Assembly (NCBI GenBank): GCA_945892755.1 | Contig: CAMDDO010000004.1 | Span: 67,099 to 116,542 of the forward strand | Length of the DNA: 49,444 bases | From: Rhizobium sp. Q54 | Lineage (GTDB): Bacteria; Pseudomonadota; Alphaproteobacteria; UBA828 | Reading direction: 5' to 3' | Shown: positions 1-49,444 of the stretch, in pieces | Position numbering within the stretch: position 1 is the first letter of the stretch | How the letters are laid out: every line of letters starts with the position of its first letter | Translations under genes and position numbers: made by a program | The notes under the pieces: model-generated | Seen by the model: the letters and a program-made list of their open reading frames with translations, nothing else | Database searches by the model: none | Told to the model about the DNA's origin: nothing

Positions 1-1015
1 GCACCTGCGCGAGTGCGCCCAACAGCGCGAGGCGGAGCGAGCCGAACTCTTCATTCGGTCCGCTCGCGATGCACCTTAGAACGCTCGTGCCAGCCGCTTC
101 GAGCGTGGGAAACCATGACTCGCCGGCGAGAATTTCGCCACTGGCGAAGGCCCAATCCTCGACGAACACCGCCAGGAGGTCGGCAACCGCCGGCCCGTCG
201 ATTTGAAACTGCAAGTCGTCGGTCGGCCAGCGCGGACGGTCGGCCAGAACGTGGCTTCGCTTGAGATTCATGCCGCCGATGAAGCCGATGCGGCCATCGA
301 CCACGAGCAGTTTTCGGTGATTGCGCAAATTGAGATACGGCATGCGCCAGGGCCAGAGCGACGCTAGAAATCGCTCGGTGCGTATATCGCGGCGTCTCAG
401 GCGCCATATGATCGGCGGGAAGGAATAGAGCGCGCCAATGCCGTCGATCAGGACGCGCACCTCGACGCCGCGCGCCCGCGCCGCGGCCAGTGCGTCGACG
501 AAACGCCGCCCAAGCGGATCGTCATTGAAGATGTAGGTGGCGAGCGCGACTGACGCCTTGGCGGCGCCGATTGCCTCCAGCATGGCCGGATAGGCGAGGT
601 CGCCCGAGCGCAGAGGGCGGACGCGATTGCCTGCCGCGAAGGGGGTCAGGCGGAAGCGCCGGATCAGATTGGCCTGGTACACAAGAAACGGATTGTCGGC
701 CGACAGGTTGATGCTCGCGTCGTCCCCAAGCGGCCGGCCCAGCTCGCCGAACCGCCGCGGTCCGCGCAGCTTGGCCGCGCGCCGGGCAATCCGATTGATG
801 CCGAACAACCAGTAGAGCGCGGCTCCGACGAAGGGCGAAAACCAGACCAAGGTGAGCCATGCCACCGCCGCGCGCTCATCGCGCTTGTTGAGCGCGACAT
901 GGACGGACACGCCGAGCGCGATCACGATGTCGGCGGCAACGAGAACGTAACCCCAGGCCGAGCCTGTGCCAGTCACGACGAGACGCGGGCGTACCGGGAA
1001 GTCATCATGGGTCAC
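1..1015 (-). CDS. Cardiolipin synthase / phospholipase D family protein, 3' end cut by window edge
   Basis: Minus-strand reading frame that runs off the left edge, so the C-terminal half (with the second HKD motif) is outside. It starts most plausibly at the GTG at 1015, or at a second in-frame GTG at 976. The N-terminus has two hydrophobic segments (WGYVLVAADIVIALGVSVHV, then the WLTLVWFSPFVGAALYWLFG stretch), typical of membrane-anchored bacterial cardiolipin synthases. Around residue 231 it has NHRKLLVVDGRIGFIGGMN, which fits HxK(x)4D followed by GG(M)N, the first catalytic phospholipase D motif. The family condenses two phosphatidylglycerols, or PG and another phospholipid, to cardiolipin in the inner membrane. 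The divergent neighbour at 1093 encodes an EEP-fold hydrolase. Family is clear; the exact substrate is inferred. Confidence 0.88.
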   Translation of the reverse strand, partial: MTHDDFPVRPRLVVTGTGSAWGYVLVAADIVIALGVSVHVALNKRDERAAVAWLTLVWFSPFVGAALYWLFGINRIARRAAKLRGPRRFGELGRPLGDDASINLSADNPFLVYQANLIRRFRLTPFAAGNRVRPLRSGDLAYPAMLEAIGAAKASVALATYIFNDDPLGRRFVDALAAARARGVEVRVLIDGIGALYSFPPIIWRLRRRDIRTERFLASLWPWRMPYLNLRNHRKLLVVDGRIGFIGGMNLKRSHVLADRPRWPTDDLQFQIDGPAVADLLAVFVEDWAFASGEILAGESWFPTLEAAGTSVLRCIASGPNEEFGSLRLALLGALAQV

Positions 1016-1092
1016 TCTCAGGCAGGATTGTATTTTGGGCAAGACAACCCATGTGGCACAGGGTGACCCTGCGATCGGCCTTGCGATCCGAC

Positions 1093-1806
1093 ATGACTGA
1101 GACGCCGACGCACGCGCTCGTGGCCGCGACCTACAACATCCATTATTCGATCGGCACCGATCGGCGCTTCGCGCCACCGCGCATCGCCGACGTGATTCTA
1201 TCGCTCAATGCCGATGTCGTGGCGCTGCAGGAAGTCGGCTGGCACTATCGGGGCCAAGCCGGCATCGATCAGTTCGAATTGCTCGGCCATCTCACCGGCC
1301 TCCAGGTCCATGCCGGCCTGACGCGCAACCATCCCGATGCCCATTTCGGCAACGCGATCCTGACCGGCCTGCCGGTCCGCCGCACGCAAACGCTTGATCT
1401 GTCAGTACCTTTGCACCCGCCGCGCTGCGCGCTGATTGCCGAGCTGGGCGCGGCTGGCGGCGCGTTCCGCGTGGTCAATGTGCATCTCGGGCTCAACCCA
1501 TGGGAGCGCCGCGCGCAGGTCAAGAAACTGGTCGGGGCGCTCGACGCCGCCGAATCGCTGCCGACTTTGCTGCTCGGCGACTTCAACGAATGGCGTCGTA
1601 CGCCCACCTATCTGGATCCGATCGGTCAGCGCTTTCCGGAATGCAGTATGCCGGAAAGCTTCCACGCGCGCCGGCCGATGTTCCGCTATGACCGGATCTA
1701 TGCGTCGCCGCAGTTCAGCCTCGGCCATGAGCAGGTCATTCACGCGGCCTCCGCGCGACGGGCCTCGGATCATCTTCCGGTCGTTGCGACCGTGCGACGC
1801 GGCTGA
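1093..1806 (+). CDS. Endonuclease/exonuclease/phosphatase (EEP) family hydrolase
   Basis: Cytoplasmic metal-dependent phosphodiesterase/nuclease-fold protein of about 237 residues. Visible family motifs in order: TYNIHYSIGTD (metal-binding Asn), VVALQEVG (metal-binding Glu), NVHLGL, LLLGDFNEW (GDFN), YDRIY, and the C-terminal SDHLPVVATV carrying the catalytic His. No signal peptide is visible. I chose the ATG at 1093 because the homologous fold begins right after it; the frame is open back to an ATG at 1051, which would add 14 residues. It is divergently arranged from the cardiolipin synthase gene, a pairing that would fit lipid head-group or membrane turnover. Substrate cannot be told from sequence: DNA, phosphoinositide-like lipid or another phosphodiester are all possible. 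Confidence 0.85.
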   Translation: MTETPTHALVAATYNIHYSIGTDRRFAPPRIADVILSLNADVVALQEVGWHYRGQAGIDQFELLGHLTGLQVHAGLTRNHPDAHFGNAILTGLPVRRTQTLDLSVPLHPPRCALIAELGAAGGAFRVVNVHLGLNPWERRAQVKKLVGALDAAESLPTLLLGDFNEWRRTPTYLDPIGQRFPECSMPESFHARRPMFRYDRIYASPQFSLGHEQVIHAASARRASDHLPVVATVRRG

Positions 1807-1813
1807 AGTCGCG

Positions 1814-2104
1814 TCAGCTCACGCCATCGACGAACAGCAGGCTGCCGGACGAGGCTTTGAGCCGCATCGGCAAGATCGCTTGATACTCCGGCGAGTCGTA
1901 CCAGGCCTTGGCTGCCGCCATGGTTGGAAATTCGATGACCACGAGGCGCTTTGGCTTCCATGGCCCCTCGCGATGATCAATCGCGCCGCCAGCGGCGTGC
2001 ACCTTGCCACCATGAGCGACCACGGTCGGCCTGGCTTTTTTCGCGTAATCGTCCATCAGGGTTTGATCGTGGATGGTGGCGTCGGAAATCAAATAGGCCG
2101 GCAT
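1814..2104 (-). CDS. DUF1330 domain protein
   Basis: Small 96-residue protein with the DUF1330 layout: start MPAYLISDATIHD, central AKKARPTVVAHGGK, then VVIEFPTMAAAKAWYDSPEY and a C-terminal strand ending in LLFVDG. DUF1330 proteins are dimeric ferredoxin-like alpha/beta-barrel folds of unknown biochemical role. The stop is eight bases from the end of the convergent EEP gene. No signal peptide. Family assignment is strong, function unknown. Confidence 0.88.
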   Translation of the reverse strand: MPAYLISDATIHDQTLMDDYAKKARPTVVAHGGKVHAAGGAIDHREGPWKPKRLVVIEFPTMAAAKAWYDSPEYQAILPMRLKASSGSLLFVDGVS

Positions 2105-2269
2105 TGGCTCTTCTCCTTCGCAGGGCGCTTGGGATCGGCATTGAAGTCTGTTCGCCGTTGCACGGCAAGCATGCTATAGAGCCGGGCCTTTGTTTGCCGG
2201 CCTTGCCATTCTGCCGCGCCGCCTGACCTGATACGGCGCGCCACGCCTCCCCATAACCGAGCCGCTGCG

Positions 2270-3094
2270 ATGTCGTATGACGCGCTGATCGATCTTTTCG
2301 CCCGCGCCTGGCCGACGCTCTTGAGCTATGACGCGGGCCGCAATGTCGGCGTGGTGTGCGGCGTGTTTTTCGCCATTCTTGTCGTCTTGCGCCTGACCTC
2401 GTGGCGCACCCGCATTCAGGCGCGCGTGCCGCGCCTTGCCGACTATGCGCGCGAGATCGGCTATTCGCTGCAGACCGCCGCCGTCTTCTCTCTGATCGGC
2501 TTCGGCACGTTCCTCGGGTCCGAGGCGGGCGTGTTCCATATGATCGCGGCAACGCCCGGCGATCAGGCGCTGCCGATGATCGGTGGTTCGCTCGCGTTGA
2601 TCATCGCGCACGATGCCTATTTCTATTGGACGCACCGGCTCATGCATCACAGGCGGCTGTTCAAGCTTTTTCACCGCGGTCATCACCGGTCGCACGCGCC
2701 GACGCCGTTTGCCGCCTATGCCTTTGCCTGGCCGGAGGCGATCGTGCAGGCGTTGTTCCTGCCGTCGATCGCGCTGCTCATGCCGGTCCATGCGACCGCG
2801 TTGTTCGCCTTCCTCACCTTCATGATCGTGCGCAATGTGATGGGCCATGCCGGCGTCGAACTCCATCCCCGCTGGTTTGGCCTCGGTCGGCTGACGTCTT
2901 GGAACACCACGACCACCTATCACGATCTGCACCATGAGTGCGCCGGGGCCAATTACGGTCTCTATTTCAGGTGGTGGGATCAATTGATGCAGACGGAGCA
3001 CCCGGACTACCTGCGCCGCTTCGAGCGCGCGACGCTTGGCCGATCAGGCCGGCGGCGTGGTACGCGCGCAGCGAGCGTGAACCACCAGGCCTGA
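2270..3094 (+). CDS. Sterol desaturase / fatty acid hydroxylase superfamily membrane protein
   Basis: Integral-membrane diiron oxygenase family, 274 residues. Three histidine clusters are visible: HRLMHH at residues 122-127, HRGHH at 135-139 and HDLHH at 218-222, matching HxxxHH/HxxHH/HxxHH. Hydrophobic segments at roughly 25-40, 68-85, 102-120 and 160-190 hold the active-site histidines at the cytoplasmic face. Members hydroxylate or desaturate sterols, carotenoids or fatty acyl chains. The last 17 codons overlap the 3' end of the convergent small gene, and the tail (from about residue 250) is Arg-rich and unlike the family core, so the stop may have drifted. Substrate unknown. Confidence 0.88.
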   Translation: MSYDALIDLFARAWPTLLSYDAGRNVGVVCGVFFAILVVLRLTSWRTRIQARVPRLADYAREIGYSLQTAAVFSLIGFGTFLGSEAGVFHMIAATPGDQALPMIGGSLALIIAHDAYFYWTHRLMHHRRLFKLFHRGHHRSHAPTPFAAYAFAWPEAIVQALFLPSIALLMPVHATALFAFLTFMIVRNVMGHAGVELHPRWFGLGRLTSWNTTTTYHDLHHECAGANYGLYFRWWDQLMQTEHPDYLRRFERATLGRSGRRRGTRAASVNHQA

Positions 3095-3403
3095 CAACAC
3101 GGCGTCGGCCAGGCCAAGTTCGTTGCATAACGCCCGGTAGGCGAGCGCCTTTGCCGCGTCACCGCGATCGAAAAAGACACTTACCGCCTCGCCCTTGGGT
3201 CTACCCCCCGCGTCGAACAGCGCGACCGGCCGATGATGGGCCGCAAGCCAGGTTTCGAGCCGGCGCAGCGTGTCGAGCGCGTGACGATAGCCGGGCGCGT
3301 CGCGGTCGGGCAGGAGCGCGACGCGGACGTAATAGTGCCGCCATACGGTTGGCGGGCTCCGCCGTGCGCCGGGATCGATCCTGGTGCCGTGGCCGTGTTC
3401 CAT
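3044..3403 (-). CDS. Small hypothetical protein
   Basis: A 119-residue frame not recognised as a named family. The middle looks like a real folded protein: YYVRVALLPDRDAPGYRHAL, then LETWLAAHHRPVALFDAGG and VSVFFDRGDAAKALAYRALC. This alternation of beta strands and helices suggests a small alpha/beta domain. The N-terminus (MEHGHGTRIDPGARRS) is low-complexity, so the true start may be internal. It converges on the desaturase-type gene and overlaps its last 51 bases. No signal peptide or membrane segment. Moderately confident that it is expressed, because its amino-acid use is protein-like. Confidence 0.5.
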   Translation of the reverse strand: MEHGHGTRIDPGARRSPPTVWRHYYVRVALLPDRDAPGYRHALDTLRRLETWLAAHHRPVALFDAGGRPKGEAVSVFFDRGDAAKALAYRALCNELGLADAVLSGLVVHARCARTTPPA

Positions 3404-3512
3404 AATGCACGCATCCTAAAGGCGAATGCCGGTCGCTCCGAGCGAAAAACCATCGGCCGGCCGTCGCCCCAAGAGTCATGTTGACCGCGCCACGCGATCT
3501 GGTCGAGACTTG

Positions 3513-3526
3513 AGTTGACCGGACAA
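3513..3526. promoter_or_regulatory. Candidate operator AGTTGACCGGACAA upstream of the ABC importer
   Basis: The 14-mer lies 60 bases before the binding-protein start. Its exact reverse complement occurs at 7434-7447, 68 bases before hyuA. The core TTGxCCGGxCAA is nearly palindromic, as expected for a dimeric regulator such as the GntR/UTRA protein encoded at 15521. Binding is inference. Confidence 0.4.
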
Positions 3527-3585
3527 TTGGGCAGGCCGGCGCCGGCGCTCGCCGGATTCGGGAAACAAAACTGGGAGGCAACACG

Positions 3586-4701
3586 ATGAAATTTGGCAAG
3601 CAACTCGCTGCGCTGATTAGCGTCGCGGCGTTCGCCGTGGCGCTGGGCACGGCTGGCGGCGCGAAGGCGGATGCGATGGCCGACGCCGAAGCATTGATCA
3701 AATCGCACCAAACGCTGCCGGACTTCAAGGCGCCGGGCCCCGCGTTCGACGCCAAGGCATGCATGAAGGACAAGAAGATTCTCGAGATTCCACTCACCAT
3801 GGCCAACCCCTTCAATGCCGAGATCGCCAAGGCGATGGCGGCGGCGGCGGCCGAGGTGGGCTTCGAGTTCAAGAATTGGGACAACCAGCTCAAGGTCGAC
3901 CAATGGGTGCAAGGCATGGCGGCGGCGATCGCCGGCGGCTACAACTTGATCGACCTGCAGGGCGGTATTCCTCCGGCGGCGCTCGGGCCTCAGATCGACG
4001 AGGCACGCGGCAAGGGGCTCAAGGTCACCACCACGCATCTCTATGACGTGACTCAGGATATTCCGCCCAATCTCGATGGGTCGGCGCGCATGAACTACAC
4101 GCGGGCGGGCCAGTTGATGGCGGCTTGGGCGTTCACGAAAACGGGCGGCAAGCCGAACGTCGTGATCATCGGCTCGGACGAAATCGTGCCGACCGCACCG
4201 TTCGTGAAGTCGATCCAGGACACGCTCAAGGGCTATTGCCCCGATTGCAAGCAGCAACATGTCAACGTGCCGGTGACGGAGTGGGCGACCAAGATTCAAA
4301 CCAGCGTGCAGTCCGCGCTGGTGGCCGATCCCTCCATCAACTTCATCCTGCCGATCTATGATTCGATGTCGCAGTTCATCGTTCCGGCGCTGCGCATCAC
4401 CAATCGTCTGGGCGAGGTGAAGATCGCCACCTATAACGGCACGCCGTTCGTGCTCGATATGGTGCGGACCGGCGAAGTCGACATGGATGTCGGCGAGAGC
4501 CTGGGCTGGATCGGCTATGCCGGCATCGACGTCAATATGCGCATTCTGTGCGACATCAAACCGGCGGTCACCACGCTCAATACGCCGCTCTATATTTTCG
4601 ACAAGAGCAACATCAAGACGGCCGGCGAACCCGCCACCTTCCACGACGGCTATGGCGATTCGCATCTTAAGGGCTTCCGCAAGCTTTGGGGCCTGAAATG
4701 A
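3586..4701 (+). CDS. ABC transporter periplasmic substrate-binding protein (sugar-binding-like, family 4 fold)
   Basis: Exported solute receptor of 371 residues. A Sec signal peptide is visible (MKFGKQLAALISVAAFAVAL, cleavage near AKA-DA around residue 29). The mature part has the two-lobed periplasmic-binding-protein pattern: ILEIPLTMANPFNAEIAKAM as first strand/helix, GGYNLIDLQGGIP hinge, PNVVIIGSDE and INFILPIYDSM in the second lobe. Two Cys (CPDC around residue 221-224) may form a disulfide. It is followed with ATGA overlap by the ATPase gene, so it is the first gene of a three-gene importer operon. Homology is to the ribose/xylose-type branch. The hydantoinase genes downstream make a cyclic amide, nucleoside breakdown product or related N-compound as likely a ligand as a sugar. 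Confidence 0.9.
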   Translation: MKFGKQLAALISVAAFAVALGTAGGAKADAMADAEALIKSHQTLPDFKAPGPAFDAKACMKDKKILEIPLTMANPFNAEIAKAMAAAAAEVGFEFKNWDNQLKVDQWVQGMAAAIAGGYNLIDLQGGIPPAALGPQIDEARGKGLKVTTTHLYDVTQDIPPNLDGSARMNYTRAGQLMAAWAFTKTGGKPNVVIIGSDEIVPTAPFVKSIQDTLKGYCPDCKQQHVNVPVTEWATKIQTSVQSALVADPSINFILPIYDSMSQFIVPALRITNRLGEVKIATYNGTPFVLDMVRTGEVDMDVGESLGWIGYAGIDVNMRILCDIKPAVTTLNTPLYIFDKSNIKTAGEPATFHDGYGDSHLKGFRKLWGLK

Positions 4702-6290
4702 CCCATGGGGTGGCCGGGGCGGGGGGCCTATCCCCCGCCCTGGCGATCCGCAATCTTTCCAAGAGTTTCGGGGGCGCTCGCGCGCTCGATGGCGTGGACC
4801 TCACCGTCGAAAGCGGTGAGGTCCATGGCTTGTTGGGGCAGAACGGATCGGGCAAATCGACGCTGATCAAGGTGCTGTCGGGCTATCACGAGCCCGAGTC
4901 CGGCGCCACGATCGAGCTCAATGGCCGCGCCGTGCCGCTGCCCATCAAGGCGGGCGCGTTGAAGCGGCTGGGGCTTGCCTTCGTGCACCAGCATCTCGGC
5001 CTGGTTCCCTCGCTCACCGTACTTGAGAATTTGCGGATCGGCGATTTCGCCACCGAGACGCGCTGGTTCATCGATTGGCGCAAGGAGCGCCAGCGCGCGC
5101 GCGCGATCTTCGAACGCTTCGAGCTCGACATCAATCCGCGCGCGACGGTGGCCGAACTGCCCCAGGTCGAACGCGCGCTGCTTGCCATCGTGCGCGCCTT
5201 CGAGCAGGTGCGCGCCAGCCAGGCCGAGCATGGCGGCGGCGGCATTTTGGTGTTGGACGAGCCGACGCCGTTTCTGCCCAAGGCCGGCGTCGAGCGCCTG
5301 TTCGGCTTGGTGCGCAACATCGTGAAAGATGGCGCGAGCGTGATCTTCGTTTCGCATGATATCGACGAGTGCCTCGCGATCACCGACCGCGCCACCGTGC
5401 TGCGCGACGGCCGCGTCGCCGGCACGCTCGAGACGCGGCAAAGCTCGCACGATGATTTCGTCGAGCTGATCGTCGGGCGACGTGTCGCCGCCTACCAGGT
5501 CGAGCATGGCATGCGCGCCGATCGCGCCATCGATATTTCAATCGAGGGTCTTTCAGGCGGTGCCGTACAGGATTTCTCGATCGACCTGAAGGCCGGCGAG
5601 ATCGTCGGCTTGACCGGCCTGATTGGTTCGGGCTTCGGCGACGTGCCCTATCTGCTCTACGGTGCGACGCGGGCCGAAGCCGGCGCGCTTTCGATCGATG
5701 GTTGTCGCCACGCGGTGCCGCCGATCGATCCGGCGCGGGCGCAACGCATAGGTCTTGCGCTGCTCCCCTCCGATCGGCTTGGCTCGGGCGGCATTGGCGG
5801 GTTGTCCGTGACCGACAACGTGACATTGCCGGTGCTTGTGCAGTTCTTGACCATGACGAAGCTCGACCGTCGGGCCATGGCGCGCCGGGCGCGCGAATTG
5901 GGCGAGGCTTATGATGTGCGACCAAATCACCCGGAGATGACGCTCGACTCGTTAAGCGGGGGTAATCAACAAAAGGTATTGCTGGCGAAATGGCTGCAAA
6001 CCGCGCCGCGCCTCTTGCTCCTCGACGAACCGACGCAAGGTGTCGATGTCGGAGCGCGCCAGCAGATCTACCAGGCGATCGACCAGGCCTCGGCCAAGGG
6101 CATGACGGTATTGTGTTCGAGCACGGACTACGAGCAATTGGCGCAGATTTGCGATCGCGTTTTGGTGTTCGCGCGGGGCGTGGTGGTACGCCAACTCAGT
6201 GGCGATGAGATCAGCAAGGAGCGGATCGCGGAGCAAGTCTATTCGAGCCTAAGTCTGCGCGCGCCCTTAGCGATCGAAATGGCGTCGTGA
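4698..6290 (+). CDS. ABC transporter ATP-binding protein with two ATPase domains (RbsA/MglA type)
   Basis: Cytoplasmic ATPase of 530 residues with tandem nucleotide-binding domains. Domain 1 has Walker A GQNGSGKST, a degenerate signature (ELPQVERALLAIV instead of LSGGQ-like), Walker B ILVLDEPTPFLP and the H-loop SHDID. Domain 2 has a degenerate Walker A region (GLTGLIGSGFG), a good signature LSGGNQQKVLLAKWL and Walker B LLLLDEPTQGVDVG. This asymmetry is the norm for RbsA-type proteins. The ATG at 4698 overlaps the upstream stop (ATGA), which fixes the start; a TTG at 4686 in frame is less likely. It powers the permease encoded immediately downstream. Confidence 0.93.
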   Translation: MTHGVAGAGGLSPALAIRNLSKSFGGARALDGVDLTVESGEVHGLLGQNGSGKSTLIKVLSGYHEPESGATIELNGRAVPLPIKAGALKRLGLAFVHQHLGLVPSLTVLENLRIGDFATETRWFIDWRKERQRARAIFERFELDINPRATVAELPQVERALLAIVRAFEQVRASQAEHGGGGILVLDEPTPFLPKAGVERLFGLVRNIVKDGASVIFVSHDIDECLAITDRATVLRDGRVAGTLETRQSSHDDFVELIVGRRVAAYQVEHGMRADRAIDISIEGLSGGAVQDFSIDLKAGEIVGLTGLIGSGFGDVPYLLYGATRAEAGALSIDGCRHAVPPIDPARAQRIGLALLPSDRLGSGGIGGLSVTDNVTLPVLVQFLTMTKLDRRAMARRARELGEAYDVRPNHPEMTLDSLSGGNQQKVLLAKWLQTAPRLLLLDEPTQGVDVGARQQIYQAIDQASAKGMTVLCSSTDYEQLAQICDRVLVFARGVVVRQLSGDEISKERIAEQVYSSLSLRAPLAIEMAS

Positions 6291-7384
6291 GCGAGCAAGC
6301 CGATCGCTCGCAACACGATAGCTATGAGGCGCGACTCGCCATGATCGAACGTCGTCTAGCCGAAGTCGAGGGACAACGTCGCGCCGTGCGTGCAAAGCGG
6401 TCGCGCGCCGTTGGCCAGCGCACGATCGCCGGTGAAATGGAGCGTTTCGGCCTGATTGGCGCTTGGATCATCGTGGTCATCGTTTTGGGCGCGGTGGTGC
6501 CCGATGCATTTCTCTCCTGGCTCAATTTCTCGACGATCTTTTCGTCGCAAGCCGTGCTGGTCGTGCTGACGCTCGGTCTGCTCATTACGCTGACCGCCGG
6601 AGACTTCGATCTTTCGGTCGCCTCGACCTTGACGCTTTCGGCGATGACCCTGACCGTGCTCAATGCCCAGCACGGCTGGGGCGTGATCCCAAGCGTCGCG
6701 GTCGCGCTCGGCTGCGGCGTGCTGATCGGCGCCATCAACGGCGCGATCGTGTTGTTCTTCCGTATTCATTCGCTGATCGTGACCCTTGGCGTCGGGACCT
6801 TCATTAACGGCATCATCTTATGGATAAGCGACTCGCAGACCATCGCCGGCGTTTCCTTTGATCTTGTGAGCTGGGTGATCGTGAATCGTTTTCCGCCCGG
6901 AGGCGGCATCTCCCTCACGTTCTACTACGCCGTCTTCCTGTGCCTCGCGATCTGGTATTGCTTCGAATACACGACCATCGGCCGGCGGTTGCTGTTCGTC
7001 GGCCGGGGCCGTGAAGTCGCGCGGCTTTCGGGCATCAGGGTCGATCGGGTCCGCCTCGGGAGCTTTGTGGTCGGTTCGACGATCGCGGCGGGTGCCGGCG
7101 TGCTCTACGCGGGCATGACCGGCTCCGCCGATCCGACCTCGGGCCTGAGCCTGTTGCTGCCGGCCTTCGCCGCCGCGTTCCTGGGCGCAACCAGCATCGT
7201 GCCCGGTCGTTTCAATCCCTGGGGCTCGTTTATCGGCGTCTATTTCCTGGTCACCGGCATTACCGGGCTCACCATGCTCGGCGTCAACACTCTGGTGCAG
7301 AATCTGTTCTATGGCGGCGGTCTGGTCGTGGCGGTCACGCTCTCTCAATTGGTGCGCAAGCGCCAGCCGCAAAGCATCAGCTGA
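6287..7384 (+). CDS. ABC transporter permease (RbsC type) with N-terminal coiled-coil extension
   Basis: Inner-membrane permease of 365 residues, GTG start at 6287 overlapping the ATPase stop by four bases. Hydrophobic segments begin at about residue 54 (LIGAWIIVVIVLGAVV) and continue to the C-terminus. The family motif around ITLTAGDFDLSVASTLTLSA (residues about 101-120) and the VGRGREVARLSGI loop contacting the ATPase are visible. Residues 12-42 (YEARLAMIERRLAEVEG and on) are charged and heptad-like, an extra coiled coil not usual in this family. HyuA downstream has a similar N-terminal segment. Translationally coupled with the binding protein and ATPase. Confidence 0.9.
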   Translation: MSEQADRSQHDSYEARLAMIERRLAEVEGQRRAVRAKRSRAVGQRTIAGEMERFGLIGAWIIVVIVLGAVVPDAFLSWLNFSTIFSSQAVLVVLTLGLLITLTAGDFDLSVASTLTLSAMTLTVLNAQHGWGVIPSVAVALGCGVLIGAINGAIVLFFRIHSLIVTLGVGTFINGIILWISDSQTIAGVSFDLVSWVIVNRFPPGGGISLTFYYAVFLCLAIWYCFEYTTIGRRLLFVGRGREVARLSGIRVDRVRLGSFVVGSTIAAGAGVLYAGMTGSADPTSGLSLLLPAFAAAFLGATSIVPGRFNPWGSFIGVYFLVTGITGLTMLGVNTLVQNLFYGGGLVVAVTLSQLVRKRQPQSIS

Positions 7385-7433
7385 ACGGGGTTGGTGATGC
7401 ATCATTGACTGATTTCCGGGCGTCTGCGACCAT

Positions 7434-7447
7434 TTGTCCGGTCAACT
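7434..7447. promoter_or_regulatory. Second copy (inverted) of the candidate operator, upstream of hyuA
   Basis: TTGTCCGGTCAACT is the exact reverse complement of the site at 3513-3526. It lies in the only sizeable gap (130 bases) between the permease and hyuA, so it may control a second promoter of the same regulon. Inference. Confidence 0.4.
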
Positions 7448-7514
7448 GATCAGACCAAGCTAGGCGACCAAGAATGACCGAGAAACCGCCGCCACCGAGG
7501 AGAGAATTGTCAGC

Positions 7515-9698
7515 ATGAGCGTGCCAACCGACGATCTGGTCGCGATTTACGAACGGCGTCTGGCCGAGCTTGAAAACCGTCTCGGACACCTGGAAAAGAA
7601 ACCCGGCGGCTCGATGCAGCCGGCGCGTGCGGCGTCGGCCGGCGGCGGCTACCGCCTTGGCGTCGATGTCGGCGGTACTTTCACCGACCTGATCCTGATC
7701 GATGAGGCAACTGGCCAGACGTTCAAGGCCAAGGTTCCGTCGACGCCGCAGGATTCGTCGATCGGGGTGTTGAACGGTGTCGCCAGGATTTGCGATGACA
7801 ACGGCATCGACCCTGCGGGCATTTCGCACATCATGCATGGCACGACGGTCGCCACCAATACGGTCCTGACCTCATCTGGGGCGCGCGTCGCGCTGGTCAC
7901 GACCAAGGGCTATCGGCAAGTCCTCCAGATCGCCCGCTCCTATGTGCCCGGCGGGCTTGGCGGCTGGGTCATCTACAACAAGCCCGACCCGCTTGCGCCG
8001 CTCGAGCTCACGATCGAAGCCGATGAGCGCATGAACGCCAAGGGCGAGATGGTCAAGCCACTGAATGAAGCCGAGCTTGCGGTCAAATTGCGCGCCCTGA
8101 AAGAGAAAGACGTCGAGGCGTTGACCGTCTCGCTGATCAACGCCTTCGCCAATGGCGCGCATGAGCGACGGGTCCGCGAGATCGCCGAAACCATCATGCC
8201 CGGCGTGTCGATCTCGATCTCCTCCGAGGTGATTCCGGAGATGTATGAGTACGAGCGCGCCGAGACGACCGTGGTGAACTCCTATATTCGCCCGGTCGTG
8301 TCGCGTTACATCGACAGCCTGCACACCGAGCTCTCGCGCAAACTCGGCGGCGTTCAGCTTCACGTGCTGCGTTCCGATGGCGGCTTGAGCTCGGTCGAAG
8401 GTGCCAAGCTCGCGCCGGTCAATCTGTTGATGTCGGGCCCGGCCGGCGGCGTCGCGGGCGCGCTCTGGAGCGCCAAGCAATCGGGTTACAGCAACCTGCT
8501 CACGTTCGACATGGGCGGCACCTCGACCGACGTCGCGCTGATCCAAGACGGCAAGCCCCAGGTCCGGCGCGAGACGCGTGTCGGCGACGTAACCGTGCGC
8601 GCCTCGTCGATTGACGTCCGTTCGATCGGCGCCGGTGGCGGCTCGATCGCCTATGTGCCGGAACTGACCAAGGCGCTCCGCGTCGGTCCGCAATCGGCCG
8701 GCGCGGTGCCGGGTCCGGCGGCCTATATGAAGGGCGGCGAAAAGCCCACCGTGACCGACGCCAATGTCGTGCTCGGTTATCTGCCGGCGTCCTCGCGCCT
8801 TGGCGGCGACATGCGGATCGATCGCGGCCTTGCCGAGAAGGCGGTCCAGACGATCGCCGATGCGATTGGCCTGCCGCTGATGACGGCGGCCGAAGGCATC
8901 ATCGACATCGTCAACGAGAACATGTTCGGCGCGCTGCGCCTGGTCTCGATCGAACGCGGCTACGACCCGCGCGATTTCGCGCTGGTTGCGTTCGGCGGCG
9001 CCGGGCCTTTGCATGCCAACGCGCTTGGCAAATTGATGCAGTCCTGGCCGGTGATCATTCCTCCGGCGCCTGGCGTGCTATGCGCCTATGGCGATGCCAC
9101 CACGCGCCTGCGCAACGAGGCCTCGCAAACCTTCATCCGCCGTTTCGGCGAGACCAACGACGCCGAGGTGCTCCGCTTGTTCGAGATGCTTGCCGAGCAG
9201 GCCGCGAAGACACTGGTTGCCGAGGGCATTCCGGCGAAGGAACAGACCATCGGCATCCAGATCGACATGCGCTATCACGGCCAGGGCATGGTCTTGACCA
9301 TCGATTCCTCGCTCGACGACTTCACGCGTGGCGGCTTGGCGGCCGTTTCAAAGACGTTCGACGCGATGCACGAGCAGCTGTTCACCTTCGCGCTTGAGCA
9401 CGACCATGAGCTGGTCAATCTGCGCGCGATCGCCCAGGGGCGCGAGACCCTGGTGCGCGCCGAACCGGTCGATTCGGGCGGCAGCGACCCAAGCGCCGCC
9501 ATTATCGATCACACCGAGGTCTATGTCGGTGGCACGCGCCGGCGCGCCGCGATCTATGATCGCACCAAGCTCAAGGCGGGTAACCGGATCGTCGGACCCG
9601 CGATCGTCGCGCAGATGGACGCCACGACCGTTATCCTTCCCGACCATGCGGGCGAAGTCGATCCGCATGGCAGCATCCTCATTCGGCCCGTCGGCTGA
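7515..9698 (+). CDS. Hydantoinase/oxoprolinase family protein, HyuA-like subunit
   Basis: ATP-dependent amidohydrolase subunit of 727 residues, the acetate/sugar-kinase-like half of N-methylhydantoinase, 5-oxoprolinase or acetone-carboxylase-type enzymes. Visible motifs: GVDVGGTFTD at residues 49-58 (phosphate-binding), THIMHGTTVATN-like region (SHIMHGTTVATNTVLTSSGA), MSGPAGGVAG, TFDMGGTSTDVAL and FGGAGPLHA. Residues 1-45 are an added segment: MSVPTDDLVAIYERRLAELE forms a short heptad-like helix, then a Gly/Ala linker. The start ATG at 7515 is preceded by a purine-rich gaggagagaattgtc ribosome site. It forms a pair with hyuB 22 bases downstream. Likely opens a cyclic amide ring at the cost of ATP, giving an N-carbamoyl product. 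Confidence 0.9.
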   Translation: MSVPTDDLVAIYERRLAELENRLGHLEKKPGGSMQPARAASAGGGYRLGVDVGGTFTDLILIDEATGQTFKAKVPSTPQDSSIGVLNGVARICDDNGIDPAGISHIMHGTTVATNTVLTSSGARVALVTTKGYRQVLQIARSYVPGGLGGWVIYNKPDPLAPLELTIEADERMNAKGEMVKPLNEAELAVKLRALKEKDVEALTVSLINAFANGAHERRVREIAETIMPGVSISISSEVIPEMYEYERAETTVVNSYIRPVVSRYIDSLHTELSRKLGGVQLHVLRSDGGLSSVEGAKLAPVNLLMSGPAGGVAGALWSAKQSGYSNLLTFDMGGTSTDVALIQDGKPQVRRETRVGDVTVRASSIDVRSIGAGGGSIAYVPELTKALRVGPQSAGAVPGPAAYMKGGEKPTVTDANVVLGYLPASSRLGGDMRIDRGLAEKAVQTIADAIGLPLMTAAEGIIDIVNENMFGALRLVSIERGYDPRDFALVAFGGAGPLHANALGKLMQSWPVIIPPAPGVLCAYGDATTRLRNEASQTFIRRFGETNDAEVLRLFEMLAEQAAKTLVAEGIPAKEQTIGIQIDMRYHGQGMVLTIDSSLDDFTRGGLAAVSKTFDAMHEQLFTFALEHDHELVNLRAIAQGRETLVRAEPVDSGGSDPSAAIIDHTEVYVGGTRRRAAIYDRTKLKAGNRIVGPAIVAQMDATTVILPDHAGEVDPHGSILIRPVG

Positions 9699-9720
9699 CC
9701 CAAACAAGGGGAATCACGCC

Positions 9721-11622
9721 ATGCCCGCCACGATCATTCAATCCAACACGAAGCCCTATGATCGCGATGCCAAGCCCGATCCGATTACGCTCGACATTGT
9801 CGAGAACGCGCTCCGCAACGCGCGGTCCGAAATGGATGCGGTACTGTTCCGAACCGCGATGTCGCCGGGGATTCGCGAGCAGCACGATGCCTTTCCGATG
9901 ATCTCCAATCAGGAAGGCAAGATGGTGGTCGGCCAATTCGGCTCGTTCATCTATGGCTTCATCAAGGGCTATGAGGGCGAGATCGAGGAAGGCGATATCT
10001 TCCTGACCAACGACCCCTATTCCTGCCGGGGTGCGATCAGCCATTTGAACGACTGGCTGACGCTGATGCCGATTTTCCGCAATGGGCGGTTGATCGCCTG
10101 GGCCGCGATGTTCGGCCACATGACCGATATCGGCGGCAAGGTGCCGGGCTCGCTGCCGACCGACGCGGCGCAAATCTTCGAGGAGGGCATTCAGGTGCCG
10201 CCCGTGAAGATCTACCGCAAGGGCAAGCTCAACAAGGAAATCCTTGATCTTATCCTGCACAATTGCCGGCTGCCGGATTGGAACCGGTCGGACTTCAACG
10301 CCATCATCGCCGCGCTCAGGCTCGCCGAGCGGCGCGTGTTCGAAATCTGCGATCGCTTTGGCGAGGACCAGTTCGTCGCGGCAATGGCCGAGATGCTTGA
10401 TCGCAACAAGCGCGCGATGAGTTCGATCATTCAAATGGTGATCCCCGAAAAGAAACAGTATTTCGAGGATTACATCGACGATGACGGGCTCGGCATGGGG
10501 CCCTACAAGATCGCCTGCTCGATGTGGCGCACCGGCGACCACGTGACGTTCGATTTCACCGGCACCGACCCGCAATCGATCAGCTCGGTCAATTTCCTGC
10601 TCAACGAGGAAATGTTCAAAATGTTCCTCGGCGCCTTCTTCATCAACATTTTCGATCCGCAGATCCTGTTCAATGATGGGTTCTACGAGCTGATCAGCGT
10701 AACGATTCCGGAAGGCACGATCCTGAAGCCTAAGCGGCCCGCAGCGCTGTCGTGCCGCACGCACCTGTTGGGCCGCATCTTCGACATCATGGGCGGGTTG
10801 CTGGGCCAGGGCTCGCCCGAGGCACTCAACGCGGCGGGCTTTTCCGACAGCCCGCATTTCATGTATTCCGGCCATTCGCGGTCCGGCGAGTGGTACCAAC
10901 TCTACCAGATCGGCTTCGGCGGCATTCCGGGCCGCCCGGTCGGCGATGGGCCTGACGGTCATTCGCTCTGGCCGGCCTTCACCAACGTGCCGAACGAATT
11001 CCTCGAATCCTATTTTCCGCTCCGCATCGTGACCTATGAAACGATCCCCGATTCGGGTGGCGCCGGCCTGCACCGCGGCGGCAACGGCCTCTCCATGGGC
11101 TATATGTTCCTCGAGCCCGGCCAGATCTCGATCCACGACGATCGCTGGTTGACCCATCCCTGGGGCGTCAATGGCGGCCTGCCGGGGCAGCGTTCCAACA
11201 AGATCATGGTGCGCGCCGACGGCACGCGGGAGATCATGGAATCGAAGTGCGACCGCATCGACGTCAACCCGGGCGACACGCTTTACTTCAACACCTGGGG
11301 CGGCGGCGGTTGGGGCGATCCGCTGAAGCGGCCCGCCGCGAAGGTGGCGAAGGACGTCGCGCGCGGCCTGGTCACGGCCGAGGGTGCGCGCCGCTACGGC
11401 GTCGTGCTGCGCGCCGATGGCACGGTCGACGAGCCCGCTACCACGGCGCTGCGCGAGCAAATGGCACGCAGCCGCGGCGATGTGACGCTGTTCAATTTCG
11501 GCGGCACGATCGAGGAGCTCAAGGCCCGCTGCAAGCGCGAGACGGGGCTGGAGCCGCCGACCACGCCGGTGTTCCAGACCTGGATGAACGCGCGGGTCAG
11601 GCAGGCCGCGGCGCGGGCCTGA
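9721..11622 (+). CDS. Hydantoinase B/oxoprolinase family protein, HyuB-like subunit
   Basis: Partner subunit of HyuA, 633 residues, cytoplasmic. It has the family hallmarks: DPITLDIVENALRNARSEMD near the N-terminus, TNDPYSCRGAISHLNDW with GHMTDIGGKVPGS, VTFDFTGTDPQSISSVN, and a Gly-rich C-terminal part (TYETIPDSGGAGLHRGGNGL, NTWGGGGWGDPLKR) that closes the active site with metal-binding His/Asp residues. Start ATG at 9721 follows caaggggaatcacgcc. Length is within the usual 500-650 range. With HyuA it should form the hydrolase core for the imported compound; exact substrate (hydantoin, N-methylhydantoin, oxoproline or caprolactam-like ring) cannot be fixed from sequence. Confidence 0.9.
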   Translation: MPATIIQSNTKPYDRDAKPDPITLDIVENALRNARSEMDAVLFRTAMSPGIREQHDAFPMISNQEGKMVVGQFGSFIYGFIKGYEGEIEEGDIFLTNDPYSCRGAISHLNDWLTLMPIFRNGRLIAWAAMFGHMTDIGGKVPGSLPTDAAQIFEEGIQVPPVKIYRKGKLNKEILDLILHNCRLPDWNRSDFNAIIAALRLAERRVFEICDRFGEDQFVAAMAEMLDRNKRAMSSIIQMVIPEKKQYFEDYIDDDGLGMGPYKIACSMWRTGDHVTFDFTGTDPQSISSVNFLLNEEMFKMFLGAFFINIFDPQILFNDGFYELISVTIPEGTILKPKRPAALSCRTHLLGRIFDIMGGLLGQGSPEALNAAGFSDSPHFMYSGHSRSGEWYQLYQIGFGGIPGRPVGDGPDGHSLWPAFTNVPNEFLESYFPLRIVTYETIPDSGGAGLHRGGNGLSMGYMFLEPGQISIHDDRWLTHPWGVNGGLPGQRSNKIMVRADGTREIMESKCDRIDVNPGDTLYFNTWGGGGWGDPLKRPAAKVAKDVARGLVTAEGARRYGVVLRADGTVDEPATTALREQMARSRGDVTLFNFGGTIEELKARCKRETGLEPPTTPVFQTWMNARVRQAAARA

Positions 11623-11645
11623 GCCGCGCCGATAGGGAGGCGGGC

Positions 11646-12305
11646 ATGGCGGAAGATCTCGACGCCAATTATGCGCGCGCGGGCTATCACCAGCGCATCG
11701 GCTTCGGCCGCACGCCCGCGCTGCTCGTGGTCGATTTCGTCGAGGCCTATTTCGAGCCGTCCTCGCCGCTCTATGCCGGCGTCGAGGCGACATTGGCTTC
11801 GGCGCTCCGCGTGCTGGCCGCGGCGCGTCGTGCCGGCATCATGCGTATTCTGACCAACGTGCAATATCAGAAAGGCGGCGCCAATGGCGGAGTCTTCTTC
11901 CGCAAAGTGCCGGCGCTGCGCTCGTTCGAAATCGGCAATCCACTCGGCGCTTGGCCCAAGGGTTTGAGCGCCGAACCCGGCGAATTGGTGATTTCGAAAC
12001 AGTACCCTTCGGCCTTTTTCGGTACGTCATTGGCCTCGACCCTGACCGCCAACGGCATCGACACCGCGATCATCATGGGCGTCACCACCAGCGGCTGCAT
12101 TCGCGCGACCTGTATCGACGCGGTAAGCCATGGCTTCATCCCGATCATCGTCGAACAGGCGGTCGGTGATCGCGCCGAGGGCCCGCATCGCGCCAATCTC
12201 TATGACATGAGCGCGAAATATGCCGATGTGGTGAGCGAGGCCGAGACCATCGCCTATCTCGACCGCTTGGCCGGTCAGAGCGCGCCGAAGAGTGCCGCAC
12301 GCTGA
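11646..12305 (+). CDS. Isochorismatase-fold cysteine hydrolase (N-carbamoylsarcosine amidase-like), copy 1
   Basis: Cytoplasmic 219-residue cysteine hydrolase. The catalytic triad can be read: Asp30 in LLVVDFVEAYF, Lys118 in VISKQYPSAFFGT, Cys151 in GVTTSGCIRATCIDA, with the usual cis-peptide region before the Cys. Members of this branch remove the carbamoyl group from N-carbamoyl amino acids, releasing CO2 and ammonia, which is the natural next step after a hydantoinase. It follows hyuB by 23 bases with a gggaggcgggc ribosome site. A second homologue is encoded at 16330; the two share the TSGC(I/V)RA nucleophile motif but differ elsewhere, suggesting different N-carbamoyl substrates. Nicotinamidase-like activity is an alternative. 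Confidence 0.87.
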   Translation: MAEDLDANYARAGYHQRIGFGRTPALLVVDFVEAYFEPSSPLYAGVEATLASALRVLAAARRAGIMRILTNVQYQKGGANGGVFFRKVPALRSFEIGNPLGAWPKGLSAEPGELVISKQYPSAFFGTSLASTLTANGIDTAIIMGVTTSGCIRATCIDAVSHGFIPIIVEQAVGDRAEGPHRANLYDMSAKYADVVSEAETIAYLDRLAGQSAPKSAAR

Positions 12306-12328
12306 GATGCACGACATTGTGTCCCCAT

Positions 12329-12442
12329 TCGTCATGGCCGGCCTTGAGCCGGCCATCCAGGCTTGCCCAGGCAAACAGCGGCGTCGCGGCTCCTGGATCA
12401 TCGGGTCCGATCCGCCGATCAAGTCGGCGGACGGCAATGACG
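12329..12442. repeat. Dispersed palindromic intergenic repeat (CGTCAT...ATGACG element)
   Basis: A 114-base element with ends CGTCATGGCC and GGCAATGACG, an internal palindrome GGCCGG(CCTTGAG)CCGGCC and a second CCGCCGATCAAGTCGGCGG palindrome. A sequence-related element (CGTCAT...CTGGAT...ATGACG) lies at 47914-48005. It occupies the gap between copy 1 of the cysteine hydrolase and the lyase gene. Such elements are common between alphaproteobacterial genes; function not known. Confidence 0.7.
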
Positions 12443-12497
12443 AGCAGGGAGGAAGCGGCCGCGCTCACAATCGCTCCATGAAAGAGATCCATTCGGA

Positions 12498-13367
12498 ATG
12501 ACCGCCACGAAAAAGCCGTCGCTCAAGACTTACCTCAAACCTGGTCATGTGCTGATCGCGCCGGGCGTGTTTGAAGGTATTTCCGCGCGCATCGCCGACC
12601 GCCTGGGCTTTCAGGCGTTGTATATGACCGGCTATGGCGCGGTGGCCTCTTCGCTTGGCCTGCCCGACGCTGGCACCGCGACCTATACCGAAATGGTCAG
12701 CCGCGTCGAGATGATCGCCCGGAGCACCAAGACGCCGCTGATCGCCGATGCCGACACCGGTTATGGCGGGCTCTTGAACGTCGAGCGCACGGTCAAAGGC
12801 TATGAATCGGCGGGCGCCTCGGCGATTCAGCTCGAGGATCAGGAATTCCCGAAGAAGTGCGGACATACGCCCGGCCGGCGCGTGATTCCGACGGCCGAGA
12901 TGGTCAAGAAAATCCGCGTTGCGCGTGAATCGCGCGACAGTGCCGACTTCCTGATCATCGCGCGTACCGATGCGCGCACCACGCTCGGGCTCGACGAGGC
13001 GCTGCGGCGCGGCGAGGCCTTCGCCAAGGCCGGCGCCGACGTGATTTTCATTGAGAGCCCGGAATCGGTCGAGGAGATGCGCAAGATCACCGCGAGCTTC
13101 GAGCAACCCTGCCTCGCCAACATGGTCGAAGGGGGGCGCACGCCGATCATGTCGCGTACCGAGTTGATCGAGATTGGCTATCGCATCGCGATCTTTCCGG
13201 CGGCCGGCTTCCTCGCTGCTGCCGCCGCGCTCGACACGATCTATCGCGGCCTAAAGGAACAGGGCTCGACGAAGTCGACCAATGCGCCGCTCTATCCGTT
13301 CAGCGACATGAACACGCTCATGGGCTTCGAGCACGTCTGGGATTTCGACAAGCGGCACGCGGAGTAG
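12498..13367 (+). CDS. Isocitrate lyase/PEP mutase superfamily lyase (PrpB-like)
   Basis: Cytoplasmic TIM-barrel lyase of 289 residues, close in size to methylisocitrate lyase. Motifs: substrate/metal region IADADTGYG at residues 82-90, active-site loop PKKCGH at 119-123 (KxCGH in isocitrate and methylisocitrate lyases), and IIARTDARTT. Known reactions in the family cleave a C-C bond of a 2-methylisocitrate-like acid to pyruvate plus a second acid, or decarboxylate oxaloacetate. It opens a tightly packed block with the MmgE/PrpD gene eight bases downstream. The pairing of a PrpB-like lyase and a PrpD-like dehydratase without a citrate synthase suggests the pair handles a hydroxy-acid skeleton left after deamination, not the standard methylcitrate cycle. 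Confidence 0.85.
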   Translation: MTATKKPSLKTYLKPGHVLIAPGVFEGISARIADRLGFQALYMTGYGAVASSLGLPDAGTATYTEMVSRVEMIARSTKTPLIADADTGYGGLLNVERTVKGYESAGASAIQLEDQEFPKKCGHTPGRRVIPTAEMVKKIRVARESRDSADFLIIARTDARTTLGLDEALRRGEAFAKAGADVIFIESPESVEEMRKITASFEQPCLANMVEGGRTPIMSRTELIEIGYRIAIFPAAGFLAAAAALDTIYRGLKEQGSTKSTNAPLYPFSDMNTLMGFEHVWDFDKRHAE

Positions 13368-13374
13368 CAGGCGC

Positions 13375-14787
13375 ATGGCGACGGCGCGCTCGGCGACAGA
13401 GGTAGCAGAGGATCTCACGGATGCACTGGCGCGCGAGGTCTTGGCCTTCAACTATCGGGACCTCACGGAGACCGACCGCGCGCAGCTCGGCCGCCTGATC
13501 CTCGATCATCTTGCCTGCGTCTACCGTGGTTCGTCGTTGTCCTGGAGCCGGTCCTTGGCCGATTGGGCACGGCCCTATGACGGCTCGGGTCGTTCGCCTA
13601 TCATCGGCGGCAAGCTCCGCGTCGGGCCGCCGATCGCCGCGCTGGTCAATGCCACGGCCGCGCATGGTCTCGAGCTCGACGATACGCACGATGTCTCGGT
13701 CAGCCATCCGGGGGCCGTCGTGATCGGCGCCGCCCTTGCCGTCGCGCAACAGCGGGGTTTGGGTGGCACCGCGCTGCTGCTGGCGATCGTCGCGGGCTAT
13801 GAGGTGATCGGCCGGCTTGGCGCCGCGACCGGCGCCGCCGCGATCATCGAGAAGGGCTTTCATCCGACCGCGCTGTTCGGCTCATTCGGCGCGGCGGCGG
13901 CGACGGCACATCTTATGGGCCTTGACGCGGCGGCGCTTGGTCGTGCCTTTGGCCTTGCGCTGTCCTTGGCTGGCGGCTCAATGCAGTTCGCGGAGGATTC
14001 GCTGGCCACCTCGGTCAAGCGGCTGCATGGCGGCTACAGCGCGCACCATGGTGTGCTCGCGGCCGAGCTCGCCTGTGCCGGGCTCGCCGGTCCGGCACGC
14101 GCATTCGACGGCCGCTATGGTCTGTGCCGGCTCTACGGCGCCGCACCTAATCTAGTTAGGCTCTCGCGTGCGCCTGACGCGCCGCTCGAGATCCATCGAA
14201 TCAGCTTCAAGCCCTATCCGTGTTGCCGCTTGTTTCATTCCACCATCGACGCACTCGAACAAGCGACCGATGGCTTCAAGCTCGATCCTGCGCGCATCAG
14301 GCGTATCAAGGTGGGTGGGCCGTCAATCATGGCGACGCAGCATATGCAGCGTCGGCCGCGCTCGGTGATGGCGGCGCAGTATAGCCTGCCGCACGCTTTG
14401 GCCGCCGCGCTGTTCCATGGTCCGCGCGCGGTCGAGGGCTATGCCGAAGCTGCCATGACGAACCCAAAACTGCAGGCGCTGGCTGATATGGTCGAAGCCG
14501 AGACCGACCTTGAGATGGAAGCGGCCTTCCCGGCGCATTTCGGCAGCACAGTGTTGCTTGAGGTCGAAAGCGGACCGATCCGCCGCGTCAAGGTGCTGGA
14601 TAGCCTCGGCACGCCGGCGCGCCCGATGACGCGTGAGGCCTTGATCGCGAAATTCGACCAACTGGTCGCGCCGACCGGTCTCGCGCTCGGCGGCGTCATC
14701 GTCGCCGAACGCCTCGACGGCCTTGGCGAAGCGACAACGCTCGATGATCTGCTCGCGCCGTTTCTCAAGACTCCGAGGTCAACATGA
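13375..14787 (+). CDS. MmgE/PrpD family protein (2-methylcitrate-dehydratase-like)
   Basis: Cytoplasmic 470-residue protein of the MmgE/PrpD fold. Recognisable stretches: NYRDLTETDRAQLGRLILDH near the N-terminus, VNATAAHGLELDDTHDVSVS (the catalytic-site region with HGLELDD), HPTALFGSFGAAAATAHLMG, VKRLHGGYSAHHGVLAA and FKPYPCCRLFHSTIDA. Family members dehydrate 2-methylcitrate or isomerise/decarboxylate related polyacids; many in amide or aromatic catabolic operons have other, unassigned substrates. The ATG at 13375 is eight bases after the lyase stop and the gene overlaps the YrdC-like gene by ATGA, so the three are translationally linked. Confidence 0.86.
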   Translation: MATARSATEVAEDLTDALAREVLAFNYRDLTETDRAQLGRLILDHLACVYRGSSLSWSRSLADWARPYDGSGRSPIIGGKLRVGPPIAALVNATAAHGLELDDTHDVSVSHPGAVVIGAALAVAQQRGLGGTALLLAIVAGYEVIGRLGAATGAAAIIEKGFHPTALFGSFGAAAATAHLMGLDAAALGRAFGLALSLAGGSMQFAEDSLATSVKRLHGGYSAHHGVLAAELACAGLAGPARAFDGRYGLCRLYGAAPNLVRLSRAPDAPLEIHRISFKPYPCCRLFHSTIDALEQATDGFKLDPARIRRIKVGGPSIMATQHMQRRPRSVMAAQYSLPHALAAALFHGPRAVEGYAEAAMTNPKLQALADMVEAETDLEMEAAFPAHFGSTVLLEVESGPIRRVKVLDSLGTPARPMTREALIAKFDQLVAPTGLALGGVIVAERLDGLGEATTLDDLLAPFLKTPRST

Positions 14788-15524
14788 CGAGTAAGGAGTC
14801 GCGCGAGCGGCTGACCACCGATCCGGTCCCCGCGTCGCAACTGAAAGCTGACGTCACGCGTATGATGGACGTGCTGGCCCAGGGCGGTGTCGCGCTTGTG
14901 CCCCTTGATGTCGCCTATGGCATTGTCGCGATGCGCGAAGCCGGCATCCGCAAGATATTCACCGCCAAGCAGCGCTCCTACGAGAAGCCGAGCGGCATGT
15001 TCGCGAACGCCGAGCTCAGTCGCGCCATCCACATCATGGAACCGGCCAAGCACGACATGGTGAGCGAACTGATCGTCGAGGAGCGTATTCCTTTCTCCGT
15101 GGTCGCGCCGTTTCGCGCCGACCATCCGATTTTTCGCTCGGTCGATCCGTTCGTGCTGCAATCGTCGTCCAAGATCGGGACCATCGACATGCTCTTGAAC
15201 GCGGGCCAATTCCATGACGAGATCGCGCGTCAGGTGATTGAGCGCCAAACCCCTGTCTTCGGCTCCTCCGCCAACACTTCACTCACCGGAAGCAAATATC
15301 GCTTGGCCGATATCGACGCGCCGGTGCGCGCCGCGTCCGATATCTCGTTCGACTATGGCCTGTCGAAACACGTCAATCCCGAGGGGCGCTCGAGCACGAT
15401 CGTCGATTTCCGCGACTTCACCGTGGTGCGCAAGGGCGTCTGTTTCGAGCAATTGAGCCGGGCCTTCAAGACACGTTTTGGCGTTGAGATCAGGCTCGTG
15501 CCGGGCGTCACGGCCGGTTTGTGA
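14784..15524 (+). CDS. YrdC/Sua5-fold protein in a catabolic operon
   Basis: A 246-residue cytoplasmic protein that looks like a divergent Sua5/YciO/YrdC domain. Support: MMDVLAQGGVALVPLDVAYG corresponds to the family's 'GGxxxxPTDTxYG' region; IRKIFTAKQRSYEKPSGMF corresponds to the KxR...KP motif that binds nucleotide and carbamoyl-adenylate; PVFGSSANTSLTG corresponds to the conserved 'SAN.SG' motif; SSTIVDFRDFTVVRKG matches the C-terminal 'ST(I/V)VD ... RxG' strand. The classical Thr of PTDT is changed (PLDV). Family enzymes make threonylcarbamoyl-AMP (TsaC/Sua5) or carbamoyl-AMP (HypF). Its position, with ATGA overlap to MmgE/PrpD and GTGA overlap to the regulator, argues for a specialised catabolic role rather than tRNA modification. 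Confidence 0.75.
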   Translation: MTSKESRERLTTDPVPASQLKADVTRMMDVLAQGGVALVPLDVAYGIVAMREAGIRKIFTAKQRSYEKPSGMFANAELSRAIHIMEPAKHDMVSELIVEERIPFSVVAPFRADHPIFRSVDPFVLQSSSKIGTIDMLLNAGQFHDEIARQVIERQTPVFGSSANTSLTGSKYRLADIDAPVRAASDISFDYGLSKHVNPEGRSSTIVDFRDFTVVRKGVCFEQLSRAFKTRFGVEIRLVPGVTAGL

Positions 15525-16309
15525 CGGAGCGCGCGACGGCGATGATGCGGGCTCCGGCATCTGTCAAGCGATATAGCGAACCGCGCTATCTGACCATCGT
15601 TCGTCAGATCGAGCGCGACATCGCTCACGAGCGCATTGCAGTCGGCGAGCATCTGCCGAGTGAGCTTGATCTGTGCCGGCGGCTCGGTGTCAGTCGCTTC
15701 ACCGTGCGACAGGCGATCCGGCATTTGAGCGATTCCGGCATGGTTGTAGCGCGGCGCGGCTCGGGCACCATCGTGACCGCGCGCTCGCCCGTTCGCTCGT
15801 TCATTCACGCCGTCGAGTCGCTCGACGAGCTAAGCCAATATGCCAGTACTACCCGATTCGAGATCGGCCCGTTCGAGCAGGTGATCGCAGGGGTGGCCTT
15901 GGCGCGACGGCTCGGTTGCCGGCGTGGTCAGCCCTGGTGGCGCACCGAAGGCTATCGCTATGGCGGCACCGAAGAAAGTGGTGATGCGCCGATCTGCTGG
16001 ACCGAGGCGTTCGTCGCCGAAGAATTTTCTCGCATCAATGAACTCGCCAGCTCGACCAATGCACGCCTGTTCAACTTCATCGAGGCTCAATACGGCGAAC
16101 GGATTCTCGAAGTCTCGCAGACGCTGCGCGCCGTGCTCATGCCCGCGCGGATCGCGCCCATGCTTGAGGTCGATCCGGGTTCGCCGGCACTTGAAGTAGA
16201 TCGCTTCTATCGCTCGGCGCGCGGCAAGATTGTCGAATTTGCTTCAAGCATTCACCCGGCCGATCGCTTCAGCTACACCATGCGCCTTTGGCGCGACGTC
16301 AAGCGTTGA
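15521..16309 (+). CDS. GntR family transcriptional regulator with UTRA ligand domain
   Basis: DNA-binding regulator of 262 residues, GTG start overlapping the upstream stop (GTGA). The winged helix-turn-helix covers about residues 18-85: YLTIVRQIERDIAHERIAVG, LPSELDLCRRLGVSRFTVRQ, then LSDSGMVVARRGSGTIV. The C-terminal part (about 105-255) fits the UTRA fold, with the late EVDRFYRSARGKIVEFASS strand pair characteristic of HutC-type regulators. Such proteins sense a pathway intermediate and release DNA. Candidate operators are the inverted 14-mers at 3513 and 7434. It lies inside the operon it presumably controls, upstream of the second cysteine hydrolase. Confidence 0.88.
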   Translation: MTERATAMMRAPASVKRYSEPRYLTIVRQIERDIAHERIAVGEHLPSELDLCRRLGVSRFTVRQAIRHLSDSGMVVARRGSGTIVTARSPVRSFIHAVESLDELSQYASTTRFEIGPFEQVIAGVALARRLGCRRGQPWWRTEGYRYGGTEESGDAPICWTEAFVAEEFSRINELASSTNARLFNFIEAQYGERILEVSQTLRAVLMPARIAPMLEVDPGSPALEVDRFYRSARGKIVEFASSIHPADRFSYTMRLWRDVKR

Positions 16310-16329
16310 GAAAAGGAGAGGATACGCTT

Positions 16330-16968
16330 ATGTCCGACACCTATAAGGCGATCGGCTTTGACGCCAACCGCGTCGGCTTCGGCGAACGGCCGGGCATCGC
16401 GGTGGTCGATTTCCAGAAGGGCTTTACGCTGCCGGAATTCGCGCTTGGCGGTCGCCTTTTGGTCGAGCGCGCGGTCGAAAACAGCGCGCGCCTCCTGAAA
16501 GCCGCGCGTGCCGCCAATCTGCCGGTCGCGACCTGCTACACCGCCTATACCTCGCAGCGCGACATGCCGCATTGGAAGATCGCGCCGGTCTTGAAGGACT
16601 TTATCCACGGCCATCCTTCGACCGAGCTCGACGAGCGCATCTATGTGAAGGGCTATGACACCGTTTTCTGCAAGACCGGTCCGTCGATCTTTTTCCAGAC
16701 CGCGATTACCTCGTTCTTCGTCAAGGAGCGCGTCGATACCGTGATCGTGATCGGTTGCAACACATCCGGTTGCGTACGCGCCTCGATCAACGATGCGTTC
16801 TCGTTCGGCTATCGCGTGATCGTGCCGGAACCCTGCGTGGGCGATGTGGAAGAGGGCCCCCACAACGACAATCTGCGCGATGTCGGGCGGCGCTATGCCG
16901 ATGTCGTGGGGCTCGACGAGGTACTCGACTACATCGAGCAAATCCGGCGCCGCAACGCGCCGAGCTGA
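16330..16968 (+). CDS. Isochorismatase-fold cysteine hydrolase (N-carbamoylsarcosine amidase-like), copy 2
   Basis: A 212-residue homologue of the gene at 11646. Catalytic residues can be read as Asp27 (GIAVVDFQKGF), Lys116 (FCKTGPSIFFQT) and Cys148 (VIGCNTSGCVRASIND). ATG 16330 is chosen because AAAAGGAGAGG lies 9-15 bases upstream; the frame is open further upstream but only inside the regulator gene. Expected to hydrolyse the ureido group of an N-carbamoyl compound to amine, CO2 and ammonia. The stop codon is immediately followed, with no spacer, by the stop of the convergent helix-turn-helix gene. Confidence 0.88.
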   Translation: MSDTYKAIGFDANRVGFGERPGIAVVDFQKGFTLPEFALGGRLLVERAVENSARLLKAARAANLPVATCYTAYTSQRDMPHWKIAPVLKDFIHGHPSTELDERIYVKGYDTVFCKTGPSIFFQTAITSFFVKERVDTVIVIGCNTSGCVRASINDAFSFGYRVIVPEPCVGDVEEGPHNDNLRDVGRRYADVVGLDEVLDYIEQIRRRNAPS

Positions 16969-17766
16969 TCAATCGCCTTCGAGCCGCCGCATCACCCGAG
17001 TGAAGAGGCCTTGATTGGCGGCCGCGCGCTCCTTGGCGAGGCGGTCGGCCTCGGTCAACCGCTCCAGGAGCCCCAGCGCGCGTTCAAGCGTCGCCTCGCG
17101 GCGTGAGATCAGGGCGGTGCTCGCCGCCTTGTCCTCGACCATCACTTGAAGCTTGGCGGTCGCTTCCGCCAACATGGTCTCGAGCTTGAGCCGCGTCTCT
17201 CGTTCGATCGCGAAACGCTGGGCCGTTGAATCGAGCAGCACGAGCGCTCGGTCGAGCGTGGCGAGCGCAGCGCGATGGCTCTTATCTTCCGCGGCGAGCC
17301 GGGCCAGCGCCTGCTCAAGCTGTTCGAGCGTGCGCGCAAGCAAGGCGCTCAGCCTCTTGCCCTCGCTTTCGCTCGAGGTGGCGCGGGCCAGCGCGGCGTC
17401 GCGTTCGGCCTGCGCCTGGTTGAGCTCCCTGACGGCCCGATCGAGCGCGGTCTGCTGGCGTTCGGCCAAGGCATCAAGACGGTTCACTCTTTCCTCGCGC
17501 TCGCCAAGCGTGTCTCTCAGCTCGAGGATTTCGTCGACCAACAGGTCGACCGCATCGCTCTCCGACAATTCGGTGCCGGCCTCGGCCGCAAGCCGCTCCC
17601 GGCTTTGCAAGGGCGGCACGATTCGCCAGTGGCCGCGATTGTCACGAAAGCCGCGCAATTGGCCCGAACGAACATACTGGCGCACGCGCACCGTGCTGAT
17701 GCCAAGTCGCTCTGCGGCCTCACGCACGCTCAACGGCGCTTCGGGCACGGACTCACCTGTCGTCAT
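16969..17766 (-). CDS. Helix-turn-helix protein with long coiled coil
   Basis: A 265-residue protein with an N-terminal excisionase/MerR-like DNA-binding domain (about residues 12-50: LSVREAAERLGISTVRVRQY, then RGHWRIVPP) and a long, nearly uninterrupted heptad-rich helix from about residue 55 to 255 with many Leu, Glu, Arg and Ala. The layout resembles KfrA-type or other coiled-coil nucleoid/plasmid DNA-binding proteins, but I cannot assign it to a named family. It is the only minus-strand gene inside the catabolic island and ends head-to-head at the stop of the cysteine hydrolase gene. It is divergent from the dihydropyrimidinase gene across a 209-base gap, so it could regulate that gene; this is inference from position. 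Confidence 0.75.
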   Translation of the reverse strand: MTTGESVPEAPLSVREAAERLGISTVRVRQYVRSGQLRGFRDNRGHWRIVPPLQSRERLAAEAGTELSESDAVDLLVDEILELRDTLGEREERVNRLDALAERQQTALDRAVRELNQAQAERDAALARATSSESEGKRLSALLARTLEQLEQALARLAAEDKSHRAALATLDRALVLLDSTAQRFAIERETRLKLETMLAEATAKLQVMVEDKAASTALISRREATLERALGLLERLTEADRLAKERAAANQGLFTRVMRRLEGD

Positions 17767-17975
17767 GGTTTCCTAGGATCTCGAAAAACGTGGGCCGCGC
17801 AAATTGGCCCAATGCGATTCCGGACGCAAGGGTAGTGCGCCGGCGGGCCTGGTGCCAAGTCCCCCATGGGTCGGGCGGTGCGACGCCGCCGCAAGCTCGC
17901 CGTTGGCGTGCTAGCGATCGCTGGGATTCGCCTCACGACCTGATAGGCTTGCCGTGAAACAAAGGGGGCTTTGCC

Positions 17976-19346
17976 ATGGACCTGATCCTGCGCAACGGTA
18001 CGGTGGTTACAGCGGCAGAAACCTACAAGGCCGATCTCGGCATCGAGGGCGGCACAATCAAACAGATCGGCACGGGGCTCGGCCCCGCCAAACGCGAGCT
18101 CGACGTCGCCGGAAAATATCTGTTCCCCGGCGGTGTCGACGTGCACACCCATGTCGAGTTCACTTTGCTCGGTGAAACCACGGTCGATGACTTTCACTCC
18201 TCGACCATCATGGCGGCGTGCGGCGGCATCACCACCATCGTCGATTATGTCCTACCCAATCCCGGCCAGTTGCTGATCGACGCGGTCGAGATGTGGAACG
18301 GCCGCGCCAAGGGCAAGACCGTGATCGATTACGGTCTGCATCCGACGCTGTTCAAGCCGACCGAGCGCACGCGGGGCGAAATGGCCGAGCTCGCGAGCGA
18401 TGGCTATACCAGCTTCAAGATCTTCATGACCGGGCTCGCCGAGTTCGATCATTACGCGCCCGACTATTTGAAGGCGATGGCGCAGGCCGGCAAGAGCGGC
18501 GCGATGATCAACATCCATTGCGAGGATCAGTGCTGCATCACCTTCTTGACCGAGCAGCTCGAGCGCGAAGGCAAAAATAATGTGCGCCACTTCGCCGAGT
18601 CGCGACCGCGCATCGCCGAGGGCATCGCGGCCAAGCGCGCGGTTGATATGGCGCTCTTGGCGGACGCGCCGGTCTATCTCGTGCATTTGTCGTGCGAAGA
18701 AGGGCTCGACGCGCTAAACGATGCCCGCGCGCGCGGCCAGGCGGCCTATGGCGAAACCCGGCCGATCTACCTTCACCTCTCGAAGGATCGCTTCAAGGAC
18801 GAGAAAGATCCAGAGCGTTATGTCGGCTGGCCGCCGCTGCGCGATGCCGATCAAATGGAAGTGCTCTGGCAGGCGCTTGATTCTGGCGTGCTGCAAACTC
18901 TCGCGACCGACCACACCAGCTTCTCGATGGCGCAAAAGAAGAAGCACAAAAAGGTCGAGGATTTGGTGCCCGGCATGTCGGCGCTGGAGACCATGCTGCC
19001 CATGCTCTATTCGGAGGGCGTGCTCAAGAACCGGCTGAAACTCAGCCGTTTCGTCGACGTCACCGCGACCGCGCCAGCCAAGCTCTTTGGCCTCTACCCG
19101 CAAAAGGGCACGATCGCAATCGGCTCGGACGCCGACATTCTCGTGTTTGACCCGAAGAAGCCCGTCACCATTCGCCAGAAGGACCTCCATTCGCGCCAGG
19201 ACTGGGAATTGTTCGAGGGCTTCAAGGTCACGGGTTGGCCATCCATGACGATTTCACGCGGCGAAATCATCGTCGAGAACGGCAAGTTCCTGGGTGAAGC
19301 CGGGCGCGGCAAACTGATCAAGCGCAAGACCTTCACCTCGCCTTGA
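17976..19346 (+). CDS. Dihydropyrimidinase / D-hydantoinase
   Basis: Cytoplasmic zinc amidohydrolase of 456 residues. All metal ligands expected for the family can be read: His57 and His59 (VDVHTHVEF), the carbamylated Lys148 (SFKIFM), His181 (NIHCEDQ), His237 (LVHLSCEEG) and Asp312 (ATDHTSF). It opens dihydrouracil, dihydrothymine or 5-substituted hydantoin rings to the N-carbamoyl amino acid, the substrate type of the two cysteine hydrolases in the same island. The start is preceded by caaagggggctttgcc. Adjacent to the SMP-30-like gene 36 bases downstream. Substrate within the hydantoinase/allantoinase class is inferred; the HxH-K-H-H-D set and length favour dihydropyrimidinase over allantoinase. 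Confidence 0.92.
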   Translation: MDLILRNGTVVTAAETYKADLGIEGGTIKQIGTGLGPAKRELDVAGKYLFPGGVDVHTHVEFTLLGETTVDDFHSSTIMAACGGITTIVDYVLPNPGQLLIDAVEMWNGRAKGKTVIDYGLHPTLFKPTERTRGEMAELASDGYTSFKIFMTGLAEFDHYAPDYLKAMAQAGKSGAMINIHCEDQCCITFLTEQLEREGKNNVRHFAESRPRIAEGIAAKRAVDMALLADAPVYLVHLSCEEGLDALNDARARGQAAYGETRPIYLHLSKDRFKDEKDPERYVGWPPLRDADQMEVLWQALDSGVLQTLATDHTSFSMAQKKKHKKVEDLVPGMSALETMLPMLYSEGVLKNRLKLSRFVDVTATAPAKLFGLYPQKGTIAIGSDADILVFDPKKPVTIRQKDLHSRQDWELFEGFKVTGWPSMTISRGEIIVENGKFLGEAGRGKLIKRKTFTSP

Positions 19347-19382
19347 GCCGCCGGCACGGACAATCATGAGGGAGACAACGCC

Positions 19383-20297
19383 ATGGCGCTGATCGGCGAA
19401 TGCTTCGAATATATCGACAAGCGGTTCTTCAGCCTGACCGTGCCGAGCGGCTTTCTCGACAAACATCATGAGGGTTGCCGCTGGGCCGAAGGGCCGGTCT
19501 GGTTCGCCGATGGCGGCTATCTCGTCTGGAGCGACATTCCGAACAACCGCATGCTGCGCTGGACGCCCGAAGGCGTTGGCGTTTTTCGCGCCAATGCCAA
19601 TTACGCGAACGGCAATACGCGCGACCGCGAAGGCCGGCTGGTCACTTGCGAGCATGGCGGCAGGCGCGTCACCCGCACCGAGCCCGATGGCTCGATCACC
19701 GTGCTCGCCGACAAATACAGGGGCAAGAAGCTCAACTCACCGAACGACGTGGTGGTGAAGTCCGACGGCTCGGTTTGGTTCACCGATCCCGATTACGGCA
19801 TCATGAGCGACTATGAGGGCTTCAAGGCACCGCGCGAGCAGGCGGGTTGTTATGTCTATCGCGTCGATCCGAAGAGCGGCGCGGTCAGCGTGGTGGCCGA
19901 CGATTTCGTCAAGCCCAATGGGCTCGCCTTCTCGCCCGACGAAAAAACGCTCTACATCGCGGATTCGGGCGTCACGCACGATCCGGCCTGGCCGCATCAC
20001 ATTCGCGCGTTCGACGTGGTGAACGGCAAGCAACTCAAGAAATCGCGCGTCTTCGCGGTGATCGAGAACGCCTTTCCCGATGGCTTCCGCGTCGATAGCG
20101 AGGGTCATGTCTGGACCAGCTCGGGCCCCGCGGTCGCCTGCTACCACCCCGATGGCACGCTGCTCGGCCGCGTCAAGATTCCTGAATTCGTCTCGAACCT
20201 CACCTTCGGCGGCGAGCGCCGCAACCGACTCTTCATCACCGCGACCACCTCGCTTTACTCCGTCTATGTCGGCGCGCGCGGTGCGCAAATGCCGTAA
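19383..20297 (+). CDS. SMP-30/gluconolactonase/LRE family protein
   Basis: Six-bladed beta-propeller hydrolase of 304 residues, no signal peptide. Motifs: EGPVWFADGGYLVWSDIPNN, NSPNDVVVKSDGSVWFTDPD with YGI, KPNGLAFSPDEKTLYIADSG, and FPDGFRVDSEGHVWTSSGP. The Glu of EGP and the Asn/Asp of SPND and YIADSG are the usual metal-binding positions. Family members hydrolyse sugar lactones or related esters. The start ATG at 19383 follows atgagggagacaacgcc. As the last gene of the catabolic island it may clear a lactone derived from the transported compound; the actual substrate is unknown. Confidence 0.88.
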   Translation: MALIGECFEYIDKRFFSLTVPSGFLDKHHEGCRWAEGPVWFADGGYLVWSDIPNNRMLRWTPEGVGVFRANANYANGNTRDREGRLVTCEHGGRRVTRTEPDGSITVLADKYRGKKLNSPNDVVVKSDGSVWFTDPDYGIMSDYEGFKAPREQAGCYVYRVDPKSGAVSVVADDFVKPNGLAFSPDEKTLYIADSGVTHDPAWPHHIRAFDVVNGKQLKKSRVFAVIENAFPDGFRVDSEGHVWTSSGPAVACYHPDGTLLGRVKIPEFVSNLTFGGERRNRLFITATTSLYSVYVGARGAQMP

Positions 20298-20334
20298 CGG
20301 CCGTGGGCCAAAGCCGAGGCGTGCCCGTTCCTGT

Positions 20335-20373
20335 CCCGATCTTAACCAATATGCGCTGAAAGCGCACATCGGG
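20335..20373. other. Nested inverted repeat after the SMP-30-like gene
   Basis: CCCGAT pairs with ATCGGG and, inside it, TGCGCT(GAA)AGCGCA forms a tight hairpin. No T-tract follows, so it may be a Rho-dependent end, a protected 3' end or a leader element for the repetitive-protein region. Confidence 0.35.
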
Positions 20374-20495
20374 ATGTATATGATTAACCACGGGACCCAA
20401 TTGTGTCGCACTCTTTGGCTCGGCAGAATGGCCGAGACTTTAGCAGGGCCGACGCGACTGTCGCGGCGCCCGTTGGGCTTTGAATTGAACGGCGG

Positions 20496-22814
20496 ATGTG
20501 GCCCGGGCCACGACGCTCAATAAGAGGGAACGGCAACGCGGCGGCGGACGACAGCGCGGCGGCGGATGGCGCGGCGGCGGCGGACGAAAGCGCGGCGGCC
20601 AATAACGGCAACGCGGCGGCGGACGACAGCGCGGCGGCGGATACCGCGGCGGCGGCGGACGACAGCGCGGCGACCGGCCTGGGCGACGCCAATGCCGGCA
20701 ATTCGGATGCGAATGGCTCGAACTCGGCGTCGACCAATATCGGCGACGCGACCTCGAACGAGCTCGACGCCGATGGCGATGCCTCGGCGGCGGCGCAGAA
20801 CGGCGATGCGATCGGCGGTGCCCATGCGAGCGGCGATTCGGCGGCGGCGGCCAATGGCAGCACGGCGCTGCGCTCGAGCGGCGACAGCGCGCTGTCCCAG
20901 ACCGGCGACGCGATCGGCGGCGACAACGATGACAGCGCGATTGCCGGCAGCGGCATCGCGGTCCGCGTTGGCAGCAACAATGACGGCACGGCCCTTTCGG
21001 GCAATGACGCCGTTGGCATGGACGGCTCGGACGACAACACGATCGCCCAGGGCGGCAGCAGCGCGATCGGCGATGACGCGGAAGGCTCGGCGATCGGCGC
21101 CGGCGCGGTCGGCATGGACGATTCGGACGACAACGCGATCGCGACGGGCGCGAGCACGGCGGTCCGCTTCGGCCAGAAGAGCGATGGCAATGCGGTCGGC
21201 GAGGGCAATGTCGCGAACGACGGCGATGACAGCGCGGTCGCGGGCGACGGCACGGCAATCCGCTTCGGCCAGAACTCGAACGGCAACAACCTCACCTCGG
21301 GCGCCGGCGCGGTCGGCATCGACGAGGTCGATGAGGGCAGTGCGGTCGCGGTCGGCGGCGGCGACGCGGCCGGGGCCGAGGACAATGACGACAGCGCGGT
21401 GGCGCAGAATGGCGGCACGGCGGTCCGTGGCGGCTCGGAGAGCGCGGTCAACAATGGCAGCGGCTCGGCCCAGCGCATGTCCGGCGGCAATGACGGCGCG
21501 GCCCAGACCGTGACCGGCAACGCCCAGGGCGTCGAAGGCGATGACGGCGTGGCGGCGACCCAGGGCGGCGGCGATGCCTATGGCATCGATGCCGACGACG
21601 ACAATGCGATCGCGGCCGGCGACGGCTCGAACGCCTCCAACATCGGCAACGATAATGACGGCACTGGCGTATCCCAGGGTTCGGGCGATGCCGCCGGCAA
21701 TGACTCGGGCGATGGCGTCGGCCAGAATGGCGGCGCGGGTGCGGAAGACGACAGCGCGGCGGCGGTGAACGGCGATGCCGGCAATGCCAGCGCGAAAGAT
21801 GACAGCGCGGCCGCCGGTATCGGCAACGCGGTCAATCTCGATCTCGACGACGGCTCGATCGGCCTGGCGGCCGGCGATGATTTGCTGAACGGCGGCGACG
21901 GCGCGATCATCCAGCTCTCGATGGTCTCGCTCAACAACGAAGTCAGCTACAGCCCGATCAAGATCAACACCGACCCGAGTATCGATAGCGGCGATAACGA
22001 CAATAGCGGCGGCGAGGGCGGTGACGGCGGGGACGTCGAGACCAAGTCGAAGGACAACTCGTTCAATAATGATGGCGATGAGTCCGGCGATATCGAGCAG
22101 GACGGCAACAAGGCGAAGTCCGGCTCGACCAATAGCGACACCGACGGCGGCGAAGGCGGCAGCGCCAATGGCAATGACGGCGTCGATGGCAATGGCAATG
22201 GCGACTCCGAGGGCGGCACGGCCAACGGCAATGACGGCGTCGATGGCAATAGCGGCGGCGACAGCACGGCGAACGGCAGTGGCAATTCGACCGGCGGTAA
22301 CGGCGGCGCGGGCGGCGGTGGCAATGGCGGAAACGGCGGCGCGGCCGCGTCGGACAACGACGCGACCAGCAATGCCGGCGGCGCGGGCAATGGCTCGGGC
22401 AGCGGCTCTGCCAATGGCGGCGCGGGCAGCTCCGATGGAACCGGCTCGGGCTCGGCCAATGGCGGGGCGGCGGATTCGGATGACGACAGCGGCGCGGCGA
22501 CGCAGACCTCGACCAATTCCGGCTCGACCGGCGCTGGCGGGGCGGGCGGCTCGGCCGACAACTCCAACAGCAACACCGGCTCGGCTGGGGCTGGCGGCAC
22601 GGCCAATGGCGGAACTTCGACCGAGACCAACACGATCAACAACACCAATGGCATCGCGACGGGTGCGATCGGTGCGCTGACGATGACCACGACGGGCGGC
22701 ATCAACACGATGCAGGTGTCGACCGGCATGCTCTCGAACCAGCAGGTCGCGGTGTCGATCAACGCCAACGCGTCCCAGGCCGGCTTCAACAACCTGCCGA
22801 CCGTGGGCCCGTGA
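20496..22814 (+). CDS. Repetitive Gly/Asn/Asp/Ala/Ser-rich protein, copy 1, N-terminally truncated
   Basis: A 772-residue low-complexity protein made of short degenerate units such as DDSAAA, NAVAxG, GGSSAIG and NGNDGVDG, with no Cys that I can see and few aromatics. It is a paralogue of the next gene. The similarity starts at residue 13 here and at residue 114 there, so this copy lacks the signal peptide and about 100 residues. The first 12 residues (MWPGPRRSIRGN) look like chance translation, and no convincing ribosome site precedes the ATG. Two perfect-length 25-residue units (75 bases each) start at 20532 and 20607. The C-terminus has an aliphatic/Asn patch (GGINTMQVSTGML, VAVSINANASQAGF). 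Either a 5'-truncated pseudogene-like duplicate, a recombination donor, or an assembly collapse in repeats. Function unknown; probably a secreted beta-rich structural protein when intact. Confidence 0.6.
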   Translation: MWPGPRRSIRGNGNAAADDSAAADGAAAADESAAANNGNAAADDSAAADTAAAADDSAATGLGDANAGNSDANGSNSASTNIGDATSNELDADGDASAAAQNGDAIGGAHASGDSAAAANGSTALRSSGDSALSQTGDAIGGDNDDSAIAGSGIAVRVGSNNDGTALSGNDAVGMDGSDDNTIAQGGSSAIGDDAEGSAIGAGAVGMDDSDDNAIATGASTAVRFGQKSDGNAVGEGNVANDGDDSAVAGDGTAIRFGQNSNGNNLTSGAGAVGIDEVDEGSAVAVGGGDAAGAEDNDDSAVAQNGGTAVRGGSESAVNNGSGSAQRMSGGNDGAAQTVTGNAQGVEGDDGVAATQGGGDAYGIDADDDNAIAAGDGSNASNIGNDNDGTGVSQGSGDAAGNDSGDGVGQNGGAGAEDDSAAAVNGDAGNASAKDDSAAAGIGNAVNLDLDDGSIGLAAGDDLLNGGDGAIIQLSMVSLNNEVSYSPIKINTDPSIDSGDNDNSGGEGGDGGDVETKSKDNSFNNDGDESGDIEQDGNKAKSGSTNSDTDGGEGGSANGNDGVDGNGNGDSEGGTANGNDGVDGNSGGDSTANGSGNSTGGNGGAGGGGNGGNGGAAASDNDATSNAGGAGNGSGSGSANGGAGSSDGTGSGSANGGAADSDDDSGAATQTSTNSGSTGAGGAGGSADNSNSNTGSAGAGGTANGGTSTETNTINNTNGIATGAIGALTMTTTGGINTMQVSTGMLSNQQVAVSINANASQAGFNNLPTVGP
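20532..20681 (+). repeat. Two 75-base tandem coding repeats in copy 1
   Basis: Units at 20532-20606 and 20607-20681 each encode a 25-residue segment starting GNAAADDSAAAD. The same pair occurs in copy 2 at 23257-23406. Confidence 0.8.
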
Positions 22815-22842
22815 GGCGCACATAACATAGGCCAAGGTCAAG

Positions 22843-22873
22843 GGACCGGCGGGCGCTTCTTGCCCGCCGGTCC
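22843..22873 (+). terminator. Perfect 12-bp hairpin between the two repetitive genes
   Basis: GGACCGGCGGGC, loop of seven (GCTTCTT), GCCCGCCGGTCC. No T-run follows. It lies 29 bases after copy 1 and 45 bases before copy 2, so it could end, attenuate or stabilise the transcript. Confidence 0.55.
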
Positions 22874-22917
22874 GGCGACCCAAAAGACGCCAACACCTTG
22901 AATACGGGAGCGAGACA

Positions 22918-25794
22918 ATGAACAGGATGTTCCTCACGGCGGTATCGGCGATCGCGCTGACCGCCGCTCTATCGGGAGCTGCCTACGCGCAGCAGACCAA
23001 CACGACCGGCGGCGGCAGCGACGTCAACGCGCAGGCGACCGATATTGGCAATGCGCAAGCGAATGACAACGATGTCGAGAGCAACAACGACAACAGCAAT
23101 CTTCAGGACAATTCCGACAAGAGCGTCAACCAGGACAACAGCTTGCTCAAGGACGCGACGATCGAAGTGCCGCTGAATATCGGCTCCGACGGCACGGCGG
23201 CCTCGACCGGCGGCGATGCCTCGGGCGCGCAGGACGACAGCGCGGCGGCCAATGGCGGCAACGCGGCGGCGGACGAGAGCGCGGCGGCCGATGGCGCGGC
23301 GGCGGCGGACGACAGCGCGGCCAGCAACCAAGGCAACGCGGCGTCGGACGATAGCGCGGCGGCCAGCACGGCGGCGGCGGCGGACGATTCGGCGGCGAGC
23401 GGCGCCGGCGATGCCAATGCCGGCAATGCCACGGCCGAAGGCGAGAATAGCGCGGCGAGCAATATCGGCAACGCGACCTCGACCGAGATCGACGCCGATG
23501 GCGATGCCTCGGCGGCCGCCTCGGGCAGCACCCCGGGCGGCGCACCGACCCCGGCGGATATCGGCGAGGGCTTCAGCGCCACCGCCGGCGCAGACGCGAG
23601 CGGCGATTCGGCGGCGGCGGCGAACAACAGCACCGCCCTGCGCTCGAGCGGCGATTCTGCCCTGTCGCAGAGCGGCGATGCGATCGGCGGCGACAATAAT
23701 GACAGCGCGATCGCCGGTGATGGCACGGCGGTGCGCGTCGGCAGCAGGAATGACGGCACGGCCATTTCCGGCAACGACGCGATCGCTCTTTCTGGCAGCA
23801 ACTATCACCACCAGTTTGGCGAAGGCGGCCAGAATAGTCTCGATGGGCCGGAAGGCGGCGGCGGCTCGGACCACAACACGATCGCGCAAGGCGGCAGCAG
23901 CGCGATCGGCAACGAAGCCAACGGCTCGGCGATCGGCGACGGCGCGCTCGGCATGAGCGACTCGGACGAGAACGCGATCGCTACGGGCGCGAGCGGCGCG
24001 GTGCGCTTCGGCCAAAAGAGCGATGGCAACGCGGTCGGCGTGGGCAACACGGCCAATGACGGCGGCGACAGCGCGGTGGCGGGCGCCGGCACGGCGGTTC
24101 GCTTCGGCTCGGAGTCCGACGGCAACAACGTGACCACGGGCGCCCAGGCGATCGGCATCGACGAGGTCGAAGACGGCAGCGCGGTCGCGATCAACAGCCC
24201 AGGCGGTGAGGTCGACCCGCAGGGGCTCGGCGGCGGCAATGCCTCGGGTGCCGAGGACAACGACGACAGCGCGGTGGCGCAGGGCGAAGGCAGCACGGCG
24301 GTCCGTGGCGGCCGGGAGAGCGCGATCAATAATGGCGACGGCTCGGCCCAGCGCATGGGCGGCGGCAATGACGGTGCGGCGCAGGCCGTGAACGGCAATG
24401 CCCAGGCCGTCGAAGGCGATGACGGCGTGGCGGCGACCCAGGGCGGCGGCGATGCCTATGGCATCAATGCCGACGACGGCAACGCGGTCGCGGCCGGCGG
24501 AGGGTCGAACGCTTCCAACATCGCCGCGGGCGGTAAACGACATCACGGGCAGGTCGGCGACGTTACCGGCCTGGGCTCGGAGGGCGGCGGCAATGACGGC
24601 GTCGCGGTCTCGCAGGGCAGCGGCGACGCGGCGGGCAATGACGAAGGCGATGGCGTCGGCCAGAATGGCGGCGCCGGTGCCAGCAATGACAGCGCGGCGG
24701 CTGCCGGCGGCGATGCCGGCAATGCCGGAGCGAAGGATGAGAGCGCGGCGGCCGGTATCGGCAACGCGGTCAATGTCGACGCCGACGACGGCTCGTTCAG
24801 TCCGGCCGCCGGTGGCGACCTGATGAACGATGGAGGCCCGCTGGCCGATCATAACAACGTCATCCAGCTCTCGGCGGTCGCGCTCGGCAATGAGGTGTCC
24901 GACAGCCCGATCAAGATCAACAGCGATCCGAGTATCTCCAGCGGCGAGAACCACAATCACGGCGGCCGCGGCGGGAACGGCGGCGACGTCGAGACCAAGT
25001 CCAAGAACAATGACTTCAACAACGAGGGCGACGATTCGGGCGATATCGAGCAGGACAACAACAGGGCCCGCTCGGGTTCGACCGAGAGCGACACCCAAGG
25101 CGGCAAAGGCGGCAGCGCCAATCGCAATGACGGCGTCGACGGCAATGGCAATGGCGAGTCCGAAGGCGGCACGGCCAATTCCAATGACGGCGTCGATGGC
25201 GATAGCGGCGGCGACAGCGCGGCCGATGCCGGCGGCAATTCGACGGGTGGCGACGGTGGCGCGGGCGGTGCGCCCGGTACCACTGGCGGCACCGGTGGGG
25301 ACGCCGATTCGACGAACACGGCGCAGTCCGCCAAGGCCGGTGACGGCAATGGCAGCGGCAAGGGCACGGCCGATGCCGGCGAAGCCGGGTCCGACGGCGA
25401 AGGCAAGGGCGAGGCCAATGGCGGCAAAGCCAAGTCCGATGACGACAGCGGCGACGCCACCCAGAAGTCGGAGAACGCGGATACCGGCGATACCGGGAAT
25501 GGCGGAAACGGCGGAACGGCCGACAACACCAACACCAATGGTGGCAATGCCGGGGCCGGCGGCAACGCCAATGGCGGCATCTCGAACGAGGACAACGATA
25601 TCCTGAACGAGAACGTGATCGGGACGGCCGACATCGGCGCGTTGAAGATGCTCACCGTCGGTGGCATCAACAACATGCAGATCTTGACCAGCCAGATGGT
25701 CTCGCAGGAGATCGCGGTTTCGATCAACGCGAACGCGGCGCAGGCCGGGTTCAACGGCGGCGGCACGATCGTCACCCCGCCGAGCCCGTTCTGA
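22918..25794 (+). CDS. Secreted repetitive Gly/Asn/Asp/Ala/Ser-rich protein, copy 2, intact
   Basis: A 958-residue exported protein. Residues 1-24 are a clear Sec signal (MNRMFLTAVSAIALTAALSG, cleavage AYA-QQ). The mature protein is a long series of short Gly/Asn/Asp/Ser/Ala units with regularly spaced small hydrophobics (for example SAIAGDGTAVRVGS, GNAVGVGNTAND), a pattern expected of a beta-solenoid or amyloid-like stack. Relative to copy 1 it has four inserted Gly/Pro/His-rich loops, at about 23521-23598, 23800-23875, 24193-24237 and 24523-24593, all at unit borders. The C-terminus (about 40 residues) loses the Gly/Asn units and ends in an aliphatic stretch (GGINNMQILTSQMVSQEIAV, then SINANAAQAGF). 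Ribosome site GGGAGCGAG lies eight bases before the ATG. I know no named family; neighbours suggest a surface fibre subunit. Confidence 0.8.
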   Translation: MNRMFLTAVSAIALTAALSGAAYAQQTNTTGGGSDVNAQATDIGNAQANDNDVESNNDNSNLQDNSDKSVNQDNSLLKDATIEVPLNIGSDGTAASTGGDASGAQDDSAAANGGNAAADESAAADGAAAADDSAASNQGNAASDDSAAASTAAAADDSAASGAGDANAGNATAEGENSAASNIGNATSTEIDADGDASAAASGSTPGGAPTPADIGEGFSATAGADASGDSAAAANNSTALRSSGDSALSQSGDAIGGDNNDSAIAGDGTAVRVGSRNDGTAISGNDAIALSGSNYHHQFGEGGQNSLDGPEGGGGSDHNTIAQGGSSAIGNEANGSAIGDGALGMSDSDENAIATGASGAVRFGQKSDGNAVGVGNTANDGGDSAVAGAGTAVRFGSESDGNNVTTGAQAIGIDEVEDGSAVAINSPGGEVDPQGLGGGNASGAEDNDDSAVAQGEGSTAVRGGRESAINNGDGSAQRMGGGNDGAAQAVNGNAQAVEGDDGVAATQGGGDAYGINADDGNAVAAGGGSNASNIAAGGKRHHGQVGDVTGLGSEGGGNDGVAVSQGSGDAAGNDEGDGVGQNGGAGASNDSAAAAGGDAGNAGAKDESAAAGIGNAVNVDADDGSFSPAAGGDLMNDGGPLADHNNVIQLSAVALGNEVSDSPIKINSDPSISSGENHNHGGRGGNGGDVETKSKNNDFNNEGDDSGDIEQDNNRARSGSTESDTQGGKGGSANRNDGVDGNGNGESEGGTANSNDGVDGDSGGDSAADAGGNSTGGDGGAGGAPGTTGGTGGDADSTNTAQSAKAGDGNGSGKGTADAGEAGSDGEGKGEANGGKAKSDDDSGDATQKSENADTGDTGNGGNGGTADNTNTNGGNAGAGGNANGGISNEDNDILNENVIGTADIGALKMLTVGGINNMQILTSQMVSQEIAVSINANAAQAGFNGGGTIVTPPSPF
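23257..23406 (+). repeat. Two 75-base tandem coding repeats in copy 2
   Basis: Units at 23257-23331 and 23332-23406, encoding GNAAADESAAADGAAAADDS-type and GNAASDDSAAASTAAAADDS-type segments. They match the pair in copy 1 and fix the alignment of the two genes. Confidence 0.8.
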
Positions 25795-25809
25795 GGGCAT
25801 AACCGGGTG

Positions 25810-25831
25810 GGCGGGCGCGCGAGCGCCCGCC
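25810..25831 (+). terminator. GC hairpin after copy 2
   Basis: GGCGGGCG, loop CGCGAG, CGCCCGCC, 15 bases after the stop of copy 2. No T-tract. Confidence 0.45.
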
Positions 25832-25860
25832 GCTTGGCTCCAGTGATTTCGACGAAGCGA

Positions 25861-25913
25861 CGTGGCGACGGGACTGATACCGTCGCCACGAATGCCCGGC
25901 AGGCAAGCCGGGC
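25861..25913 (+). other. Two tandem hairpins in the leader of the small exported protein gene
   Basis: First: CGTGGCGACGG(GACTGATA)CCGTCGCCACG, perfect 11-bp stem, 25861-25890. Second: GCCCGGC(AGGCAA)GCCGGGC, perfect 7-bp stem, 25894-25913. They end 27 bases before the ATG at 25941 and could set the expression ratio between the bulk protein and the downstream genes. Confidence 0.5.
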
Positions 25914-25940
25914 GGTTACAAGACGGGAGATCGGGGTGTC

Positions 25941-26348
25941 ATGAAGACCATTCTCATGGCGGCGGCGGCGCTTTCTTTCCTTGCGGTTACGGCCTACGCA
26001 GTCCAATCGAAGGCGGCGGATGGCGGCGGGCTTGGCGTGGCGGCACCGGTCGAGGCCGATCTGATGGACGTCCTGGTGCAGGAGGATGGCGTTGGCGACG
26101 ACGTGCTTGAGAGCCTGGCGGGCCGCGAGCTGATCGAGCCCGACGAATTGACTCAGATCGCCGCGCCGACCAACAACAACACCTCGACCAACGAGATCGA
26201 ATTGAACGGCGAAGGCTCGTCGCTGGTCACCGGCTTCGTCGCCGGCAATCAGGCCAATAGCGGCGGCATCAACAACCAGATGATCAATTCCGGCAATGGC
26301 GTGAATTTCCAGAACAGCACGGTGATCCAGATCATCGTGGGGGAATGA
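25941..26348 (+). CDS. Small exported Asn-rich protein
   Basis: A 135-residue protein with a Sec signal (MKTILMAAAALSFLAVTAYA, cleavage near AYA-VQ). The mature protein has an acidic stretch (about 38-72, rich in Asp, Glu, Leu) and then a Thr/Asn-rich, strand-like tail from about residue 76: NNNTSTNEIELNGEGSSLV, VAGNQANSGGINNQMINSGN, FQNSTVIQIIVGE. The GGINNQM segment closely resembles GGINNMQ at the end of repetitive copy 2. It could be a minor subunit, nucleator or chaperone of the repetitive proteins. No family recognised. Stop is 37 bases before the C39 peptidase gene. Confidence 0.75.
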   Translation: MKTILMAAAALSFLAVTAYAVQSKAADGGGLGVAAPVEADLMDVLVQEDGVGDDVLESLAGRELIEPDELTQIAAPTNNNTSTNEIELNGEGSSLVTGFVAGNQANSGGINNQMINSGNGVNFQNSTVIQIIVGE

Positions 26349-26385
26349 GCGCGTAGGGATCGGAACGGGTAGGCGGGAGCCGGGC

Positions 26386-27102
26386 ATGGCACTGCTCCGT
26401 CCGTTCGTGCTGGCGGGCCTCGGGCTCGCGCTTGCAATCGCCGCCTGGGGCGTCGCGCCGAGCGGCATGGCCGGCGAGGTCTCGCTCTTCACCGGCGTCG
26501 GCGGCCGCGTCTCGGTGCCGACCGTCAGCATCCGGGAAGGCCGCTTCCAGACCGTCGTCCTGCAGCAATACGACTTCAGCTGCGGCTCGGCCGCGCTGGC
26601 GACGCTTCTGACCTTTCATTACAAGCGGCCGACCACCGAGGCCGATGTCTTCCTCCAGATGTTCAACACGGGCGACCAGGCCAAGATCCAGAAGCTCGGC
26701 TTCTCGCTGCTCGACATGAAGCGCTATCTGGAATCCCGCAAGCTGCGCGCCGACGGCTTCAAGATGGAGTTCGACAAGCTGGCCAAGATCGGCGCGCCGG
26801 CGATCACGCTGGTCAATATCAACGGCTACAATCATTTCGTGGTGTTCAAGGGCTATGAGAACGGCGACGTGGTGGTGGGCGACCCGGCGCTCGGCGTGCG
26901 GGTCTATACGGCGGAAGAGTTCCAGAAAATCTGGAACGGCGTCGCCTTCCTGATCCGCAGCGAGCCGGCGGTCGGGCGCGCGAATTTCAATCTCGATCGC
27001 GATTGGCGGGTGCGGCGCAAGGCGCCGTTCGCGACCGCGATCAGCCGGGATTCGCTGGCCTCGTTCACCGCGCAATTGCCCTTCGCCGCGAACGAATTCT
27101 AG
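26386..27102 (+). CDS. Exported C39-family cysteine peptidase (FapD-like)
   Basis: A 238-residue papain-fold peptidase. An N-terminal hydrophobic segment (FVLAGLGLALAIAAWGVA) indicates export or anchoring at the periplasmic face. The catalytic set is visible: Gln60/61 (oxyanion) and Cys66 in QQYDFSCGSAALATLLTFHY, His150 in INGYNHFVVFKG, Asp166 in VVVGDPALG. Family C39 peptidases cut after Gly-Gly in leader sequences. Most are fused to ABC exporters, but stand-alone exported ones exist, for example FapD of the Pseudomonas Fap amyloid operon. There is no ABC domain here. The two proteins encoded immediately downstream each carry a double-glycine motif, so they are the likely substrates. The start ATG at 26386 follows gggtaggcgggagccgggc. 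Confidence 0.88.
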   Translation: MALLRPFVLAGLGLALAIAAWGVAPSGMAGEVSLFTGVGGRVSVPTVSIREGRFQTVVLQQYDFSCGSAALATLLTFHYKRPTTEADVFLQMFNTGDQAKIQKLGFSLLDMKRYLESRKLRADGFKMEFDKLAKIGAPAITLVNINGYNHFVVFKGYENGDVVVGDPALGVRVYTAEEFQKIWNGVAFLIRSEPAVGRANFNLDRDWRVRRKAPFATAISRDSLASFTAQLPFAANEF

Positions 27103-27113
27103 GGGATAGGACC

Positions 27114-28469
27114 ATGGCAACCAAACCGAGAGACGAGACTTGGCAAGCCGCGCCGTCAGGCGGCGCGTGGCTCAGGCGCGCGGCGCTTCGGGGCGCGGTG
27201 TGCGGCACGGCGGTGGCGGTCGCGGTCGGCGCCATGGCGCCGGCGATCGCCGCGGTCGGCATGGACGAGCGTGGTCTCGACGTGCTGGGCGCGAGCCCGA
27301 TGTCGCGCGGCGAGCTCGACGAGAACCGGGGCGGCTTTTCGCTCGGCGCCTTCAAGATCAATATCGGCGTCAAGATCACCACGACGCTCAACAACGCCGT
27401 GACGCTCCAATCGGTGCTGACCTACAACACCAAGACCAAGATCGCCGAGATGACGTCGAACGTCTCCAAGGCGGTGGCGAAGATCGGCGATGATGACGAC
27501 GACGACGCCTCGACGAGCTCGAACCAGGCCGGCGCGGTCAGCTTCTCCCTGCCGCAATTCAAGCTTTCGAGCCAGAGCGCGCAATTCGAGGCCGACGATC
27601 TGGACAGTGATGACGACGATGACGCGGTGAGTCCGAGCGTGCAGGGCGAGACGGCGGCGCCCAGCAACCCGCCGCCGGTCGTGGTGGCGGAGCTCGAGGA
27701 GCCGGTCGGCGCGGTCGTGCCGAGCGCGACCGAGCCGAGCGACACCGGCAATTCCGGGAACGCTTCGATTGGCGCGCAGGCGATCGGCGAGATCGTCGAG
27801 GTCGCGGATGCCGCGCCGGCGAGCCCGCCAAGCGGGCCCAAGATCAATCTCGACCCGATCATCGATCAGGTCACGCAAGTGGTCGACGCGATCATCGTCG
27901 AGCCGCCAAGTCTGCCGGCGCTCGAGGACGCGACCCAGGTGGTCGACGCGCTGATCATCGAGCCGCCGGTGCTGCCCGATGCCGGCGGCATCGTCGAAGA
28001 GCTCACGCCGGTGGTCGGCACCGTGGAGATCGAGTCGCCGAGCCCGCCGGTCATCGTGCCGGCGGCCGAGCCGCTCGTGATCGATACCGAAAGCATGGCG
28101 GCGCTGGCGGAAATCGTGAGCGAGGCCGGCGCGCCGGGCGAGCTCGAGCCCGCGGCTCAGGCCCAGGACCCAAGCGGCGAGCAGGAGCTCGCGCTCAACG
28201 ATGCCGAGGTTCTGCCCGAAGTGCTGATGACGGCGCTCAGCGGCGGCACCAAGTTCACCTCCGGCGAGACCGAGGTCACGCACCTGATCCAGAACGGCAT
28301 CATGGCCTCGATCCAGAACTCGGCGAACGGCATGACGATCGATCAGAGCGTCGAGATGAGCGTCAGCATCAGCAACTTCAATTCGCTTATCCAGGGTGCG
28401 CTTTCGGACATGAAGGCCAACATGATGAGCACCGAAGTCGCGCGCTTCAACTCATCGCTCGGCAATTGA
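27114..28469 (+). CDS. Exported protein with double-glycine motif, paralogue 1
   Basis: A 451-residue protein starting at the ATG 27114, preceded by aggggatagg; the upstream open frame belongs to the peptidase gene. A long signal/anchor region spans residues 20-47 (LRRAALRGAVCGTAVAVAVG and on). Residues 63-74 are MSRGELDENRGG, which fits the C39 leader rule (M/L)SxxELxxxxGG. After the cut would come FSLGAFKINIGVKITTTLNN, an alternating strand pattern. The centre is acidic (DDDD runs near residues 125 and 165) and then Pro/Glu/Val-rich with two 20-residue units starting TQVVDA (27871 and 27931). The last 70 residues (VTHLIQNGIMASIQNSANGM through VARFNSSLGN) are conserved in the next gene. Function unknown; presumably a processed subunit or assembly factor. 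Confidence 0.78.
   Translation: MATKPRDETWQAAPSGGAWLRRAALRGAVCGTAVAVAVGAMAPAIAAVGMDERGLDVLGASPMSRGELDENRGGFSLGAFKINIGVKITTTLNNAVTLQSVLTYNTKTKIAEMTSNVSKAVAKIGDDDDDDASTSSNQAGAVSFSLPQFKLSSQSAQFEADDLDSDDDDDAVSPSVQGETAAPSNPPPVVVAELEEPVGAVVPSATEPSDTGNSGNASIGAQAIGEIVEVADAAPASPPSGPKINLDPIIDQVTQVVDAIIVEPPSLPALEDATQVVDALIIEPPVLPDAGGIVEELTPVVGTVEIESPSPPVIVPAAEPLVIDTESMAALAEIVSEAGAPGELEPAAQAQDPSGEQELALNDAEVLPEVLMTALSGGTKFTSGETEVTHLIQNGIMASIQNSANGMTIDQSVEMSVSISNFNSLIQGALSDMKANMMSTEVARFNSSLGN
27868..27990 (+). repeat. Two 60-base direct coding repeats
   Basis: Units near 27871 and 27931 encode TQVVDAIIVEPPSLPALEDA and TQVVDALIIEPPVLPDAGGI. They form part of the Pro/Glu/Val linker. Confidence 0.6.
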
Positions 28470-28476
28470 GTTCGCA

Positions 28477-28514
28477 CCAGGTCTCGAGGATCGGTTCCGA
28501 TCGTCGAGACCTGG
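28477..28514 (+). terminator. 18-bp hairpin after paralogue 1
   Basis: CCAGGTCTCGAGGATCGG, loop TT, CCGATCGTCGAGACCTGG with a single mismatch. It starts eight bases after the stop. A related hairpin follows paralogue 2 at 30073, so the terminator was duplicated with the gene. Confidence 0.65.
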
Positions 28515-28762
28515 CCGCAGAACGGCCCCGTCTCACATTATTGATCGTCCCCTGCGGTTGTGCCCGCGCGTCGGTCGAGCCGCGCGGGTGACGGCCGAGC
28601 ACGCGGCTCGCTCGAACGCGTTTGTCGCGCTGCCAATACGTCTTGTCACAGATTAATAGTTAGAGTTTCTCACCAATTTGGCTCGCGCGCCGCGTTTCGC
28701 CCAATTCGCGACACAATCGGTCCTCAAAGTCCGCCCCAACAATCAATGAAGGGGACGGGGAC

Positions 28763-30070
28763 ATGAGCGCACCTACCGATCGCGACACGGCAACGGGGCG
28801 AACCTCTCAAACCCAGACTGCATTACGGATGGCGCGAGCCTCGCGCCCGATGCGCCGGGGCGCCATCAGCCTCGGCGCGGTCGCAATCGCGCTCGGCATC
28901 GCAGCGCCCGGCTCGTTCGCCGCGGTCGCGCCCACCGAGCTCGACGTCGGTGACGCCGTGCTGATGTCGCGAGACGAATTGGACGGCGCGCGCGGCGGCT
29001 TTTCGGTCGGCACCTTCAATCTCAGTTTCGGCATCAAGATTTCGACCACGATCAACAATGTGCTGACGGTCCAGACCGTGCTGTCGATCGATTCATCGAC
29101 GCTCACCGGCAAGATCACAACGAGCACGACCGCGATCGCGCAAAAGGTCAATGAGACGGTAGACAAGGTCACCGCGACGGTGGCGGCGATCGGCGATAAG
29201 GAAGAGGGCGCGGCAACGAGCGCGAGCACGACCCTGATCGCTTCGGTCGAGCAGCCCCCGGTCGAGCAGCCCGAGAGCGAAAACAGCGAGGTGGCCGCCA
29301 CGCCCAGCGGCGCCGACGGCGAAAGCGTGGTGAGCCAGGCCGGCCCCTCGACGCCTGAGAGTTTCAGCGTCGAGACCGCGCCGAGCAGCGCCAGCGAGCC
29401 GCCGGCGCCCGCGCCGAGCGCCGCGCCCGAGCAGGTGGCCAGCCTCAGCATCACCGTGCCGACGACACCCGAGAGCTTGGGCGCGTCCGACGCCGCAACC
29501 ATCACGATCCCCGACGCGGCCGGGCTCGTGAGCGAAGTTCAGGAGCAGGTCACGCATTCGGAGATCGGCGATTTCCTGCCGAGTCAGACCGAGCCGATCA
29601 GCGTGGTCGAGGCGCCGTTGCAGATCGAGGTCGAGAGCTTGAGCGCGGCGCAGAACCTGGCGCAGACGCCGAGCTTCGAAGCGCCGCCGGTGAGCGAAAC
29701 CATCGTGCTGGCAAGCAACGAGATCACGACCGAAAGCGTCGAGAACACGCCGAGCGGCGAGGTTTTGTCGAACCTCGAGGCCGATCAGGCGACCGGCACT
29801 GGCGTCGTCGGCGAAGCGGGCGCGACCGTGACCGAGATCCCGAACGGCGCGGTCTTCGATCTGGGCGGCACCGTCATCACCCATCAGATCCTGAACGGCA
29901 TTCTCGCCAGCATCCAGAACAGCAACAACGACGTGCAGATCGACCAGACGGTCGAAATGATGGTCGACATCGAGAATTTCGGCTCGACCATCGGCAGCGC
30001 GCAGTCCACGCGCCAAGCTGCCGCGCTGGGTGACGAGGTCGCGCGCTTCAGCTCCAGCCTCGGCGACTAG
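28763..30070 (+). CDS. Exported protein with double-glycine motif, paralogue 2
   Basis: A 435-residue paralogue of the previous gene. Signal/anchor region at about residues 30-53 (RRGAISLGAVAIALGIAAPG, then SFAAVA). MSRDELDGARGG near residues 69-80 again matches the C39 leader pattern, followed by FSVGTFNLSFGIKISTTINN. The centre is Ser/Glu/Pro/Val-rich and disordered-looking, different in detail from paralogue 1. The C-terminal 70 residues are conserved (VITHQILNGILASIQNSNND, DQTVEMMVDIENF, EVARFSSSLGD). ATG 28763 is preceded by GAAGGGGACGGGGAC. A 293-base gap with an AT-rich stretch (28650-28680) separates the paralogues, so this gene may have its own promoter. Function unknown; probable substrate of the C39 peptidase. 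Confidence 0.78.
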   Translation: MSAPTDRDTATGRTSQTQTALRMARASRPMRRGAISLGAVAIALGIAAPGSFAAVAPTELDVGDAVLMSRDELDGARGGFSVGTFNLSFGIKISTTINNVLTVQTVLSIDSSTLTGKITTSTTAIAQKVNETVDKVTATVAAIGDKEEGAATSASTTLIASVEQPPVEQPESENSEVAATPSGADGESVVSQAGPSTPESFSVETAPSSASEPPAPAPSAAPEQVASLSITVPTTPESLGASDAATITIPDAAGLVSEVQEQVTHSEIGDFLPSQTEPISVVEAPLQIEVESLSAAQNLAQTPSFEAPPVSETIVLASNEITTESVENTPSGEVLSNLEADQATGTGVVGEAGATVTEIPNGAVFDLGGTVITHQILNGILASIQNSNNDVQIDQTVEMMVDIENFGSTIGSAQSTRQAAALGDEVARFSSSLGD

Positions 30071-30072
30071 TT

Positions 30073-30110
30073 CCAAGTCTCGATGATCGCGACCGATCAT
30101 CGAGGCTTGG
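30073..30110 (+). terminator. 17-bp hairpin after paralogue 2
   Basis: CCAAGTCTCGATGATCG, loop CGAC, CGATCATCGAGGCTTGG; one G-T position. Similar in sequence to the hairpin at 28477. Confidence 0.65.
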
Positions 30111-30192
30111 TATTAGCATCGCGCCATTAGCAGGGCGGTTGTCAGGCGCGGGCGGTTCTGCTTTCCTCGGCCGGGACAGGTCGGGGAGCGCC

Positions 30193-31404
30193 ATGGCACG
30201 GACGGCAGCCGAGACACCGTATGAAGCCGCCGGCGGCTGGGCCGCGCTGGTGGCGCGCGCCAAGGCCTTGCAGCCGGGCTTGCGCGCGCGCGCCGAGGCC
30301 ACCGAAGCCGCGCGCACGCCGCTGCCCGAGACCATGCGCGCCTTCGCCGAAGCCGGCTGCCACCGGATCTTGCAGCCGGCGCGCTTCGGCGGCGCCGAGG
30401 CGCCGTTCCGCGCCATTGTCGACGTCCAATCGGCGATCGCCTCCGCCTGCGGCTCGAGCGGCTGGGTCCACGGCCAGAACGTGATCCACAATTTCATGCT
30501 CGCGGCTTGGCCGAAGGAGGCTCAGGACGAGGTCTGGGGGCCGACGCCCGAGGCCTTCCTGAGCGGCATTCTGATCGCCGGGCTCGGCCGCGCGCGGCGC
30601 GTCAAGGGCGGCTGGCGACTTTCGGGGCGCTGGCCTTTCGTTTCGGGCGTCTCGGTCTGCGATTGGTGCTTGTTCGCGGCCCTGGCCGAGACCGAGCAGG
30701 GCGTGGCCACGGAAGAGACCTGGCAGTTCATCCTGCCGCAGGGCGCCTTCGAGATCATCGACACCTGGCGCGCCATCGGTCTGCGCGGCACCTGCAGCCA
30801 TGACGTCAAGATCGACGACGTTTTCGTGCCCGAGCATCGCGCGCTCGCGCTCGAAGGCAGCCGGGGCGGCGCATCGCCCGGCAGCGCGATCAATCGCGCG
30901 GCGATGTTCAGGGCGCCGAGCTACGCGCTGTTCTCGATCGTGCAGGCCTCGACCTCGCTCGGGATCGCGCTCGGCGCCTATGAGGCCTATTTCGAGCACG
31001 CCAAGAAACGCGCGGCGACCACCACCGGCAAGGCGGTCGCCGAATTCGGCACGACGCACCTGAAGCTCGGCGAGGCGGCGGCCTCGCTCGACGGCGCGCG
31101 CAGCATCCTCTATGCCGCGTGCGACCAGGCGAGCGCGATCGCCGAATCGGGCCGCGTGCCGAGCATGGAAGAAAGAACCCGCCTCAGGCGGGACGGCGCG
31201 TTCGCCGGCCGGCTCTGCATGCGGGGCGTCGAGCTCGTGCTCGAGCTTGCCGGCGGCGGCGGGATCTATGACAGCAACCCGCTCTCGCGCTTCTATCGCG
31301 ATCTGCGTTCCGCCAACACGCACATCAGCCAGAACTGGGACGTCAATGCCTCGAATTGGGGCCGCGTCGCGCTCGGGCTGCCGTGCCCCGACCCGAGTCT
31401 ATGA
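30193..31404 (+). CDS. Acyl-CoA-dehydrogenase-fold flavin-dependent oxygenase
   Basis: Cytoplasmic 403-residue protein of the group D flavin monooxygenase/acyl-CoA dehydrogenase fold. N-terminal helices (MRAFAEAGCHRILQPARFGG), middle beta domain (GGWRLSGRWPFVSGVSVCDW, DTWRAIGLRGTCSHDVKIDD with VFVPEHR), and C-terminal helical domain ending LELAGGGGIYDSNPLSRFYR and DLRSANTHISQNWD. The late His/Asn-rich part is typical of HsaA/DszC/HpaB-related oxygenases that take reduced flavin from a separate reductase, and the Glu base of true acyl-CoA dehydrogenases is not evident. ATG at 30193 follows gtcggggagcgcc; a TTG at 30139 in frame is less likely. Translationally coupled to the small membrane protein by ATGA. 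Substrate unknown. Confidence 0.8.
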   Translation: MARTAAETPYEAAGGWAALVARAKALQPGLRARAEATEAARTPLPETMRAFAEAGCHRILQPARFGGAEAPFRAIVDVQSAIASACGSSGWVHGQNVIHNFMLAAWPKEAQDEVWGPTPEAFLSGILIAGLGRARRVKGGWRLSGRWPFVSGVSVCDWCLFAALAETEQGVATEETWQFILPQGAFEIIDTWRAIGLRGTCSHDVKIDDVFVPEHRALALEGSRGGASPGSAINRAAMFRAPSYALFSIVQASTSLGIALGAYEAYFEHAKKRAATTTGKAVAEFGTTHLKLGEAAASLDGARSILYAACDQASAIAESGRVPSMEERTRLRRDGAFAGRLCMRGVELVLELAGGGGIYDSNPLSRFYRDLRSANTHISQNWDVNASNWGRVALGLPCPDPSL

Positions 31405-31637
31405 GCACCATGCAAAGGCTGCCGTTCTGGCAAAGGCTGCTCGTCACCCTGCTGGCCATGCTGGCGTCGAGCTTCATCATCAGCATCATCTGGCGCTCGG
31501 TGCTGAGCTTCGACATGCCGCCTTATTTGGGCGGCGCGGTCGGCGGGCTGGTCGCGCTGCCGCTCTGGGCGCTTCTGAAGCGCATCAGGCCGAAGGAGCC
31601 GAAGGACACCGACCCCGACGTGCCGGTGGAGAAATAG
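31401..31637 (+). CDS. Small two-helix membrane protein
   Basis: A 78-residue protein starting at the ATG that overlaps the stop of the oxygenase gene (ATGA). Two hydrophobic helices are visible, LLVTLLAMLASSFIISIIW and PYLGGAVGGLVALPLWALL, followed by a charged cytoplasmic tail (KRIRPKEPKDTDPDVPVEK). No family recognised. Coupling suggests co-expression with the oxygenase. Confidence 0.7.
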   Translation: MSTMQRLPFWQRLLVTLLAMLASSFIISIIWRSVLSFDMPPYLGGAVGGLVALPLWALLKRIRPKEPKDTDPDVPVEK

Positions 31638-31643
31638 CGTGGA

Positions 31644-32237
31644 TTACTTCTTCGCGCCGCCGGCCTCGGGCTTGGCGAGTTGCGCGAGTTGGCGGCTCGC
31701 CTCGGCATGGCCGCCATTGGCCGCGGCCTCGAACCATTTGGCCGCCTCGGTCTCGTCGCGCGGCACGCCATCGCCCTCGGCATAGAGCACGGCCAGGCGA
31801 TATTGCGCGCTGGTATAGCCCTGTTCGGCGGCGGCCTTGAACCAGCGCGCCGCCTCGGCGCCATCCTGCTTGACGCCATGGCCGTGCCGATAGGCATCGC
31901 CCAAGGCATATTGCGCGCTCGGATAGTTCTGCTCGGCCGCCGCTTTGTACCAGGTGGCCGCCTTGGCGAGATCGGGCTTGACGCCTTGGCCCTCGGCATA
32001 GAGCAGGCCGAGGCTGTATTGGCCTTCCGCGTCGCCGGCCTTGGCGAGCCGGCTGAATTCCTTGAACGCGGCCTCGAAATCGCCGCGCTCATAGGCGGCG
32101 ACCGCCTCGTCGATGCCGGCATGGAGCGGCAGCGCGCCGAGCGGCACGATAAGCGCGGCGGCGAGCGCGAGGAGCGCCACGACGCGACGGCGTGCCCTCG
32201 TCTTCGTCTTTCTTTGGTTGCGCCGCTGTGTCGGCAT
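31644..32237 (-). CDS. Exported Sel1-like repeat (SLR) protein
   Basis: A 197-residue protein. After a basic N-terminus and hydrophobic signal (VVALLALAAALIVPLGALPL) it has one TPR-like unit (AVAAYERGDFEAAFKEFSRL) and three Sel1 repeats with the standard GxxYxxGxGVxxDxxxAxxW(Y/F)xxAA pattern: AEGQYSLGLLYAEGQGVKPD, PSAQYALGDAYRHGHGVKQD and TSAQYRLAVLYAEGDGVPRD. Sel1 proteins are protein-protein interaction scaffolds, often periplasmic. It converges with the small membrane protein gene six bases away. Role not predictable. Confidence 0.9.
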   Translation of the reverse strand: MPTQRRNQRKTKTRARRRVVALLALAAALIVPLGALPLHAGIDEAVAAYERGDFEAAFKEFSRLAKAGDAEGQYSLGLLYAEGQGVKPDLAKAATWYKAAAEQNYPSAQYALGDAYRHGHGVKQDGAEAARWFKAAAEQGYTSAQYRLAVLYAEGDGVPRDETEAAKWFEAAANGGHAEASRQLAQLAKPEAGGAKK

Positions 32238-32458
32238 GGTCGGCCATCATGTGGTGGCGAAGCGAGCCCGCGGGCTTGCAGCGCGGGGCTGCTAAACCGT
32301 CTCGCCCATCTTTCGCCCGGATGATTGACGAAGGCTTAACGCGGCGGCGTGCCAGGCGCCGCAGTGCGGCCGGGGCTTAACCGTGTTTGGCAAGAGGCCG
32401 GCAAGGATTGGCGGGCAGGCTCAGGGGTGAGGCTGGAAACCAACGAGTTCAGGACCCG

Positions 32459-33829
32459 ATGCCAAGTCCCATCAATCCGAGGCCCGAAACAAGCGCGTCC
32501 GCCCACCCGCTGGAAGCAGCGGCGGTGGGGCGTGGCGCTGGGCGTCGCCGCTTCTGGCGCGATTCCAAGGGCGGCGTGCTGGTGACCTATGGCTTGGCGC
32601 TGCCCGCGCTGCTCGGCTTCGTCGGCGTCGGCGCGGAGACCGGCACGTGGTACGTCGCCAAGCGCGACCTGCAGACCCAGGCGGATGCGGCAGCGATCGC
32701 CGCGGCCTGGCAGGTCGCCTACGAGCAGGACGATCAGGTCATTCCGGTCGCGCTCGGCGAAGCCGTCAGAAACGGCTTCGAAGACACTGACGAGACCGAC
32801 TATACCGTGCTCAACCCGCCGACCAGCGGCCCGAACGCCGGCAATACCAATGCCGTCGAGGTCATCCTGCGCGAGCGGCACAACGCGCTCTTCTCGGTGC
32901 TGGTCGATGCCGAGGGGGCGTCGATCGCGTCGCGCGCCGTGGCCGAAATCGATTCCTCGGGCGAGGCCTGCGCGCTGGCGCTCAATCCGAGCGTGGAAAG
33001 CGCGATGAAAAACACGGGCAATAGCGATCTCAATTCGCCGTCCTGCACGCTGGCGGCCAACTCGAAGGCGCACAACGCGGTGAACTTCGGCGGCAGCGCG
33101 ACGATCAATATCGAATCGGTGTGGAGCGCCGGCGGATTCGTCGATACCACCAATGCCACGCTCGGCAAGCCGGCCAAAACCAATATGTGGCCGATCGACG
33201 ATCCCTATGCCGATGTCGACCCGACGCCGCCCGCCGGGTGCGATATCAACGCCAAACAAAACCTCAACGGCGCGATGACGTACGATCCCGGCGGCGATGG
33301 CAAGATGACCTTCTGCAAGGACATTTCCATCACCAATGGCGCGGCCGTCGATTTCAAGCCGGGCACCTATTACATCAAGGACGCCGATCTCAGCATCCAG
33401 GGCGGCACGGTGACGTGCAGCTTGTGCGAAACCGGCGGCGACGGCGTCACCTTCGTCTTCACCGCGAAGGATCCGGCCAGTACCAGCAATATCGGCTCGA
33501 TCTCGATCAATGGCGGCGCCAGCGTGACGCTCAACGCGCCCTCCGCCGGCGACTATAAGGGGCTGCTGTTCTTTCAGGACCAGGCGGCGCCGAAAGCGTC
33601 GAACAACAAGGCGAGCCTGAATGGCGGCGCCGACACCGTGCTCAATGGCGCGATCTATTTTCCCAACAACGAAGTGCAATGGGCCGGCAATGTCGGCTTG
33701 ACCGCCGCCTGCACCCTGATCGTCGCCGATACGGTGAACTTCACCGGCGATTCGGGCCTCGCGGTCAATGACTGCGCCAATCAGGGCGTCGACATCGCCT
33801 TCGTGCGAAGAATCTTGTTGTCCGAGTAG
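32459..33829 (+). CDS. TadG-like pilus/secretion-associated protein
   Basis: A 456-residue protein with the TadG layout. A short cytoplasmic N-terminus (RRRFWRDSKGGVLVTYGLAL) runs into a single membrane helix (PALLGFVGVGAETGTWYVAK), then RDLQTQADAAAIAAAWQVAY, the signature 'LQxxADAAALAAA' of the Flp pilus-assembly TadE/G family. The large C-terminal part has beta-rich Gly/Asn repeats (INGGASVTLNAP, LNGGADTVLNGAIYFPNNEV) and several Cys in periplasmic loops. I chose ATG 32459 (the frame is open upstream to 32387 without family similarity). First of three genes in a row with two TadE-like genes; no TadA/B/C or pilin gene is in this window. Confidence 0.82.
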   Translation: MPSPINPRPETSASAHPLEAAAVGRGAGRRRFWRDSKGGVLVTYGLALPALLGFVGVGAETGTWYVAKRDLQTQADAAAIAAAWQVAYEQDDQVIPVALGEAVRNGFEDTDETDYTVLNPPTSGPNAGNTNAVEVILRERHNALFSVLVDAEGASIASRAVAEIDSSGEACALALNPSVESAMKNTGNSDLNSPSCTLAANSKAHNAVNFGGSATINIESVWSAGGFVDTTNATLGKPAKTNMWPIDDPYADVDPTPPAGCDINAKQNLNGAMTYDPGGDGKMTFCKDISITNGAAVDFKPGTYYIKDADLSIQGGTVTCSLCETGGDGVTFVFTAKDPASTSNIGSISINGGASVTLNAPSAGDYKGLLFFQDQAAPKASNNKASLNGGADTVLNGAIYFPNNEVQWAGNVGLTAACTLIVADTVNFTGDSGLAVNDCANQGVDIAFVRRILLSE

Positions 33830-33840
33830 GGCGGGAGGTC

Positions 33841-34290
33841 GTGGTGCATCATCTCGCGCGCCTCCGCGCCGATCGCGCCGGCAACGCCGCGATCGAGTTC
33901 GCGCTGATCCTGCCACTGACCGTGCTGATGGTGGCCGGGCTGATCGAATATGGGCTGGTCACCAACGCGCGCACCTCGCTCGAGAACGGCGCGCGTGCCG
34001 GCGCCCAATTCGCGCTGTTCCAGGGCTTCGATGAAGCGGCCATCACGGCCACCGTGGTCGCCGCGACCAACCTCGCGCTGAGCGCGCCGAACGTCGCCGC
34101 CGAGGAGTTCTATGAGTGCGACGGCGCCTGGGGCACCGAGGTGCCGGCAGACACCGAATGCGACGACGGCGCGCCGCTCGCCAAGTTCGTCGGCGTCACC
34201 GCGACCATGGACTACGCGCCGTTCTTTCCGCTGATCGAGCTCGCCTTGCCGAGCGAGCTGGTCGGCTCGGCCGCCGTCAGGGTGCCGTGA
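33841..34290 (+). CDS. TadE-like pseudopilin-family protein 1
   Basis: A 149-residue protein with GTG start at 33841, eleven bases after the TadG-like gene and preceded by gggcgggaggtc. N-terminal motif RADRAGNAAIEFALILPLTV is the TadE signature: a Glu at position +5 of the hydrophobic segment, like type IV prepilins (cleavage after Gly expected by TadV/prepilin peptidase). The rest is a periplasmic domain with a few Cys. Likely a minor pseudopilin of a Tad apparatus encoded elsewhere. Confidence 0.85.
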   Translation: MVHHLARLRADRAGNAAIEFALILPLTVLMVAGLIEYGLVTNARTSLENGARAGAQFALFQGFDEAAITATVVAATNLALSAPNVAAEEFYECDGAWGTEVPADTECDDGAPLAKFVGVTATMDYAPFFPLIELALPSELVGSAAVRVP

Positions 34291-34291
34291 C

Positions 34292-34702
34292 ATGAGCGCG
34301 TTGAGCACGATGCTCCGGCGCTTGATACGGCGTAGCGATGGCGTCGCCGCGATCGAGTTCGCCATCATCCTGCCGGTGATGGCGGCGCTGATGGGCGGCA
34401 TTTTCGAGGGCGGCCGCTTGATGTGGGTGCGCAACTCGATCCAATCCGCGACCGAGCAGGCGGTCCGCCTCGCCATGGTCAATCCGGCGGCGACCGACCT
34501 CGAGCTCGAGGCGGAGGCGAGCGACTATTTCGACGGCATCGGCGGCGGCTCGCCGAGCTTTTCGGTCGCGCGCGACACCGTGGACGCGGTCGATTTCGTG
34601 ACCGTGAACGGCAGCTACGAGTTCCAGTCGATCCTGAGCCTGGTCGATTTCGGCCTCGTCACGCTGCGTGGCAAGGCGCGCGTGCCGCTCGAGACGCTGT
34701 GA
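34292..34702 (+). CDS. TadE-like pseudopilin-family protein 2
   Basis: A 136-residue protein, ATG one base after the previous stop. Motif RSDGVAAIEFAIILPVMAAL again matches the TadE prepilin-like segment; then RNSIQSATEQAVRLAMVNPA and a short periplasmic domain. Tandem TadE-like genes behind TadG are common. Same predicted operon as the two upstream genes. Confidence 0.85.
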   Translation: MSALSTMLRRLIRRSDGVAAIEFAIILPVMAALMGGIFEGGRLMWVRNSIQSATEQAVRLAMVNPAATDLELEAEASDYFDGIGGGSPSFSVARDTVDAVDFVTVNGSYEFQSILSLVDFGLVTLRGKARVPLETL

Positions 34703-34790
34703 CGTCTTCAGGCGCACCTAGGCGCGCACAACGCCCGGCGCGCGCGTCGTGCGACCTTGCGCGCGCGGTGGCTGCGTTGGCTTCCGCCGC

Positions 34791-35106
34791 TTACGCGGCG
34801 CGGCGCCGGCGCGGCGCATCGATCGCGCGGTGGCGCACGATCGCCGCCATCCAAACGAGGGCCGCGCCCTTCTCCGGCGCGTAGCCGGGCGCGCTGTCCC
34901 AGATCCGCACAGAGGCGTCCTGCATCGCGTCCTCCGCCGCGTCGCGCGCCTTCATGAGCCGCGGCGCGACCGCGAAAAGATGCGCGGCGGAGGCCTCGTA
35001 GAGCCGGGCGAAGGCGCGCTCGTCCCCCGGCCGCGACGCGAGCGAGGAGCCCGGCCAAGAGCTCAGCGCGCGCGGGGGCGCTGGCCGGAGCGGGGGTGGG
35101 CGTCAT
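34791..35106 (-). pseudogene. ECF sigma factor remnant, frameshifted and truncated
   Basis: On the minus strand the ATG at 35106 opens a frame reading ELLAGLLARVAAG, after which a run of five C (35024-35028; G on the minus strand) shifts the frame. Dropping one base restores a classical ECF region 2: DERAFARLYEASAAHLFAVA, LMKARDAAEDAMQDASVRIW, MAAIVRHRAIDAPRRRRAA, then TAA at 34791-34793. Regions 3 and 4 (the -35-binding helix-turn-helix) are missing. The shift and the premature end both argue for a dead gene; a sequencing error in the homopolymer could account for the shift but not for the missing half. Confidence 0.75.
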
Positions 35107-35573
35107 GGCGCGCGGGGGCGGGAGTCATGGGTTATGGCACGCTCATGGCAGCGGCGACGCCTTGCCGTGGCCTGCACCGACCGCCCCATGGCGCGATCCT
35201 CCCATTCCCAATACGCAGGGGAAAGGCGATTGGATGCAGGGAGGGAGGGGGGTGGGAAGTCACCGTAGGCGGTGCGCTCGCGACTCCGCACGCAAGCGCG
35301 CGCCCGCGATCCGGCGAAGCGGTGCCTCCCCACAGAAGACCCGAAGACCACGCACGTGACCTCCCTGGGGCGGAACGTCGACAACGCCTAAACCGCCGCG
35401 TCGCATCACAGATGGGCGCCGAGACCGGGGATTGCGATCCGGCGGCCGGGGAGCGGGCAAGTTGGGGCTACTTCGCGGTTCAACGTCTCGTTTGGATTGC
35501 CAAATCACAGACGTCCATCTGTGCCAAAATGGGGCACCGTGCCACTCAAATTTTGGTCGCATGGAGACACCAA
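35107..35573. other. Gap of 467 bases without a supported gene
   Basis: Open frames here are short or are extensions of the downstream frame. There are purine-rich runs (gggagggaggggggtggg near 35239) and repeated mid-size palindromes, but no tRNA, riboswitch or transposon end that I can recognise. Base composition drops in GC toward the right end, where the foreign-looking gene begins. Confidence 0.6.
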
Positions 35574-36692
35574 ATGCCCTCAGCCATGGCGTTCCTTCCA
35601 TGGGTCGCGATCGACACGCCTTTGACGTTCGGTCCATTGCGGCTGCTGCCATATCGTCGCAAGAAATTGCCCGGGAGCCTGCTCCATGCAGCACAGTCAG
35701 ACATTGACGTGGTGCTGAGCGCCTATGCGGATCGACCTAAAAGCCAAGTCAACGAGGCAACCATTCTCGAATTTGGTGAGTGGCAAACAGGCATGGACGC
35801 TGACGAAATGTTGCCGGCGCTTTTTTGTGCGCGAGACATGCTCGCGTTTGCGGCACTTTCGAATCGAAGGTTATTCGGTGGCCATTCCAAATATTGCAAT
35901 TTTGATACGTATTCCCTCGTTGTCCAAGGCTATACACCGGGAAAAGTTGGGTCGTTTGCGTTCTTCACTCGTCGGCGCGATGGCGGCACCAATCGGTATT
36001 GGTCGTCAAACGCTTTCGCGTTCCACTGCCCGTATCACGTGGACGCGCGTGCGCGGATATCGGTTGATGGCACTCTTCTTGTCGCGCTTCTCGCTCTCTC
36101 CGAGGCGGACTCCTTCCTTTTGGAAGCAGTGACAGAATTCAACTGCGCAAACACTGACTCCTCCGATGTGCCATCACACGTCGAAGTGGTAATGATGAAG
36201 TCCGCGTTCGAGTGGCTAATGGGCATTCGCGAGCAAGTAGGCGAATTTGTCGATCAACTCAGAGAGCGCCTTAGTTCCATCCCGTCTGTCGAATCCTTGG
36301 ATGGCCCTCTGAGAGCCAATTGGGAAAGGGCACGCCCTGGAGCTGCACGCCCACTGGAAGCGTGGGCCAGAGAGTTTTGCGACCTACGAGGTGCCTCTGC
36401 CCATGGGAGACCAAGGGCAGCGCCTCGCTTTGTCTGGACGGCGCGCGCACACTTGGCGTTTGCGTCCCTGCTTTTTCCGTTGTTATTCAAGAAAATCATC
36501 GCCGATAAGGGTCGAATTCAACTCGACGCATATGACACAGAGCGCCTACGTAGGATCGACGCCTACCTGTTGCATGATCCGTTCGCCCTCGATTGGAGCG
36601 CTGAAGACGGAAAGCACCCGTGGAAAGAGATCGACTCTCTAGCGTTTGTCCACGCCAGGGCGCCGCTGTTCTACCCCAAGGCGGGCCCATGA
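35574..36692 (+). CDS. Hypothetical protein, probably horizontally acquired
   Basis: A 372-residue protein I cannot assign. The ATG at 35574 is supported by GGAGA six bases upstream; the same frame is open 825 bases further left, but that part is antisense to the sigma-factor remnant and reads as nonsense. Codon use is clearly AT-richer and less biased than in the neighbours, with more Cys, Asn and Ser. The N-terminus has FLPWVAIDTPLTFGPLRLLP. The last third contains WAREFCDLRGASAHGR and RAHLAFASLLFPLLFKKIIA, an R-x-x-(S)AHG arrangement seen in HEPN-like accessory or defence proteins. That link is weak. It sits between a decayed regulator and the monooxygenase cluster, a likely insertion spot. 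Confidence 0.7.
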   Translation: MPSAMAFLPWVAIDTPLTFGPLRLLPYRRKKLPGSLLHAAQSDIDVVLSAYADRPKSQVNEATILEFGEWQTGMDADEMLPALFCARDMLAFAALSNRRLFGGHSKYCNFDTYSLVVQGYTPGKVGSFAFFTRRRDGGTNRYWSSNAFAFHCPYHVDARARISVDGTLLVALLALSEADSFLLEAVTEFNCANTDSSDVPSHVEVVMMKSAFEWLMGIREQVGEFVDQLRERLSSIPSVESLDGPLRANWERARPGAARPLEAWAREFCDLRGASAHGRPRAAPRFVWTARAHLAFASLLFPLLFKKIIADKGRIQLDAYDTERLRRIDAYLLHDPFALDWSAEDGKHPWKEIDSLAFVHARAPLFYPKAGP

Positions 36693-36740
36693 CCCGAGAC
36701 TGGTCCAAGCGGCAGGCGGCGGTCGCCGGTCATTTCTGAT

Positions 36741-37586
36741 TTAAAAAAACCCCACCAGCGCCTTCGCCAATTCCTCCGGCTGTTCTTCCGGCACCCAGTG
36801 GCCGCAATTCTCGATCGCGCCGCCTTGCACGTCGGTGGCGAGCTCGCGCAGATTCTCCAGCACCTGGAGGCCACGGCCCTTGCCGCCCGCGCCGCCGAGC
36901 GCGAGCACCGGCATGGTGAGCTTGGTCTTGATCAGCTCGTTGTTGTGCGCGAGGTCGGTTGGCGTCGCGCGGTAATATTCGAAGCCGGCGTGCAGCGCGC
37001 CCGGCCGCGAATAGGCGCGGACATATTCGTCGATGTCCTCGTCCGTGATCGCCTTCGGGTTGTAGGCGAGGTTGGTATAGAACCAGGAGAGATAAAGCCG
37101 CTCGCGGCCGGCCACCAGCGCCTCGGGCAGATCGGGCACCCAGTGGAAGCCGTGATGCCAACGCCGGCCGCCCCAGGTCAACGCGTCCGGCGTGCCGAAG
37201 GGGATCACCACGTCGATGATCGCGAGCTTCCTGACCGCGTCCTGATGCGCGTGGGTGAGCGCATAGGCGGTCGGCCCGCCCCAATCATGGCCGGCCAAGT
37301 AAAACGTCTCGTGGCCGAGCACGTCGTGCACCAGGCGCCAGATGTCGTCGGCGACCGTCTTCTTGTCATAGCCGCTCGGCGGGCAGGACGAATCGCCGAG
37401 CCCGCGCATGTCGGGCGCGATCACGGTGTAGCGTTCGGCCAGCGCCGGCATGATGCGGCGCCACTCCCACCAGGTCTGCGGCCAGCCATGCAAGAGCACG
37501 AGCGGCGGGCCTTGGCCGCACGTCACGTAGTGCAGGCGCACCTCGCCGAGGTCGGCGGTGCGATGCTGGAAGGGGGATTGAGTCAT
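36741..37586 (-). CDS. Alpha/beta hydrolase, epoxide-hydrolase-like
   Basis: Cytoplasmic 281-residue hydrolase. Motifs: oxyanion LLHGWPQTWWEW (HGxP), nucleophile elbow LAGHDWGG with the Asp expected of epoxide hydrolases or haloalkane dehalogenases rather than Ser, lid tyrosines (LSWFYTNLAYNPK, GFEYYRA), and the catalytic His in ENCGHWVPEEQP. The HGWP plus GHDWG combination favours epoxide hydrolase. It is the last gene of the minus-strand monooxygenase cluster, nine bases after the amidase gene, and would detoxify or use the epoxide that such a diiron oxygenase forms from alkenes or aromatics. Confidence 0.87.
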   Translation of the reverse strand: MTQSPFQHRTADLGEVRLHYVTCGQGPPLVLLHGWPQTWWEWRRIMPALAERYTVIAPDMRGLGDSSCPPSGYDKKTVADDIWRLVHDVLGHETFYLAGHDWGGPTAYALTHAHQDAVRKLAIIDVVIPFGTPDALTWGGRRWHHGFHWVPDLPEALVAGRERLYLSWFYTNLAYNPKAITDEDIDEYVRAYSRPGALHAGFEYYRATPTDLAHNNELIKTKLTMPVLALGGAGGKGRGLQVLENLRELATDVQGGAIENCGHWVPEEQPEELAKALVGFF

Positions 37587-37595
37587 GAGGCGATT

Positions 37596-39155
37596 CTATT
37601 TCTTCTTCCAGTTGCCGCTCTTTTCGACCGCGTCGGCGGCTTGCAGCACGGTCAAATCGTCGAACTGGCGCCCGACCAGCATGAGCCCGATCGGCAGATC
37701 GTGCTCGACGCCGCACGGCACGCTGATCGCGGGATGGCCGGTGATGTTGAACGGGCAGGTGTTGGCGATCATGTCGAGCGACTTCGCCATGTCGTCCTCG
37801 ATCGAGGGCCGCGGCGGCAACAGCGCCGGCGTCACGAACGGAATGGTCGGCAGCGCGATCAGGTCGCAGTCGGCCAAGATCGCGTCATAGGCCGCGTTCA
37901 ACAGATGGCGCTGGTTCTGCGCCTTGGCGTAATAGCGGCCGTGATAGCGCCGGTGCATGTATTCGCCGAGCAGCAGCACGGTCTTGGCCTGGACCGGCAG
38001 ATCGCTCGCGCGCGAATCGAAGCCGCGCGCCATCGCCTCTTGCAGGCGCGTGTTGTAGAAGCCCGTCCAATTGGTGCCCTGATTGTAGCCCTTGATCATG
38101 AATTCGCAGGCGCCGAACACGCCGATCGCGTTCCACAAATGCGAGCCGTCATAGTGCATCGGCGCGGAGACCTCGACGAGCTTGGCGCCGGCCTTCTCGA
38201 GCGCCTTCAACGCCGCCTTGCACTTGCGGTCGACCACCTCGTCCGAGCCGGGGAAGCCGAGCTCGGGCCAGCGCTTCTGGCCGAAGCCTTCCTTCAAGAC
38301 GCCGATCTTGAGCCCCTTGACGCCCTTGCCGATGGCGGGGCGGTAATCCTTGACATAGTCCTCGGGAATGACGCCGCGCTGGCGCGGGTCCAGCGGGTCG
38401 GGCCCGGCGATCGCGGTCAAGAGCTTCGCGGTGTTCTCAACCGTGTCGCACATGGGTCCCAGATGATCGATCGTCATCTCGATCATCACCGCGCCGGTAT
38501 AGGGCACGAGCCCGAACGACGGCTTCAAGCCGACAATGCCGCAGCGCGAGGCGGGCAGGCGGATCGAGCCGGCCTGATCGCCGCCGAGCGTCATCTTGAC
38601 GTCGCCGGCCGCGACCACCGCGCCCGAGCCGCCCGACGAGCCGCCCGGCGAGTGCGTGGGCTTGCGTGGGTTCCTGATCGGCCCCAAGGCCGAGGTGTGG
38701 CCGCCGCCCGAGAACGAGCAATCCTCGGTCGAGGTCTTGCCCACAATGGTGCCGCCGGCATCGAGAATGCGCGTCACCACGGTCGCGTCGATATCGGGAA
38801 TAAAGCCTTCGAGCACGCGCGTGCCGTTCATCAGGGGAACGCCGGCGACGCAGATCGGGTCCTTAATGCCGATGTCGTAGCCCTTGAGGATGCCCTTGGG
38901 CGCCCCTTCGATGCGGCAGCGCCAATACCAGCCATTATAGGGGTTCTCTTCCGCGCTCGGCCGGTAGCCGGGGTCGCGCTTGTATTTGACCGGCGGGCGG
39001 AACTCGGGGATCTCCTCGAGCCGGCGGTAGGACGCCATCGGGCCCTGCATCAGGCCGCGATAGGAGGCGGCCTCGGCCTCGCTCATCTCGATACCGAAGC
39101 CCTCGGCCAGCTCCAGAACTTCGCGCACGCTCGGCAGCTCGGCGCCATGAGCCAT
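37596..39155 (-). CDS. Amidase signature family enzyme
   Basis: A 519-residue cytoplasmic amidase. The start is the ATG at 39155 (MAHGAELPSVREVLELA), preceded on the minus strand by CGGGGGAACAATC; a longer frame to 39383 lacks similarity. Ser-cisSer-Lys catalytic elements are visible: Lys in GGTIVGKTSTEDCSF, Ser in SPGGSSGGSGAVVAAGDVK, and the nucleophile Ser in LGGDQAGSIRLPASRCGI. Family enzymes hydrolyse amides, including those made by nitrile hydratases, or aryl amides. Linked to the monooxygenase by position (98 bases after the beta-subunit gene), but the pathway link is not obvious. Confidence 0.9.
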   Translation of the reverse strand: MAHGAELPSVREVLELAEGFGIEMSEAEAASYRGLMQGPMASYRRLEEIPEFRPPVKYKRDPGYRPSAEENPYNGWYWRCRIEGAPKGILKGYDIGIKDPICVAGVPLMNGTRVLEGFIPDIDATVVTRILDAGGTIVGKTSTEDCSFSGGGHTSALGPIRNPRKPTHSPGGSSGGSGAVVAAGDVKMTLGGDQAGSIRLPASRCGIVGLKPSFGLVPYTGAVMIEMTIDHLGPMCDTVENTAKLLTAIAGPDPLDPRQRGVIPEDYVKDYRPAIGKGVKGLKIGVLKEGFGQKRWPELGFPGSDEVVDRKCKAALKALEKAGAKLVEVSAPMHYDGSHLWNAIGVFGACEFMIKGYNQGTNWTGFYNTRLQEAMARGFDSRASDLPVQAKTVLLLGEYMHRRYHGRYYAKAQNQRHLLNAAYDAILADCDLIALPTIPFVTPALLPPRPSIEDDMAKSLDMIANTCPFNITGHPAISVPCGVEHDLPIGLMLVGRQFDDLTVLQAADAVEKSGNWKKK

Positions 39156-39253
39156 GATTGTTCCCCCGTTTGAGTGTTGCCCTGAAGTCAGCTTGCGGCG
39201 CGGCCCTCGGGCGGTCAAGCCGGGGGCGGCAGGCGCTTGGCCTTGCCGCCGGC

Positions 39254-40255
39254 TCAGGCCGCGAAGCCGAGCCCGGTGCGGAATTTGGCGGCCTCCGCCT
39301 TGGCGGCGTCGGCCAGTGCGCCGCCCTCGGGGCCGAGCGCGCCGCAAAAAGCCTCGATCGCCCGATCGCCGAGCGGCCGCCATTTGTCGAGCCAGGCTTG
39401 CATCACCGCGCGATTGTCGCTCTCGGTATTCTTGACGGCGTACTCGACCAGCGCCGCGGTCCAGCGGCGCGCGCGCGCGCTGTCAGTCATTTGCGCATCG
39501 AGCAGCAAGGCGCTCAGCGTGTCGCCATTGCGCCGACACAGCTTGGCCAACTGACGCAGCAGCGCCTCGTCGAGCGCGGGCTTCGCGACCAGATTGAGCG
39601 CGGTGAACTGCTCCGCCCAATCCCACGCGACCAGCGTTCTCTCCATCAATTCGCGGAAACCCTGCCAGGCCGGGTCTTGCTCCCAGCGCCGCCGCTCGTC
39701 GCGGTCGAAGCCGGCATCGGCATGGGTCTCCTTCAGCTCGGCGGTCCGATAGGCGATGCGCGAGACCCAGCGAAGTTGATCGGCCGATTGGAAGATGAAG
39801 CAATTCTCGATCGTGCTCGATGGCGCCATGGTGACCAGATAGGCCGAGGCCATTTGCACCGCGTGCACGACGAAGCGCGCGGGCGTATAGAAGCGCGCGA
39901 GCAGGCCGACCGATTCAGGCGCGAGGCCGAGATCGTGTTGGTTGCGACTGTGATCGTCGAGCAGGGCGTCGACGAATGATTCCTGGCCATCTTGAATCAT
40001 GTTGTAGGTGCGGTAGACGAGCTGGTCGGGGTCGCGGAAGCCGTCCCAATCGGCGTGCTTCAGCGGGCTCTGATTGCGGTATTTGAGATACCATTGCGTC
40101 ATCGGCACGCCCTGGCCCATCGCCCATGGCGCCTTCGGGTCGTCCGTGCTCCACAACATGTTGGTCGAGACGATCTCGTACTCGGTCGGCCGGCGCTTGT
40201 TGCGAACCAAATGGCTCCAGGTCTTGAGCGGCTTCGAGAGATCGTCCGTGGTCAT
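39254..40255 (-). CDS. Toluene/alkene monooxygenase beta subunit (TmoE-like)
   Basis: A 333-residue protein of the bacterial multicomponent monooxygenase hydroxylase beta family. Start at ATG 40255 (MTTDDLSKPLKTWSHL). Recognisable family stretches: PTEYEIVSTNMLWSTDD, PMTQWYLKYRNQSPLKHADW with FRDPDQLVYRTYN, and the later DAGFDRDERRRWEQDPAWQG with ETLVAWDWAEQF-like (RTLVAWDWAEQFTALNLVAK). It packs against the alpha subunit as a structural half without its own diiron site. It is separated from the effector gene by a 232-base gap that holds a repeat element, unusual for this normally compact operon. Confidence 0.9.
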   Translation of the reverse strand: MTTDDLSKPLKTWSHLVRNKRRPTEYEIVSTNMLWSTDDPKAPWAMGQGVPMTQWYLKYRNQSPLKHADWDGFRDPDQLVYRTYNMIQDGQESFVDALLDDHSRNQHDLGLAPESVGLLARFYTPARFVVHAVQMASAYLVTMAPSSTIENCFIFQSADQLRWVSRIAYRTAELKETHADAGFDRDERRRWEQDPAWQGFRELMERTLVAWDWAEQFTALNLVAKPALDEALLRQLAKLCRRNGDTLSALLLDAQMTDSARARRWTAALVEYAVKNTESDNRAVMQAWLDKWRPLGDRAIEAFCGALGPEGGALADAAKAEAAKFRTGLGFAA

Positions 40256-40316
40256 CGTGGTCCCCGTAAAGACGGCGCGGCGCGCGCGCTCAAAGGTCCT
40301 AACCAAACGCTCGGCA

Positions 40317-40464
40317 CCCCTCACCCGCTTCCCTCGGGTCTTCGCCCGAGGGTCGCCGCCCTCTCCCACAAGGGGAGAGGGCTATAAGGCGCCGCCGGCT
40401 TGTGCCCCTCTCCCCCTGCGGGAGAGGGAGGGGCCCGCTCCGAAGCGGCGGGAGGGTGAGGGGG
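40317..40464. repeat. 148-base palindromic element inside the monooxygenase cluster
   Basis: Ends are perfect 10-bp inverted repeats CCCCTCACCC (40317-40326) and GGGTGAGGGG (40455-40464). Inside are three perfect hairpins: CCCTCGGG(TCTTCG)CCCGAGGG at 40331-40352, CCCTCTCCC/GGGAGAGGG at 40359-40381 and the same pair at 40406-40428. No open frame of its own. Looks like a non-autonomous, MITE-like or REP-like dispersed element. Confidence 0.75.
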
Positions 40465-40487
40465 ATCGAAGCGACAAACTCCAACTC

Positions 40488-40799
40488 CTAGAGGTCGAGC
40501 TTGAGGTACCACCTCATATAGTTTTCGTCGGTCTCGATCTGGCCGGAAAAACCGGTCAGGTTGACTTCGAGCTCCTGCATGCGAAAGGGCCGGCCGAGAA
40601 TTTCTTCCATGGTCTTGCGTCGAATGATCAGGCCGCCCTCGGCTTCGACGCGAACGTAGGTGCGGTGGTCCTCGATCACGACTTGCTTCTCGGGATTGTC
40701 TTCCTGGATTGCCTCGCATGCGGCGACGGCGATTTCGCCGCCGCGCAGGAGCGGCCCCGCCATGTTCTTCGATCGCGTCGCCGGCTTGCTGGCGGTCAT
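40488..40799 (-). CDS. Monooxygenase effector (MmoB/DmpM/TmoD-like) protein
   Basis: A 103-residue regulatory component of a multicomponent monooxygenase. Start ATG 40799 (MTASKPATRSKNMAGPLLRG). Family features: GEIAVAACEAIQEDNPEKQV, EDHRTYVRVEAEGGLIIRRK, and the EEILGRPFRMQELEVNLTGF motif followed by SGQIETDENYMRWYL. It binds the hydroxylase near the diiron centre and tunes substrate turnover. The usual ferredoxin gene between gamma subunit and effector is absent. Confidence 0.92.
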   Translation of the reverse strand: MTASKPATRSKNMAGPLLRGGEIAVAACEAIQEDNPEKQVVIEDHRTYVRVEAEGGLIIRRKTMEEILGRPFRMQELEVNLTGFSGQIETDENYMRWYLKLDL

Positions 40800-40820
40800 G
40801 GCGGAACTCCCCGAGCCTAG

Positions 40821-40934
40821 TGGTCCGATCCAGACGCTTGGTTCCCAAGCGTCTGGTGAATCGGACCACCAGATCAATGGGCTGGTGGTGCGATTCAGCT
40901 AAATGATGGGCAGCATCATTTAGCATCGCACCAC
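40821..40934. repeat. Two long tandem hairpins at the place of the missing ferredoxin gene
   Basis: Hairpin 1 at 40821-40868: TGGTCCGAT, CCAGACGCTTGG(TTC)CCAAGCGTCTGG, ATCGGACCA, with a small bulge. Hairpin 2 at 40885-40934: GTGGTGCGAT...GCTAAATGATG, loop GGCAG, CATCATTTAGC ATCGCACCAC. They fill nearly all of the 142 bases between the gamma-subunit and effector genes. Likely repeat-element insertions or scars. Confidence 0.7.
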
Positions 40935-40941
40935 GAGCAGG

Positions 40942-41208
40942 CTATTCGACATAAACGTCGACGCATTCGAAGTGCGTGAAGCCGGCGGCCGCGACCGTCA
41001 TCGCGCGCGGCAGGGCAATGCCGCTGTCGTCGTCGGTCGTGCGCCTGACGCGGAGCGGCTTCGACGGATCGGGATGCGTCGTCTGATAGCCGACCGCCGG
41101 CGCCGCGCAGGCCGCCGCGACCTGGTCCATGGTAAATTTCGCGTCGACATCGATGACGCGCGTATGCGCGTCGAACTGCAAACGCGAGAGCAGCGCGACC
41201 GATGCCAT
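40942..41208 (-). CDS. Toluene/alkene monooxygenase gamma subunit (TmoB-like)
   Basis: An 88-residue ubiquitin-fold small subunit. Start at ATG 41208 (MASVALLSRLQFDAHTRVID), four bases after the alpha-subunit stop. Similarity to TmoB is clear in the order strand-helix-strand: KFTMDQVAAACAAPAVGYQT, PLRVRRTTDDD, ALPRAMTVAAAGFTHFECVD and end VYVE. Binds the hydroxylase and helps build the (alpha-beta-gamma)2 dimer. Confidence 0.9.
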   Translation of the reverse strand: MASVALLSRLQFDAHTRVIDVDAKFTMDQVAAACAAPAVGYQTTHPDPSKPLRVRRTTDDDSGIALPRAMTVAAAGFTHFECVDVYVE

Positions 41209-41212
41209 GGCG

Positions 41213-42718
41213 CTATTCCGCCGCCTCGGTGCCGGGCCGATCATAGCCCTTGACCCAATCATAGCCATGAGCGTCGCGGCCGCCTTCGCTGACCACGCCC
41301 GAGCCCATATAGCGGAGGATGTTTTCGGCGGTCGGCGGGTTGATCTCGCCGTTGTACAGGCGATCGACGATGGTGTTCCAGTCCTTGTAGCGCTTCGGTT
41401 CGGTATCGAAGACCCAGCGGCAGACCGGCGTGCAGAAATTATAGCGGCGGCCTTCATGTTCGCGCTGATAGATGCGCGCCTTCCACTGGGTGCCGCCTTT
41501 GTTCGAAATCGGGATCTGGCACATGTTGCAGATCGCGGGCATGCCGACGGCCTCGGTCTTTTCGGGACGGCCGTTGCGCAGATTGTCGATGATGACGTCC
41601 CAATATTTGCCGTGCGTGGCGTTCCAGCCGGGATATTTCTGCTCGAGCCAGTCGCGCTCGTCCGGGCCGAGCCCGCCGGTCGGGTTCCACCAGACCGTGT
41701 TGCGCCACGACCAGATGCCGGCTTGCTGGCAGTGATGATGGGTCTCGATGTCGTCGAGGAACTGCTCCCAATACCAGGGGCGTTGCAGGCCGACATCAAG
41801 CAATTGGCGCTCGAACTGGGTGATGACGAACTCGTGCATGTATTCCTTGAACGAGCGGTCGCGCTTTTCGAGCGGGAACCAGTAATCCATCGGAATCCCG
41901 GTCAGAAGCGCGAAGACGCGCCAGATGCGCCAGAACGCGACATCGATGGCTTGCTGTGCCTCGGCCTTCTTGCCATTCCTGATCATGATCTCGATCACCG
42001 GCGTGCCGATCTGGGCGTGGCGCGCCTCGTCGGATTGGATGCTGGTGATCAGATTGGCAAAGGTGAAATCGCCCATGTTCGCGGCATCGGCCGAGAGCCC
42101 GATCATCTGGACATTGGTCAGGCCGGTCTCGAACGCGAAATTGAGCATGAGCGAGGTGGTCATCGCGTCGCGCGTCATCATCACGTCGTCGAGCGCGTGG
42201 CGGCCGGCGAGCGTCGCCCAGTTGCGCGTGTGATGCGCCTCGTGGGCCCAGTCGAACTGGCGATCGAGCGTGACCAGCTGGTGCGGGAAATAGAGCTGGA
42301 TCTGGCCATGACGCAGCTCGTCCAACATGCCGAAGGTCGCCATGTTGCGCATGGAGGGCGCCTTGGAAAAGCGCGTCATGCGCGCATCCGACTGGCAGGC
42401 GGCGTATTCCGAGAGCGCGATCGCGCCGTAATGCATCTTCAGGAGGCTTAAATAGGCCGGGTCGGCGTTCTCGTAATATTGCGAGCGCATGAGCGCGGCC
42501 TTGACCGAATAGGCCCCGGCATCCTTCTCGCGCTGCACGTTGACGTATTCGCGGTAGGAGACCTTGTAGGGCTCATCGAAGGTCTCCCACTCCGCGGTCG
42601 GGATGCCATAGGGGTCGCTTTGATCGGGCGGAAACAGCTCGCTCTCGGCGACGTAGCTCGGCGTCCAATTGGTCGAGCGCGCGATGTCGTACCAGCGAGA
42701 CCGATCGAGCAGCGCCAT
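41213..42718 (-). CDS. Toluene/alkene monooxygenase alpha subunit, diiron hydroxylase (TmoA-like)
   Basis: A 501-residue catalytic subunit, the same size as TmoA of toluene 4-monooxygenase. The diiron ligands fall at the same numbers as in TmoA: Glu104 (IALSEYA), Glu134 and His137 (MLDELRHGQ), Glu197 (NFAFETG), Glu231 and His234 (QSDEARHAQ). Active-site Thr201 and Gln228 are also present. Pocket positions 103 (Ser), 176 (Leu) and 205 (Met) differ from the Gly, Phe and Phe I recall for TmoA, suggesting a different substrate. Start ATG at 42718. First gene of the minus-strand cluster; needs a Rieske ferredoxin and reductase not found here. Substrates in the family are toluene, benzene, isoprene and short alkenes. 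Confidence 0.94.
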   Translation of the reverse strand: MALLDRSRWYDIARSTNWTPSYVAESELFPPDQSDPYGIPTAEWETFDEPYKVSYREYVNVQREKDAGAYSVKAALMRSQYYENADPAYLSLLKMHYGAIALSEYAACQSDARMTRFSKAPSMRNMATFGMLDELRHGQIQLYFPHQLVTLDRQFDWAHEAHHTRNWATLAGRHALDDVMMTRDAMTTSLMLNFAFETGLTNVQMIGLSADAANMGDFTFANLITSIQSDEARHAQIGTPVIEIMIRNGKKAEAQQAIDVAFWRIWRVFALLTGIPMDYWFPLEKRDRSFKEYMHEFVITQFERQLLDVGLQRPWYWEQFLDDIETHHHCQQAGIWSWRNTVWWNPTGGLGPDERDWLEQKYPGWNATHGKYWDVIIDNLRNGRPEKTEAVGMPAICNMCQIPISNKGGTQWKARIYQREHEGRRYNFCTPVCRWVFDTEPKRYKDWNTIVDRLYNGEINPPTAENILRYMGSGVVSEGGRDAHGYDWVKGYDRPGTEAAE

Positions 42719-42911
42719 GGCGGGCCTCCCGTGCGTGAAAACCGCGCTCAAGCTTGAAGGGCGTCACCCCAGCGGTCAAGCCGCAGGGCGCCAGGTGTTA
42801 ACCGAATTCCTTGAGAGAGCGGCAAGTTTTTGGCGCCACCTTGATCGAGGCAAGGGCCACCAGGCGGGGCCCTAGGGGCCCGGGGGCCCAGCCCGACCAG
42901 AGGAGGCCAGC

Positions 42912-43352
42912 ATGGCGCTCGCGAAGACTCTTAGCATGCTAATTAGCGCCGCGATGGCGATCGGTCTGGCCTTTGTCGGCACGGTGCAGGCGGCCGATTT
43001 GACGGTCACGGTGCGCCATTTGCGCAGCACCCAGGGCGTCGTTTCGCTCGCGCTCTACAACTCGGCCCATGGCTTCCTCGAGGACGGCGCCGAGGTGCGC
43101 GCGATCGACGTGACGCCGTCCGGGACCGAGACGCCGGTGACCTTCAAGGACCTGCCGCCCGGCATTTATGCGATCGCCGCGTTCCATGACGAGAACGCCT
43201 CGGGCGAGTTCGACACCAACTTCCTCGGCATGCCGGAGGAAGGCTATGGCTTCTCGAACGGCGCCAAGGCGGTGCTCGGCCCGCCGGACTTCGACGACGC
43301 CGCCGTGCCGGTCGAGGCCCAGGCCGCGACCGAGCTCGAGATGAGCTATTAG
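42912..43352 (+). CDS. Exported DUF2141 protein, copy 1
   Basis: A 146-residue exported protein. Signal peptide at residues 1-27 (SMLISAAMAIGLAFVGTVQA, cleavage AQA-like VQA-AD). The mature part is a DUF2141 beta-sandwich: ADLTVTVRHLRSTQGVVSLA, VTFKDLPPGIYAIAAFHDEN, GEFDTNFLGMPEEGYGFSNG and AVPVEA. The conserved HDEN and DTNFLG region is acidic and may bind Ca. Function unknown. The start follows AGAGGAGGCCAGC. It is divergent from the monooxygenase cluster. A near-identical-fold neighbour lies at 43616, a tandem duplication. Confidence 0.9.
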   Translation: MALAKTLSMLISAAMAIGLAFVGTVQAADLTVTVRHLRSTQGVVSLALYNSAHGFLEDGAEVRAIDVTPSGTETPVTFKDLPPGIYAIAAFHDENASGEFDTNFLGMPEEGYGFSNGAKAVLGPPDFDDAAVPVEAQAATELEMSY

Positions 43353-43615
43353 CTGTAGCCGCGTCGTCTCGAAGCGGAATAGCGACCGGCCAGACTGCCG
43401 AGAAATCCTGAACGAATCCCTTTTTTTGCCGCGCGATCACGGCATGGCAGGGATGCGCGCCGCCGTGTCGATTGTCACTGGCGCGGCGAATCGCGCGCGG
43501 GTACAAGCAGCCCGCGTGCCGGCTCGTCGACGGGCCTGCCCCTGCCGAGCGCACGCGAAAGCCGGGCTGCTCGAGCATCATCCATCAGCGCCACAAGAGG
43601 CCACGGAAAATAGCG

Positions 43616-44047
43616 ATGAAACTGTTCTCGACGCTCGCGTTCGCGGGCGCGCTTTGCGCGCTCGGCTTGGGTGCCGCGGCCGAAGCCGCCGACCTGACCG
43701 TGACCGTGCGCCAAGTGCGCAGCACCCAGGGCATCATCGCGATTTCGGTGTTCGATTCCGCGCAGACCTTCCTCGGCTATCACCGCGAGATCGTCGCGCG
43801 CGACGTGGTCGCGAACCAGGGCGACATGCCGATCGTGTTCAAGGGCCTGCCGCCCGGCGAATACGCCGTGGTGGCCTATCACGACGAAAACAATTCGGGC
43901 GACATCGACACCAATTTCCTCGGCATCCCGACCGAGGGTTTCGGCTTCTCGAACGGCGCCAAGGCGTTCCTCGGGCCCCCCGAATTCAAGGACGCCGCCG
44001 TGCCGGTCGAGACCACGGCCGAGACCGCGCTCGATCTGAGCTATTAG
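43616..44047 (+). CDS. Exported DUF2141 protein, copy 2
   Basis: A 143-residue paralogue of the gene at 42912. Signal peptide LFSTLAFAGALCALGLGAAA with cleavage AEA-AD. Shared core: ADLTVTVRQVRSTQGIIAIS, VFKGLPPGEYAVVAYHDENN, DTNFLGIPTEGFGFSNGAKA with FLGPPEFKDAAVPVE. ATG 43616 chosen because the signal peptide begins here; the frame is open upstream without sense. Both copies end with the sequence gagctattag or ctgagctattag after the coding end, supporting a duplication of the whole unit. Confidence 0.9.
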   Translation: MKLFSTLAFAGALCALGLGAAAEAADLTVTVRQVRSTQGIIAISVFDSAQTFLGYHREIVARDVVANQGDMPIVFKGLPPGEYAVVAYHDENNSGDIDTNFLGIPTEGFGFSNGAKAFLGPPEFKDAAVPVETTAETALDLSY

Positions 44048-44059
44048 CCCGAGCTATTA

Positions 44060-44082
44060 GCGCGGCGCCGGCCTCGCCGCGC
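44060..44082 (+). terminator. Hairpin after the DUF2141 pair
   Basis: GCGCGGCG, loop CCGGCCT, CGCCGCGC, 12 bases after the stop. No T-tract, so factor-independent termination is uncertain. Confidence 0.45.
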
Positions 44083-44195
44083 GTCTGTCACAACACGACC
44101 CGAGCGCGTTTTCTATAATCGCCGGCGTGGCCCGCGCGGGCCGCGCGACGGCGTGTCGTCGCGCCATGCGGGCCGCCCAAAAGGGAGGGCGTGTC

Positions 44196-44768
44196 ATGGC
44201 GGAAAAGCCGCGTCTCAGTTCGAGCGAGCTGCGCGATCGGCTCGCGCGCTACAACATCGACCGCGCCAAGCATCCGCTCGTCGTGGTCGGCATCAGGGGC
44301 TATTACAAGAATTCGATGGGCGCGCCCGGCGTGAACGACCGGGGCCTCTATGACGACGCGCTGTTCATCGACAGCCCGCAGGCGACGGTCGCCTTCAACG
44401 GCAATACCGACCCCTCGGCCTATCGCAAGGGCAAGGGCAAAGGCGCGACCAAGGGCATGGCCTCGCTCAACCCGGGCGCCTGGTTCGTGCACAAATTCGA
44501 CCTGCATAGCGGCAAATACCTGGCGCTGTGCCAGCGCCTGGGCGACGTGACCGTGACGCGCGACGGCGAGCCGCCCTATCCGGACACCGGCATGTTCGGC
44601 ATCAACATCCACAAGGGCGGCTATAACGGCACGTCGAGCGAGGGCTGCCAGACCATCGTGCCCGACCAGTGGGACAGCTTCATCGCGCTCGCCCAGGATC
44701 AGGCCAAGCGCTATTTCGCCGACGCGTGGAAGAAGACCGTGATTCCCTATGTGCTGATGGAGGAGTAG
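44196..44768 (+). CDS. Hypothetical protein with L,D-transpeptidase-like catalytic motif
   Basis: A 190-residue protein. ATG 44196 follows AAAAGGGAGGGCGTGTC. No signal peptide is obvious. Near the C-terminus GINIHKGGYNGTSSEGCQTI has the His-(n)-Ser-x-Gly-Cys order of YkuD L,D-transpeptidases. Upstream it has LVVVGIRGYYKNSMGAPGVN, RGLYDDALFIDSPQ and PGAWFVHKFDLHSGKYLALC, a beta-rich fold found in phage-associated and environmental 'hypothetical' proteins. Could be a peptidoglycan-modifying enzyme or an endolysin relative. Confidence in the gene is high, in function moderate. Confidence 0.7.
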   Translation: MAEKPRLSSSELRDRLARYNIDRAKHPLVVVGIRGYYKNSMGAPGVNDRGLYDDALFIDSPQATVAFNGNTDPSAYRKGKGKGATKGMASLNPGAWFVHKFDLHSGKYLALCQRLGDVTVTRDGEPPYPDTGMFGINIHKGGYNGTSSEGCQTIVPDQWDSFIALAQDQAKRYFADAWKKTVIPYVLMEE

Positions 44769-44816
44769 GGGCGGGGTAAAGCTAGTCCTTCACGATGCCG
44801 TGGTCGCGCGCCGCGA

Positions 44817-45155
44817 TCAGACGTAGACCGCGTCACGTAACTGATCGACCAACCGGCGCACCTCGTCGATCCGCCCGGTGCGGATTAGCTCGGCCGGGGT
44901 TTCGCCGCCGAGCAGCTTCTGCGGCGCGAACATCCATTGCCGCGCCTCGCTCGGCTCGTAAAACTCGGAAAGCTGATCGACGATGAATTCAAGCTCGAGC
45001 AGCAGCTTCTCGGTGTTGGCGTGCGGATAGGCGCGGCCCTGGTTCCAGCGCGACACCGTCTCGGGCCGCGTGCCGAGGAGATTCGCCACTTCGACATGGC
45101 GCATCGCGCCCTTGGCGCGGATCGATTCGAGCTTCCTGGCAACCGCGCTGGTCAT
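44817..45155 (-). CDS. Xre-type helix-turn-helix protein with DUF2384 (MbcA/ParS/Xre) C-terminal domain
   Basis: A 112-residue antitoxin-like protein. Helix-turn-helix at about residues 12-45 (HVEVANLLGTRPETVSRWNQ, GRAYPHANTEKLL). The C-terminal half has the DUF2384 signature of MbcA/ParS-type antitoxins: QWMFAPQKLLGGETPAELIR then TGRIDEVRRLVDQL. Such proteins usually pair with a RES-domain toxin, but no RES gene follows here (downstream is 48 bases of gap and then a plus-strand gene end). It is either a solitary regulator or has lost its partner. A good minus-strand promoter precedes it. Confidence 0.85.
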   Translation of the reverse strand: MTSAVARKLESIRAKGAMRHVEVANLLGTRPETVSRWNQGRAYPHANTEKLLLELEFIVDQLSEFYEPSEARQWMFAPQKLLGGETPAELIRTGRIDEVRRLVDQLRDAVYV

Positions 45156-45225
45156 GGCGACACCCTATTTCCGCGTCATGCGTGAACCCCGGCGGGAAGG
45201 TCAGGGATTGCGTTTTGACGCGCGA

Positions 45226-45255
45226 ATTATATAGCAGTTTAGATTGACATTTCAA
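45226..45255 (-). promoter_or_regulatory. Sigma-70-type promoter for the Xre/DUF2384 gene
   Basis: On the minus strand TTGAAA (45250-45255), an 18-base spacer and TATAAT (45226-45231). It gives a leader of about 64 bases before the ATG at 45155. The stretch is conspicuously AT-rich against the background. Confidence 0.6.
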
Positions 45256-45333
45256 TGGCGGTTTTTGGGGGAACATAACCCCCATCGTTGTTGGCTTGGA
45301 CTTGACTTGGTTATGAGTAATTGATAACATGCG

Positions 45334-45711
45334 ATGGTGAAAAGGGAAGGCCGCGACCGCAGCCTGGATACGCTCCTGGACCTGGACGGTCAGGTGCTCG
45401 TCGTCGATCCGGCCGGCGCGCATTGGGTCAGGTTTTCGGTCAGGCGCGTGCCAACGACACCAGAGAAGCCGCATGGCCTCGACTATTCGCTGAGCCTGCA
45501 TGACGAAGCGGGCGAGCGCCTGGTCGGTTTCGACAACGCGCACCCGGTGCGCCGGTCGGCGGGGCCGGGTGGAAGGGCACACCAACGGCACGATCATCGG
45601 CATCGCCTCCGCACTGTCAGGCCCTATGACTATAGGGATGCCGCGACCTTGCTGGCCGATTTCTGGACTGAAGTGGACGCCGTGCTGAAAGAGCGAGGAG
45701 TGAGCCCATGA
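45334..45711 (+). CDS. TumE-like toxin-family protein (DUF6516-like)
   Basis: A 125-residue protein with the TumE layout: LDLDGQVLVVDPAGAHWVRF, then GLDYSLSLHDEAGERLVGFD with NAHPVRR, a His-rich middle (RHDHRHRL) and a C-terminal helix RPYDYRDAATLLADFWTEVD. TumE proteins are toxin partners of helix-turn-helix TumA antitoxins. The downstream gene begins at ATG 45708 inside its stop (ATGA), the usual order and coupling. A strong initiation signal is not evident, and the ATG at 45334 lies only a few bases after the AT-rich stretch, so the start could be leaderless. Confidence 0.75.
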   Translation: MVKREGRDRSLDTLLDLDGQVLVVDPAGAHWVRFSVRRVPTTPEKPHGLDYSLSLHDEAGERLVGFDNAHPVRRSAGPGGRAHQRHDHRHRLRTVRPYDYRDAATLLADFWTEVDAVLKERGVSP

Positions 45712-46073
45712 CCACGTTGAAGGTCGGCATCGCGAGCTATGATGAGATGAAGGCGCGCACCATGGCGATCGCGCGCGGCAAGCGGCGCGCGCGGGGCGAA
45801 CCCAAAATCTGGTTCACCTCGATGGAGAGCTTCGCCAAGGTGCTGTCCGATCGGAACCGCGCGTTGCTCGCGCTGATCGCCGAGGCGAAGCCGGGCTCGC
45901 TCGCCGAGCTGGCCGCGCTTTCGGGCCGCGCCAAATCCAATCTCTCGCGCACGCTGAAAACAATGGCGCGCTACGGTTTGGTCGAGCTCAAGAAGGGCGA
46001 GGGCGGCACGCTCGTCCCGCGCGTGCGCTACACCGACATCGCGCTCGAAGTGGCGGTGGGGGAGGGGAGGTAG
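45708..46073 (+). CDS. TumA-like winged-helix antitoxin/regulator
   Basis: A 121-residue DNA-binding protein. After a basic segment (IARGKRRARGEPKIWFTSME) comes a MarR/ArsR-like winged helix: SDRNRALLALIAEAKPGSLA, ELAALSGRAKSNLSRTLKTM, ARYGLVELKKGEGG, ending PRVRYTDIALEV. It follows the TumE-like gene with a four-base overlap, matching the reverse toxin-first order of tumE-tumA. Likely neutralises and represses the pair. Confidence 0.8.
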   Translation: MTTLKVGIASYDEMKARTMAIARGKRRARGEPKIWFTSMESFAKVLSDRNRALLALIAEAKPGSLAELAALSGRAKSNLSRTLKTMARYGLVELKKGEGGTLVPRVRYTDIALEVAVGEGR

Positions 46074-46194
46074 GGACGTGAAGCGGAGCGAGCTACACGG
46101 GGCTGACGAAAGCGACCCGGGTGGGCCGCACTCCCTTCTACAGTTGAAGCTTCTTCACGCAAGCAATCGAAGCATTGCCGCGAATTAGGATCCG

Positions 46195-47094
46195 ATGTCT
46201 ACCGATCCTCTGTCTGAGTTGCAGCAAACTCTCGCGGGTGCGCGGAGTATTTTGGCTGCACAGACTCGATTGATCGATCTTTGCCTGCACCGCCTGAAGG
46301 AAATTCGGGATGGAATGGCCCCGTTACCCAATGGAGCTAACCGGAGGGTCCTTGAAGTCGTTCTGACAATGATTCACGTCAGTGGCGTATCCAGTCATTC
46401 AATTCTAAAGCTGACAGACGAAATGAATTTACAGGCACGAGATGGCTATCCAATCGCTCGGAGTATCGTAGAGACAGTTATAAACATTGCTTTCATTATG
46501 GCGGGAGGGGAGGCTGTTGCAGAGCAGGCGGATAGGCACGCACAACAAAAAGCATTCCGTGACCTCAAGCGAACGTCATCGATCGCTGGATACACCGTGT
46601 CCGTTGGCTGGACGGGAAAGCTGACCTCGGAGGATGAGGCGCGCCTGTCCGCTCTGGTTGCCGAGTTCACCACGAAATCTGGACGTGAAAGACACGACTG
46701 GACGGAAAGCAATCTGGAGCATCGCCTCGCCGCTATCGATAAGCGTTTTGGCCATCGAGTGATGACGTTAATCCATCCAGCATTCTTGATGATCTATCGC
46801 CATGCTTCCGAGATCCTCCACGGCACATACTTTGGCGCATTGTTCTTCTGGGGCGTTACCACACCAGGACAACGGCCTAGCACCGCGGACGAGCTGAAGA
46901 TTGTTTTGGGGCACCATCAATTGGCCGTAGCGATGAGCGTCATTCTCGCCAATACGGCGCTGATAGATTGCGTAGGTCAGTATTTCGATTATTTCGAGGT
47001 CAGCGCCTTCTCGGACGACCTTTTACGGCAGCTCGAAAAGTTGCCACTGATCAAGAATGGGCTTGCCTCGCAACCCCCGAGCGGGCAGGTCTGA
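46195..47094 (+). CDS. DUF5677-like (HEPN-related) hypothetical protein
   Basis: A 299-residue all-helical protein with AT-richer codon use than its neighbours. ATG 46195 follows TTAGGATCCG. Motifs: ARSIVETVINIAFIMAGGEA (the ARs(L/I)xE helix of DUF5677), WTESNLEHRLAAIDKRFGHR, and MIYRHASEILHGTYFGALFF (a Y-x-x-x-S-x-x-x-H arrangement). DUF5677 proteins are scattered, often near defence or mobile genes; a ribonuclease role like HEPN has not been shown. It sits next to the TumE/TumA-like pair, so the segment 44817-47094 reads as an accessory patch. Confidence 0.7.
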   Translation: MSTDPLSELQQTLAGARSILAAQTRLIDLCLHRLKEIRDGMAPLPNGANRRVLEVVLTMIHVSGVSSHSILKLTDEMNLQARDGYPIARSIVETVINIAFIMAGGEAVAEQADRHAQQKAFRDLKRTSSIAGYTVSVGWTGKLTSEDEARLSALVAEFTTKSGRERHDWTESNLEHRLAAIDKRFGHRVMTLIHPAFLMIYRHASEILHGTYFGALFFWGVTTPGQRPSTADELKIVLGHHQLAVAMSVILANTALIDCVGQYFDYFEVSAFSDDLLRQLEKLPLIKNGLASQPPSGQV

Positions 47095-47137
47095 GCCGGT
47101 GTTCGGGTAGGCTCCCGCGCACACATACGGAGTTCTC

Positions 47138-47905
47138 ATGTCCACCCAACTCCAAGGCCAGCACGTCTTCATCACCGGCGGGGGCAAGGGGATCGGCGCG
47201 GCGGCGGCGCGGGCGCTTTCCGCGCACGGCGCGAGGCTCACGCTCACCGGGCGCGATAGGGCGGCGCTCGAAGCGACCGCGTCGGGCCTGCCGCATGCGC
47301 AGGCGCTCACGCTCGACGTGACCGACCATGCCGCGATCACGCGAGTCTTCGAGGCCGCGACGCGCGCGTTCGGGCCGGTCAATATCCTCGTCAACAACTC
47401 CGGCATCGCCGAGACCGCGCCGTTCATGAAGCTCACGGCCGAGCTGGTGCGCCGGCTGATGGAGGTGAACCTGATCGGCGCCATGTTGTGCGCGCAGGCC
47501 GCGCTTCCCGGCATGATCGCAGCTGGCAAAGGGCGCATCGTCAACGTCGCGAGCCTCGCCAGCGTGTCGGGTCCGCCCTATCTCGGCGCCTATGCGGCCT
47601 CGAAGCACGCGCTCCTGGGCCTCACCCGCTCGATGGCGGCCGAGACCGCGCGCCAGGGCATCACGGTCAACGCGGTCTGCCCCTCCTATGTGCGGACCGG
47701 CATGGTTGAGAAGGGCCTCGCCACCATGATGGCGAAGACCGGCATGAGCCGCGCCGACGCCGAGGCCGCGCTGGTCAAGCGCAACCCCCAGGGGCGCCTG
47801 ATCGAGCCCGAGGAAGTCGCCGCGACGATTGCCTGGCTGGTGCTGCCCGGCGCGGAATCGATCACCGGCCAGGCCATCGTGATGTCGGGCGGGGAGGTGA
47901 CGTGA
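47138..47905 (+). CDS. Short-chain dehydrogenase/reductase (SDR)
   Basis: Cytoplasmic NAD(P)-dependent oxidoreductase of 255 residues, typical classical-SDR length. Motifs: FITGGGKGIGAAAARAL (TGxxxGxG cofactor motif near residue 12), LDVTDHAAITR, ILVNNSGIAE (NNAG-like), active-site Ser in SLASVSG with YAASKHALLGL (YxxxK), and CPSYVRTGMV. It resembles 3-hydroxybutyrate dehydrogenase or FabG-type reductases. ATG 47138 has no strong ribosome site. Alone in its transcription unit, next to a repeat element and convergent with prfC. Confidence 0.9.
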   Translation: MSTQLQGQHVFITGGGKGIGAAAARALSAHGARLTLTGRDRAALEATASGLPHAQALTLDVTDHAAITRVFEAATRAFGPVNILVNNSGIAETAPFMKLTAELVRRLMEVNLIGAMLCAQAALPGMIAAGKGRIVNVASLASVSGPPYLGAYAASKHALLGLTRSMAAETARQGITVNAVCPSYVRTGMVEKGLATMMAKTGMSRADAEAALVKRNPQGRLIEPEEVAATIAWLVLPGAESITGQAIVMSGGEVT

Positions 47906-47913
47906 TGCAATCA

Positions 47914-48005
47914 CGTCATCCCCCGGCTTGACCGGGGGATCCAGCTATCTTTGAAAAACTGCGGTGATGCTGCCCTGGATGCCCCGATCAAGTCGGGGCA
48001 TGACG
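47914..48005. repeat. Dispersed palindromic intergenic repeat (CGTCAT...ATGACG element), second copy
   Basis: A 92-base element with ends CGTCATCCCCC and GGGGCATGACG, internal CCCCCGG(CTTGA)CCGGGGG and CCCCGA(TCAAG)TCGGGG-type palindromes, each next to ATCCAG/CTGGAT. It has the same plan as the element at 12329-12442. It lies between the convergent SDR and prfC genes and could act as a bidirectional terminator. Confidence 0.75.
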
Positions 48006-48073
48006 AGAAAAAAAGCGGCCTTGCCGTAAAGGTAACGCTCCCTCCTTGAGGGAGAGGGGCACTTATGCGGCGT

Positions 48074-49444
48074 CTAATGCCGTTCCTTGGTGTTGTGGAA
48101 GCTGACCTTCGGCCATTTGTCGCGGATGTAATTGAGCTCCCAGGCATTGCGCGCGAGGAAGACCGCCTGGCCGTCGCCGTCTTCCGCCAGCACGCCTTGG
48201 TTCTCGTCGACGAAGCGCTTGAGCTCGGCCGGATCGTCGGCCGAGAGCCAGCGCGCGGTCTCGCACGGCGCCTGTTCCAGCGCGATCTCGAGCTCATATT
48301 CGGCTGAGAGGCGCGCCACCAGCACGTCGAGCTGCAACTGGCCGACCACGCCGACGATCCAGGCATTGCCGATCTTGGGCCGGAACACTTGCGTCACGCC
48401 TTCCTCGGCCAGGCTTTCCAGCGCGCGCTTCAAATGCTTCTGCTTCATCGGGTCTTCGATGCGCACGCGCTTCAGGATTTCGGGCGCGAAATTGGGAATC
48501 CCGGTGAAGCGCACATCGGCGCCGTCGGAGAGCGCGTCGCCGACGCGGAGCACGCCGTGATTGGGCACGCCAATGATATCACCCGCAAAGGCCTCCTCGG
48601 CCAGCTCGCGCTCGCGCGCGAAGAAGAGGATCGGGTTATGCACGGTGAGCTGCTTGCCGGTGCGCACTTGCGTCAGCTTCATGCCGCGCTTGAAGCGGCC
48701 GGAGCAGAGGCGCACGAAGGCGATGCGGTCGCGGTGATTGGGGTCCATATTGGCCTGGACCTTGAAGACGAAGCCCGCGACACGATTATCCTCGGGCTCG
48801 ACCGGCGCCGGCTCGGCCGGCTGCGCGCGCGGTGGCGGCGCGATGCGGGCGAGCGCCTCAAGCACGTCCTCGACCCCCACGGTCTTCAAGGCCGAGCCGA
48901 AATAGACCGGCGTCAAATGCCCGGCGCGATAGGAGTCGAGATCGAAGGCGGGATAGCCGCCGCGCGCGAGCTCGACTTCTTCCTTGAGCGCGGCGAGGCG
49001 CTCCGGCCCGAGCGCCTCGATCAACGCCGGATCGTCGAGACCCTTGAGCGCGATGAGGGTGGGCACGCCGCGCGCATCGGGCGCGCCGAACAGCAGCGGC
49101 GTGCCGCTCGTGAGATCGACATAGCCCTTGAACGCATCGGCCTGGCCGAGCGGCCAGGTCATCGGGCAGACATCGAGCGCGAGCGTGGACGCGATTTCGT
49201 CCAGCAGCGTGAACGGGTCGCGGCCCTCGCGGTCGACCTTGTTGACGAAAGTGATGATCGGCACGTCGCGCAAGCGGCACACCTCGAACAATTTTCGCGT
49301 CTGCGCTTCGATGCCCTTGGCCGCGTCGATCACCATGACCGCCGAATCGACCGCGGTCAGGGTGCGGTAGGTGTCCTCGCTGAAATCCTCGTGGCCCGGC
49401 GTGTCCAAGAGATTGCAGACGATGCCGTCGCGCTCGAAGGTCAT
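48074..49444 (-). CDS. prfC: Peptide chain release factor 3, 5' end cut by window edge
   Basis: Translational GTPase RF3, which removes RF1/RF2 from the ribosome after termination. The N-terminal P-loop is outside the window; the frame here starts with G2-G3 region NLLDTPGHEDFSEDTYRTLT, then VMVIDAAKGIEAQTRKLFEV and ITFVNKVDREGRDP (NKxD). The middle has YVDLTSGTPLLFGAPD and the domain II part FKVQANMDPNHRDRIAFVRL with CSGRF, and the end KVSFHNTKERH. Length and order match RF3 rather than EF-G. The first Met seen (49444) is internal. Confidence 0.95.
   Translation of the reverse strand: MTFERDGIVCNLLDTPGHEDFSEDTYRTLTAVDSAVMVIDAAKGIEAQTRKLFEVCRLRDVPIITFVNKVDREGRDPFTLLDEIASTLALDVCPMTWPLGQADAFKGYVDLTSGTPLLFGAPDARGVPTLIALKGLDDPALIEALGPERLAALKEEVELARGGYPAFDLDSYRAGHLTPVYFGSALKTVGVEDVLEALARIAPPPRAQPAEPAPVEPEDNRVAGFVFKVQANMDPNHRDRIAFVRLCSGRFKRGMKLTQVRTGKQLTVHNPILFFARERELAEEAFAGDIIGVPNHGVLRVGDALSDGADVRFTGIPNFAPEILKRVRIEDPMKQKHLKRALESLAEEGVTQVFRPKIGNAWIVGVVGQLQLDVLVARLSAEYELEIALEQAPCETARWLSADDPAELKRFVDENQGVLAEDGDGQAVFLARNAWELNYIRDKWPKVSFHNTKERH

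Follow-up and report, generated by a model that had tools for sequence, protein, structure and literature searches.

A divergent FapD-type C39 peptidase locus with giant repeat proteins and a candidate cleavage motif in Rhizobium sp. Q54

The window analyzed here, a 49,444-nucleotide stretch of the Rhizobium sp. Q54 genome, contains six contiguous open reading frames on the plus strand between positions 20496 and 30070, as the preliminary description had reported, and all six have the third-codon GC content (0.82-0.89) of real genes. In order, they encode a giant Gly/Asn/Asp/Ala/Ser-rich putative subunit (copy 1, 20496..22814, 772 aa), a giant exported repeat protein (copy 2, 22918..25794, 958 aa), a small exported Asn-rich protein that occupies the same position in relatives and is a candidate minor subunit (25941..26348, 135 aa), an exported stand-alone C39 cysteine peptidase resembling FapD (26386..27102, 238 aa), and 2 FapE-like double-glycine proteins (protein 1, 27114..28469, 451 aa; protein 2, 28763..30070, 435 aa). 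Mechanical calling started the fifth gene at TTG 27003, which overlaps the peptidase gene, and ATG 27114 was taken instead. Signal peptides in the window's proteins were assessed from hydropathy only.

The peptidase was correctly described as a C39 enzyme without an ABC domain (PF03412, 5e-21), and its catalytic residues Cys66, His150, and Asp166 (plus-strand codons at 26581, 26833, and 26881) are invariant across 12 relatives. We compared the locus with the NCBIfam models of Pseudomonas fapABCDEF (NF058557-NF058560 and NF058616), and the peptidase matched C39_FapD at 3.3e-45 with 154 bits, the curated equivalog cut-off being 330. In the C39 phylogeny, which rests on quick trees, its clade is separate from classical FapD (SH-aLRT 98). 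The idea of a secreted-subunit operon with a C39 peptidase resembling fap is upheld, but the claim that the 2 systems are only analogous has to be given up, since the peptidase is a FapD homolog (3e-45) and relatives share the gene order of the locus and have FapF in addition. Judged by its sequences, the six-gene locus belongs to the FapD/FapF family as a divergent branch. The peptidase is absent from both of the same-genus genomes searched (0/2).

The gene set around this peptidase is conserved. Far from never co-occurring, a possibility that the preliminary description had named as fatal to its proposal, the peptidase and a downstream protein like the window's double-glycine pair are found together at 95 of 107 C39 loci, and a FapF-type barrel lies near 100 of them; FapF is also present in all 11 other genomes of the class searched that carry the peptidase. 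The window encodes no FapF-like channel, as had been noted, and this is true of the whole assembly as well, in which neither NF058560, our family profile A2 (E<=10), nor PF13557 found a match, unlike nearly every relative. FapF may sit in a gap of this 117-contig assembly because the gene can lie at some distance from the peptidase, about 24 kb in the record of one relative (L059). Open reading frames at 34749-39173 that lack Pfam matches were considered as a hidden channel and rejected on codon bias and reading, as the large frame is antisense to alpha/beta-hydrolase-like and amidase-like frames. No NCBIfam match to FapA was obtained among the 6 products, and no further operon gene was found; known Fap operons often lack fapA (PMC3792158). 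Searches of the 6 proteins with Pfam and NCBIfam returned no curli or RTX domains.

The last 2 proteins are indeed paralogs with double-glycine motifs (phmmer 8e-31), both carrying ELxxxRGGF. Family profiles built with the window excluded match both of their ends, the N-terminal profile at i-E 1.1e-12 for protein 1 and 2.3e-13 for protein 2 and the C-terminal profile at 1.3e-9 and 2.1e-8. The C-terminal "IQN" modules span residues 384-441 in protein 1 (28263..28436) and 363-426 in protein 2 (29849..30040). An AlphaFold model of protein 2 has a helix at residues 70-76 and strands at 85-122 and 355-403, joined by a disordered linker, and a Foldseek search of the double-glycine protein against the PDB gave nothing at E<=0.001. 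FapE is likewise built of 2 conserved ends and a disordered linker (PMC5557850), and the pair agrees with it in gene position and N-terminal motif as well. Neither protein reaches the NCBIfam FapE model, and just 4 of 39 family members do, the best at 1e-4.

Both double-glycine proteins carry the leader h-x4-[LM]-x3-R-G-G-F, as MSRGELDENRGG in protein 1 (27300..27335) and MSRDELDGARGG in protein 2 (28964..28999), with cleavage predicted after the second glycine. As in the double-glycine family defined here, the protein after the window's C39 peptidase bears h-x4-[LM]-x3-RG[GA], and the leader motif recurs in 78 of the 96 first downstream reading frames, over a background of 1.9% in shuffles and 2.9% in other reading frames. 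RGG[FI] sequences were the seed of our first motif profile, which makes its logo partly circular; the 78/96 count is independent of it. A GG or GR form of the leader also occurs in 58 of 92 small upstream proteins (shuffles 2.6%), including the window's own as VGDDVLESLAGR in the GR form (26091..26126); it is not general in FapF (14/93). The substrate of FapD has been described as unclear, and Fap proteins have been said to lack canonical C39 sites (PMC5557850, PMC6173800), while FapE is the sole Fap protein observed to lose its N-terminus (PMC5557850). Because classical FapE N-termini have the same motif as RG[RK][YF] (profile-profile hhalign 95.5%), we regard it as the best candidate, on sequence evidence, for the FapD cleavage site.

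The C-terminal "IQNxGNNxxIQ" sequence links the small protein to the double-glycine pair, and in some relatives it is the repeated module of the large subunits. In the small protein, the Asn-rich module (residues 78-132; 26172..26336) matched a profile of 91 relatives, window excluded, at a modest i-E of 1.7e-3, against 0.08 for the best shuffle, and hhalign relates the C-terminal modules of all three families, large, small, and double-glycine, to one another (93.8% and 87.9%). A match of the small protein to factor-H-binding protein (E 0.004) fell far under the cut-off, appeared in 1 of 50 relatives, and was put down to chance.

The 2 giant Gly/Asn/Asp/Ser/Ala-repeat proteins are paralogs, as reported, with 74% identity and visible repeats, and their genes contain tandem repeats of 36, 39, 57, and 75 bp. 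Copy 1 does lack a signal peptide, but what is missing is more than this, since the N-terminal ~100 residues of copy 2 have no counterpart (the alignment begins at about residue 112), and no remnant of the missing 5' end, sought as similarity to copy 2, lies upstream of copy 1. Copy 1 is probably a truncated paralog or an assembly join; between the copies dN/dS is 0.44, i.e., purifying selection. Copy 2 stands where relatives encode an exported Asn-rich protein and is our candidate for the major subunit, with position and composition as the sole basis for assigning either giant protein as a subunit. Its AlphaFold model is disordered (pLDDT 31.6). Neither giant protein has a match in Pfam or NCBIfam (the latter at E<=1), so the statement that the subunits have no recognisable Fap repeats stands for them, though not for the small and double-glycine proteins. 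Among 39 related genomes, no homologs of the giant proteins were detected by sequence, and a profile of the relatives' C-termini did not pick them up. The large proteins of those relatives range from 198 to 3063 aa and are highly variable in sequence; a tandem pair of their genes also occurs in FapF-carrying relatives, those of 3 loci (L042, L039, and L059) contain many copies of Asn/Gln repeats related to the small protein's module, and 1 of 32 matches FapB (3e-4).

We propose that the operon as a whole encodes a divergent system of Fap type that secretes surface subunits, and give this reading a probability of roughly 0.7. From their signal peptides, the subunits would cross the inner membrane via Sec. 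In the periplasm, where FapD resides in Pseudomonas and where its cysteine is required for secretion to occur (PMC5557850), the FapD-like peptidase may recognise the short helical leader h-x4-[LM]-x3-R-G-[G/R] of the 2 FapE-like proteins, and probably the small protein through its leader as well. Judging by the motif, its position, and the partnership of the genes, a cut after the glycine pair would remove a pro-peptide of about 25 residues. Position and composition suggest that, once trimmed, the FapE-like and small proteins act as primers or nucleators and that the giant low-complexity proteins form the bulk subunit, with the common C-terminal module likely serving as an assembly or export element. 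The processed proteins would then be exported into a surface structure, perhaps a fibre or amyloid. In relatives the export route would be the FapF barrel; here the barrel may lie outside the assembly, or another channel may substitute.

The absence of FapF, giant proteins without homologs, a FapE model that is not reached, and the truncation of copy 1 were counted against the Fap-type reading. Some of the same facts would be expected if the locus were decaying, with FapF and the 5' end of copy 1 already lost, the system dead, and the other genes relics, and the lack of the peptidase in both same-genus genomes points the same way. We nevertheless think this unlikely, since none of the 6 frames is interrupted and all show strong codon bias, the peptidase keeps its catalytic triad, selection between the copies is purifying, tandem large-protein genes are also found in relatives that keep FapF, and FapF may hide in an assembly gap. 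Less probable still is a bacteriocin-like or autolysis-peptide system, in which the C39 enzyme would free bioactive peptides from double-glycine precursors. The Neisseria nap island does pair a C39 peptidase with a FapF homolog and GG peptides (PMC11798529), and in a sister clade (L048-L055) the gene set consists solely of C39, FapF, and a short AGG/VGG protein; the products here, however, are 435-451 aa long, share their conserved C-terminal module with subunit repeats, and belong to a gene set that includes giant Asn-rich proteins.

A different possibility concerns the product rather than the machinery. If the Fap-like apparatus delivers disordered, acidic Asn/Gly/Asp-rich proteins, then the bulk product may not be a cross-beta fibre but an adhesin or a coat on the surface, in the form of a hydrogel or a layer that binds ions. 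Copy 2 would suit such a layer, being rich in Asp, Asn, and Gly, without predicted structure or Fap repeats, as would the great differences in sequence and size among the relatives' large proteins, but the Asn/Gln repeats in the large proteins of L042, L039, and L059 are similar to amyloid repeats. We take this possibility seriously while leaning against it.

Under the Fap-type reading, a conserved "cut-here" signal across about 100 relatives may tell what the Fap peptidase cuts. A near-consensus double-glycine leader stands in the FapE position across a wide family, and since the classical RG[RK][YF] aligns onto it, the question of the FapD substrate becomes accessible to point mutation. Dueholm et al. 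put aside many FapD- and FapF-like hits as belonging to larger families (PMC3792158), and the double-glycine family supplies partners for these. It is a more speculative step, which we consider doubtful, that h-x4-[LM]-x3-R-G-[G/R] on exported proteins is the general substrate signal of FapD-type C39 peptidases in the periplasm, classical FapE (ELKDSEMAELRG-RY) included, and that this genome operates such a system with giant disordered subunits and a non-FapF outer-membrane channel.

Among known systems, the functional amyloid system Fap of Pseudomonas, which assembles protein fibres at the cell surface, has the same C39 peptidase of FapD type, periplasmic in Fap, with a FapE-like protein directly after it; the double-glycine proteins resemble FapE in their leader-type N-terminal motif and their 2 conserved ends with a linker, exported Asn-rich subunits precede the peptidase, and the FapF barrel adjoins in relatives. 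The window differs from Fap in a peptidase outside the classical FapD clade, in RGGF where FapE has RG[RK][YF], in giant subunits without Fap repeats, an extra small leader-bearing subunit, and 2 FapE-like genes, and in having no FapA among its products and no FapF in its genome. Neisseria gonorrhoeae nap (NapP, a C39 peptidase, and NapF, a FapF-like channel) likewise combines a C39 enzyme, a FapF-type channel, and double-glycine substrates, but its products are autolysis-promoting peptides of <10 kDa (PMC11798529), whereas the proteins here are large, rich in Asn, and equipped with a C-terminal module, and the window's products, at 435 and 451 aa, are not short cationic GG peptides. In the Acinetobacter Fil "putative pilus system" (NF050078, NF050079), the C39 protein FilB, whose branch in the tree is very long, matches the window's peptidase with 129 bits, and relatives' FapF-type barrels have a match in FilC, but the subunits FilA, FilE, and FilF are not recognisably related. 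The peptidase-containing ABC transporters (PCATs), which carry out type 1 secretion of double-glycine peptides, share the double-glycine leader and a homologous C39 domain (solved peptidase domains 6mpz and 4ry2); unlike them, the window's peptidase has no ABC transporter part and carries its own signal peptide, with which it would act outside the cytoplasm.

Six plus-strand genes, flanked on one side by a gluconolactonase-family gene and on the other by an acyl-CoA dehydrogenase gene, make up the operon of the window, and a third-position GC of 0.82-0.89 in all six is a gene-type codon bias. They encode two paralogous giant proteins rich in Gly, Asn, Asp, Ala and Ser (copy 1, 772 aa, 20496-22814; copy 2, 958 aa, 22918-25794), a small exported Asn-rich protein (135 aa, 25941-26348), an exported C39 peptidase (238 aa, 26386-27102) and two exported paralogues with ELxxxRGGF motifs, the double-glycine proteins (451 aa, 27114-28469, the fifth gene, starting at 27114; 435 aa, 28763-30070). 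Copy 1 can be aligned with copy 2 only beyond about residue 112. It begins abruptly (20298-20530), with no remnant of the first ~100 residues, and the sequence upstream bears no likeness to them; either a deletion or a misjoin of the two similar giant genes during assembly could account for this. A dN/dS of 0.44 between the copies indicates that constraint has acted on both. Downstream of the operon, at a distance of 2 kb, are pilus genes, one TadG-like and two TadE-like (32387-34702); genes that look TadE/TadG-like on reading also stand immediately upstream at another locus of the family (L047:12108-14670), which may be coincidence.

The peptidase matches Pfam Peptidase_C39 at 5e-21 and, without reaching the curated cut-off of either model, NCBIfam FapD (3.3e-45) and Acinetobacter FilB (1.8e-37); its catalytic Cys66, His150 and Asp166 are unchanged across 12 aligned relatives. 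When 18 FapD proteins from FapE-containing loci were taken into a tree, classical FapD formed a single clade (support 98), and the window peptidase was placed in the other large group beside two metagenome proteins, alphaproteobacterial or unclassified. Judged by its sequence, the enzyme is a relative of FapD. It is missing from both same-genus genomes, G001 and G002, so the operon has a patchy distribution around the window's organism. Stand-alone C39 peptidases of a sister clade (loci L048-L055) occur in minimal cassettes that resemble the Neisseria nap island, each made up of a short exported protein with an AQMDSVAAGG/VVGG-type leader, the peptidase and a FapF-type barrel.

A single scan, covering 84,980 genomes, turned up at least 590 relatives; 107 loci were read, made up of the best 80 of these, 26 from other searches and the window, and they come from Alpha-, Beta- and Gammaproteobacteria and Geobacteraceae. 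A double-glycine protein follows the peptidase in 95 of the 107, a small exported protein usually lies directly upstream of it, and a larger exported Asn-rich protein is also present in 79. A FapF-type barrel falls inside the fetched stretch in 100, frequently on the opposite strand. One plasmid without FapF inside 9 kb of the peptidase carries it ~24 kb off, and FapF occurs in all 11 other searched genomes of the class with the peptidase. The window's genome is an exception among the relatives, since three models found no FapF in it; the assembly, rated 100% complete, is in 117 contigs, so FapF could lie in an assembly gap.

When the downstream proteins are aligned on the glycine pair, L/M stands at -5 in 94/94, R at -1 in 92/94 and G-G in 88/94. 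Because the search profile behind this alignment was seeded with RGG sequences, a separate pattern count was made: 78 of 96 first downstream ORFs carry h-x4-[LM]-x3-RG[GA], against 1.9% of shuffles and 2.9% of other ORFs of the same loci. Of 92 small proteins, 58 carry a similar pattern with a GG, GR or AR end, defined after the sequences were seen (2.6% of shuffles); VGDDVLESLAGR is the leader-like motif of the window's small protein. The spacing is that of the double-glycine leaders that C39 peptidases cut. Acinetobacter FilA (L180:5732-6571) has SMDDAALSAATGQDG directly behind its signal peptide, leader-like at the same spacing with a GQ end, and the same leader principle may operate in the Fil system.

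Profiles built without the window found both of its double-glycine proteins, N-terminally at 1e-12 and 2e-13 and C-terminally at 1e-9 and 2e-8, with every shuffled control above 0.3. The FapE N-terminus of classical Fap operons carries the same motif with RG[RK][YF], e.g. ELKDSEMAELRGRYVMPGRIISFGI, and the N-terminal profiles of FapE and the double-glycine family match at 95.5%. In the AlphaFold model of double-glycine protein 2, residues 70-76, ahead of the glycines, are helical at modest confidence, confident strands follow at 85-110, the strands at 355-403 and the closing helix are for the most part confident, and a disordered linker separates the two ends. The double-glycine proteins of the window fit the description of FapE by Rouse et al. 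(PMC5557850), in which a disordered linker joins two conserved ends and the C-terminal part is Asn/Gln-rich; in that study FapE alone lost its N-terminus, the FapD cysteine was required for secretion, and FapD's target was called unclear. In both double-glycine proteins the N-terminal region is long (27114-27260, 28763-28930) and has Arg-Arg right before the hydrophobic stretch (WLRRAALRGAV, PMRRGAISLGAV), and export by Tat instead of Sec is possible.

A module of the type AFxxxxGIxTVIQNSGNNVLIQNATILNV closes the small proteins of the relatives, and its profile also matches C-termini of double-glycine proteins, subunits of classical Fap operons (L036, L037) and many repeats in some relatives' large subunits (~30 in L042, 3063 aa; seven each in L039 and L059). 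Profile comparison ties the large, small and double-glycine families together (93.8% and 87.9%). The exported L042 protein (10504-19695, minus strand), at the large-subunit position with ~30 repeats of ~74 residues of the GIxxVQQNNGxxNAI type, is an extreme example of subunit expansion. The window's small protein matches the module weakly (1.7e-3; best shuffle 0.08), and its giant proteins do not match it.

These analyses show homology, co-occurrence and the motif. In the most likely mechanism, Sec would export the subunits, the C39 peptidase would trim the small protein and the FapE-like proteins in the periplasm by cutting at the glycine pair, and further export and assembly would yield a surface structure, presumably a polymer with the giant proteins as its bulk. 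Because the model of the giant protein has no predicted structure and no Fap repeats were found in these proteins, they may make up an acidic, disordered coat and not an amyloid.

FapD and FapF were known before as members of larger families (PMC3792158), fapD and fapF pairs had been seen in additional phyla (PMC6173800), and the Neisseria nap island had been described as combining GG peptides with a C39 peptidase and a FapF homologue (PMC11798529). Within the searched literature, the novelty lies in a gene set of wide occurrence whose protein at the FapE position bears a consensus double-glycine leader, and in the alignment of that protein with the classical FapE N-terminus.

Follow-up and report, generated by a model that had tools for sequence, protein, structure and literature searches.

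Within the cell, the double-glycine cleavage signal ordinarily serves bacteriocin exporters. In PCAT1, LahT and ComA the exporter itself contains the C39 peptidase as a cytosolic domain, and export is signalled by the leader, the substrates of PCAT1 and LahT following the consensus L(−12)xxxE(−8)L(−7)xxxxGG (PMC6959990, PMC6363468). In canonical C39 enzymes leader positions −12, −7 and −4 are held in a hydrophobic groove, with a two-turn helix between the bound positions, and a narrow cleft accommodates the Gly pair (PMC6363468, PMC6959990). A C39 peptidase at work in another compartment is known from the Fap system: FapD acts in the periplasm and requires its active-site Cys, and with FapD C38A the secretion of FapC is lost (PMC5557850). 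The same 2017 paper reported that canonical C39 sequences are absent from Fap proteins and that in whole-cell mass spectrometry FapE, alone among them, was without N-terminal peptides (PMC5557850). A 2018 review described the FapD substrate as yet to be determined (PMC6173800), and by 2025 FapE and FapF were thought to be processed by FapD (PMC12822426). A literature search, which missed most subscription journals, found no description of the leader reported here. A second system with an exported C39 peptidase (FilB) is Fil.

We analysed a stretch of 49,444 nucleotides from Rhizobium sp. Q54 (the window), in which a FapD-like exported C39 cysteine peptidase of 238 aa is encoded at 26386-27102, on the + strand like the other parts of the cluster given below. 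Directly 5′ of it lies the gene for an exported protein of 135 aa (25941-26348), a third candidate substrate. On the other side are two exported FapE-position proteins, copy 1 of 451 aa (27114-28469, ATG at 27114) and copy 2 of 435 aa (28763-30070), each with a signal peptide and a leader. The two copies are 36% identical, and an HMM of the mature downstream proteins from other loci matches them at 1.5e-17 (451 aa) and 7.9e-13 (435 aa). Ahead of these genes, an exported repeat protein of 958 aa (22918-25794), rich in Gly, Ala, Asp, Asn and Ser and furnished with a signal peptide, is likely the fibre-like subunit of the cluster; repeat-rich exported proteins occupy the equivalent place in other loci. 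A three-frame read upstream of a second, 772-aa copy of the repeat protein (20496-22814) revealed an in-frame stop just 5′ of it and no in-frame signal peptide, so this copy looks 5′-truncated or broken. Only the peptidase is given a name by Pfam or NCBIfam; the 451-aa protein belongs to no family of either collection, and the 135-aa protein's hit to a Pfam factor H binding domain (E 0.008) was far under the cut-off and was disregarded. Elsewhere in the window (33841-34702) two short proteins resemble, by eye only, TadE-type pilus assembly proteins.

The peptidase has the family C39 fold. It matches Pfam Peptidase_C39 (PF03412) at 5e-21, its AlphaFold2 model (pLDDT 88) is matched by Foldseek to the peptidase domains of PCAT1, ComA and LahT, and it has the same catalytic residues as these enzymes: none of Q60, C66, H150 and D166 varies among 49 relatives. 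It is a stand-alone protein with its own signal peptide, not fused to an ABC exporter; the sequence-only reading was right to place its leader motifs beside an exported C39 peptidase. Scores against the curated models of exported C39 peptidases fall well short, with 154.1 bits (3.3e-45) for NCBIfam C39_FapD against a cut-off of 330, and 129 bits (2e-37) for pilus_FilB against a cut-off of 475. No close homologue was found in 21 other genomes of the order, so the peptidase is patchily distributed.

Copy 1 carries the double-glycine leader MSRGELDENRGG, followed by F, at 27300-27335 (residues 63-74), exactly as had been read directly from the sequence. The leader of copy 2, MSRDELDGARGG, again followed by F, lies at 28964-28999 (residues 68-79); the sequence-only reading had recognised this motif and its Phe correctly and had set it one codon off, at 28967-29002. 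Both have M at −12, E at −8, L at −7 and G at −2 and −1, in keeping with the double-glycine consensus L(−12)xxxE(−8)L(−7)xxxxG(−2)G(−1), and the predicted cuts fall before F75 in the 451-aa protein and before F80 in the 435-aa protein. On a 12-position profile built solely from downstream leaders, those of the window left out, the two motifs score 19.2 and 20.7, against a 99th percentile of 9.3 in 1,826 control signal-peptide ORFs. Position −4, where known C39 enzymes favour a hydrophobic residue, is occupied by N and A in the two window leaders; of 73 downstream homologues, 55 have L, M, I or V there. In the structural model of the 435-aa protein, which has a mean pLDDT of 53 and was used only for the helix before the Gly pair, a short helix is predicted with low confidence at residues 70-76 inside the leader, followed by the Gly pair and a first strand at 85. 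A third, degenerate candidate, VGDDVLESLAGR, with GR rather than GG, emerged from a pattern-free alignment in the 135-aa protein (26091-26126); its score of 9.75 is just over the control 99th percentile of 9.33. The sequence-only reading had passed over this upstream leader, the occurrence of R or K at −1 and the precedent of FapD as an exported C39 enzyme.

Both window motifs sit behind a hydrophobic segment of the kind seen in Sec-type signal peptides. Signal-peptidase sites of the AxA type, called with a home-made heuristic, would leave each leader within a propeptide of about 20-45 residues past the signal-peptidase cut, and since leader proteins and C39 peptidase alike are exported, cutting would be periplasmic, as had been proposed. 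The further suggestion that the hydrophobic segment is an uncleaved anchor from which C39 frees membrane-anchored precursors into the periplasm fits the N-regions ahead of that segment, which are unusually long in both window proteins (451 and 435 aa). We nevertheless consider it quite improbable, and do not favour membrane release, because by the same heuristic the segments look like cleavable Sec signals with AxA sites, shortly behind which the leaders of homologues begin. Moreover, a bona fide FapE, from a Pseudomonas fap operon in which FapA, FapC, FapE and FapF were confirmed over their NCBIfam cut-offs, reads AQA / QTFKPIELKDQELATLRGR / YVMPGR: its signal peptide is short and ordinary, the propeptide of 19 residues holds a canonical leader that closes on GR, and an aromatic residue comes next.

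Conservation of the leader was assessed in 111 FapD-like exported C39 loci and 8 Fil-type loci. Their sources were the window, 12 stretches of genomes from its class, 80 named contigs (Alpha-, Beta- and Gammaproteobacteria and relatives of Geobacter) and 18 stretches of genomes that the FapD model had picked out. Scanning with a strict pattern placed a leader in a C39-adjacent gene at many loci, and a first GG-only regular expression gave candidates in 42 of the 80 named loci, of which some were chance matches; the shortfall is explained by GR, GK, GT and GA variants, by residues other than E at −8, and by the signal-peptide filter. So that no motif was imposed, the exported neighbours on each side of C39 were reduced to 70% identity and aligned pattern-free. 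Conservation among 73 non-redundant downstream proteins peaks at the block L/M-x3-R-G-[GRK]-[FY], with L/M at −7: L or M occurs in all 73, R in 71 and G in 69, position −1 is G, R or K in 72 (60, 8 and 4, respectively), and +1 is F or Y in 69 (56 and 13). At equal spacing, 71 upstream proteins show L/M-x3-R/S/T-G/A-x, with L or M in 71 of 71, R in 48 and G or A in 71, then R (28), G (19), K (10) or Q (6). The motif is conserved in homologues where the C39 gene is kept, as the sequence-only reading had required of a true leader; E at −8 and G at −1 vary, the latter giving way to R or K in some relatives.

A small exported protein lies 5′ of C39 in 81 of the 119 loci examined. On the downstream-trained profile, 58 of these 81 proteins exceed the 99th percentile of the 1,826 control ORFs (rank test p = 3e-49, which is optimistic since the set contains related sequences), and 68 lie above the 99th percentile of shuffled versions of themselves. 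Within 1 kb downstream of C39 and on the same strand, a leader with a score over 15 occurs in 103 of the 111 FapD-like loci and at none of 500 sites placed at random in control stretches, a comparison that needs no signal-peptide detection. As downstream proteins supplied the training set of the profile, this downstream count is in part built in, which is not so for the upstream count. With the threshold lowered to 9.33 and either side of C39 admitted, the figures are 109 of 111 loci and 23 of 500 placements. This tracking of the exported peptidase bears on another explanation, by which the leader is read in the cytoplasm by an ABC exporter with a C39 domain whose gene lies in another part of the genome. 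A second C39 domain does occur there, within a 785-aa ORF on contig 32, but that gene is unlinked to the cluster and the window proteins carry Sec signal peptides ahead of the leader, and we regard this explanation as highly improbable.

The same linkage is seen from the side of the FapE-position family. Nine of 385 genomes of the class encode it (E ≤ 1e-6), all nine belong to the 21 genomes that have the C39 gene, and every copy in them adjoins that gene. In 16 FapE-position proteins with about 20% identity the R-G-G of the leader forms the only invariant columns, and the ten of them that were scanned have no Pfam or NCBIfam family. Conservation across homologues together with this linkage bears out the claim of a double-glycine leader placed behind a Sec signal and paired with an exported C39 peptidase. 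Two further arrangements were observed among the loci: the Halomonadaceae loci L083 and L061 have two exported C39 genes about 7 kb apart, each adjoining a leader-bearing protein, and L042-L049 represent a second exported C39 clade (RSLLEIRQxGVVVQKxDxSCG), whose neighbours gave few leader-like matches in the first pattern scans, apart from LSTAELDAIVAGG in L045.

In the downstream class conservation continues past the supposed cut, with F/Y at +1 and then a conserved FG. This extension is what would be expected if the ELxxxRG[GRK][FY] block stayed uncut and had a structural or targeting role where the mature domain begins, for example in docking to the pore or to a chaperone-like C39, and inactive C39-like domains do serve as chaperones in HlyB-type exporters (PMC5557850, PMC6363468). 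Such a role without cleavage is unlikely, though less so than the two alternatives above. The Cys, His, Asp and Gln of the active site are invariant in the 49 C39 relatives, and loss of the FapD Cys abolishes FapC secretion (PMC5557850). The leader also recurs in the upstream class, where it lacks the +1 aromatic, and its conserved positions −12, −7 and −2 are among those read by canonical C39 enzymes (PMC6363468). In most loci the upstream and downstream proteins have a similar C-terminal stretch, xIQNxxxNxxI....V.V (in the window at about 28290-28380 and 29880-29990), which may perhaps be a shared secretion or assembly signal; because of this common motif the two classes are possibly distant relatives and not fully independent.

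The closest likeness is to Fap. There, as here, an exported C39 peptidase is encoded between a repeat-rich exported protein and a leader-bearing exported protein, and in genomes whose C39 is over the FapD cut-off the FapE gene comes after the C39 gene. FapE of the confirmed Pseudomonas operon carries LKDQELATLRGR, followed by Y, with leader spacing equal to that of the window, and FapA in those operons carries LSDGDFASVASG, whose spacing also fits the leader. Similarity between FapE and the window class is limited to the leader and about 25 following residues, none being detectable beyond; hhalign gives 96% with the leader and 12% without it. The differences are that the window has two FapE-position copies and that the leaders of these copies end in GG, whereas those of Pseudomonas FapE end in GR or GK. 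Models of FapE, FapB, FapC and FapA have no match in the window, and the FapC/FapB-type repeat GNxGNx2AGx2NQQxN is absent from its repeat proteins. A FapF-like pore was not detected in the window's genome with model A2, built from an alignment of FapF-like barrels, which as a positive control found the pore in five of five related genomes that have the C39 gene; PF13557 is also absent from the window's genome. With no pore detected in this genome, the system of the window may be incomplete; FapF-like barrels are present in most other loci. Membership in Fap was rejected, as the peptidase is far under the FapD equivalog cut-off and the other parts are unmatched. By these curated tests (FapD cut-off, FapC/FapB repeats, FapF pore) the cluster is a variant of the Fap kind and not a member.

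Some FapF-like pores also show a leader-like motif, placed between the coiled coil and the barrel (L034:6784-8181, L111, L118, L107, L097 and L112; for example LSDDELGEARGG), near where FapF cleavage had been suggested. As it occurs in a minority of loci only, we rejected it as a general feature of FapF.

Fil, the other system with an exported C39 peptidase, resembles the window in a second respect: FilA-like proteins (DUF6160) carry a leader-like MDDxxLxxVTGQ just past the signal peptide, and in L178, L179, L181 and L184 such proteins are encoded beside an exported FilB-like C39 gene. It differs in its subunit family, in having no R at −3 and in having Q at −1, and the trained profile scores the FilA-like leader weakly. 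Assignment of the window cluster to Fil was rejected, with its peptidase far under the pilus_FilB cut-off and no DUF6160 match in the window. The difference from PCAT1, LahT and ComA is one of compartment and partners, since in the window peptidase and substrates all carry Sec signal peptides, and the cluster has no ABC transporter next to them.

From the motifs, the signal peptides, the conserved active site, and the way in which leader and protease are conserved and linked in genomes, we infer a periplasmic maturation module of the Fap kind, in which Sec export would be followed by C39 cleavage of a short double-glycine propeptide; we put the probability of this reading at roughly three in four. 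Substrates would first be exported by Sec and then lose their signal peptide to signal peptidase. The remaining propeptide would end in the leader, with a hydrophobic residue at −12, E at −8, L or M at −7, a hydrophobic residue at −4, R at −3, G at −2 and G, R or K at −1. The periplasmic FapD-like C39 would bind this leader as a short helix and cut after G-[GRK], freeing the mature protein, presumably for passage through or assembly on the outer membrane. Binding, cleavage, cut position, order of steps and purpose are all proposed on that basis. In the window both FapE-position proteins would be substrates, as probably would the 135-aa protein encoded upstream. The main puzzle is tolerance of R or K at −1, a position where they are frequent (in FapE and many upstream proteins). 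Neither is expected to suit the narrow Gly-Gly cleft of known C39 enzymes, and the cut may therefore fall elsewhere; either the S1 site is wider in this clade or the cut is displaced.

Finally, we lean, by a narrow margin over even odds, towards a general periplasmic double-glycine pathway, separate from ABC exporters, that would serve Fap, Fil and a large uncurated Fap-like group. One exported C39 would trim several Sec-exported proteins, namely small upstream proteins, those of FapE type and, in some lineages (L034, L111, L118), the FapF pore at the junction of coiled coil and barrel, with R or K allowed at −1.

An exported C39 peptidase is itself of a known kind; what is new is the conserved, precisely placed leader in its neighbours, FapE included. 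Periplasmic cleavage is well supported as a reading of the sequences by conservation and linkage. Conserved across distant relatives in several bacterial classes, the leader names a probable FapE cut site, and the question of the FapD substrate becomes a one-peptide assay. If cleavage occurs as proposed, this would be, to our knowledge, the first double-glycine leader used after Sec export, and the leader offers a signature for substrates in clusters that have no Pfam or NCBIfam model.
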